This document shows positions 1 through 33,288 of a stretch of 33,288 nt of DNA, one piece after another. The stretch covers positions 1 to 33,288 of the IMG/VR virus record IMGVR_UViG_3300023229_000919; one strand, 5' to 3'. A model generated the notes under the pieces. It had not been told where the DNA came from. It ran no database searches and worked only from the letters and a program-made list of their open reading frames with translations. This stretch comes from a virus. How positions within the stretch are numbered: position 1 is the stretch's first letter; the number at the start of each line of letters is the position of its first letter. The position numbers and the translations under genes are program-made.

Positions 1-162
1 CTCATACAGACTGTCTTGTGTGTGGAATATCTCTTTCTCCTGCTGTCTACTGAGAAAGATCCAACCGTTGGCGTCTTCTTTTTGTAGCGTGCCTAATTTT
101 TGACCATTCTTTTCAATGATCCAAAATCGATCTTTTACTAGTGTTTTTGCATTTATAGTCAT
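1..162 (-). CDS. Conserved hypothetical phage protein, 5' part only
   Basis: An ATG at 160-162 opens a frame of 54 codons that runs off the left edge of the window without a stop, so only the N-terminal part is visible. The peptide begins MTINAKTLVKDRFWIIEKNG and looks like a small soluble protein with alternating hydrophobic residues (probably beta-rich). I recall similar short proteins in marine T4-like phages but cannot name a function. A very good sigma70-type promoter lies immediately upstream, with its -10 box ending only 6 nt before the ATG, so the mRNA would be leaderless or nearly so. The promoter overlaps the stop codon of the preceding gene. Confidence 0.75.
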   Translation of the reverse strand, partial: MTINAKTLVKDRFWIIEKNGQKLGTLQKEDANGWIFLSRQQEKEIFHTQDSLYE

Positions 163-168
163 ATGTTT

Positions 169-197
169 ATTATACTTTATTCCGTGATAATTGTAAA
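169..197 (-). promoter_or_regulatory. Sigma70-type early promoter
   Basis: Reading the minus strand there is TTTACA, a 17-nt spacer, then TATAAT, followed by AAACAT and the ATG at 162. The spacing is ideal and the -10 is consensus. Transcription would start at or within a base or two of the A of ATG, implying a leaderless message. The promoter lies in the last codons of the gene ending at 170. Confidence 0.75.
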
Positions 198-1276
198 GAT
201 TTTTTCATGAGAGAATAATTATGAATCAACGTGTCTTTTACAGCATAAACAATATCATTCAACTCTTGTTGTGATTTTTTGTTGAGATCTAGTATCAGTT
301 GCATGACAGCTTCCAGTCGTTGGTTTGGGTCAGCAAGTTGATCGTATGACTCATCTATCATGGTGTGAAATGTTTTAAACCCTCGATCACGAAGATGTTG
401 TAGACTTCCACGAGGTCCAATCATGATAAATGGCCTTTTAGACAGCAATGCCTGTATAGTTTTTTCTGTTGGATGAACATATGGATAGTCAAACACAGTT
501 TCACTAACGATATTAAATGCCGCCTTGTTTAAAAAAGTTAATTCTGTTGCATCAAAATTATCATCAATGTCTGTGTGTCGATGATATTCTAAAGGCACAG
601 CTTTCCATAACTCCAGTAAATTTTTATTATAAAACCAACCATCGTTTTGATTCCGATCAAGTAATTTTTTAGCGTCAGTAACTCTTTTTTCAGCGTTTCT
701 AATATTGGTTTGGGAAGCATTGATAGCAATGAGATTATCTTTCACTAACTCTTCCTGTATGAGGAATTTAGAAAACAGTTGCCGATGCATCCTGTGGGTG
801 AAATTAAGATGGGAAAACTTCATAGTACACTCATTTAAAAATAAATCAGAAGTATTTTTTGACTCGTTGACTGCAAAACTGTTATAGCAATAAGGATAGC
901 CTACATCGATTGTATGAAATTTCCAATCATAAAAATTTTTGTTGAGATATTCTATGCTAGAATTGGATGTACTTGTATCAAAACAGGTTACAAAAAAATC
1001 ACAATTAAATATTTGATATTTTAATAGTAGGTCTTTAAATTGCAACCATTGTCTAGAAATTGTACTTCCTGGATTAAAATAGTGAGGCTCTTGAGAAAAT
1101 ATTAATACGCATGTTCGTTCACCGTTTGTATTTTTTTTAATTTGTAATAGATCATCTGAAAAAAGATGATCAAAATTGATTGAATATATGTTATCGTATG
1201 ATGATGCTGTTTTTGAGTTTCTAAGAGCTTTAACAATTGAATCATAGTGTATGCTGTTTTTAAGCGAGTCTAGCAT
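170..1276 (-). CDS. Hypothetical protein, glycosyltransferase-like C-terminal region
   Basis: About 368 residues. I do not recognise a named family with certainty. The C-terminal third contains SETVFDYPYVHPTEKTIQAL, then a GPRGSLQHLRDRGFKTF segment and an acidic DESYD. I recall this pattern from proteins encoded by marine phages and from some bacterial surface-sugar loci. It resembles the nucleotide-sugar-binding half of GT-B enzymes, but that is inference. The start is uncertain. The ATG at 1276 has a GGAA seven bases upstream and overlaps rnh by 17 nt; ATGs at 1291 or further upstream would overlap it more deeply. The gene is visibly more AT-rich than its neighbour rnh, which suggests recent acquisition. 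It is the last gene before the promoter at 169-197. Confidence 0.7.
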   Translation of the reverse strand: MLDSLKNSIHYDSIVKALRNSKTASSYDNIYSINFDHLFSDDLLQIKKNTNGERTCVLIFSQEPHYFNPGSTISRQWLQFKDLLLKYQIFNCDFFVTCFDTSTSNSSIEYLNKNFYDWKFHTIDVGYPYCYNSFAVNESKNTSDLFLNECTMKFSHLNFTHRMHRQLFSKFLIQEELVKDNLIAINASQTNIRNAEKRVTDAKKLLDRNQNDGWFYNKNLLELWKAVPLEYHRHTDIDDNFDATELTFLNKAAFNIVSETVFDYPYVHPTEKTIQALLSKRPFIMIGPRGSLQHLRDRGFKTFHTMIDESYDQLADPNQRLEAVMQLILDLNKKSQQELNDIVYAVKDTLIHNYSLMKKSLQLSRNKV

Positions 1277-2243
1277 TGAATGGTTCCACATACAGTTGTG
1301 CTTGTTCTGTGATTTTTTGTAGATCGTATCTGGCACAAAATTGCATGAATCTCACACCTACCTGTGCGATCTGTTTGTTGTCTGCTCGGGCTTGGTCTAT
1401 CGTCTGATCCAGCTCTTGCACAATGGCTTCTGGCTGTGCATGTAGGTCCACCAGTTGCATGTTCCTGTTGAAATCTTCCAACACTCGATGTTCTTTGCCG
1501 TCTTTGTCCACCCATTTGCTCAACATTATATTGTTCCATGTGTAGCCTTTGTCGGCTCTGTCGGCGAATGCTTCTGTTAGGCCAATTTTATTCTTTGTGC
1601 CTTTGGTTCGGACACCTGGATATGCTGAAAATATGTTGTCTGATGGATCACCTCTCATGGCTTTTTGGAACAGCAACCATTCCGGAGCATCCAACTTCTT
1701 TGGTTCTCCTGTTTTCTTGTTTATGACAGGGTTACCTTTTTTATCAAACACACCATCCGTTCGCATGGTCTCCTCAGTGACACCGTTGTACTGTGATACT
1801 CGATCAGATACCAATTGATTCATGTCCTTGTCTGTGCTAATAATCACACATTTTTGATCTGGATGTCGGTCGACCCAACGAGCAATAAGATCATCTGCTT
1901 CCACTCTAGAATTCTGTAGCACAGTTGCATTGGTCTTGGTTCTCACAAACTGTACAAAATCATCATAACATTCCCAAAACAATTTGTTCTCTTCCTGTTC
2001 CGCAGGACTCATTGCATCTGCAAGATCTTTTCTGTTTCTTTTGTAGGGTGGGTAATGGTCCTTACGCCAGCTTCTGCCTTCTAGACAGAATATCACGTGA
2101 GAGCCATCAAAATCCTGCCAGGCCTTTTTAATCGAGTTTAGTGTGATGTGTATGGCCATGCCAATCTTCTCAGATGCGTCTCCGCGAAATGCGTGTCTAG
2201 CCCTAAAAAATGTATTCGCTGTATCTACAATTATGTGTGTCAT
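1260..2243 (-). CDS. rnh: RNase H / 5'-3' exonuclease (T4 Rnh-like, FEN family)
   Basis: This 327-residue protein (T4 RNase H is 305) removes RNA primers and flaps during lagging-strand synthesis. Family acidic metal ligands are visible: Asp7 in MTHIIVD, the EADD motif at 115-118, and TDKD at 137-140. A basic helical-arch segment (RSWRKDHYPPYKRNRK) follows an acidic ILE-type strand near residues 50-72. A helix-hairpin-helix-like region with GDPSDN lies near 198-203. The start ATG overlaps the stop of the upstream 105-residue gene in a TAATG, so the two are translationally coupled. It acts with the polymerase and clamp encoded further upstream in the same direction. Confidence 0.9.
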   Translation of the reverse strand: MTHIIVDTANTFFRARHAFRGDASEKIGMAIHITLNSIKKAWQDFDGSHVIFCLEGRSWRKDHYPPYKRNRKDLADAMSPAEQEENKLFWECYDDFVQFVRTKTNATVLQNSRVEADDLIARWVDRHPDQKCVIISTDKDMNQLVSDRVSQYNGVTEETMRTDGVFDKKGNPVINKKTGEPKKLDAPEWLLFQKAMRGDPSDNIFSAYPGVRTKGTKNKIGLTEAFADRADKGYTWNNIMLSKWVDKDGKEHRVLEDFNRNMQLVDLHAQPEAIVQELDQTIDQARADNKQIAQVGVRFMQFCARYDLQKITEQAQLYVEPFNARLA

Positions 2244-2560
2244 TAAGACACCTCAGTTTTGCCGTCGTCTCTGCGATTAACTTGCACATACCCTGCGCCT
2301 GTGACATCCACGCCTTGTTCGCCGCCTATGGTCTTGCATAAACTTTGAAACCAACGATCCACAATTTCTTCTTCAGATTCTCCTGTATAGCCGTTCTGTT
2401 TCAACATGTTGACAAACTCGTCGTTCCAGTCCAACTCAAAGAATCCGTTCTTGGGATTTTCTGGATTAACATTGACCTGTAGCACTTTGACCATGGGATC
2501 TTCACTTTTACCTTTGGTCTTTTTCTTATCAGTTTTTTTTACAGTTTTCTTTACTTTCAT
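2243..2560 (-). CDS. Conserved hypothetical phage protein with lysine-rich N-terminus
   Basis: 105 residues. The first 20 are dominated by Lys and Thr (a basic, probably disordered tail). The rest is acidic and carries FFELDWNDEFVNML, then a VDRWFQSLC segment. I recall similar proteins next to rnh in marine T4-like phages, but no function is known to me. It is the first gene after the promoter at 2570-2598 and is coupled to rnh by a TAATG overlap, so it forms a two-gene operon with the RNase H. Confidence 0.75.
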   Translation of the reverse strand: MKVKKTVKKTDKKKTKGKSEDPMVKVLQVNVNPENPKNGFFELDWNDEFVNMLKQNGYTGESEEEIVDRWFQSLCKTIGGEQGVDVTGAGYVQVNRRDDGKTEVS

Positions 2561-2569
2561 AATACCTTT

Positions 2570-2598
2570 ATTATAGTTTATTTTTCTTTTTTTGTCTA
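2570..2598 (-). promoter_or_regulatory. Sigma70-type promoter for the hypothetical-rnh pair
   Basis: The minus strand reads TAGACA, 17 nt (A-rich), TATAAT, then AAAGGTATT and ATG at 2560. Spacing and -10 are ideal. The leader would be only about 2-3 nt. Confidence 0.7.
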
Positions 2599-2601
2599 TG
2601 T

Positions 2602-3495
2602 CTATGTGCCAATTAAATTACCAAATAGATGCACATGTACTCTGGCCGCCACATTATAGCCTCTTTGAAAAGCTCTGCGAGCCACATCACCTGCTGTGTC
2701 TGATTGCTCTTCTTCTCGAGCACCCACGGGCATGATCCACACAGGATAGTCCACCCCAGCATCGCGGAACAGTTTCAGCACTTCCTCCATGTCTGTCCAC
2801 TGTTCATCTCGGTTGCCCACAACAAATTTTAATTGTCCATTGGGACTGTGTTGCACATATTCGGCCACAGTCTCAGGCTTGATTGCTTTTTCTCTGCGTT
2901 CGCCTGCCACTGTCCACAGTTTGGGAGATACAGAAAAGAATATTTCTGTGTGTACACTTGAGATTAAGTCTTTAAATTCGTCTGTCAACGTCTGTGTACC
3001 ATTGGTTTCAAATGTGATGGAAGAAGGCAGATTGCCTCTTCGTTCTAATTCTCGATACATGCCGACAAATGCCTGTTGTGATTGCGGCATCAAGGGCTCA
3101 CCACCTGTGATGCATAAATGTTGATGCTGTCCTGACACAGGATGTAGGAACAGACCTTTGGGATTAGACTCGTTTTTCAATATGTCGATGACTCGGTCCG
3201 CTAACTCTGAGGTAGTGGCTTGACCCATTAGATGTCGATATTTCTTTGCCCATGTGTAGGAAGAATCGCAACCTTTGTCCCACACAGGTAGATCCTCCAC
3301 CCGTTTCACTTGGCTGACATCAAATGTCTCGTAGGGCAATTCGTATGTGTCTGGGTTGGTGGGATTCAATTGCCCAAATCCATCACACTGTAGATTGCAT
3401 AGAAAGAATCTTACCCAAGCAGTGGGTATGCCTGTGTAGTGTCCTTCTCCCTGTATAGAGTAGAATATTTCTGAATAATAGTATTTCTTTTCCAC
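2602..3495 (-). CDS. queE: 7-carboxy-7-deazaguanine synthase (QueE), radical SAM
   Basis: 297 residues. QueE rearranges 6-carboxytetrahydropterin to 7-carboxy-7-deazaguanine (CDG), the first pyrrolopyrimidine intermediate of preQ0 and of deazapurine DNA bases. Visible hallmarks are the N-terminal FYSIQGEGHYTGIPTAWVRF, the SAM-binding TGGEP, and WDKGCDSSYTW, which matches the family's third-cysteine region. The cluster cysteines are unusual: Cys33 and Cys37 (CNLQC) are followed only after 38 residues by Cys76, whereas most QueE proteins have CX3CX2C. The insertion lies between the second and third ligands. The start is GTG at 3493-3495, overlapping the cupin stop (TAGTG). It works with folE and dpdA elsewhere in this window. 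Confidence 0.92.
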   Translation of the reverse strand: MEKKYYYSEIFYSIQGEGHYTGIPTAWVRFFLCNLQCDGFGQLNPTNPDTYELPYETFDVSQVKRVEDLPVWDKGCDSSYTWAKKYRHLMGQATTSELADRVIDILKNESNPKGLFLHPVSGQHQHLCITGGEPLMPQSQQAFVGMYRELERRGNLPSSITFETNGTQTLTDEFKDLISSVHTEIFFSVSPKLWTVAGERREKAIKPETVAEYVQHSPNGQLKFVVGNRDEQWTDMEEVLKLFRDAGVDYPVWIMPVGAREEEQSDTAGDVARRAFQRGYNVAARVHVHLFGNLIGT

Positions 3496-3878
3496 TATTT
3501 TTTAGCTTTCTTGTCCAGTCGAACCACATTGCCTGTGTTTAGATGCCCCACAGATTCTCGCTGAATGTCGTCATGATTGAACTCCGCCCAGTACAGCTCA
3601 AATGCCACACCGTCTTCTAACCCTTCAAAAGAGTGATACAGACCAGGTTTGACTCGAGTGAAGTCGCCTGCATTTAGTATGGTCTCATCCACGAGATCGT
3701 AATCCTTCTGCCATACTCGGATCTTCATCTGTCCGGACTCTACAAAAAATCCATTCCATTTGTGTCGGTGCAGGTGTTTGGAACAGGTGCCACCTTTTTT
3801 GTATTCTATCCTATGGAATTCCAACACACCATTGGCGTGTAACAGTTCTGTTGATCCCCATATCTTGCCAGCTTTCAT
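3495..3878 (-). CDS. Small cupin-domain protein
   Basis: 127 residues forming a single cupin. Motif 1 is HLHRHKWNGFFVESG, with three His and a downstream Glu. Motif 2 is around GLYHSFEGLEDG, preceded by NAGDFTRVKPG. Together they suggest a metal-binding beta-barrel, close to sugar-isomerase-type cupins (phosphomannose isomerase C-terminal-like). The substrate cannot be read from sequence. It is the first gene after a consensus promoter and is coupled to queE by a TAGTG overlap. A role linked to deazaguanine synthesis or sugar metabolism is therefore possible but unproven. Confidence 0.8.
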   Translation of the reverse strand: MKAGKIWGSTELLHANGVLEFHRIEYKKGGTCSKHLHRHKWNGFFVESGQMKIRVWQKDYDLVDETILNAGDFTRVKPGLYHSFEGLEDGVAFELYWAEFNHDDIQRESVGHLNTGNVVRLDKKAKK

Positions 3879-3884
3879 ATGTTT

Positions 3885-3913
3885 ATTATACTACATTATT
3901 TTTTGTTTGTCAA
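3885..3913 (-). promoter_or_regulatory. Consensus sigma70 promoter for cupin-queE
   Basis: The minus strand reads TTGACA, 17 nt, TATAAT: a perfect consensus. It is followed by AAACAT and the ATG at 3878. The last 16 bases before the ATG (GTATAATAAACAT plus flank) are the same as at the promoter at 169-197. The start codon would be at or within a base or two of the transcript's 5' end. Confidence 0.85.
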
Positions 3914-3921
3914 AGTGACAA

Positions 3922-4389
3922 TTATTTGTCCCATTCTTCCCATGGAAATACCACCCAACGATCTTCCACACTTTTGTCAATTTCATAACCGTGATAATTT
4001 ACCTCAAACGCAGATGGTCGATTATTGATAACTGCCGCATAACGAATATTACTGTCGTAGATACAATTTTCTGCGATGTGATCAAATGTTGCACCAGAAT
4101 CATTGATATCATCTATGATCAATATCTTGCTACCTCGAGATACATGTCTGTACAACACATCAAGATCAGACTCTGTTCGATGATCTCTCAATCGCACATC
4201 CAATGCTTCGTGTGGACGGTTCAACCGATGCGACAGGTACACGCCTGGGATCAATCCTCCTCTGTTCACTCCCAGTATAATATCTGGTATAAACATTGAA
4301 TGCACCAGACGATCCTCAATTTGAATCAGAGCATTACGCATCTGGATGTTGGTGAAATATAATTTATTTGTTACTTTCGTATCTGTCAT
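3922..4389 (-). CDS. Purine (xanthine/guanine-type) phosphoribosyltransferase
   Basis: 155 residues from the ATG at 4389; an in-frame ATG at 4398 is also possible. The type-I PRTase PRPP loop is clear at about residues 89-102 (ILIIDDINDSGATF), and a GVNRGGLIPG segment near 40-49 matches the first phosphate loop. The C-terminal WVVFPWE resembles bacterial xanthine-guanine phosphoribosyltransferase (Gpt). The reaction is purine base plus PRPP to nucleoside monophosphate. The gene overlaps guaC, so both proteins are probably made from one mRNA. A salvage role for guanine released during DNA base exchange by DpdA is an inference. The exact base specificity is unknown. Confidence 0.85.
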   Translation of the reverse strand: MTDTKVTNKLYFTNIQMRNALIQIEDRLVHSMFIPDIILGVNRGGLIPGVYLSHRLNRPHEALDVRLRDHRTESDLDVLYRHVSRGSKILIIDDINDSGATFDHIAENCIYDSNIRYAAVINNRPSAFEVNYHGYEIDKSVEDRWVVFPWEEWDK

Positions 4390-5419
4390 AAACTCCATTG
4401 ATTACATTGTTAACTCTTACGAAGTGAGCACACTTGGGCATGTCTTTAATTCTTCTTGCTCCGATGTATGTACAAGTGCTTCTTACTCCGCCTAATATCT
4501 GTTCCACAGTGTCTCTTACAGGACCTCTGTCGTCTAGAACAACTGTTTTACCCTCTGTGCCACGATATCCGTCTTTGCGAGCACCGTGCTCATCAAACGC
4601 TGACTGTGAACTCATACCATAGAATACTCTTTTGCCGTCTTGCAGTTCAAATTCTGATTCCGCATGACCTGCTAACATACCGCCCAGCATCACAAAGTGA
4701 GCTCCTGCCGCTAATGCTTTGGCCACATCGCCTGGCTGTGTGCAACCACCGTCTGCAATAATATGTCCGTCCACTCCGTTGGCCGCATCAGCACATTCTA
4801 CAATGGCTGAGAATTGAGGCACACCCACACCTGTTTGTGTACGAGTGGTGCATACCGATCCCGGTCCTATGCCAATTTTCACAATGTCAGCACCGTTGAT
4901 GATCAATTCTTCTGTCATTTCTGGTGATACCACGTTGCCTGCAATGATCACCTTGTCTGGATATTCTGATCGTATCCTCTTTACAAAATCCACAAACTGC
5001 TCGTGATAGGCATTGGCAACATCTATAGTGATGAAAGGTATATCTGGAAATGCTGACATTACTCGTTTAAGAGTTTGATAGTCTGGGGCATTTTCATCCC
5101 ACATGGCACCTGTGCCGGTGCAGGCAGAAACATATTTCAATCTCAATCCTGTGCTGACTGCTGTTTTCCACTCGTCAAATGTGTAGTGTTTTCTTATCAC
5201 AGTCATCATCTTGAATTCCTGTAGCACTTTGGCCATAGCAAATGTGCCCACCCCATCCATGTTGGATGCCATTATGGGAGTGTATCTCAAACTCTTATTG
5301 GCATTACGAAAACGGAACTCTCGATAGATGTCCACATCTCTCCTGGAACTCAGGGTGGAACGTTTGGGCTTTAGTAGCACATCTGAATAATCTAGATGTA
5401 CGTTGTAATCAATTCTCAT
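4364..5419 (-). CDS. guaC: GMP reductase
   Basis: 351 residues, close to E. coli GuaC (347) and collinear with it from memory: the N-terminal SDVLLKPKRSTL, AANMD-like ASNMDGVGTF, IDVANAY, AGNVV and the catalytic loop KIGIGPGSVCTTR with Cys190. The C-terminal GMSSQSAF, EGKTV, RGPV and LGGVRSTCTYIGA segments also match. No CBS domains are present, as expected for GMP reductase rather than IMP dehydrogenase. It converts GMP to IMP and ammonia with NADPH. Next to a purine phosphoribosyltransferase it would move guanine nucleotides toward the adenine pool. Its ATGA overlap with the upstream small gene indicates coupling. Confidence 0.92.
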   Translation of the reverse strand: MRIDYNVHLDYSDVLLKPKRSTLSSRRDVDIYREFRFRNANKSLRYTPIMASNMDGVGTFAMAKVLQEFKMMTVIRKHYTFDEWKTAVSTGLRLKYVSACTGTGAMWDENAPDYQTLKRVMSAFPDIPFITIDVANAYHEQFVDFVKRIRSEYPDKVIIAGNVVSPEMTEELIINGADIVKIGIGPGSVCTTRTQTGVGVPQFSAIVECADAANGVDGHIIADGGCTQPGDVAKALAAGAHFVMLGGMLAGHAESEFELQDGKRVFYGMSSQSAFDEHGARKDGYRGTEGKTVVLDDRGPVRDTVEQILGGVRSTCTYIGARRIKDMPKCAHFVRVNNVINGVYDRYESNK

Positions 5420-5676
5420 CGTTTATCCTCTGACTCTTTTAATTTGCACATCTTCAACACTGATTGATAGTGATCCCATGCCTGTTGCAGTGCTGGGTAT
5501 TTCTTTTTAAGATCCATGTAGTCAAACACACTGTCAAACATGTCTGGTGTTCCGCTGTCAAACGCATTCACTGTGACCGATTTCGTTACTGATCCCACAT
5601 TGAGATGTGGAATGTTTGCCACTCGTGCATCGTAGTTTAATTCTAATTGTGTAGGTTGTTGTTTTTCTTTATCCAT
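5416..5676 (-). CDS. Conserved hypothetical protein in the folE-guaC operon
   Basis: 86 residues if started at the ATG at 5676, which overlaps the folE stop by 8 bases. An upstream in-frame ATG at 5724 would overlap folE by 56 bases and is less likely. The protein starts MDKEKQQPTQLELNYDARVA and ends with a likely helical region containing KKYPALQQAWDHYQSVLKMC. I recall similar C-terminal segments in marine T4-like phages but know no function. It is coupled to guaC through an ATGA overlap. Confidence 0.65.
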   Translation of the reverse strand: MDKEKQQPTQLELNYDARVANIPHLNVGSVTKSVTVNAFDSGTPDMFDSVFDYMDLKKKYPALQQAWDHYQSVLKMCKLKESEDKR

Positions 5677-6424
5677 TAGTACCACACTGTGTTTCTTGTA
5701 ATTGTATATTGTGCATAAACTCATTCTTTAATGCAGGATCCGTTTTCAATAAACCTTTTAACACTGTGGTCTGTGTGCTGGAGTTGGCACTTCGTATACC
5801 TCTGTTCTCACAACATCCGTGTCTTGCTCGGATATACACACCCACTGCTGGACTCTCTGTGAGTTTTGTAATCTCATATGCAATCATTTCTGTTAATTCT
5901 TCTTGTAGATGTCCTCGATGTGCTAGATGCTGTGCAACTCGAGTGTACTTGCTCAGTCCAATCAACTTTGTACCTGGAAGACAACCAATATAACATATGC
6001 CTGTCACAGGTTGATGATGATGTGAGCACATGCTTTTGATGTCTGACCGTACCACAATCAGTTGATCGTAACGACCGTCTTCATTGGGAAATGCTGTTAC
6101 TTCTGGCTTGGCACTGTATCTGCCTCCCATGATCTCCGTGATATACATCTTAGCAAGTCTTCTTCCTGTGCCTCGACTGTTGGGATCATTCTCTCTGTCA
6201 ATCACTAGGCTGTCCAACACTGCTTCAAATTTTGGTGTTAATTCTTCTATCAACTGTTCTCGTTCACCTGTTTCTATAAAATCTGCAATATTATCAGCGG
6301 CATAGAATCGTTCACCTGCTTTTTTAAGTCGTTCTCGTATTGTCTCAGATACAGGCTTGTTCTTGTTCTGGAATTCACCCACTAGTTCTTGTATATAAGG
6401 ATCTTGCATTCTATCGTTGGCCAT
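5669..6424 (-). CDS. folE: GTP cyclohydrolase I
   Basis: 251 residues. It converts GTP to dihydroneopterin triphosphate, the first committed step of both folate and 7-deazaguanine synthesis. The zinc ligands are in place: Cys133 and His136 in SMCSHHHQP, and Cys204 in ARHGCCENRG. They have the same spacing as E. coli FolE (110, 113, 181). Other family segments are GLSKYTRVAQHLAHR, HLQEELT and NSSTQTTVLKG. The N-terminal 60 residues are helical, as usual. It starts directly at the galE stop (TAAATGG) and is presumably transcribed from the galE promoter. Together with QueE and DpdA in the window, its likely role is making the modified base. Confidence 0.95.
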   Translation of the reverse strand: MANDRMQDPYIQELVGEFQNKNKPVSETIRERLKKAGERFYAADNIADFIETGEREQLIEELTPKFEAVLDSLVIDRENDPNSRGTGRRLAKMYITEIMGGRYSAKPEVTAFPNEDGRYDQLIVVRSDIKSMCSHHHQPVTGICYIGCLPGTKLIGLSKYTRVAQHLAHRGHLQEELTEMIAYEITKLTESPAVGVYIRARHGCCENRGIRSANSSTQTTVLKGLLKTDPALKNEFMHNIQLQETQCGTNG

Positions 6425-7462
6425 TTAGTTAATCTCCTTTTGATTGGTCTTGTTATACCATTGTACAGCAGTTCGTACTATGTTGTCAATGTCGCTATGC
6501 TCGGGTCGCCAATTTAATTCTTCAACAGCTCTGGCTATGTCTGCAACCAACACAGCAGGGTCACCAGCTCTTCTAGGTTCTTCTTTAATGTTCATAGCAC
6601 CTGTAAATCTTTGTACACTTGTTAACACTTCACGATTGCTGGTAGGCGTGCCTGATCCTAGATTATAACGGGCACATATCTTTTCCTTGTGTGCTTTTTG
6701 TAGAGCCAGCACGTGACCGCGAGCAAGATCTGTAACATGCACATAGTCTCTCACACAGGTTCCGTCTGCTGTATCAAAGTCTGTGCCAAACAATCGAAAT
6801 TCTTTTACTTTTTTCCCTGCATCTATAGCTCTAGGAATAATATGAGATGGTGATTTTCTATTCTCTCCAATTTCTCCATCAACGTCTGATCCAGCCGCAT
6901 TAAAATATCGTAGGCTCACACTGTTAAAACCGTAAGCAACATGATAGTCTTGCAGTATCTGTTCTACCATTAATTTTGTACGACCATATGGGTTAATAGG
7001 TAATAATTTTTCTTCATCGTCTCTGCCAATACCACCAGCTGGTGTGCCATATACTGCCGCACTAGAACTGAATACAAAAGTGTTTACTCCCAATGATCTT
7101 AATTTTTCTATCAATCGGAAAGTCATTAGCACGTTGTTAATGTAGTATTTAGATGGGTCACTCACAGACTCATCAACTCTGGTATAAGCGGCAAAGTGTA
7201 TACAACTGTCTATGTTGTATCTTTTTACAATTTCGTCTAGAGTTTCTATGTTCTTAGGCAAATCCAATTCAAAAGAAGGACCGTACAACACTGATTGTAT
7301 TTTGTTTTTGACCTCTCTGTCCACCACCACAGGTGTATACCCGTTTTTTCTTAATTCTTTGCAGGTGTGTGATCCTATATAGCCAGCACCACCTATTACA
7401 AGTACTGCTTTATTAGTGCCTTTAGGTTCCCAACTGTCATTTAAAATATTCTCATCCATCAT
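6425..7462 (-). CDS. galE: UDP-glucose 4-epimerase
   Basis: 345 residues, the usual length. The NAD-binding Rossmann loop GGAGYIGSH is at residues 24-32 and the catalytic YxxxK is Tyr159/Lys163, with upstream SSSAAVYG. SLRYFNAAGSD and CVRDYVHVTDLA are typical of GalE. The enzyme interconverts UDP-glucose and UDP-galactose. Two adjacent ATGs (7462 and 7459) are possible; an AGGAG lies nine bases upstream of the first. A sigma70 promoter precedes it. A decayed second copy of its 3' end lies at 9289-9360, and 16 bases of its 5' coding region recur at 9364-9379. Confidence 0.93.
   Translation of the reverse strand: MMDENILNDSWEPKGTNKAVLVIGGAGYIGSHTCKELRKNGYTPVVVDREVKNKIQSVLYGPSFELDLPKNIETLDEIVKRYNIDSCIHFAAYTRVDESVSDPSKYYINNVLMTFRLIEKLRSLGVNTFVFSSSAAVYGTPAGGIGRDDEEKLLPINPYGRTKLMVEQILQDYHVAYGFNSVSLRYFNAAGSDVDGEIGENRKSPSHIIPRAIDAGKKVKEFRLFGTDFDTADGTCVRDYVHVTDLARGHVLALQKAHKEKICARYNLGSGTPTSNREVLTSVQRFTGAMNIKEEPRRAGDPAVLVADIARAVEELNWRPEHSDIDNIVRTAVQWYNKTNQKEIN
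7409..7424. repeat. 16-nt direct repeat, galE copy
   Basis: TTTATTAGTGCCTTTA on the plus strand inside the galE 5' coding region is found again, identical and in the same orientation, at 9364-9379 across the end of the glycosyltransferase gene. It probably marks a past recombination event. Confidence 0.7.
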
Positions 7463-7471
7463 TGTACTCCT

Positions 7472-7500
7472 ATTATAATTGTATTATTACGTTTAGTCAA
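7472..7500 (-). promoter_or_regulatory. Sigma70-type promoter for galE-folE-guaC
   Basis: The minus strand reads TTGACT, 17 nt, TATAAT, then AGGAGTACA and ATG at 7462. Five of six -35 bases and all -10 bases match consensus. Unlike the other early promoters here, the short leader keeps a Shine-Dalgarno AGGAG. Confidence 0.8.
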
Positions 7501-7501
7501 C

Positions 7502-8107
7502 TTAAAAAAGTTTACCATCACACTTTTTATTGCCCGAGCATATTTCTTTGATCAAAGTCTGGACCTTGTCACCAGTTTCGAATTGGGGATTTATACCAAA
7601 GCATTGATATTTTGTATTAAAATTCTTCATTAACATGTAATTTGTATATTTGTTACCGCTGTAATCAGGATGTGTTTCCACACCTTCTTTATTTTTGTCT
7701 ATGTAACTGGAAAGCATCCATCCAATTATAGTTTCATGATGTAGATTTGTTTCTAGAGTCTTGATCAAGAAATACGGTAATTGACAACTTAACCAATAAC
7801 TGTGACCCCAACTTTTGACGAGCCTCCATGTGTCAATTGTTTTTTTTGGTTGTGTAAAATCTATATTCGACAAACTAGAAGCATTTTGGTTAAAAAATAT
7901 AAAGTCTACTTTATGGTTAATTTTTACAAGTATCTTGTGCAGTTTTATGATATCTAAGTCTTTCCATTCAATTTTAATGTTGTTCACTGTTTGTATTGCA
8001 GAAGCACCTGAACCTATGTTGGTCACTGAATAACCGGCTTCTATACAGCCATTCACAATACATTCGCCTCTTTGATTACCGCATCCTATCAATAATGCAT
8101 TTTTCAT
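7502..8107 (-). CDS. Short-chain dehydrogenase-like (Rossmann) protein
   Basis: 201 residues. The N-terminal LLIGCGNQRGECIVNGCIEA is a GxGxxxG-type nucleotide-binding loop. A second strand ends in FIFFNQNASSLS, in the position of the NAG motif of short-chain dehydrogenases. A clear YxxxK catalytic pair is not obvious (candidates near YTNYMLMKNF), so it may be a non-catalytic or divergent member. Its ATG overlaps the radical SAM stop (ATGA), so the two genes form a coupled pair. Both are AT-rich compared with folE and the glycosyltransferase, and the pair is flanked by galE and a galE remnant, consistent with acquisition as a cassette. Confidence 0.7.
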   Translation of the reverse strand: MKNALLIGCGNQRGECIVNGCIEAGYSVTNIGSGASAIQTVNNIKIEWKDLDIIKLHKILVKINHKVDFIFFNQNASSLSNIDFTQPKKTIDTWRLVKSWGHSYWLSCQLPYFLIKTLETNLHHETIIGWMLSSYIDKNKEGVETHPDYSGNKYTNYMLMKNFNTKYQCFGINPQFETGDKVQTLIKEICSGNKKCDGKLF

Positions 8108-9249
8108 GTTAACTCCGGATAAAGTTTTCGCCAGTTAGATCCTTGTAAAATATCAATGTTATCGAAGTACTCCTTATATTCAACACTACTGCCTTCGTTA
8201 TCTAATTCCAGTATACAGTTCTTAAGATTCCCGGCAATGTTCAAGTTATCTTTGTATTTTTCAAAAGTATTATTTAAATTTTCTCGAACCGACCTTTTAA
8301 TTTCGCTAGGCAAATTACGACAACGTAGGTGGTATTGCCCCATGCCACACAGATTAATTGTGTGATCAACACTGCCAATTTCTTCCATGAAGTAATCAAT
8401 AATTTCTGGCAGTTGCTGGGCTGTTAACACAAAGAACACAGTATTAGCTCTAATATCAACATTAGGCTGGCCCTGTAAAAACTTGATATTTGATAGTGTT
8501 CTATTCCAACTGGCACCTCGTCTTATGTAATTAAATTTTTCTCTCGTCCCGTCTATGCTACAAGTGAATAATACATTTGGAAATTTAAGTATTTCCTCTA
8601 CTATTTTATTATCTTGTTTCCACTGCATGTTTGTATTCACTCTAATAATTAGGTCAGGTCTTTTTTCGATCTGCTTTAATAATTTAAGGTTATATTTGAT
8701 CAATGTAGGCTCGCCACCACTCAGGTAAATTTCTTTCAGTCCACTTTGATTCGCAGTAACAAACTCGATAATTTGATTAGCAACTTTGGTCGGTGTGTGT
8801 TTCACTGGCTTGTTTTGTTCTCGGGCAATACTACTGCTTTGTCCAGCCCAACAAGTCACACATTTTAGATCACAAGTACTACTCCAGTGTAAATCCAATG
8901 CCGAAAGTTCAAATTGAGACACGTCTGTGTAATCCACACTGCTGTGTATACTCAACCCATTATAATGGTTTCGTAGTCCTTTAAACTCACCTGCACTGGA
9001 AGTGTTCTCCTTCATCAAACACCTTCTACAGTTATCTGTTATTTTGTCCTCTAGTATTTCTTTTCTTAATGATTTAAATTTTTTGTTAGGTAATATTTCA
9101 GCAATATCATGCTCCTGTAGGTTTCCCATAATACCTCCGTGTGTACACGTTTTAATTGATCCGTCGACTCCTACATATAACAGGTTCCACGGAGCGGTAC
9201 AGAAATGTTTACGTTGTCTAAAAAGTTGATATTTTTGTTTAGGATCCAT
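8104..9249 (-). CDS. Radical SAM protein with N-terminal twitch/SPASM-like cysteine domain
   Basis: 381 residues. The radical SAM cluster motif CX3CX2C is Cys126/130/133 in SSTCDLKCVTCWAG, and the SAM-binding GGEP is at 178-181. Before the core is a domain with Cys17, Cys35, Cys74 and Cys77 (FCTAPWNLLYVGVDGSIKTC and NCRRC) that looks like an auxiliary-cluster (twitch) domain placed at the N-terminus, an arrangement I recall from phage radical SAM proteins. The substrate is unknown. It is coupled to the SDR-like gene by ATGA. A modification of a sugar, base or peptide is possible, and its place inside the deazaguanine/sugar region is only circumstantial. Confidence 0.85.
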   Translation of the reverse strand: MDPKQKYQLFRQRKHFCTAPWNLLYVGVDGSIKTCTHGGIMGNLQEHDIAEILPNKKFKSLRKEILEDKITDNCRRCLMKENTSSAGEFKGLRNHYNGLSIHSSVDYTDVSQFELSALDLHWSSTCDLKCVTCWAGQSSSIAREQNKPVKHTPTKVANQIIEFVTANQSGLKEIYLSGGEPTLIKYNLKLLKQIEKRPDLIIRVNTNMQWKQDNKIVEEILKFPNVLFTCSIDGTREKFNYIRRGASWNRTLSNIKFLQGQPNVDIRANTVFFVLTAQQLPEIIDYFMEEIGSVDHTINLCGMGQYHLRCRNLPSEIKRSVRENLNNTFEKYKDNLNIAGNLKNCILELDNEGSSVEYKEYFDNIDILQGSNWRKLYPELT

Positions 9250-9288
9250 GGTGTAATATTTACGAAGATATTCTCATACTATTGAATT

Positions 9289-9360
9289 TTAATCTTGTAT
9301 CTTGTTATACCATTGCACAGCAGTTGCCACCACATTGTCAATTGAACTCTGTGTTGGTTC
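9289..9360 (-). pseudogene. Remnant of a second galE (C-terminal 23 codons)
   Basis: This stretch lies between the radical SAM and glycosyltransferase genes. It reads on the minus strand as EPTQSSIDNVVATAVQWYNK followed by IQD and a stop. The intact GalE at 6425-7462 ends with SDIDNIVRTAVQWYNKTNQ and six further residues. The shared IDN-V-TAVQWYNK core at the same distance from a stop makes it a galE 3' end. An in-frame TAG lies just upstream (9361-9363), so nothing longer is encoded. The sequence is diverged from the intact copy rather than a fresh duplication. Confidence 0.75.
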
Positions 9361-9363
9361 CTA

Positions 9364-9379
9364 TTTATTAGTGCCTTTA
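9364..9379. repeat. 16-nt direct repeat, scar copy
   Basis: It is identical to 7409-7424, which encodes residues near KGTNK of GalE. Here it spans the glycosyltransferase stop codon and abuts the galE 3' remnant. A galE 5' scrap and a galE 3' scrap side by side look like a deletion or cassette-exchange scar. Confidence 0.65.
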
Positions 9380-10546
9380 ATACTTGGACTCTGCGACTCG
9401 ATCTCTGTAGTGTCTACCATCTCTTCTCCATTGTTCACCGTCTCCGGTCATTATGTCTACCATTCTATCGATGGTGCCATCGGTCCAATCAGACAGTTTG
9501 CCCATGTTCTCATGAGGTCTCATTAATAGAATGTTTAATTTTTGATATGCATCTTCCTGACTCCATGGTATGTACAGTCTGTCTCTGTCATTGGCAAATG
9601 TTTCAGGAAATGATCTGTATGCTGGATACAACACATTACAACCCAGTGTGTCTGCTTCAGACACTGTGTTGCTTACCCAATCCTGTAGAGCACAGTTAAA
9701 CAGCACTCTAGAATCTGCTAGTAGCTCGTAGTATTCGTCTTTTTTAAGATTCTCATAAATTTTTAAATCACCTCGAGATTCTAAATTTCTAGCTCTGGTG
9801 AGATATTTTTCGTTGTTGCTTCTTAAAGGTCCTCCGGAGAACACAGCAAACTCAATAGAAGGGTCTTGTTTTCTCACCCGTTGTATTAGATCCATAAAGA
9901 AATCTGGCTGTTTCTCCTGATCAAAACGAGCCGCAAAACAGACTCTCTTCGTTCTCTGCTCAAAAGGTTTAACAGTTTTTACTCTGGACAACACTTCTTG
10001 TTTGCCAAAACTCAATCCTGATATGTTGTAAATTGGAGCTCGCCAATTGGCTATACGCATATGAGCTACCATTTCTTCATTAGTAGCTAATATGTGAACA
10101 TTAGGAATTTCATTGCACATCTCTTCGTACAGACTCATCCACTTGCTCATTCCCCACACATGAACGAAATCGTCCGGATCTATCGCCTGTGCTAGGCATC
10201 TTAAAAATATCTTTGGTCTGTATTTTTCTGGTGATTGCTGTAGGATGTATGGCAGAGATTCCATGCCTGGTTGGAACATGTCTTCAAAGAATATTGCATC
10301 GTTGGATGTAATCTCTCCTGCTTTCATCATTTTAACCAAATTCATTAATTGACTCATGCCAAAGTATGAACGACCGTGTGCATCCAGCACCTGTCCTGTT
10401 ACTATGGCTTTGGAATTATCAATGGTGGTACCTGGCACAATCACATACTCTATGCCTCTTTTTTTAAATGCTCGTTCTGCCCACTCTGTTAGTTGTAGTG
10501 TGTAACGACCTTCGTAGGGCTCCAACCCCATATAAAATATTTTCAT
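9377..10546 (-). CDS. GT-B fold glycosyltransferase
   Basis: 389 residues. The C-terminal half has the GT-B/GT4-like features CFAARFDQEKQPDFFMDLIQ, an FSGGP segment, and SNTVSEADTLGCNVLYPAYR as the donor-binding E...E-type region. The N-terminal MKIFYMGLEPYEGRYTLQLT and an unusual VTGQVLDAHGRSYFGMSQLM segment are, from memory, well conserved in marine T4-like phages. Its donor and acceptor are unknown. It sits in the replication/base-modification region rather than with tail genes, so a DNA-base or host-factor acceptor is as plausible as a surface glycan. The start overlaps the preceding gene's stop. Confidence 0.85.
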   Translation of the reverse strand: MKIFYMGLEPYEGRYTLQLTEWAERAFKKRGIEYVIVPGTTIDNSKAIVTGQVLDAHGRSYFGMSQLMNLVKMMKAGEITSNDAIFFEDMFQPGMESLPYILQQSPEKYRPKIFLRCLAQAIDPDDFVHVWGMSKWMSLYEEMCNEIPNVHILATNEEMVAHMRIANWRAPIYNISGLSFGKQEVLSRVKTVKPFEQRTKRVCFAARFDQEKQPDFFMDLIQRVRKQDPSIEFAVFSGGPLRSNNEKYLTRARNLESRGDLKIYENLKKDEYYELLADSRVLFNCALQDWVSNTVSEADTLGCNVLYPAYRSFPETFANDRDRLYIPWSQEDAYQKLNILLMRPHENMGKLSDWTDGTIDRMVDIMTGDGEQWRRDGRHYRDRVAESKY

Positions 10547-10881
10547 TTTCTTACCTTTGTTAATACTGCTTCTCCGTCAGCAGTGTGTTTGATATGATAT
10601 CCACATTGAGCATTGAGATGGATCCATGTTTTCATTTTGTCATCTTTTACACAAAGAGTAACACAATCTTCTAGATCATCGTCATGCCCGTGATAGGCCC
10701 AATAGTAATCTCGGCCGTACACATAACCAGCATTGCCCATCTGTGAACATAGATTAGCCACAGCATCCACGAAAGTGTATGAAGCATTGAGAGCACCGCC
10801 GCCTATGGGCAGGTATCCCATTCTTTTGGTCAGCTTCTTAACTGATACATTAACTTCTTTCATATCTTGCTTTCGATCCAT
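10543..10881 (-). CDS. Hypothetical protein between QueD-like and glycosyltransferase
   Basis: 112 residues from the ATG at 10881, chosen because GAGGA lies eight bases upstream. ATGs at 10890 and 10863 are alternatives. The middle contains YLPIGGGALNASYTFVDAVA and RDYYWAYHGHDDDLEDCV, suggesting a small alpha/beta fold. I do not recognise it. It overlaps both neighbours (the QueD-like gene by about 32 bases and the glycosyltransferase by 4), which points to a tightly coupled operon. Confidence 0.65.
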   Translation of the reverse strand: MDRKQDMKEVNVSVKKLTKRMGYLPIGGGALNASYTFVDAVANLCSQMGNAGYVYGRDYYWAYHGHDDDLEDCVTLCVKDDKMKTWIHLNAQCGYHIKHTADGEAVLTKVRK

Positions 10882-11275
10882 TTTCTCCATCCTCTGATAC
10901 TTCTATTTCCACAGCTCTGCCAGGATATCGTTTTGTAATTTCCACGAACAGGTCATCCGACATCATTTCACAACTCTTGTAGTCTAACTGTAGAGTTTTT
11001 TCTGCGTATAATTTTTCCATCCATCTTTTAAACTGTATAAACTCAATGTCTCGATCATCGTGAAACACTTCTATGGCCACTCGGAAGTGGAATATGTGTC
11101 TGTGTGGATAACCTAAGAAACTCACATCATCCTCACCGCCAGTGGCCAGTTTAGGATCTGTTAGTGCGGCCGGGTATTTGTGTATGCCTTCCTTACGAAA
11201 AGTTACCCAGATCATTTTAGAGCTCTGCTTTGCTCGTTCAATCAATGCTTGGTTGTGCTGTTGCTCTGTGTCCAT
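10850..11275 (-). CDS. QueD / 6-pyruvoyl-tetrahydropterin synthase-like protein, divergent
   Basis: 141 residues. The T-fold zinc triad is recognisable as His32 (GIHKYP), His58 and His60 (YPHRHIFHF). It is followed by the RDIEFIQFKRW strand and a C-terminal EVSEDGENGSKARY that matches the family's substrate-binding Glu region (Glu128). However, no cysteine lies between His32 and His58, where the catalytic Cys of QueD normally is, and LQLDYKS replaces the usual D-H pair. It may therefore not catalyse normal 6-carboxytetrahydropterin synthesis. It starts in a TAATG overlap with the small basic gene upstream. Context with folE, queE and dpdA supports a 7-deazaguanine role. Confidence 0.75.
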   Translation of the reverse strand: MDTEQQHNQALIERAKQSSKMIWVTFRKEGIHKYPAALTDPKLATGGEDDVSFLGYPHRHIFHFRVAIEVFHDDRDIEFIQFKRWMEKLYAEKTLQLDYKSCEMMSDDLFVEITKRYPGRAVEIEVSEDGENGSKARYERS

Positions 11276-11409
11276 TATATTGACAGTATGTTTCTAGTTT
11301 TTTTTATTATTCTATCTTTAATTCCGTCCCAGTAGTATCCTACTGTTTCTTGTTGTTCTTTTTTCTTTTTAACAGTTTTTATTTTTGTTATTTTCTTCTT
11401 TTTAGGCAT
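11275..11409 (-). CDS. Small lysine-rich protein (44 aa)
   Basis: An ATG at 11407-11409 with AAGGAG seven bases upstream starts a 44-codon frame ending in TAA at 11275-11277, sharing bases with the QueD-like ATG (TAATG). The product begins MPKKKKITKIKTVKKKKEQQ and continues ETVGYYWDGIKDRIIKKTRN. It has a net charge well above +10, so nucleic-acid binding or a charge-neutralising role is plausible, but no family is recognised. Good Shine-Dalgarno sequence and tight coupling on both sides support expression. Confidence 0.7.
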   Translation of the reverse strand: MPKKKKITKIKTVKKKKEQQETVGYYWDGIKDRIIKKTRNILSI

Positions 11410-11941
11410 CGGTTGTCTCCTTTGGGTTAATAGGTCTATCACTCTTGTATTCTTCCCATTCGGTGTATCCTGCTGTTGCTTTCGCTTTGTTTAAACTCAT
11501 TGCCCATACACCTGTGTTGGTTTTGTTAAAATCTACATCATCTATTTTGATATGAACCTGTGGGTCTTCGTCTGTGTTGGGAAATATAATAGAACAGAAA
11601 GGTATAAACTTGGGTCTTTTCCATATTAGAGCAAATTTCTTTTTAACTTCGTTGTGTATGGCATATGGATAGTCCACTGTTACATAATACCCATCATCCA
11701 AGAACTTCATCATCTGTTGCAACTGCATGCCGTGACTGTGCATGTACATTCTGTTTGCACCATAGTAGATGTGCTCACAATCGTTAGCAACCACTAGTTC
11801 TAGTATTTGGTCTGTGGTTAGATCATTTCTTGCAAGGAACAGTGTGCGTTTACCGTGAGCCAGTGTGTGTTCAATCTCATCTCCAACGAAAAGATTCACT
11901 TCGCCTTTGTCGTACAGTCCATTCTCGTAAAATCGTTCCAT
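11402..11941 (-). CDS. Conserved hypothetical protein
   Basis: 179 residues with a mixed alpha/beta pattern. Features are GKRTLFLARNDLTTDQILEL, then CEHIYYGANRMYMHSHGMQL, a VTVDYPYA strand, and a C-terminal part with FIPFCSIIFPNTDEDPQVHI. No catalytic motif stands out and I do not recognise the family. It is the first gene after the promoter at 11948-11975 and heads the run leading to the QueD-like protein and glycosyltransferase, with which it overlaps through the small basic gene. Confidence 0.75.
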   Translation of the reverse strand: MERFYENGLYDKGEVNLFVGDEIEHTLAHGKRTLFLARNDLTTDQILELVVANDCEHIYYGANRMYMHSHGMQLQQMMKFLDDGYYVTVDYPYAIHNEVKKKFALIWKRPKFIPFCSIIFPNTDEDPQVHIKIDDVDFNKTNTGVWAMSLNKAKATAGYTEWEEYKSDRPINPKETTDA

Positions 11942-11945
11942 AATA

Positions 11946-12086
11946 CTATTGTAGCATACTCTTTTCTATAGTCAATAAGATAATAAAATAACCAATTAAT
12001 ACAGCAGTGAGAACAGCACTGCTAATCTCCCATTTGCGAATCTCTGGTAATTTACGCCAGCTCTTTTTTAAGTCGTGAAATTTCAT
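11946..12086 (-). CDS. Small single-pass membrane protein overlapping ydcH-like gene
   Basis: An ATG at 12084-12086, in another frame within the 3' end of the YdcH-like gene, opens 46 codons ending at TAG 11946-11948. The product starts with MKFHDLKKSWRKLPEIRKWE, an amphipathic basic segment, followed by a single hydrophobic helix (ISSAVLTAVLIGYFIILLTI). It ends EKSMLQ. Positive residues on the N-terminal side suggest the N-terminus stays in the cytoplasm. It overlaps the upstream gene by 35 bases, leaving no coding gap. Function is unknown; small membrane proteins of this kind often act on host envelope functions. Confidence 0.6.
   Translation of the reverse strand: MKFHDLKKSWRKLPEIRKWEISSAVLTAVLIGYFIILLTIEKSMLQ
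11948..11975 (-). promoter_or_regulatory. Sigma70-type promoter inside small membrane gene
   Basis: The minus strand reads TTGACT, 16 nt, TACAAT, then AGTATT and ATG at 11941. The match is good but the spacer is one base short. It lies within the 3' end of the small membrane-protein gene and would drive the hypothetical-QueD-like-glycosyltransferase run. Confidence 0.6.
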
Positions 12087-12243
12087 CTTTTAATGCCAGT
12101 TTTTCTTTTTTTAATCTCATCAGTATGGTTTTAGACTCTGTACTTCTATCGTGTTGTCTTAACTCTGATATCTCTTCTACCTTTCTATTTAGGTATTCGT
12201 GATGCAGTTGTGCTTTTTTTAACTGCTTGTTTTTATTTGCCAT
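12052..12243 (-). CDS. YdcH-like (DUF465) coiled-coil protein
   Basis: 63 residues, almost entirely helical and highly charged. HHEYLNRKVEEISEL and the C-terminal LKKEKLALKDEISRLKKEL match the DUF465/YdcH pattern of a short antiparallel coiled coil. Function of the family is not established. AGGAGG is placed six bases upstream of the ATG. It lies directly after dpdA, nine bases from its stop, so it is co-transcribed with clamp and dpdA. Confidence 0.75.
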   Translation of the reverse strand: MANKNKQLKKAQLHHEYLNRKVEEISELRQHDRSTESKTILMRLKKEKLALKDEISRLKKELA

Positions 12244-12252
12244 TGTGTCCTC

Positions 12253-13695
12253 CTATTCAAATAATGAGCTAAAATTGTTCGTGCCTTTACCACCGCCTGT
12301 GGCTCTGGCCCAACGAGTGCCTCGAATATCTGCTAGAAAACTTGATGCACCGTTGATAACTTCCATGGGTTTTTCACTGGTGAACACTTCTTCTACCAAT
12401 GTGTTGAAATACAGTATGTTTCTTGGAACATATGTGCTGTGTTCGTCTGTGGTGTCTGATGTTTTGGTCTTTCTCCAGTGTTTAACTTGTGGCCGATGTA
12501 CCACACTTTCAATATCGTTCATGTCATTAGCAACCTGTACAGCTCGTATCTGATTGTACACGTTATGAGCCATCATTAAACAATAACTAAAAGAATCCCA
12601 CGCAGTAGCACCTTCTTTGCCGTTTTTATTTAGGTCACCTTCTCCGTAATAACAAACATCTCCCATTGTTAGTCTGTTACCAATTGCACTCTGGAATGGG
12701 AAAGGTATGTTAGACCCTTTTAATCGTTTGTCATCTGGTGCTTTGTCCATTATAAATGACCATCTAGACGGTGTAAACATATTCTGTGTGTACACTAATC
12801 CGTTGGCTGTGCTTAGAAAAGCAGATGCAGAGTCAAAACTTATTGTAAATTCTGAATTAATATGTTTTCTTACCTGTCTTTGTATCTGTGTTAGATAACA
12901 AGCCCAGTCTAATTGAGATGTACCTAACACGTGCATCCAATTCTTACCGTCTAATTTTTTCTCATCTCTCATTATAATGAGTCTTTTCAGCATCACTTCC
13001 ATGTCACACATATTGATACCGCCCATCGCCCATCCTTCGAACTCGAAATCTTTCACAGCATCGTACCATATCTGTGCAGTGTTCCAATCGTCTCCTTGCA
13101 GTACGTTTAATAGTTTAGTCTGTCCCAGTCTGTTTTTTTGGAAAAACTTGTTGTTGTATAGTGTACCATCCAGTGTGTCTTGAAATGATTTTAATCCTGT
13201 TTTAGGAGAGTTAAGATCATCTGCCGCCCAGGTAGGCACGTCTAAGGTCATGGCCCAATCTGATGTTAGCTCTAGCCAGTTTAAAATGTCGCTTCTAACT
13301 TTGTTTGCTTTGTTACCTTCAAAGTCTTGCCAATCAAATTTAATAACTCCTCTGCCAATTTGGTATCCACCCGAGTCACCTACTATTGTAGAGAACTTCC
13401 TGTCTCTGTTGACCACCATAGAATCTCGATCGTTAACTTTTTCCATATCTAAGCAGGCGTGTCCTGCTGAATACAGTGCTGTAGGATATGTGTACATGCC
13501 TTTTTCAGGATTTAAGAAGTTTAGTCCTTCTACTCCATTTTCAAATCCTTGAGGAATTCTTTCTTTTGGTATGTGAGCACCTTCTGAAACTCTTTGTTTG
13601 CTGATGAATGTGTTATAAAAGTTTGAAATCGCAGGCAGAAACACAGCGAAGTCTCTGCTGAGTGCTCCTAAATGTTCTTGCCTACGATCCGTCAT
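12253..13695 (-). CDS. dpdA: DpdA: TGT-like 7-deazaguanine DNA base-exchange enzyme
   Basis: 480 residues. DpdA is the DNA-acting relative of tRNA-guanine transglycosylase; it replaces guanine in DNA with a 7-deazaguanine base. TGT landmarks appear in order. GDSGGYQ (106-112) matches SDSGGFQ with Asp107. NVLQGDD (197-203) matches the VQGG strand. GWAMGG (221-226) matches AIGG. HVLGTS (255-260) matches the LMGVG loop. ISFDSAS (285-291) places Asp288 where TGT has its catalytic Asp. The C-terminal zinc site of bacterial TGT is absent, as expected for phage DpdA. It starts in a TAATG overlap with the sliding-clamp stop, so it is made with the replisome clamp. Confidence 0.85.
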   Translation of the reverse strand: MTDRRQEHLGALSRDFAVFLPAISNFYNTFISKQRVSEGAHIPKERIPQGFENGVEGLNFLNPEKGMYTYPTALYSAGHACLDMEKVNDRDSMVVNRDRKFSTIVGDSGGYQIGRGVIKFDWQDFEGNKANKVRSDILNWLELTSDWAMTLDVPTWAADDLNSPKTGLKSFQDTLDGTLYNNKFFQKNRLGQTKLLNVLQGDDWNTAQIWYDAVKDFEFEGWAMGGINMCDMEVMLKRLIIMRDEKKLDGKNWMHVLGTSQLDWACYLTQIQRQVRKHINSEFTISFDSASAFLSTANGLVYTQNMFTPSRWSFIMDKAPDDKRLKGSNIPFPFQSAIGNRLTMGDVCYYGEGDLNKNGKEGATAWDSFSYCLMMAHNVYNQIRAVQVANDMNDIESVVHRPQVKHWRKTKTSDTTDEHSTYVPRNILYFNTLVEEVFTSEKPMEVINGASSFLADIRGTRWARATGGGKGTNNFSSLFE

Positions 13696-14432
13696 TATTG
13701 CGCCTGTGCTGGTATGATGTACTGATACTTGCCTAATCCTGAATCAACAGATACCTGCATTGCACCTTCATTAGAGAAGTGCAAAGTGACCTTTGCTGAG
13801 TCTGATAGTTTCAGTATCTGTAACACCTGTGCAACCGGCCAACTCCAATTTTTATTAATTGTGCCTGCTACACCTTCTGCAAATACAAATTCTCCACCGT
13901 GTGATGCTTGATCACCAAATGTGAATATGAGTTTGCCTTCTTCTGTTCGCACAACGAAAGTGCTGTGCTCAGTGTTGGCAGTGGCTTGGAAGTTGAATCT
14001 TTGTACACCTGCCATGGATGGCTCAATCTCAACGTCCCACTTAACACCCTTGAACTTCACGGTCTTAAGTTTCTCATTGATGATCTCGGCATTCATGAAA
14101 CGATAATCATTTTTAAAGTCACCCTTTTCATTTTCAAAATGAATACTCACTGGTGTCTCTGCCCCATTCCTGTTGCCGCTGACTACTTTGATGTTTGCCT
14201 TGTCTCGATATTCTGGACACTTCAAATGAATATCTAACTTACTCAATTGAGGCATTCCAAATGTACCAGACATTTCCGCCTGTGGTTTGTGAAAAGATCC
14301 TTGTAGGATTACTGATCTGTCTTCGGCCATGGAATCAATTGCTGTTTCCGATTCCGTGCCCGTGATTTTAACAAGATCTAGAAATCCTAGACCGTGCGTG
14401 TGTTTGACTATGTCTTTTAAGATATCTATCAT
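13695..14432 (-). CDS. 45: DNA polymerase sliding clamp (gp45-like)
   Basis: 245 residues, similar in size to T4 gp45 (228). The first half and the second half each show the clamp-type strand pattern. The C-terminal part, with WSWPVAQVLQILKLSDSAKV, then LHFSNEGAMQVSVDSG and a final YQYIIPAQ, is PCNA/gp45-like. It tethers the polymerase to DNA and, in T4, also activates late transcription, which fits the many late promoters in the right half. The gene has its own sigma70 promoter, with only nine bases between -10 and ATG and no Shine-Dalgarno. It is coupled to dpdA downstream. Confidence 0.88.
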   Translation of the reverse strand: MIDILKDIVKHTHGLGFLDLVKITGTESETAIDSMAEDRSVILQGSFHKPQAEMSGTFGMPQLSKLDIHLKCPEYRDKANIKVVSGNRNGAETPVSIHFENEKGDFKNDYRFMNAEIINEKLKTVKFKGVKWDVEIEPSMAGVQRFNFQATANTEHSTFVVRTEEGKLIFTFGDQASHGGEFVFAEGVAGTINKNWSWPVAQVLQILKLSDSAKVTLHFSNEGAMQVSVDSGLGKYQYIIPAQAQ

Positions 14433-14441
14433 AATAAAAAT

Positions 14442-14470
14442 ATTATATAGGATATTTAGATTGTGAGCAA
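14442..14470 (-). promoter_or_regulatory. Sigma70-type promoter for clamp-dpdA
   Basis: The minus strand reads TTGCTC, 17 nt, TATAAT, then ATTTTTATT and ATG at 14432. The -35 (TTGCTC) is the same as in the dsbA promoter at 18529-18557, possibly a phage-specific variant class. Confidence 0.7.
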
Positions 14471-14479
14471 GCCTTTAAT

Positions 14480-15304
14480 TTATTTTTCTTCGTCTCGAGG
14501 TAACGGTATTTCTACCACCTTGTACACCACTGGATTGGCATTACCAGGTTTCTTGAAGATTGCGTAGTTGGCTTTGGGTTTTATTTGTTCCATTTCAATT
14601 ACCTCATAACCTGCGTCCTGCAACAGTTTTTTCATGGATGATTTGGTATTGTAGTTCCAGTAGCCTCTTTTTGCTTCTTTTAAATCAGCATCAAAATGGC
14701 AATCAGCATAGTGTATGAAACCATATCCCCCTGGCAGTATCACCCTGTGGATATCTCTTAGATATTCTGCAATGTGTTCCTGTGTGAAGAACGGAAATGT
14801 GTCCCAACTGAATACGAAATTACAACTGTTGTCTGGTATATCTGGACAAGCAGTTCTGTCAGTGGTATAAAATCTTAATAGTCTTTGATGTGGTTTAGTA
14901 AAAAGAGAAAATATTCTATCCTTACATTTTTCTAACAGTTCATTAAAAAATATTAATCTCCATCCACGTAATAATAGAGTAAATTTACCATACCCAGCAC
15001 CAATTTCTAGACAATGTTGTCTGATATTGCCTTGTTTGGCAAATTGAGCTATTTTTAATTCAATTTGGTTAAAAAGCCATCCATCCTGTATGGCATTTTT
15101 ATTTCTGTCTTTAAAATCTAAGTCTCGTTCAAACCAGTCTTTAGTCTGATCTAAATTTTTAATCTGTTCAGTGTTTAAAAGATTAACTACCTCTGCAATA
15201 TCTTCTAACTTCGATAAACTATCATCAATAAGTTTTTGGAAATCTGTGCCTTTCATGGCTTTTAACTTTTCGATCAGTAATTTCACTTCTTCTATGCTGA
15301 GCAT
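14480..15304 (-). CDS. Class I SAM-dependent methyltransferase
   Basis: 274 residues. The SAM-binding motif I is LEIGAGYGK at 99-107. NFVFSWDTFPFF near 162-173 is the motif IV region, and VILPGGYGFIHYADCHF (188 on) is the post-motif typical of small-molecule or protein methyltransferases. There is no DPPY/NPPY-type motif, so it is unlikely to be a simple adenine or N4-cytosine DNA methyltransferase. The N-terminal 95 residues are helical. The substrate is unknown. It follows the polymerase gene by eight bases and is co-transcribed with it. A role in methylating a modified base precursor is speculative. Confidence 0.8.
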   Translation of the reverse strand: MLSIEEVKLLIEKLKAMKGTDFQKLIDDSLSKLEDIAEVVNLLNTEQIKNLDQTKDWFERDLDFKDRNKNAIQDGWLFNQIELKIAQFAKQGNIRQHCLEIGAGYGKFTLLLRGWRLIFFNELLEKCKDRIFSLFTKPHQRLLRFYTTDRTACPDIPDNSCNFVFSWDTFPFFTQEHIAEYLRDIHRVILPGGYGFIHYADCHFDADLKEAKRGYWNYNTKSSMKKLLQDAGYEVIEMEQIKPKANYAIFKKPGNANPVVYKVVEIPLPRDEEK

Positions 15305-15312
15305 AGTGTTAT

Positions 15313-17970
15313 TTAAAATTCAAACAGTTGATTAAATGTATTTGTGGTTTCTGTGCTCTGCACGTCCCACTTCAAAACACCAATAAGGTTGGATATCTTT
15401 TGGTCCACGATCGTGGCCTCCATCGTTTCAGAATCAAACGGCAGTTCCTTGAACCATTCCGGAATACGCAGTTCGTCCACCGGATACGCAATACTTGTGT
15501 ACCCCATGGGATTCTGTTTCAGTTTACATACAATAACCTTTGCACCATCGGTGATTAACATAGAATATTTGTCTCCGTACATTTCTCTGCACCTGTTCCA
15601 GTTCATGCTGGCCCTGACGTGTCCTGGCATGTTGGCTTTGCCTTTAGACGCCTCCGCCGCTGTGTACTTGGTCATGTTGTTCGCTCTCTTGGGAGATCCT
15701 TTCTCCCACCCTGGTCGTGCTTTAAACTCTGCTCGGAATTCGGATATCCTTGCGAGCACGTCTTTCTCGGTGCCATTGGTCAGCACCATCATCAATAACT
15801 CACTCAAGAAATCCTGTACAAACACAGGAGTGTCTGATCTCTTGAGATCCAATCCCATTGCTTTCATTTTGCCTGGTGAGCCTGCAGTGTCTGTTCTGTT
15901 GCCCTCTTTGTCAAAATATATCACTGCATATCTTTTCTTTGTGATGAACAGCCCTTTGGATGCCACCAATTCTCTGCCGGCCGCGATCACTTCTCCTCGA
16001 CTCCTTGGACAATGAAATGCGTTGGTCATGAATCCTGGGAATGAAACATTCACTTCGTCTGCGATCTTATCATACAACTCGATCACGTTCTCTCGCTCCC
16101 ACGGAATCTGTTTTGCGTCTATTTCTTTTTGTAGAGGTTTGTATGCTGAGAAATACACGGAATCTGTATCTCCGTATATGATAGAATCACCTCGGTGATC
16201 GTAGGCACCTGTTATGACTTCGTTGGTCTTGGACGCCATGTGTCGAGTGATACATCGCCCCGTCAGTGTGACGGACTGTCCGATCCTCAAGTCAAAAAAT
16301 CTACAACCAGGATTCAAGATTGCACCATACAGTGAGTTTAGATTGATCTTTTTGACCAATTGTCTTTTATCCCAATACTCTCGTTCAATCTCGTTGTCTC
16401 CACAGTCGTGCATTTTCTTCTGCATCACTTGTCTCTCCTCGTACCAACGTTTTAACAGTCCCGGTATGATCGCTTCAAACTCATAGGTGAATATGGTACC
16501 ATTGGCACTCAACATCCATTGGTTGTTGCCATCAAACACCAGTTCATGCATTTGTGCCGCTGACATTTTAACAGTTGTGTCGTCTGCCCAGTCCACAATA
16601 ATTTCTGTGCCTTTTTCTTTGTTCATCACTGCAACGTATTCCCATGAACCAAATTGGTTGTCCCAGGCCGATGCAAATGATTTCTTTTGGTGTATGGCTC
16701 TGTTGACTTCCGCTGATGTTATCACAGGACGAATTTGTCCAACGATAGATTCCGGACCCATGTTTAGAGCTCTGATCACAGATGGATACAGAGAATTAAT
16801 GTCACAACTGCCTATCCAATCATGCAGTCCTGTTTTTGGTGTGGCCACATATGCACCTGCCGCCTGTGATGATTCTCCCTCTGCTCGCCTTTTCCTGGCA
16901 GGCACGATCATGCCACGCCTGTGTGCTTCGTTTACTATGGCCTGTTCTGTCACTGCCACAGCACCCATTGTGGTCTGCAGTAACACAGTGTTTTGATGTG
17001 CGATCTCGTTGGCCAGTTCTATGAACTTTAATTTCTTCTCTAATTTGGCCAGCAGTGCAGTGTCTTGCCTGTTGTACTCGATGAACAACCCAAAGTCGTT
17101 GTTGTACAGTGCATCCAGTGATCCTTCATACACCGTCTTTCTTTCATCCAGCTCGTACTCGCCTATGGCATCTAATCTGTACGTGTGTCTTTCCTCGTAG
17201 GTGTATTTTCTATACAGCTCTAACAGATCCAGATGCACACGACCAATCAAATCGTATGAGGTCTGCTCTCTGCCATATTTTTCAAATACTCTTTTTCTAG
17301 GTTTCTCCCCCCAAAAACACAGTCGTCTTGTGTCATCTGAACTCAATACTTTCTGTATCCTTCCCACTGTGTAGGGTATGTCGTACCCTTCTGAGTTCCA
17401 GCCTGACAAGATGTCTGCGTCTTCGATCAGTGTCAGGAAAGCGTCCAGCATATCTTTCTCTTTCTCAAACAACATCACGTTGTCAAAACGTTCTGTGGCC
17501 ATCCGTGCACCTGACATGTTCAATGTCTTGGGCGGCACTGCGAACGTGACCAGTTGATCAGTCCAACTTAGATGACAGGTTATGGCAGTGATGGGCATAA
17601 AAGGGTCATCAGTGGTGGAGTATCCACGCTCTGGATCAAAGTCCACCTCGATATCAAAAAACACCACATTCAGTTTGGGAGCAGGTTTGCCTAGATAGTT
17701 CTCTTCCAGACAGCGGAACACAGGATTGATGTCCTGCTCATAGAGTGTTTTATTGCTCCTTATCTTCTGTTCTTTGATGAACTCTTTGAAAGTGGAACAC
17801 TGTACTTTCTGTAACTGTTCTCCGTATATGCTTCGATGTTTGCCGCGACTGTCTGGATAATAGAAAAGATATCGAGCATCATATTCCACGAACTTACGCT
17901 CGCCTTTGACTCGTTCCACGACAAATACCTTGTCTTGATCTCTTTTATAATATGCGTCTATGTAGCTCAT
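15313..17970 (-). CDS. 43: Family-B DNA polymerase (gp43-like)
   Basis: 885 residues (T4 gp43 is 898), the replicative polymerase with proofreading. Exonuclease motifs are Exo I FFDIEVD (Asp106/Glu108), Exo II GWNSEGYDIPY (190-200) and Exo III IEYNRQDTALL (about 297-307). Polymerase motif A is CDINSLYPSVIR (Asp390), motif B KKINLNSLYG (540-549) and motif C YGDTDSVY (599-606). All catalytic acids are present, and no intein or split is seen. The gene starts directly at the stop of the upstream membrane-protein gene (TAAATG) and is presumably expressed from the dsbA promoter. Confidence 0.97.
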   Translation of the reverse strand: MSYIDAYYKRDQDKVFVVERVKGERKFVEYDARYLFYYPDSRGKHRSIYGEQLQKVQCSTFKEFIKEQKIRSNKTLYEQDINPVFRCLEENYLGKPAPKLNVVFFDIEVDFDPERGYSTTDDPFMPITAITCHLSWTDQLVTFAVPPKTLNMSGARMATERFDNVMLFEKEKDMLDAFLTLIEDADILSGWNSEGYDIPYTVGRIQKVLSSDDTRRLCFWGEKPRKRVFEKYGREQTSYDLIGRVHLDLLELYRKYTYEERHTYRLDAIGEYELDERKTVYEGSLDALYNNDFGLFIEYNRQDTALLAKLEKKLKFIELANEIAHQNTVLLQTTMGAVAVTEQAIVNEAHRRGMIVPARKRRAEGESSQAAGAYVATPKTGLHDWIGSCDINSLYPSVIRALNMGPESIVGQIRPVITSAEVNRAIHQKKSFASAWDNQFGSWEYVAVMNKEKGTEIIVDWADDTTVKMSAAQMHELVFDGNNQWMLSANGTIFTYEFEAIIPGLLKRWYEERQVMQKKMHDCGDNEIEREYWDKRQLVKKINLNSLYGAILNPGCRFFDLRIGQSVTLTGRCITRHMASKTNEVITGAYDHRGDSIIYGDTDSVYFSAYKPLQKEIDAKQIPWERENVIELYDKIADEVNVSFPGFMTNAFHCPRSRGEVIAAGRELVASKGLFITKKRYAVIYFDKEGNRTDTAGSPGKMKAMGLDLKRSDTPVFVQDFLSELLMMVLTNGTEKDVLARISEFRAEFKARPGWEKGSPKRANNMTKYTAAEASKGKANMPGHVRASMNWNRCREMYGDKYSMLITDGAKVIVCKLKQNPMGYTSIAYPVDELRIPEWFKELPFDSETMEATIVDQKISNLIGVLKWDVQSTETTNTFNQLFEF

Positions 17971-18249
17971 TTAAAAAAATACTTTATAAATTCCTATACA
18001 GTTCATTATAGTAAACCATGAGGCCAAAACGCAAGTCCAAATTATCCTTCTTCGGAAACTGGCTATGGCCAGTGTGGTTGATCCGATAAGGTATGGAGGG
18101 AATATCAACTGCATGTCGGGAATTGGTGATGTAAAGGTCAGCAGACAACTGCCAGCGATGGTGAATGCGACGGATACAATTTCTAAGTAAAAAGAAAGTC
18201 TATCAGTTTTATAGCTCGTGATCCAAAACTCCTTTACGAGTTTGATCAC
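17971..18249 (-). CDS. Small membrane protein, two to three TM segments
   Basis: 92 residues. Hydrophobic segments are LEIVSVAFTIAGSCLLTFTS (about 22-41), then LIFPPYLIGSTTLAIASF (about 48-65), and IIWTCVLASWFTIMNCIGIY (about 69-88), with RRR before the last. No enzymatic motif is recognised. It lies between dsbA and polB, overlapping the dsbA stop and adjoining the polymerase start, so it is part of the same early operon. An effect on host membrane or transport is possible but not shown. Confidence 0.75.
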   Translation of the reverse strand: MIKLVKEFWITSYKTDRLSFYLEIVSVAFTIAGSCLLTFTSPIPDMQLIFPPYLIGSTTLAIASFRRRIIWTCVLASWFTIMNCIGIYKVFF

Positions 18250-18506
18250 TAAATTTTGCCAGCGGCCGCCAATATCGAATCTACCATGTCCATGTCGTCG
18301 GTCACAGATTTGTATGAATCTTTGTGTGCTATTGTGATTGCTTTGCTGATTATTCCTGGTTTAACTTCTAGTTCTTCACCGATGGCCTTGACCGTGTCTC
18401 TCAAACCACCTTTGAGATCGTCGATCTCTCCCAGCACCTGTGAGCCTTCTTTGATGATCTGGATTAGTTTTTGTTTTTCTGCTTCGTTAAAGTTTTTACC
18501 TGACAT
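18249..18506 (-). CDS. dsbA: DsbA-like dsDNA-binding protein
   Basis: 85 residues, about the size of T4 DsbA (89). The core LKGGLRDTVKAIGEELEVKP, then KAITIAHKDSYKSV, resembles the T4 DsbA pattern of helices ending in HKD. T4 DsbA binds late-promoter DNA and stimulates late transcription. Here the gene sits at the junction of the early (left) and late (right) modules. It has AAGGAG upstream of the ATG and its own sigma70-type promoter. Identification is from memory of the family and is fairly, not completely, certain. Confidence 0.75.
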   Translation of the reverse strand: MSGKNFNEAEKQKLIQIIKEGSQVLGEIDDLKGGLRDTVKAIGEELEVKPGIISKAITIAHKDSYKSVTDDMDMVDSILAAAGKI

Positions 18507-18528
18507 TTATGTTCTCCTTGTTGTGAAC

Positions 18529-18557
18529 AGTATATAATGATTTTGCCAGAAGAGCAA
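18529..18557 (-). promoter_or_regulatory. Sigma70-type promoter for dsbA-membrane protein-polB
   Basis: The minus strand reads TTGCTC, 17 nt, TATACT, followed by a leader of about 22 bases (GTTCACAACAAGGAGAACATA) with a Shine-Dalgarno AAGGAG before ATG 18506. It is the first early-type promoter downstream of the late region. Confidence 0.7.
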
Positions 18558-18569
18558 TGGATTTTTATA

Positions 18570-18962
18570 TTACTTCTTTGTCTTTACGTTCTTGGCCTTG
18601 CCACGTCTGTTCTTGCTTGGATCCTGCCTGCGTTTTCTTGAAGCCGCGGATTTCCTACCTTTTTTGCCCAATGCGTATGCTTTTGATCTTGGTAAACATT
18701 TAGGCTTGCCTTCCTTGCCGGAACCTCTTGCACAGTCTCCTCTGATTTTACCATCTGGACCAAAACGCACCCACTTGTCTTTGAACCATTTTTTCAAGTC
18801 TTCGTTCAGTGATTCTGTGAAAACCAATCCGCCACAGTTCACACAGAAGTCTACGTCTTCTCGCTTGACGCAGTTGGGAACACGTTTTCCAAACATGGTC
18901 TTCATGCCCTTCTTCTCGTAGCCCTTCCAACATTTCTCTGTTATTACGTCTGTGATTCTCAT
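18570..18962 (-). CDS. Basic Cys-containing protein with capsid-type leader (DUF5872-like)
   Basis: 130 residues. It begins MRITDVITEKCWKGYEKKGM, where MRITDVITE resembles the T4 internal-protein targeting leader and ITE would be a prohead-protease site. The rest holds CWKGYEKKGMKTMFGKRVPN, a CVNCGG pair, a WFKDKWVRFG segment followed by CARGSGKEGKPKCLPRSKA, and a Lys/Arg-rich tail. I recall these modules from marine T4-like phages; the second looks like DUF5872. The strongly basic, Cys-paired composition suggests a DNA-associated virion protein. It ends just before the dsbA promoter, so it is the last gene of the late block. Confidence 0.75.
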   Translation of the reverse strand: MRITDVITEKCWKGYEKKGMKTMFGKRVPNCVKREDVDFCVNCGGLVFTESLNEDLKKWFKDKWVRFGPDGKIRGDCARGSGKEGKPKCLPRSKAYALGKKGRKSAASRKRRQDPSKNRRGKAKNVKTKK

Positions 18963-19195
18963 TTCTTTTTCCTACCTGCACAATGGGCCTTCTGTGAGAA
19001 CCCTTTGGGATTTGAACAGTTGATTGATTTCTTGTATTTATTGCTCCATTTTTCTTCTTTGACCCTGAAAGGATAGGCCATCGAAGAGTGGTATCCCATC
19101 CTGGCGGAACCTTTGGCTCTTTTCTCTACTTTCTTTAGATTTTTTCCTACGTCTGGATGCACGTATCTGGTTGCTAGTATCTCGTGTATCTTCAT
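18959..19195 (-). CDS. Small basic Cys protein with capsid-type leader
   Basis: 78 residues from the ATG at 19193-19195, which shares bases with the stop of the upstream gene (ATGA). A longer frame from 19216 is less likely. It starts MKIHEILATRYVHPDVGKNL. It ends with SINCSNPKGFSQKAHCAGRK followed by two Lys, a Cys-paired basic module I recall from marine phages. The leader matches the M[KR]I-x-E pattern shared by neighbouring genes, with IHE at residues 3-5 as the only possible I-x-E site. No enzymatic motif is visible. Confidence 0.75.
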   Translation of the reverse strand: MKIHEILATRYVHPDVGKNLKKVEKRAKGSARMGYHSSMAYPFRVKEEKWSNKYKKSINCSNPKGFSQKAHCAGRKKK

Positions 19196-19377
19196 CACTT
19201 GCTCTTGTTGCCCCAATTGGCCGCACCTTTTTTACGACACTGCACCAGGGCACCGGAGGCATAGGCACTGGGCCATACTTTGTATCTTGATTTTACTTTG
19301 TGATAGCAGGCATCTTTCTTCTCTGCCAGCTGTTCAAACTGTTCTTCGGTGATTGCGGTGACTTCGTTGATTTTCAT
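19195..19377 (-). CDS. Small Cys-paired protein (DUF6321-like) with capsid-type leader
   Basis: 60 residues. It starts MKINEVTAITEEQFEQLAEK, with ITE at residues 9-11 as a candidate cleavage site. The remainder, DACYHKVKSRYKVWPSAYAS then GALVQCRKKGAANWGNKSK, is a compact basic module I recall as DUF6321 in phages. A Shine-Dalgarno (AAGGTAG) lies upstream, and a late promoter AATAAATA is 16 nt before the ATG, inside the 3' end of the homing endonuclease gene. Function unknown. Confidence 0.75.
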   Translation of the reverse strand: MKINEVTAITEEQFEQLAEKKDACYHKVKSRYKVWPSAYASGALVQCRKKGAANWGNKSK

Positions 19378-20000
19378 ACTGCTACCTTGTATGTATTTAT
19401 TTGTTCTACCAGGAAGCCTTTGAGCTTGCCTCTTTTGATATGTTTTCCTATACTTGTCTTCCAGTGAAGCGTATTATAGTTCCAGTTTTTTTTCTTACAA
19501 ATCTCTTTAAACTCTAAGCCATTTACAATGTACTCTTCGCCTTCACTTGTAGTAATACGATATATATATTGTTCGCTACGCACACGAGAACTTTTAGATC
19601 CACCTTTGACATGCCATTCTTTAGATTTACCTGTAAAGTTCTTAGCATATTGTTGCCCTGCTTTGCGTTGATGTTCTATAAATGCATCATAGTCATATTC
19701 TTTCAATCCGTGTAAATAGTGCTTGCCGCCGTATGTGTTATTATAAGACATAGGATCTTTAACTACATTTTTGTTGACTATTTTTTTTTCTAGATTCCAT
19801 AATGCATCTGCACTATCTGCGGTTGCAATAATTTCTTTAGTAAAGTTTTCTGCACCATACTTTTTAATAGCGTTCATGATACCTATACCACTACCCATAT
19901 AGGAATCGTTTACATTTTTAGTAGCATGTCTGCCAATGTAATATTTTCCATTTATATGGTTAGTTATTTTATAGATAGTATAATGCATTACGTAACGCAT
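19374..20000 (-). CDS. GIY-YIG homing endonuclease (free-standing)
   Basis: 208 residues from the ATG at 20000, which overlaps the upstream stop (TAATG); a start at 19988 is possible. The catalytic module is YTIYKITNHINGKYYIGRHA (the GIY-YIG strands appear as TIY...YYIG), with ALWNLEKKIVNK giving the family Glu. The middle and C-terminal parts are basic and probably bind DNA, with a helix-turn-helix-like region near GLEFKEICKKKNWNYNTLHW. Its last codons contain the late promoter of the next gene. A near-palindrome lies at its 5' end (19981-20002). It is a selfish mobile gene inserted between two virion-type genes. Confidence 0.88.
   Translation of the reverse strand: MRYVMHYTIYKITNHINGKYYIGRHATKNVNDSYMGSGIGIMNAIKKYGAENFTKEIIATADSADALWNLEKKIVNKNVVKDPMSYNNTYGGKHYLHGLKEYDYDAFIEHQRKAGQQYAKNFTGKSKEWHVKGGSKSSRVRSEQYIYRITTSEGEEYIVNGLEFKEICKKKNWNYNTLHWKTSIGKHIKRGKLKGFLVEQINTYKVAV
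19394..19401 (-). promoter_or_regulatory. T4-type late promoter
   Basis: AATAAATA on the minus strand, 16 nt before ATG 19377 and inside the homing endonuclease coding sequence. Its longer spacing leaves room for the AAGGTAG ribosome-binding site. Confidence 0.55.
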
Positions 20001-20002
20001 TA
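19981..20002. repeat. Near-palindrome at homing endonuclease 5' end
   Basis: Twenty of 22 positions (11 bp arms, one mismatched pair) are self-complementary: TAATGCATTACGT followed by AACGCATTA. It includes the TAATG stop/start overlap. It could be coincidence, an operator, or a trace of insertion. Confidence 0.4.
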
Positions 20003-20575
20003 CCAAGCCTTACAACTCCAATATCGTGCTGTGGTTTTGTCCTTGGCTGTGTCGCACTTGTGTCGAGCTCGGAAAGATTTTCTTGCTTTTGGATTGCTCT
20101 TCCTGATCTTCATGGTCTTCTGTCCTAATTTTTTAGCACTTGTCCCACCGTGTCCGAAATTTACTTTCTTGACATTGCCTGTTTTAGGATTCTTGACGTA
20201 CACTTTGAATTTTTTAACATCACCACGCATGGGTTTGTTCAGTGGCACTGTTCTGCCCTGGTACTTGGCTTCAAACCAGTTCCTTGCTCCCTCGTGGAAC
20301 TGTTCTGGTATCCGCCTCTGTAGCCATGATTCAAACACTTCCGCCATGCTCTGGTCATCCACGGCATTTGGTTGGGCAGGCGTGGGACGACCTTGTTCGC
20401 TCTCCCCCATCATGTGTACGGGGTCTTTGATAAATTGTTTGGTTCTTCTTAGTCCCCTGGAACCTGCTGACTGTGGAGCTTCTGCTTGGCGATTGGCCCC
20501 GATGGTACCGGTCTGTTTCATGCGACTGATATCGTCTAGATACTGCTTGTATGAAAAAATAGGCATTTGGCTCAT
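20000..20575 (-). CDS. Conserved phage protein with basic Cys-paired C-terminal module
   Basis: 191 residues. The N-terminus MSQMPIFSYKQYLDDISRMK is helical and differs from the capsid-type leaders of its neighbours. The C-terminal 80 residues contain FKVYVKNPKTGNVKKVNFG, then KSNPKARKSFRARHKCD and TTARYWSCKAW. I recall this widespread phage module, ending in ARYWSC-W, as conserved but without function. The central part is polar and probably disordered. A late promoter AATAAATA lies eight bases before the ATG. Confidence 0.8.
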   Translation of the reverse strand: MSQMPIFSYKQYLDDISRMKQTGTIGANRQAEAPQSAGSRGLRRTKQFIKDPVHMMGESEQGRPTPAQPNAVDDQSMAEVFESWLQRRIPEQFHEGARNWFEAKYQGRTVPLNKPMRGDVKKFKVYVKNPKTGNVKKVNFGHGGTSAKKLGQKTMKIRKSNPKARKSFRARHKCDTAKDKTTARYWSCKAW

Positions 20576-20582
20576 TGTACGA

Positions 20583-21197
20583 CTATTTATTTAAAAATTC
20601 TTTGACGTTGGATTCTAATTCACTCAATGCCTGCGACAATCTTGGCTGTTCCGCATACGAGTTGTCTATTTTAAACAAACGACCACCAAACAACTGTTCA
20701 AATCTGGGCACATTTGCCTTCACTGTGCCGAAGTTGCTCATCAGCACTTTCTCTGGTATGCTTCTTTCACGCTTTCGATTACGTTCGATGGAAGTTTCGA
20801 TGTCGGCATCCACGTAGATCATCGCAGTCTCGTAGCCCTGTGCTTCCAGTTCCTTTTTGGTATCAGACACTCGATCGTAGGACCTGCCAGTGGTGTCAAT
20901 CATCATGCCCAGGTTTCCCTGCTGATACATCTGTTGCTGTTTGCCTGTGATCTGTTTGCTTCGTTGCCTTTCGATCTCCCTGGGTGTCTCTTCTTCTGGG
21001 GGCATTTTGAGACTCAAGTTTCGATTGCGTAGCAGATGTTTGAATGCGGCATCAGGATTGACCTGTTTCAGTCCGTAGAACACAGAGGCCAACTGTCGAG
21101 CTATGAATGTTTTACCTGCCCCGGGCACGCCCGCGAAGAATATGGCCTTGTTCTGATAAGGGTCAAAACGACCTTCTATGATCTCTGTGATACGCAT
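20583..21197 (-). CDS. P-loop kinase (zeta-toxin/polynucleotide-kinase-like) with capsid-type leader
   Basis: 204 residues. After MRITEIIEGRFDPYQNK comes the Walker A loop FFAGVPGAGKT (Gly23-Thr30). Other features are VNPDAAFKHLL, GMMIDTTGRSYD and the RNRKRERSIPEKVL lid-type segment with VDADIETSIERN before it. This arrangement is typical of small P-loop kinases such as zeta toxins and polynucleotide kinases; substrate unknown. IIE at residues 6-8 would be a prohead-protease site just before the kinase domain, leaving the catalytic part intact. If so, the enzyme would be packaged and injected. Confidence 0.82.
   Translation of the reverse strand: MRITEIIEGRFDPYQNKAIFFAGVPGAGKTFIARQLASVFYGLKQVNPDAAFKHLLRNRNLSLKMPPEEETPREIERQRSKQITGKQQQMYQQGNLGMMIDTTGRSYDRVSDTKKELEAQGYETAMIYVDADIETSIERNRKRERSIPEKVLMSNFGTVKANVPRFEQLFGGRLFKIDNSYAEQPRLSQALSELESNVKEFLNK
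20584..20591 (-). promoter_or_regulatory. T4-type late promoter
   Basis: AATAAATA on the minus strand, eight bases before ATG 20575, overlapping the stop codon of the kinase gene. Confidence 0.65.
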
Positions 21198-21204
21198 ATA
21201 CTAG

Positions 21205-21212
21205 TATTTATT
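21205..21212 (-). promoter_or_regulatory. T4-type late promoter
   Basis: AATAAATA on the minus strand, seven bases before ATG 21197 of the kinase gene, overlapping the stop of the small upstream gene. Confidence 0.65.
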
Positions 21213-21378
21213 TTATACCAAGTATGTGTGCCAACTGGGCACCACTGGTCTCTTCCGGTGTCTGCACGTGATCTCTTTTTAAACCGTAACCTGTGCCTGC
21301 GCCTTTGTGGTGTATTTTTGGATTGAATGTTGTTTTTTCTGTGCGTGGTCTTTTATTTGTTTTGCGTTTTTTCTTCAA
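21208..21378 (-). CDS. Small basic protein (56 aa), TTG start
   Basis: A frame opened by TTG at 21376-21378 after an in-frame TAG encodes 56 residues ending at 21208. It starts KKKRKTNKRPRTEKTTFNPK after the initiator and continues IHHKGAGTGYGLKRDHVQTP then EETSGAQLAHILGIK. It is strongly basic at the N-terminus. No strong Shine-Dalgarno is seen (GAGA at a poor distance), so the start is uncertain. The stop overlaps the late promoter of the kinase gene. The frame fills what would otherwise be a 225-base gap in a very compact genome, which is the main support. Function unknown. Confidence 0.5.
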   Translation of the reverse strand: MKKKRKTNKRPRTEKTTFNPKIHHKGAGTGYGLKRDHVQTPEETSGAQLAHILGIK

Positions 21379-21394
21379 TGTTCTCTATTTCTTG

Positions 21395-21412
21395 GTAGAT
21401 ATGATTATCTAC
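21395..21412. other. Short inverted repeat after the acidic-protein gene
   Basis: GTAGATA, loop TGAT, TATCTAC, a perfect 7-bp stem eleven bases after the stop at 21423 (minus direction). The T-run follows it only on the plus strand, so it is not a classical terminator for the minus-strand genes. It could stabilise or process the mRNA end. Confidence 0.35.
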
Positions 21413-21422
21413 TTATTTTTAA

Positions 21423-22574
21423 TTATGACAGCTCGTCAGTGTATGATTTTTCATGATCGTCCACCATGTCACCCAGGTAACCGATGATTTCTTCTTTGGA
21501 TCTTGCAGTGTGAATCACAACAGAATTAACATACGAGTCCGATGGTTCGACATCTACCACGATGCTCCTGCCTTCTTCACCACTTTTTTTCATGATGGTT
21601 CTTTTCACTACTTCGGCATCGGAGTCTGTCACTGGATGCTCTGCGTCGAAGTCACCTTGTAATTGAATGGTGTGTGCTTTGTATTCGTCCTGTCCCTCAT
21701 ATCCAGATGCTTCAACAGTGTCTTCGTTGGCTCTTTTTAAAGCATTGGCCACGCTGGGGTGTTTTGACAATCCTTTTGCAAGTTTTTCAATCACCTCAAC
21801 GGCACCGTCGTAGTTGCCACCCTTGTATTTGGGATCGTTTAAAATGCCAAATGCCTGTTTGATCTGTTGATCAGTGAATTCACCGTTCGAGAGTATGTCG
21901 TATTCTTGGACCACTTCGTCGTTGTTTTCATCTTGTTCTTTGTCTTTTTCAGCAATGATCTCTTGTTCTATTTCTTCAGCGTCTGCTATGATCTCTTTGG
22001 TGTCCTCAGTTTTGACAAGAATGCTTGATGATTCTTCATTGTAAACTGCGTCATGGTCTGAGATAGAGTTGTACAGTTCGACCAATTCTGCCGCTTCTGC
22101 AGTGTTGATATACTCTTTGATATCTTTCGCCAGTACTGCTCGGAATGCATCTGCTTCATAGGTCTGTTCCTCTTTCTGCTCTGCTTTTAATTCTGCCAGT
22201 TTCGTCTCCAACTCTGCAATGGTGTCTAGTCTTTTAGAGTCTTCCGTCACTGCTTTTGTTATTGTGGCTGAAATGGAATCGTCCGCATCTGATTCTCGGA
22301 TGGCCTGTGTGATCATGGATTCCGTGGTTGTCTCATCTCTGGTGATGGATTCGATCAGGGCTTCTGCCTGTTTGGAAACCACAGGTGATGTGTATTCCTT
22401 GATGCCTGCCAGTTTGGCAATGTCTGCCAGTGAAATTTCTTTTTCGTCTAGGATCTTTGGCTCTTGTCTGGCCGCTTCTAGAAGTGAATGTCGTTCTTCT
22501 TCTGGTGTGATGTTACTCATCTCGTTGAGTCTTTTTACAATATCTAACCAGTTGTCTTCGTATTTTTTTGTCAT
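21423..22574 (-). CDS. Large acidic coiled-coil protein, possible prohead-core or virion protein
   Basis: 383 residues, very acidic (dense Glu/Asp), with long helical stretches, for example IAELETKLAELKAEQKEEQT and IEQEIIAEKDKEQDENNDEV. A conserved-looking segment AFGILNDPKYKGGNYDGAVE continues to EKLAKGLSKHPSVANALKRA; I recall this from marine T4-like phages. LADIAKLAGIKEY near the N-terminus resembles another short motif in the gene at 28287. The composition recalls T4 prohead-core or scaffold proteins, but that is inference. Two tandem TATAAATA late promoters precede it, the strongest promoter region in the window, so a structural, abundant product is likely. Confidence 0.72.
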   Translation of the reverse strand: MTKKYEDNWLDIVKRLNEMSNITPEEERHSLLEAARQEPKILDEKEISLADIAKLAGIKEYTSPVVSKQAEALIESITRDETTTESMITQAIRESDADDSISATITKAVTEDSKRLDTIAELETKLAELKAEQKEEQTYEADAFRAVLAKDIKEYINTAEAAELVELYNSISDHDAVYNEESSSILVKTEDTKEIIADAEEIEQEIIAEKDKEQDENNDEVVQEYDILSNGEFTDQQIKQAFGILNDPKYKGGNYDGAVEVIEKLAKGLSKHPSVANALKRANEDTVEASGYEGQDEYKAHTIQLQGDFDAEHPVTDSDAEVVKRTIMKKSGEEGRSIVVDVEPSDSYVNSVVIHTARSKEEIIGYLGDMVDDHEKSYTDELS

Positions 22575-22581
22575 TGTAGAG

Positions 22582-22589
22582 TATTTATA
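22582..22589 (-). promoter_or_regulatory. T4-type late promoter, consensus
   Basis: TATAAATA, exactly the T4 late consensus, on the minus strand seven bases before ATG 22574. Confidence 0.8.
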
Positions 22590-22603
22590 TTTGATTACGC
22601 AGT

Positions 22604-22611
22604 TATTTATA
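22604..22611 (-). promoter_or_regulatory. Second T4-type late promoter upstream of acidic protein
   Basis: A second exact TATAAATA, 22 bases upstream of the first. The pair suggests strong late expression of the gene starting at 22574. Confidence 0.65.
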
Positions 22612-22627
22612 GCAAGGTTTTATGTGT

Positions 22628-24328
22628 TCAGGTTGTTTTGAACTTGTTTGCCCAGCTCTCACCCAGTCGTTTGCCCATCATGTCTGTCAATCGGTTGGTG
22701 TACAGCACTGTGCTGGACTCTTTTGTGGTGATCAACTGTTGTTTCCTACGAATCAGCTCTTTTTGTAGCTCTGGATCCCGGTTGGTGTTGGGATCTCGTG
22801 CCAACATGTCGAGGGCCTTCAACTTGTCTGCATAATCAGAAGAGGGTTTTGCGATCTTGGCCAATACCTTGTTTTTAAATGGTGAGTACTCATTCACTGC
22901 ATCATCATCTTTGGGACCATATCCTGCGGGAGTTGCATCAGTCACTCTGGCATCAGTCTTTTGATCCTGTGCCTGCTTGTCTCTCAGTTTTTTAAACAGA
23001 TCCTGTAGGTGTGGTGGATAATCTTGATCGTCCTTGTCCTCACTCTTGTAACCCGCTGGCATGAAGTTCTTGTATTTGTCCTGCAGGTATTTCACTTGGT
23101 TTAGATCTTTACCTATGTCCAATCTCAATTTGGCACCTTTTAAATCTTTTTGTATCATTGCGACCAACTCGGCGTCTCCCCTCTGTTCCGCAGAGTCCAG
23201 TGCTTGGTTCATGGCCTGTATCGCTGGCACTGAATTGTCGATGGCTTGATTGACGGCACCGATGCCTGCCAGGCTACCAACGATGATGCCTGCCGCGGCC
23301 ATCTTCTGTAGCCATCCTTTGATGTCTTCGTCCAGTATTTGTTCTGACACGTGTCTGGAGTAGGGTGCTTTCGCCGCCACCGCTTTACCGTATCTCAGTT
23401 CCTGTGACCTTGCCAGTTCCCGTGCCGGCCTGTTAAAAAAGTGTGCTCGCTTCTGGAAGTGATGATTGATCTCTTCCGGTGACATGGCGTCTAGTCTTTC
23501 TTTGTCCTTGATCATGCTCGAAGGCATCCTGGATCCTTCTTTCAAACCATCGTAGTTCTTTTTTAGGTATGCCTGTGCCACTCTCTGGTCCGATGACTTG
23601 TGTGCTGAATTGCCATCCTTGTCTAAGACGTCATACACCATCTTGCCATCCTTGCCCTTGTACATCGACACGTACGGTTTGATTGATGCTTCGTTGTTTT
23701 CTTTGACTTCTTTTGCGTATTTCTTTTCCACTTCCTGCACTTTTCTTTTCATGATGTTCAGCATGCCAGGGATGGTCTCAATGTCGTCCATGGTGGTCTC
23801 CGTGGCCAGTATCTGGTCGATGTTTTTTTGCACTATGTCTGCGTGTCGCTGATGTAGGTCACCTAATTGTTCTCTGTATGGATTCAATTTTTGATAGTCT
23901 TCGTAATGATACACAGCGTCCAGCATGTCCACTGCTCTGTTCATCTTGGTCTGCATCCATCCTTCGATGTCATCACCTGGTTGTACCATGGAAGCAATTT
24001 GTAGAGCATACTTGGCAGTTGCGTACAACTGCGATTTGCTCATGTGTCCCTCACCTGCGTCTTCTTTCACGCCCTGCATGGTGCCTGTGCCCTTTGGCAT
24101 TTTACTGATTTCCGTGACTGTTTGACCTTCTATGTAATGTCCAATGGTTGAGATGTAACCTGATGCCAGGTCGATCTTTTTAGCCACCCATGATTCCATC
24201 TCTTGGTCGTTGTTCAGGATGTTGTGAATTTTTATCGCGTACTTGCCTGCCCTTATGGCCTGCTTGATGAACATGCTGGCTTCGTATGTGTCTGGTTGTA
24301 CTGGGGCATTGATCTCTGTGATACGCAT
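22628..24328 (-). CDS. Large virion-type protein with duplicated helical domain and one TM helix
   Basis: 566 residues. It starts MRITEINAPVQPDTYEASMF (leader family; ITE at 3-5). Two similar helical units follow: IRAGKYAIKIHNILNNDQEM with ESWVAKKIDLASGYIS (about 24-60), and AKYALQIASMVQPGDDIEGW with MQTKMNRAVDMLDAVYHYED (about 104-143). The Y-A-x-x-I, W-x-x-x-K, A-x-x-x-x-x-x-x-Y pattern recurs in marine phage virion proteins from memory. A single hydrophobic helix, AAAGIIVGSLAGIGAV, lies near residues 340-360, preceded by ILDE. Overall polar and helical; it may be packaged and inserted in a membrane on injection (inference). A late-type box ACTAAATA lies five bases before the ATG. Confidence 0.78.
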   Translation of the reverse strand: MRITEINAPVQPDTYEASMFIKQAIRAGKYAIKIHNILNNDQEMESWVAKKIDLASGYISTIGHYIEGQTVTEISKMPKGTGTMQGVKEDAGEGHMSKSQLYATAKYALQIASMVQPGDDIEGWMQTKMNRAVDMLDAVYHYEDYQKLNPYREQLGDLHQRHADIVQKNIDQILATETTMDDIETIPGMLNIMKRKVQEVEKKYAKEVKENNEASIKPYVSMYKGKDGKMVYDVLDKDGNSAHKSSDQRVAQAYLKKNYDGLKEGSRMPSSMIKDKERLDAMSPEEINHHFQKRAHFFNRPARELARSQELRYGKAVAAKAPYSRHVSEQILDEDIKGWLQKMAAAGIIVGSLAGIGAVNQAIDNSVPAIQAMNQALDSAEQRGDAELVAMIQKDLKGAKLRLDIGKDLNQVKYLQDKYKNFMPAGYKSEDKDDQDYPPHLQDLFKKLRDKQAQDQKTDARVTDATPAGYGPKDDDAVNEYSPFKNKVLAKIAKPSSDYADKLKALDMLARDPNTNRDPELQKELIRRKQQLITTKESSTVLYTNRLTDMMGKRLGESWANKFKTT

Positions 24329-24333
24329 ATGGA

Positions 24334-24341
24334 TATTTAGT
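24334..24341 (-). promoter_or_regulatory. Late-type promoter (variant)
   Basis: ACTAAATA on the minus strand, five bases before ATG 24328, overlapping the upstream stop codon. It differs from consensus at the second base. Confidence 0.45.
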
Positions 24342-24780
24342 TGAAGCTGACGTGTGTCAATTGGGGATATTTCTGTTTGATCCTGCGAGCGGTCTGATTC
24401 AAATGCATTATGGCCTGATTGAAATAGCCCTCGGGCTTGCCACCATCTATCATTCTAGCACTGCCTGGCTGTTGCGTCACTGTGTCTGGTTCTTCTGCAC
24501 TGGTCTTGCCCACGTGCTTCTGTAACCACTGGGTGGTGATGTTAATGAATTGATCTATTGGCACCGGTGAAGCATCTTCAAAATCTGAATCCATGCCCAG
24601 TGTGTCCAGCACTGCTCTCATGGAAGCATTGGAGAAATACTGTGATTGCACTTCTGCGTCTTTTTCGTAGCCCTTGGGGAAAGTCCATACTTCTCGAGGC
24701 TCACCATTGAAACTAACAGTGTCTCTCATGTAGCCTGTCATGGAGGCACCTTCTTGCATGACCACTTCGTTAATCTTCAT
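24337..24780 (-). CDS. Hypothetical virion-type protein with capsid-type leader
   Basis: 147 residues from the ATG at 24778-24780, preceded by AAGGA at a normal distance; an extended frame from 24810 would overlap the upstream small gene by about 40 bases. It begins MKINEVVMQEGASMTGYMRD, and MQE at 8-10 is a candidate cleavage site. The body is a soluble mixed fold with REVWTFPKGYEKDAEVQSQY and WLQKHVG. I do not recognise it. It overlaps the zinc-ribbon gene by 11 bases. Confidence 0.75.
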   Translation of the reverse strand: MKINEVVMQEGASMTGYMRDTVSFNGEPREVWTFPKGYEKDAEVQSQYFSNASMRAVLDTLGMDSDFEDASPVPIDQFINITTQWLQKHVGKTSAEEPDTVTQQPGSARMIDGGKPEGYFNQAIMHLNQTARRIKQKYPQLTHVSFN

Positions 24781-24928
24781 TGTTACATCCTTTGCATCTG
24801 CAGTGGTCACAGAGTCTCACGTCTTTCATTTCATCCAGGTCCTGTATCAATGGTGCGCCGCAGTGACTGTCGCGACCACAGTTTTGACATTTGACTATCC
24901 ATTCTTTTTTCAACACAAGTGTTCCCAT
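24770..24928 (-). CDS. Small zinc-ribbon-like protein (52 aa)
   Basis: An ATG at 24926-24928, in a TAATG overlap with the upstream stop, opens 52 codons ending at TAA 24770-24772. It starts MGTLVLKKEWIVKCQNCGRD and ends VRLCDHCRCKGCNNED. Cys14, Cys17, Cys23, Cys40, Cys43, Cys45 and Cys48 form a ribbon-like CxxC ... CxxCxCxxC arrangement, so zinc binding is likely. It fills the gap between two virion-type genes exactly and is overlapped at both ends. Function unknown. Confidence 0.75.
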   Translation of the reverse strand: MGTLVLKKEWIVKCQNCGRDSHCGAPLIQDLDEMKDVRLCDHCRCKGCNNED

Positions 24929-25194
24929 TATCTTCTCACCACCCCTGGTCCACCGAACAGGCTGATTCCTGGCAGTGCGTGAGCACCTTTGGCTGTGCCG
25001 TTGGGATTCTTGGGTTGTGTAATTTTTGGCAGTCTAGGGGCCTTGGTTCCAGACACACCTGGTGTGCCTGTGTATGATTTTTTAAATCTGTCTTTGCCTA
25101 TGGCCACCTGGGGATTGGCAATAGAGGCTATGCTACCTGCTGATGTAGCACCTGCTGTTGCTGTTTCACGTATTAGAATTTCGTTGATCTTCAT
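24928..25194 (-). CDS. Small Gly/Pro/Thr-rich protein with capsid-type leader
   Basis: 88 residues from the ATG at 25192-25194; a longer frame from 25227 is unlikely because the late promoter AATAAATA lies eight bases before this ATG. It starts MKINEILIRETATAGATSAG, with IRE at 8-10 as a candidate prohead-protease site. The body is rich in Gly, Pro, Thr, Lys and probably disordered (GKDRFKKSYTGTPGVSGTKA). I recall similar small proteins in marine T4-like phages. After cleavage it would be a short basic internal protein. It overlaps the upstream gene by 29 bases. Confidence 0.75.
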   Translation of the reverse strand: MKINEILIRETATAGATSAGSIASIANPQVAIGKDRFKKSYTGTPGVSGTKAPRLPKITQPKNPNGTAKGAHALPGISLFGGPGVVRR

Positions 25195-25873
25195 GCTGTT
25201 TGTATTTATTGTAGAGATACTGCACATGTCTAAATTTACCTAACGGCCAAATTCCTTTAGAACAATTTCTGATAGCTCGCCAAAATCCCAACTTTTTTTT
25301 CACGGTCAAACGGTAATGACCACTGGAGCCGATCCTATAACCACCAGTGTTAGATTTAAGTTGGATATCTGGAAAATCAGCCTCTGTATCACGTACAAAA
25401 TTTTCAAAAATTCGAGTTCTGTTGTCGTCTGCATAAAAATCCACGATATCACGGTTATATTTCTCCCAATTCTTTCTATTAAATTTAAAATTATTCGTTA
25501 GATTATCAATATTTTCCAATGCTTTTTCAGATGCCAAGTAACACAGTGACAACGTGACGTAGGTGTATCTGCTCATAAACCCGTTGGCATAGTTATTATC
25601 ATCGTTGTGTATCTTTATCACCACATCCAACGAATCCGCACCCGCATCATCAAACTCGATGTATTTTAAAAATGGTGGATTTGTCGTGAAATTTTGTAGC
25701 TGTTTATGAGAACTAGGATCTAATTGATCCGGGTTAACTGTTACCCAATCTCTCTGCGGTGTAGCCTGAGGTATGTCAAACTCGTCCAACAACACATCAT
25801 TCACATACACCCTGCACAGGGGTTCTTTTTTATAGATGTCGCAATGGAATCCTAGCATCAATAACTGTCGCAT
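25166..25873 (-). CDS. Conserved hypothetical virion-type protein
   Basis: 235 residues from the ATG at 25871-25873. The first 110 residues are strand-rich, with CRVYVNDVLLDEFDIPQATP, then YIEFDDAGADSLDVVIKIHN and YVTLSLCYLA. The first part resembles in outline the N-terminus of the gene at 30238 (VAEILIND, IEFEH), suggesting a shared beta-sandwich or carbohydrate-binding-like fold (inference). The C-terminal part is basic with GHYRLTVKKKLGFWRAIRNC. No catalytic motif is recognised. Confidence 0.75.
   Translation of the reverse strand: MRQLLMLGFHCDIYKKEPLCRVYVNDVLLDEFDIPQATPQRDWVTVNPDQLDPSSHKQLQNFTTNPPFLKYIEFDDAGADSLDVVIKIHNDDNNYANGFMSRYTYVTLSLCYLASEKALENIDNLTNNFKFNRKNWEKYNRDIVDFYADDNRTRIFENFVRDTEADFPDIQLKSNTGGYRIGSSGHYRLTVKKKLGFWRAIRNCSKGIWPLGKFRHVQYLYNKYKQHEDQRNSNT
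25203..25210 (-). promoter_or_regulatory. T4-type late promoter
   Basis: AATAAATA on the minus strand, eight bases before ATG 25194, inside the 3' end of the upstream gene. Confidence 0.65.
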
Positions 25874-25885
25874 CAACAGTAATTA

Positions 25886-26488
25886 TTACTTTTTAGAACG
25901 ACCTGACTTCATGTTGGCACACCAGTGATACATTTTAGCCTTCTCGCCTGATGCATTTTTGGCCTTCTTACGCAATGCTGTTACACTTCCTGTACAGCTG
26001 GCACCTGCTCGTTTAACTCTGCCAGGACGACTTTTTCCTTTTTTCTTGCCGTCTGCGAAGTTTTCTAAAAATTCTTTGTATTCCAACTGTAATTTTTTGA
26101 CGTTCTTGTATTCATCACCTGGTTTGACATCTGATGTGGTGTTCTGTTTCGTTATGATGCCCACTCCTGCCGCATCTTCTGGCAGAGGATGACCACCTTC
26201 CATGCAGTCCCATTCAAACTGTGTGAATTTTTTCTTGGGTGTTTCTTTTTTCTTGTTGAACAGTGCCTTGAACCTGTCAGACAGCGTTTTTTTATTAGCT
26301 TCAAAATCAGGATGTGCAGTACCGTATCCTGTTTTACCCACTGTCCTTGGTTGTGGGAAATATTCGTTGGCCCTGTTGTTGCCCTTGTTCTTGAAATCAA
26401 ATCTGTTGTTGGGTCCAGTACCGGGCAGATGTATCAATCCCATGGAGTCAGCAGTACCGGGCATTATAACAAATTCTCGTATTTTCAT
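25886..26488 (-). CDS. Basic protein with Cys-paired C-terminal module and capsid-type leader
   Basis: 200 residues. It begins MKIREFVIMPGTADSMGLIH (leader family, IRE at 3-5). The C-terminus contains GKSRPGRVKRAGASCTGSVT, then KKAKNASGEKAKMYHWCANM and KSGRSKK. From memory this module is highly conserved in marine T4-like phages. The middle is Lys-rich, with KALFNKKKETPKKKFTQFEW. It may bind DNA or act inside the capsid. The start overlaps the FMN reductase stop (ATGA) and has GAGG upstream. Confidence 0.78.
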   Translation of the reverse strand: MKIREFVIMPGTADSMGLIHLPGTGPNNRFDFKNKGNNRANEYFPQPRTVGKTGYGTAHPDFEANKKTLSDRFKALFNKKKETPKKKFTQFEWDCMEGGHPLPEDAAGVGIITKQNTTSDVKPGDEYKNVKKLQLEYKEFLENFADGKKKGKSRPGRVKRAGASCTGSVTALRKKAKNASGEKAKMYHWCANMKSGRSKK

Positions 26489-27066
26489 TTATCCTCGTGG
26501 AACCCGAATTTTGTTGGGTTCCCTGCTTTGACCATGCTTCCATAAACATACATATTGGTGCATAGTTGTTCCACTTGTTTGAGAGTGTCCTCGTCCTGCT
26601 CGACATTTTCCTGTGCCGTGCTTTCAAGATTACATCTAGGTGGTATTGTAAATCCAAAATTATTAGCGAAGCTGAACAGATTACCATGTATGTTCTGGAA
26701 ACCATCACCTCCCCCGGACACTGCAACGCCAAACACTTTGTTGTAGAACGGTCTGAACTTGTTGTCCGTCCCCCACGTATCAATGTAGTCCATTCTTTCT
26801 ACAAGACTCTGGATGTAAGATGAGTGCATGCCCCACCAGATGGGAGTGGCAAACACTATGCCATCGCTTTTCAACATCTCGTTGAGCACTGGTTGTAGGT
26901 CATCGTCGTGCTTGTCCGTGCCACGCACGAAATCCAGCTCATTGAGTGTTGTGATGTTTGAATCCGCTCCAAAACTTTTAAATTTAAGGTTCAGCAATTC
27001 ACATATTTTATATGTGTTGCTTTCTGTGGTTTTCTTGAGACTGCCGTTGATTATTAGTATTTTCAT
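26485..27066 (-). CDS. NAD(P)H-dependent FMN reductase / flavodoxin-like protein
   Basis: 193 residues from the ATG at 27064-27066, which overlaps the Dps stop (TAATG). MKILIINGSLKKTTESNTYK carries the FMN phosphate-binding loop (GSLKKTTESNT) of the FMN reductase family. FATPIWWGMHSSYIQSLVER is the second FMN-contact segment of the same family. The gene is next to dps. A reductase that mobilises iron or handles oxidative stress would suit that partner, but this is inference. No capsid-type leader is seen. Confidence 0.83.
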   Translation of the reverse strand: MKILIINGSLKKTTESNTYKICELLNLKFKSFGADSNITTLNELDFVRGTDKHDDDLQPVLNEMLKSDGIVFATPIWWGMHSSYIQSLVERMDYIDTWGTDNKFRPFYNKVFGVAVSGGGDGFQNIHGNLFSFANNFGFTIPPRCNLESTAQENVEQDEDTLKQVEQLCTNMYVYGSMVKAGNPTKFGFHEDK

Positions 27067-27503
27067 TATTTCAGTGTGCTTGTGAGCATCCACTGATGTT
27101 TGTTGTGAGCATCAATACGACCTGCGATAAAATCACCAAATCCGTGTAGGTGATTGCTTTCTACCAGCATGAATAATTCTGTTAGGCCTGCGATGACTTG
27201 AGAGTTGGATGCAATTAATTTGTTGTACATTTCTTCAGAACCAGGTATTGCGGATTCCTGTTCGATCTGTGATAGATCCATGAATCGGTTGAACACTCCT
27301 GGTGCGAAAGTGTCCAGTGTGCGAAGCTGTTCTGCGAATGTGTCAATGGACGCTTGTACATCTTCATAGATGTCGCCAAACAATTTGTGATCCTGTGCAA
27401 AATGACGACCCGTTATATTCCAATGATAATAGTGCGCCTGCAGATAGAATAGAAATACATCTGCAAATACTTTTTTAGCCTGTAATTTAACTTCTGGGGT
27501 CAT
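27066..27503 (-). CDS. dps: Dps-type ferritin (DNA-protection protein)
   Basis: 145 residues. The intersubunit ferroxidase residues of Dps are all present with E. coli spacing: His27 (HWN), His39, Asp54 and Glu58 (E. coli His51, His63, Asp78, Glu82). HYYHWNITGRHFAQDHKLFG and DVQASIDTFAEQLRTLD match the family. Dps stores iron and consumes peroxide; many bind DNA. The short N-terminus (MTPEVKLQAKK) is not strongly basic, so DNA binding is uncertain. A late promoter CATAAATA lies seven bases before the ATG, so the protein is made with virion proteins, and it could protect or condense DNA. Confidence 0.88.
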   Translation of the reverse strand: MTPEVKLQAKKVFADVFLFYLQAHYYHWNITGRHFAQDHKLFGDIYEDVQASIDTFAEQLRTLDTFAPGVFNRFMDLSQIEQESAIPGSEEMYNKLIASNSQVIAGLTELFMLVESNHLHGFGDFIAGRIDAHNKHQWMLTSTLK

Positions 27504-27509
27504 ACACTG

Positions 27510-28268
27510 TTATTTATGCTTACAGTTTATACCATGCCAACGGCGATAGTTACCTAAAGTAGTAATATAACCACAATATTCGCATTCAGTTTTTCCTTTT
27601 TCCATTGCCTTTAAATATGCTTTTCTTTCTCTAATGTTTGGTTTTCTACCCTTTAAACTGTTTGAAAGGTTATCACAATGTTCTTTACTTCTTATTTTTC
27701 CAGTAAGAGCCTGTGATATTTTTTTTCTATGTTCGTCGCTCATAGGACCTAAAACTTTTCCCAAATTAATCTCTCTTAATTTTTGTTTAGTTTCCTCTGT
27801 GTGAGGTTTACCTGTTCGACCAATCTGACGTCTCGATATTGCTTCACGTTGTTTGAGTGTTCTAACTTTACCTAAATTTTTTCCTTTCATTGATTCAGAA
27901 AGTTTTTTCTTAGATTCTTCGCTCATTGGTTTTCTTTTGATGCCGAGTTTGGCTTTGCTTATTTTTTCTCTAGTTATATTTGATAAAACATTACCTTTTT
28001 TAGCACCAGAACCACCATCACCACCATTTGTTTTATTTCTTAATATACCTGTTCCTAAATCTTTTCTGCCATACCATCTTATTAATCTACGTTCCAACGC
28101 TAATGCTCCAACGGTTGTTAAATTATTTTCTATAATAATCATCCTATCTTTGGTTGGCTTTCCTACCTCGCCTTTAGATTTTGTAAAAATTCTAGAACCC
28201 GATCCTTTACCAATATAGTATGGTGATCCGTCATTTCTTAAATAGGCATAGACATAGTAAATGGTCAT
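27510..28268 (-). CDS. GIY-YIG homing endonuclease with NUMOD3 repeats
   Basis: 252 residues from the ATG at 28266-28268; a GTG at 28283 would add five codons. The GIY-YIG module is IYYVYAYLRNDGSPYYIGKG with ALERRLIRWYG giving the catalytic Glu region. Several NUMOD3-type repeats follow (for example SEESKKKLSESMKGKN, TEETKQKLREINLGK and DEHRKKISQALTGK), each with a short DNA-binding helix. The C-terminal CEYCGYITTLGNYRRWHGIN is a zinc-finger-like end. It lies between a small hypothetical gene and dps, and its last codons hold the late promoter of dps. It is a free-standing mobile endonuclease. Confidence 0.88.
   Translation of the reverse strand: MTIYYVYAYLRNDGSPYYIGKGSGSRIFTKSKGEVGKPTKDRMIIIENNLTTVGALALERRLIRWYGRKDLGTGILRNKTNGGDGGSGAKKGNVLSNITREKISKAKLGIKRKPMSEESKKKLSESMKGKNLGKVRTLKQREAISRRQIGRTGKPHTEETKQKLREINLGKVLGPMSDEHRKKISQALTGKIRSKEHCDNLSNSLKGRKPNIRERKAYLKAMEKGKTECEYCGYITTLGNYRRWHGINCKHK
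27511..27518 (-). promoter_or_regulatory. T4-type late promoter for dps
   Basis: CATAAATA on the minus strand, seven bases before ATG 27503, overlapping the stop codon of the homing endonuclease gene. Confidence 0.65.
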
Positions 28269-28286
28269 ACATTTACTTATCACCAG

Positions 28287-28499
28287 TTAGGTAAAGTTAT
28301 TTTTAGGCATGGGGTTTTCTTTTGTAAGTCCAGGCTGTGCAAACCACAATCGGAACCATTCCGGAGTGCCTGGTTGTATATTATGTTTGCGTTGATACTC
28401 GGCTTTTGCTGTGCCAGTGTGGGATATGTTTTCTCCCATACTAGGTTCTGCGGAATTATTCTGAATCCCTGCTAGTCTTTTTAGATCCTGTATGTCCAC
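28287..28499 (-). CDS. Small conserved phage protein, GTG start
   Basis: 70 residues from a GTG at 28497-28499 with AAGGA six bases upstream. It begins DIQDLKRLAGIQNNSAEPSM after the initiator. The central QPGTPEWFRLWFAQPGLTKE is a segment I recall from marine T4-like phages. The start lies 44 bases inside the upstream gene. Function unknown. Confidence 0.65.
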   Translation of the reverse strand: MDIQDLKRLAGIQNNSAEPSMGENISHTGTAKAEYQRKHNIQPGTPEWFRLWFAQPGLTKENPMPKNNFT

Positions 28500-28725
28500 T
28501 TTGTTCCTTTGCCTGACGCTTGATGTCTGCGTCTGAATATTGTAATTTGTCGCCCATCATGCCACCTGCACCTTTTGCGATTCCTGGTTCTAATTTTTCC
28601 ACTGTACCACCTTTGGCCAGGAATTCAGCCATCTGTTTTTCCAGTTCTACCCTTGCTCGTTGTTTCATCACTCGTTCGTCGTCCATTAATTGTCCATCGT
28701 AATTTCTATTGATATCATTTGGCAT
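28456..28725 (-). CDS. Small polar phage protein
   Basis: 89 residues. The helical segment ERVMKQRARVELEKQMAEFL is followed by KGGTVEKLEPGIAKGAGG and a polar tail with ADIKRQAKEQSGHTGSKKTS. I recall the ELEKQMAEFLAKGG segment from marine T4-like phages but know no function. GGAGAACAGA precedes the ATG. It overlaps the end of the nucleotidyltransferase-HAD gene by 11 bases. Confidence 0.7.
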   Translation of the reverse strand: MPNDINRNYDGQLMDDERVMKQRARVELEKQMAEFLAKGGTVEKLEPGIAKGAGGMMGDKLQYSDADIKRQAKEQSGHTGSKKTSRDSE

Positions 28726-29893
28726 TCTGTTCTCCGTATCGGTTTAACTCTTGTTGTACCTTAATTATACTATCTTTGTTGGCTTGATACAAGACCCCAA
28801 ATCCACCTTTTGCTTCCCATCTCTCGATGTTGACAGGACGATCATCTATCAGTATGTTGGGAGTGCCATCCTTCTGCTTGGCCCATTTTTCCTTGCGACC
28901 TGACACAATAACTTCCTCTGGTCTTTCGATGTTCTTTGCAATCCACACTTTTTTCTGTGCGGCCGAATTTTCGTGGTCACCTATCAGCGGAGAAGTCAGT
29001 ATGGAAAACCGTCCTCCGGTGGCACTTTTGATCAACTGTATCAGTGCATCTGCTGAGGGGAACTTTGGTAGTGTTGAGAAGAAATCTGATCCTGTGATTC
29101 TATCGATCACTTCTTGTTTGAGATCACCGCCGGTTTTCACTGATGTTAGTTCTTTCCAATGATCAACGCCGTACATCTGTTCCACACCGCCAAAGAAGTC
29201 TGCGATCACACCGTCCATGTCCAGATATATTACAGGTTGTTTTTCAGTCATCTCTGCTTCATTATACAACTGTTCGTTGTTGACTGCAACCTTTGTCTGC
29301 ATTCTGTCCTGCAGTGTTTGGTAAATCTTTTGAGAGTTTTCGCCGCCCAACACGATCTTGGAGAATGTTGCAAAGTCTCCATTCGCCACTGCTTCTCTGG
29401 CTTTGGAAGCTGATGCACCTGCCACTCCCGCTTCGTCTGGATCTCTTTCACCAGAACTTACCACATCCACGGAATCAAAATCAAACACCAGATTACCTTT
29501 TTTATCTGTCTGTTTGTTGTATTGGTTTAAAAATTTTTGGAAACTGTCTACTCTGTCAGACCCTGCTATCATGATAACTCGTGTGCGACCCTCGTTCATT
29601 AATTTTTGCAGTGCTTGAACGATGGTGGTCACTGTGGGATCACCAATTTCCACATCCGTGAACTTGCCTGTGCCTCGGATGTAGTCTGCTTTCTCGGAAT
29701 AAGTCAATGGGTCTGTTTTTGAATTCTGTTTGTGAGACAGGAACAGGTAGGGTTTTGCATCATTCTTTTGTGCCACCGACCTTACAGCGTTGATTAATTT
29801 TTCGTGACCTATTGTGGGTGGATTGAAACGACCAAAAGCAAACACTGCTGTGCTGTTGTCGTCTTCTTTAAGAAATAGTTCCTTTAGCAACAT
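28715..29893 (-). CDS. Nucleotidyltransferase-HAD fusion with capsid-type leader
   Basis: 392 residues. It starts MLLKELFLKEDDNSTAVFAF (LKE at 8-10 is a candidate cleavage site). Residues 16-200 form a cytidylyltransferase/NMN adenylyltransferase-like domain: FAFGRFNPPTIGHEKLI gives the (H/T)xGH site, with VIMIAGSDRVDSF and ASASKAREAVANGD toward the end. Residues 220-390 are a HAD phosphatase: YLDMDGVIADF holds Asp225 and Asp227, and NILIDDRPVNIERW the final acidic motif. The pair of activities suggests nucleotide or cofactor (NAD-like) turnover. The fusion in a late, possibly packaged protein is unusual. It overlaps the end of the 118-residue gene upstream. Confidence 0.83.
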   Translation of the reverse strand: MLLKELFLKEDDNSTAVFAFGRFNPPTIGHEKLINAVRSVAQKNDAKPYLFLSHKQNSKTDPLTYSEKADYIRGTGKFTDVEIGDPTVTTIVQALQKLMNEGRTRVIMIAGSDRVDSFQKFLNQYNKQTDKKGNLVFDFDSVDVVSSGERDPDEAGVAGASASKAREAVANGDFATFSKIVLGGENSQKIYQTLQDRMQTKVAVNNEQLYNEAEMTEKQPVIYLDMDGVIADFFGGVEQMYGVDHWKELTSVKTGGDLKQEVIDRITGSDFFSTLPKFPSADALIQLIKSATGGRFSILTSPLIGDHENSAAQKKVWIAKNIERPEEVIVSGRKEKWAKQKDGTPNILIDDRPVNIERWEAKGGFGVLYQANKDSIIKVQQELNRYGEQNAK

Positions 29894-30224
29894 CGTATTC
29901 GCCCTGTTTTAGATTTTCAAATTCTCTGTCTGCAATTATTTCCGCAACACGAACTCTGGTTTCTCGAGGGAACATGTCTTTGACATCTTCTCCCTGTGTG
30001 CCAAATTCTCTCACATACTCCTTGGCCGCATCATCTATGAGATACTGCCATAACTTTTTGGCTTTCTCGTGATCGTATGTGTTCTTTGTGATCTTTCTTC
30101 TTAAATTCTGTATGATGGGCATGAATCTGCGACGATACAGATCTTCGTTGTTCATGATGTATAAATCCAACTCGTTGGTTGCGTTGGAATCTACATTTTC
30201 TCGTATGAATTGATGTGCTCTCAT
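29868..30224 (-). CDS. Conserved helical phage protein with capsid-type leader
   Basis: 118 residues. It starts MRAHQFIRENVDSNATNELD, where IRE at 7-9 resembles the T4 leader MKTYQEFIAE. The rest is helical and charged, with ELDLYIMNNEDLYRRRFMPI, then KAKKLWQYLIDDAAKEYVRE and FPRETRVRVAEIIADREFEN. I recall this pattern in many marine T4-like phage proteins. Function unknown. A late promoter CATAAATA lies only five bases before the ATG. Confidence 0.75.
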   Translation of the reverse strand: MRAHQFIRENVDSNATNELDLYIMNNEDLYRRRFMPIIQNLRRKITKNTYDHEKAKKLWQYLIDDAAKEYVREFGTQGEDVKDMFPRETRVRVAEIIADREFENLKQGEYDVAKGTIS

Positions 30225-30229
30225 ACCTG

Positions 30230-30237
30230 TATTTATG
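30230..30237 (-). promoter_or_regulatory. T4-type late promoter
   Basis: CATAAATA on the minus strand, five bases before ATG 30224; transcription would begin about at the start codon. Confidence 0.6.
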
Positions 30238-30726
30238 TTAGTACAGGTTCTCTAACAGCCACATATAGAACGGTGATGCGAACTGCAACTGCCATACACC
30301 ATTGTGGCCTATTGTGTTCACGTTCTTGAATGACACAGGCAATTCTTGTCCTGCAGATCGTTGCTGTGTGGCCCATGGTTCTGGGTACTCAGGGGTGTAT
30401 ATGCCCTCATACACCAATGCTCCTATGTCTATTTCGTCAATCTCAATGCTCTTGATGTGCAGTAACTGATCCTGAGCAATCTCACCGTTCTCTACCACAG
30501 TTTGACGTCTGTCTTTGCCGGATCTCACAATTTTTAGGTTGTATTCTTCGCCATCATTCAGTGTGTGCTCAAATTCTATCCGAGTGGGTTTGTCCTCTGT
30601 GCTGGCGATCTCTGCTCGATAACAACTCTTGTCATTGATGAGTATCTCTGCCACCGGGGGTTTATCCCAGTGTGTGGCCCATAATTCCAGTTTAAATTTC
30701 AATGTTTCTGTTTTTGTATCAGTCAT
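30238..30726 (-). CDS. Beta-rich conserved phage protein
   Basis: 162 residues. FKLELWATHWDKPPVAEILI begins a strand-rich domain, with TRIEFEHTLNDGEEYNLKIV following, which resembles a small beta-sandwich or carbohydrate-binding module in outline. The C-terminal GHNGVWQLQFASPFYMWLLE is aromatic-rich. I do not recognise a named family; it may be related in fold to the gene at 25166. It overlaps the stop of the 62-residue gene by eight bases. Confidence 0.75.
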   Translation of the reverse strand: MTDTKTETLKFKLELWATHWDKPPVAEILINDKSCYRAEIASTEDKPTRIEFEHTLNDGEEYNLKIVRSGKDRRQTVVENGEIAQDQLLHIKSIEIDEIDIGALVYEGIYTPEYPEPWATQQRSAGQELPVSFKNVNTIGHNGVWQLQFASPFYMWLLENLY

Positions 30727-30907
30727 TGTATGAAAACTCCAGTCCTGCTTTAGTGCCTATGTATGGTCTATTTAAATCAGTACGAGTTAATTCTATGGTC
30801 ATTGTGGTTCCTTGCACTGCCACTTTCATGTACTTGTCTGTGCGACTCAGCACATCTGCTTCTTTGTTCATGCCGTTGTCTATACAGGTTATAATTATTT
30901 GTTCCAA
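30719..30907 (-). CDS. Small conserved phage protein with TTG start
   Basis: 62 residues from TTG at 30905-30907, supported by a full AAGGAGG seven bases upstream. The sequence (after the initiator) EQIIITCIDNGMNKEADVLS then TDKYMKVAVQGTTMTIELTR and DLNRPYIGTKAGLEFSY is strand-rich. The segment near PYIGTKAGLEF is familiar from marine T4-like phages. The start lies inside the subtilase 3' end (13 bases overlap). Function unknown. Confidence 0.7.
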   Translation of the reverse strand: MEQIIITCIDNGMNKEADVLSRTDKYMKVAVQGTTMTIELTRTDLNRPYIGTKAGLEFSYND

Positions 30908-33288
30908 CTTAGTGCCTCCTTTTGGGTTTTTTGTTTGATGTTACTTGTTGCAACAGCAGTTGTACCTTTGCCGTTTATCACTGCTATCTGTTGATCTATG
31001 TCCGCAAGTTGTATTCTTAGTTCCAGGATCTCTGCGTCTTTGCCTTTTTTCTTCGACAGTTTGGCCAGTTTCTTTTGTGCTCGTATTTTCTGACAGCCGG
31101 GTCTTTCGTTCTTCATGCCAAAGAAACTCATACAAGCACCATAAAACTTTTTACTGACCTGCATGGCTGGCACAAACTTATCGTCACCTGCAACTCCCGC
31201 CACATTCTGTCGATATTCAAGACTGAATGATGTTTTCCAACCTAGCTCGTTGGTGGGTTGACTGGAATAGTATATGCCTAGATCTTTTTCTGGAGTTTTG
31301 CTGGATATGTCTGCTCGCACGTTGTCATACACAATCTCTCCGTCTATTGTGGTGGCATATGGCACATTTAAATTCACTGCACCTTTGGTGATTCTGTTAG
31401 GCAGTGAGTAGGTTATTCCCCATTTGCTGTTTTCCAACTGTTGTTCCCAACCCAGTTTCATTGACTGTGTCTGCAGTGTGTCTGAACTGGATATCAGAGA
31501 GTTAGAAACTGTGCTAAGGTTGGTATAACCCTGTCCCATATCAAATGTGAATGTGTTCTTGCCTAATGTATACTCTATTCCTGCTTGTCCAAATGTGGTA
31601 TCGTTGTTTTTGCCAACTCCTAGAGCTCCGCCACTGTCATTACCTAACCAGGTTTGTTTCTCATTCATGTAACCCACAGTGGTTTTTAATTTTAAATTCT
31701 TTGAGATATTCCAACCTTTGGTGATGTTCGTAGTCCAGTCTCCTTTTGCATCAGTGGAGTTGTATAATCCCATGGTTAAATCATTCCATAGTATGGGAAA
31801 CTGTCCGCCTTGTTCAAACGATCCGTACTGCTGTTGAAAAGACAGATACGGCATGCCCTGCTGTGCCGCTTGTACATCACTGAACTTACGAGTGTCTCTG
31901 ACTGTAATACTTTTGGTCATGTCCACATAAAAGTCTCGAGCAAATTCGTCTACAATCATTACTCGACTCAACTGAGGCACATTGCTCAACATGGACAGAG
32001 ATGAACCAGAACCACCAGAGCTGGACAGACTGGACGAACTGCTGACAGAAGATGTGCTCCTGCCCGAGGTCGGTATACCCACAGCACCCACAGGACGAGT
32101 GGCTTTATCTAGATCCATTATGCCTGATCCGTGTACGTTCACATTATAACTAGAAAGACAATCTGTTTTACAAGCAGTGGTGGTCAATAATCGTACAAGG
32201 TTCTCACCTTTCATGTACGGCCACATTTGACTGACAATAGCCACACCACCTGTCACAATAGGTGCCGCCATGGATGTTCCCGTCATTGCACTGTATGATC
32301 CATCGTTGTTTGTAGAATAGGTGTAACCTGGTGCTAGTATGTAGAAATCTGAAACTTTATATGTGTCATTACACGAGTTGTTCGCAGTATTAATGTCCTG
32401 ACAGATATGTCCTGCTCGGTTACTGAAACTGGCTAGGTTGTTGTTGTGGTCCACAGCACCCACTATCAACATTTTACCGCCTAATAATAAATTTCCATCT
32501 GAGTTTGTAGCAGTCGCAAAATAGCCTGGATTGGCCGGTACTGCCAGTCCTTGGTTACCTGCCGCATTGACCACCACCATGCCTTTGTCGGTTGCCGCTT
32601 TCCACGCATCCGGGTCTTGCATGTTGTAATAAACATTGTCGCTGTAATCGTATCTTGAATCTTCACTCTTGTATGTGCCATCACCTAGTGTTGAAAGGCT
32701 ATTTTTAAATGTAGGATCATAATTGGTGTTGGCTGAAAGGTTACCTGCCACTGCACCTTGATCTGCCGCCCACGACATGCCTGCCGCGGCATCCACCATA
32801 TTAACATAATTGCCTGTGGCCACCTTGACCACCACTGCTGTGGCATCATAGGCCACACCGTGTGTGCCTGTTCCGTTTTTCTTAGCTACCATAGAACCCA
32901 ACACATGGGAACCGTGTCCGTGTGTGTCGTTCATCCCTGTGCTGGTGTAATCTCGAGTTGCGGCAATCTGTCCATTGAATTCTGAATGATCTGTGTCATA
33001 TCCTGTGTCTACCACTGCAATTTTTACACCATTACCAGTCCACCCTCTGGAATAAGCAGAACTGGCATTGATCTGTGTTTTACTGCCATCGCCCCAGCCT
33101 TGTCGAACACCGTCTGCATCTCTGTCTTGATATTCATTGCTATGGTATGTGTTTCTATTTGAGTTGTAACCTGTGGTACGAGTACCCAAATTTGGATCTA
33201 GATCTGTGTAATTCACAGATGCTATTGTTTCTGTGCTGACCAACACTGTGGCTGAAGCAGTGGCAACAATATCTTCAGTGGATGTGGA
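30895..33288 (-). CDS. Subtilase (S8 peptidase) with autotransporter-like barrel region, 5' end outside window
   Basis: At least 797 residues; the frame is open to the right edge, so the true start lies beyond it. The residue numbering below counts from GTG at 33244-33246. The catalytic triad is Asp80 (AVVDTGYD), His111 (THGHGSHVLG) and Ser325 (GTSMAAP), with oxyanion Asn231 (NAAGN). A Ser/Gly linker (STSSVSSSSSLSSSGGSG) separates the protease from a beta-rich part (about 440-700) of alternating strands ending in MQVSKKF, like an autotransporter barrel whose last residue is Phe. After it come 82 extra residues with Cys and a Lys-rich coiled coil. Autotransporter barrels normally end at the Phe. 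The role could be tail or receptor processing, or a protein placed in the host envelope. Confidence 0.85.
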   Translation of the reverse strand, partial: STSTEDIVATASATVLVSTETIASVNYTDLDPNLGTRTTGYNSNRNTYHSNEYQDRDADGVRQGWGDGSKTQINASSAYSRGWTGNGVKIAVVDTGYDTDHSEFNGQIAATRDYTSTGMNDTHGHGSHVLGSMVAKKNGTGTHGVAYDATAVVVKVATGNYVNMVDAAAGMSWAADQGAVAGNLSANTNYDPTFKNSLSTLGDGTYKSEDSRYDYSDNVYYNMQDPDAWKAATDKGMVVVNAAGNQGLAVPANPGYFATATNSDGNLLLGGKMLIVGAVDHNNNLASFSNRAGHICQDINTANNSCNDTYKVSDFYILAPGYTYSTNNDGSYSAMTGTSMAAPIVTGGVAIVSQMWPYMKGENLVRLLTTTACKTDCLSSYNVNVHGSGIMDLDKATRPVGAVGIPTSGRSTSSVSSSSSLSSSGGSGSSLSMLSNVPQLSRVMIVDEFARDFYVDMTKSITVRDTRKFSDVQAAQQGMPYLSFQQQYGSFEQGGQFPILWNDLTMGLYNSTDAKGDWTTNITKGWNISKNLKLKTTVGYMNEKQTWLGNDSGGALGVGKNNDTTFGQAGIEYTLGKNTFTFDMGQGYTNLSTVSNSLISSSDTLQTQSMKLGWEQQLENSKWGITYSLPNRITKGAVNLNVPYATTIDGEIVYDNVRADISSKTPEKDLGIYYSSQPTNELGWKTSFSLEYRQNVAGVAGDDKFVPAMQVSKKFYGACMSFFGMKNERPGCQKIRAQKKLAKLSKKKGKDAEILELRIQLADIDQQIAVINGKGTTAVATSNIKQKTQKEALSWNK

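Follow-up and report, generated by a model that had tools for sequence, protein, structure and literature searches.

Closest described systems

In phage T4, the internal proteins IPI–III are loaded by a capsid-targeting sequence (CTS; PMC9026906), and the published rules assign residues 4 and 7 to targeting and residues 8 and 10 to permitting the cut. T4 Alt, an ADP-ribosyltransferase that is packaged and injected, is likewise an enzyme with a short N-terminal propeptide. The ejection proteins of phiKZ and SPN3US are also packaged in the head and processed by a prohead protease, as proposed here for the cargo, but those phages belong to a different group and have longer propeptides and a different site.

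The window, by which we mean the whole stretch of DNA analysed, is a 33-kb fragment that lacks head genes, the protease gene included, and has no DNA-level similarity to isolate phages. Like T4 IPI–III, it has a short N-terminal leader on unrelated proteins, some of them basic, and its lineage has the hydrophobic residues before the cut, the (L/I)xE site and a gp21-type protease. Unlike in T4 IPI–III, the leader occurs in the window on some ten distinct products of a single block, enzymes included; its leaders are 8–11 aa long with the consensus M[KR]I-x-E, and one cargo bears a copy of the capsid N-arm. The window showed no Alt homologue, and none of the ten proteins gave an IP or Alt family match in Pfam or PHROG (no direct comparison was made). 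The window system probably represents a variant of the T4 capsid-targeting-sequence system.

A leader shared by ten proteins

The first-pass annotation claimed that ten late proteins share the leader, seven with a site at residues 6–11 and the others with IxE at 3–5. Both statements held. All ten ORFs were confirmed in position, on the minus strand and with the N-termini as quoted. The motif phi-x-E ([I/L/M/V/F]xE) was present in 7/10 leaders, those of ORFs 18570, 19195, 20583, 24337, 24928, 28715 and 29868, ending at residues 9, 11, 8, 10, 10, 10 and 9, respectively. ORFs 18959, 22628 and 25886 had no clear site at residues 6–11, only IxE at 3–5. For three leaders the longest ORF starts upstream (19216, 24810, 25227) and the leader begins at an internal ATG; these internal starts were favoured by codon and RBS scoring, and orthologues of the protein starting at 25194 start there too.

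The shared leader is shown by the sequence. The residues in common are encoded by varied codons (AAA/AAG, AGA/CGT, ATA/ATC/ATT, GAA/GAG), and the repeat therefore exists at the protein level. The block is carried by a large marine T4-like phage, and the bodies behind the leaders are otherwise unrelated. The term "late" rests on TAAATA motifs resembling late promoters, found at 10/24 genes on the leader-block side, compared with 2/23 genes on the side of replication. The exact TATAAATA occurred at only 2 sites, about chance level, unlike the shorter TAAATA, which is informative when taken with position.

Enrichment and confinement

Leaders were counted with the pattern M[KR]-phi-x-[EDQ]-phi. 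It matched 9/47 window genes, against a mean of 1.55 under within-column residue shuffling, and 0/2000 shuffles reached nine matches. All nine lay inside the block (9/21 vs 0/26 genes, Fisher 2e-4). The same confinement was found in two relatives, with 7/19 genes in the block vs 0/89 outside in G001 (p 2e-6) and 9/18 vs 1/201 in the 197-kb G011 (p 2e-10). In G011 a single leader falls outside the block; it belongs to the prohead core gene of gp67 type, and gp67 also bears a leader in G002 and Atu_ph07. Confinement to the block, plus gp67, is thus an observed property. A leader equally common on early genes would have refuted the proposal; this was not the case in the window, G001 or G011.

A rule derived from T4, and so independent of the window, requires hydrophobic residues at E-3 and E-2, an acid or Gln at E-4/-5 and the E at 8–11. 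It selected 6/21 block genes vs 0/26 outside, while internal control positions gave at most 2/47; one of the six proteins, 25166, is absent from the original ten. There was no general genome-wide enrichment of phi-x-E near N-termini. Diagnostic value therefore lies in the leader pattern and not in the site by itself.

Atu_ph07 has a variant leader, M[KR]W..L.E, on 14/47 genes of the virion cluster defined by MS (CDS31-76), compared with 14/661 of the remaining genes. These MS data were used at cluster level only, not per protein, and the p-value is inflated because the array is one paralogous family. The T4-register rule found nothing in the Atu_ph07 virion block. Across the loci studied, 77 leader proteins split into 31 unrelated body clusters, and orthologues exchange leader types (MKINEVVMQE for MRAQEFIRE; MRITDVITE for MRASEIITE).

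The tagged proteins

The leaders had been assigned to a kinase, a nucleotidyltransferase–HAD fusion and small basic Cys proteins, and this too was upheld, the bodies including an AAA_33/zeta-like kinase and a cytidylyltransferase joined to NT5C/HAD. All features described here lie on the minus strand. Three are basic Cys proteins. The first (18570..18962; 130 aa, net charge ~+25) has the leader MRITDVITE followed by KCWKGY, and homologous modules occur in cyanophage polyproteins of the T4-GC119 type. The second (18959..19195) begins MKIHEILATR, without a clear site at 6–11, and ends in the module SINCSNPKGFSQKAHC. The third (19195..19377; 60 aa) joins the leader MKINEVTAITE to the module CYHKVKSRYKVWPSAYASGALVQC, which is found in 365 phage records and also in proteins that MS detected in the virions of S-SCSM1 and S-CREM2. 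A leaderless basic protein at 20000..20575 contains a module of the packaged set (RKSFRARHKC...WSCKAW); it may possibly also be cargo, but this is uncertain.

The P-loop kinase (AAA_33/zeta-like; 20583..21197) has the leader MRITEIIE followed by GRFDPYQNKAIFFAGVPGAGKT, and a PDB search gave a weak zeta-type match. Its homologues in HTVC008M, Melnitz-3 and Atu_ph07 (gp53) start at a G behind MIPFILKE, MKTFAELQE and ...EVTE, respectively. The nucleotidyltransferase (28715..29893) is a cytidylyltransferase/NMNAT-like domain fused to a 5'-nucleotidase (HAD), with the leader MLLKELFLKE followed by D; a PDB search with it gave no match, and homologues are present in three virion proteomes.

Further products are less readily named. 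A mostly helical protein of 566 aa (22628..24328) begins MRITEINAP with no clear site at 6–11, its G011 orthologue being MKIKEFHEPVKPDTYEA; an AlphaFold2 model made without an alignment was uninformative (mean pLDDT 41) and was not used. A 147-aa protein (24337..24780) has the leader MKINEVVMQE followed by G, as MRAQEFIRE is in the G001 orthologue. A 200-aa basic protein (25886..26488) begins MKIREFVIMP and has an internal site, EFLE, followed by NFADGKKKGKSRPGRVK; in G007 this module sits directly behind a leader (MRAKEFVIE, then NFADGK). The 59-aa NFADGK module found no match in isolate phages by tblastn. A 118-aa protein (29868..30224) has the leader MRAHQFIRE followed by N, with MRASQFISE and MRASEFLNE in orthologues. 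In relatives, tagged proteins include Cu/Zn SOD and dCMP deaminase.

Homologues in cyanophage virions

Published proteomics detected homologues of the tagged nucleotidyltransferase by MS in virions of the cyanophages S-SM1, S-SCSM1 and S-CREM2. All three (3/3) start with T4-like tags: MKKFSAFLNE in S-SM1 GC190, MKSFLQFLKE in the S-SCSM1 NMNAT and MKNFSSFLTE in S-CREM2 ORF154, each followed by A. Polyproteins of CYHK/CW modules, SSCSM1_29 and S-CREM2 gp160, are assembled from the basic Cys modules seen in the window and were also virion-detected. The domains of cyanophage T4-GC190 (cytidylyltransferase/NMNAT) and T4-GC119 are homologous to those of the window, GC119 bearing the same Cys modules. 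In cyanophages, however, a single polyprotein, encoded next to the terminase in several phages, combines these modules, whereas the window has separate tagged genes. The authors of two cyanophage papers noted that enzymes of this kind might have co-purified as contaminants; the leader system would explain the recurrence of NMNAT-like enzymes in virions, treated there as cargo or contamination.

Junctions and prohead protease in relatives

In many relatives, modules directly follow a hydrophobic-x-E, either behind the leader or within a fused polyprotein. Atu_ph07 gp53 is one fused protein consisting of a leader, the kinase behind EVTE and the N-arm copy behind ITE, each module beginning right behind hydrophobic-x-E where the window has separate tagged genes. 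Across junctions, E was conserved in 15/15 contexts and a hydrophobic residue at P3 in 12/15, the background for comparison being 1.85% per position. A gp21-type prohead protease is encoded by G002, Phosso, Atu_ph07, SCTP-2 and G011, and the T4 head gene order portal-gp67-gp68-gp21-gp22-gp23 is found in the lineage. Junction sites and protease are both observed, the latter in relatives.

The Atu_ph07 array (gp53-gp63, YRGM motif) resembles the Alt idea. The members tested gave no ADP-ribosyltransferase match in Pfam, and this identification was set aside, the YRGM motif being only suggestive.

Proposed mechanism and alternatives

It is very likely that the leaders are capsid-targeting sequences of the T4 type that load cargo into the head, although for this phage targeting, cutting and injection are all inferred. 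The amphipathic N-terminus of 8–11 residues would bind a prohead core of the gp22/gp67/gp68 type, so that the tagged protein is built into the prohead; a gp21-type protease would then cut behind hydrophobic-x-E and free the mature cargo inside the head. By analogy with T4, the cargo would remain with the DNA and be delivered along with it. The predicted set comprises the P-loop kinase, the nucleotidyltransferase–phosphatase, the small basic Cys proteins, which are likely DNA-binding by inference, and the N-arm-copy protein. The claim that these form a packaged, injected set is supported indirectly: the virion evidence for packaging comes from proteomics of homologues, with none for this phage, and cleavage and injection remain inferences. 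The head contents of uncultured T4-like phages are mostly unknown, and the leader rule offers a way to read their packaged proteins from genomes.

The alternative that survives best is that the leaders direct packaging of cargo that is only structural or DNA-condensing, none of it injected. Several of the cargo are small basic proteins, and some T4 internal proteins are published to aid head assembly. We consider this unlikely, as the tagged enzymes (kinase and nucleotidyltransferase–phosphatase here, Cu/Zn SOD and dCMP deaminase in relatives) have no obvious structural sense. Docking to some phage structure other than the head core (the tail, a nucleus-like compartment or RNA polymerase) is allowed by the presence of leaders on enzymes and by a head-targeting function that is only inferred. 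It is nevertheless very unlikely: the gp67-type core protein has the same leader, the leader sites agree with the site at which the capsid protein itself is cleaved, and homologues with T4-type head leaders are found in virions.

It is also very unlikely that the shared start is no protein tag but a translation-initiation signal, made up of A-rich initial codons or of an element downstream that serves leaderless late mRNAs. The leaders are A-rich, and the late-promoter motifs of the lineage lie directly against the start codon, so that late mRNAs may be leaderless. However, only 3/25 late-promoter genes in G011, 4/16 in G001 and 4/8 in the window have a leader, and most G011 leader genes lack a late promoter. 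The codons vary, and the junctions in fused proteins need a tag-plus-site reading. This explanation was rejected, since leaders do not track late promoters. Chance with common descent of a few duplicated genes, suggested by some near-identical leaders (MKINE, MRITE), is very unlikely given the unrelated body clusters, the leader swaps between orthologues and the enrichment in independent contigs.

A copy of the capsid N-arm

The 88-aa basic protein at 24928..25194 (minus strand) consists of a leader, a copy of the capsid N-arm and a basic tail. The leader, MKINEILIRE (25165..25194), ends in a protease-type site, I-R-E, and phi-x-E at this junction is kept in 13/13 orthologues. Directly behind it, the residues encoded by 25117..25164 repeat the N-arm found on the mature major capsid protein (TATAGATSAGSIASIA compared with QATAGATSAGNVATLN). 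The capsid propeptide of the lineage ends in a like site, YL[SAMIQ]E, and the protein reproduces the mature capsid N-arm along with its protease site. The module corresponds to the beginning of the mature capsid protein of the lineage, which aligns to T4 gp23* with its N-arm/N-fist (PMC9958956). In contrast to gp23*, the copy belongs to no capsid fold: it is carried by a small basic protein or placed at the end of another cargo protein.

The copy itself is observed and appears to be new; its binding to the shell is inferred, and there are no binding data. If the targeting reading is right, cutting would expose a copy of the mature capsid N-arm, a testable new idea on how cargo could attach to, or modify, the shell. 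A bolder reading is a modular cargo system in T4-like jumbo and marine phages, in which a leader, or incorporation into a polyprotein with hydrophobic-x-E joints, can bring any domain into the head, together with a class of cleaved N-arm-copy cargo that could dock into, or plug, the shell lattice as it expands, substituting for the arm of a capsid subunit. We regard this as a conjecture that does not quite reach even chances.

The N-arm copy recurs across related genomes. For each lineage, its own mature N-arm was used as query, and the best non-capsid match was compared with the next-best score. The match in Phosso was weak (38 vs 34). Scores were 72 vs 31 in G011, 55 vs 27 in the window, where the arm of the lineage served as reference, 49 vs 32 in Atu_ph07, 57 vs 34 in S-SM1 and 44 vs 25 in G003.

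Distribution of the leaders

The first-pass annotation had listed ten N-termini as variants of a short shared leader (M[KR]I-x-E type) in the block at 18570-30224, and all ten proteins have the listed start and lie on the minus strand. A protease-type site is present in seven, in which hydrophobic-x-E ends at residues 8-11; the site was absent there in the other three. A generic leader pattern matched 9 of the 47 window genes, all inside the block (9/21 vs 0/26). When residues were shuffled within columns, the mean was 1.55 matches and none of 2000 trials reached nine. A rule derived from T4 leaders rather than from the window returned 6/21 in the block vs 0/26 outside.

The window is a 33.3-kb IMG/VR fragment whose DNA polymerase is shared at 80-94% with numerous uncultured contigs. 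The closest isolate polymerases are those of the jumbo myoviruses Sinorhizobium phage Phosso (50%) and Agrobacterium phage Atu_ph07 (46%). Four long relatives were compared (G001, 88.9 kb; G002, 100.7 kb; G003, 138 kb; G011, 196.6 kb), together with Phosso, Atu_ph07 and cyanophage S-SM1. Generic leaders were confined similarly in G001 (syntenic block 7/19 vs 0/89 elsewhere) and G011 (9/18 vs 1/201). Atu_ph07 carried leader genes at 14/47 in cluster CDS31-76, from which 29 proteins were detected in virions, vs 14/661 elsewhere, though this enrichment p-value is inflated because much of the signal comes from one paralogous array. A tandem array of about 11 related proteins, gp53-gp63 (39484-50592, locus L082), lies within this MS-defined virion cluster; most start M[KR]W..L.E, many contain a YRGM motif, and they could be a family of packaged effectors.

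The lone extra-block leader in G011 belongs to a gene of 80 aa flanked by the portal gene and the gp68/gp21/gp22/gp23 genes; in place and size this gene matches T4 gp67, a prohead core protein. The gp67-position genes of G002 and Atu_ph07 carry the same leader type. A gp21-type protease was identified by Pfam PF03420 in G002, Phosso, Atu_ph07 and SCTP-2; in G011 it was recognised from its position and from its strong similarity to the protein of G002.

Homologues in cyanophage virions

Virion proteomics detected cytidylyltransferase T4-GC190 in S-SM1 (PMC3037559; N-terminus MKKFSAFLNE/A, the slash marking a putative cut), NMNAT in S-SCSM1 (PMC9602691; MKSFLQFLKE/A) and cytidylyltransferase ORF154 in S-CREM2 (PMC10665884; MKNFSSFLTE/A). 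The window protein at 28715-29893 shares their domain family and begins MLLKELFLKE/D. The basic Cys modules of window proteins 18570 and 19195 (named by lower coordinate) recur in S-CREM2 gp160, listed in the virion table (PMC10665884), and in SSCSM1_29, a virion protein per its record label. In passages bearing on NMNAT, the cyanophage papers consider it a possible cargo or contaminant and point out no leader. The 69-aa virion-labelled SSCSM1_93 of S-SCSM1 (L179) has a C-terminus, KKRTFKEFLEYIE, that resembles a targeting leader.

Module junctions and leader exchange

Several modules follow a leader in one phage and lie within a longer protein in another, starting directly after hydrophobic-x-E in nearly every context, against a background of 1.85% per position. 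The NFADGK module did so in 6/6 contexts; the ATAGATSAG module had a preceding Glu in 15/15, with a hydrophobic residue two positions before it in 12. Atu_ph07 gp53 shows this most clearly, with leader MKWNDLNE, a body, ..EVTE/GVNDKHIFKAIFTAGGPGSGKT, which is the window's kinase, and C-terminal ..ITE/TSSAGSTGAGNVATT. In the window the same two modules are separate, as the kinase MRITEIIE/GRFDPYQNKAIFFAGVPGAGKT and MKINEILIRE/TATAGATSAGSIAS; other kinases start MIPFILKE/G (HTVC008M) and MKTFAELQE/G (Melnitz-3). From sequence alone, we infer that the junctions mark the cut site; cutting in the window's phage is likewise inferred. A hydrophobic module, ..EE/GWKSKxAGxxLAAA.., also recurs after E-type sites in tagged polyproteins (window 22628-24328 and comparison loci L160:12876-14045, L143:10851-13010 and L160:15264-18665), and may be a membrane-active segment.

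Leaders are interchangeable between orthologous bodies: G001 orthologues carry MRAQEFIREG for MKINEVVMQE (24337), MRASEIITE for MRITDVITE (18570) and MRASQFISE for MRAHQFIRE (29868). When nine-residue leaders were aligned on Glu, hydrophobics fell at the positions of T4 Tyr4, Phe7 and Ile8. In T4, genetic evidence links targeting to residues 4 and 7 and processing to residues 8 and 10 (PMC9026906).

A copy of the capsid N-arm

The mature major capsid protein begins with the ATAGATSAG module. In gp23 of Phosso, Atu_ph07 and >50 window-lineage contigs, the sequence reads, with small variations, ..L-x-E/xxTAGATSAGNVATLN.., the site falling at the expected propeptide end. In G011, gp23 has ..KKYLSE/QATAGATSAGNVATLNRV and the cargo MKINEIIIRRINNE/QATAGATAAGNIAALNNP. 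Whole-proteome scans used the lineage's own capsid arm; for the window and G003 an arm from the lineage was the query, their own gp23 sequence being unavailable. The best non-capsid match was one cargo-type protein per genome tested. Its score and that of the runner-up were 72 and 31 in G011, 55 and 27 in the window, 49 and 32 in Atu_ph07, 57 and 34 in S-SM1, and 44 and 25 in G003; the Phosso match was weak (38 against 34). The junction site was kept in 13 orthologues of 24928 despite leader lengths of 8 to 13 and a variable next residue. Shell binding by the arm copy is inferred. A limited literature search found no description of such a copy.

Proposed mechanism and alternatives

T4-type capsid targeting is very likely the best reading: the leader would direct cargo to the capsid, a gp21-type protease would remove it, and the cargo would be delivered along with the DNA. 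Targeting and sites are supported by the sequences and by proteomics of homologues; for the window's phage itself, cutting, packaging and injection are inferred. Packaging without injection remains possible. A docking tag for a non-head structure is unlikely given the leader on gp67 and the virion data, and simple duplication is similarly disfavoured by the diverse bodies. A translation signal is improbable because leaders are not tied to abutting late promoters and their codons vary.

Neighbouring genes and promoters

Many late genes of the window lineage have TAAATA (T4-late-like) 10-14 nt ahead of the start codon, as at about 21205-21210 (minus strand) upstream of 20583-21197. Abutting TAAATA also occurs in G001, G002, G004 (a further member of the lineage) and G011 (24 genes); in Atu_ph07, Phosso and S-SM1 the peak is 25-39 nt before the start. 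Leaderless late mRNAs are therefore predicted, and Shine-Dalgarno matches are weaker in the abutting genes.

The remaining features are all on the minus strand. A small protein at 28456-28725 carries a domain that is unusual for a phage, the RNA-polymerase-binding SutA domain (PF20661, E 2e-8). The subtilase (Peptidase_S8) at 30895-33246 has a long C-terminal part that is outer-membrane barrel-like by eye; in G001 and G011, the matching position holds a start that resembles a lipoprotein's (LTACGGGG). Inside the cargo block are Dps/ferritin-like (27066-27503) and FMN reductase-like (26485-27066) proteins, and a tagged Cu/Zn superoxide dismutase is encoded in the same place in G001, which hints at an oxidative-stress theme. 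QueE-like, FolE-like and TGT/DpdA-like genes, assigned by eye (2602-3495, 3495-3878, 5669-6424, 12253-13695), fit 7-deazaguanine DNA modification, and Phosso has QueE and FolE annotated next to its polymerase.
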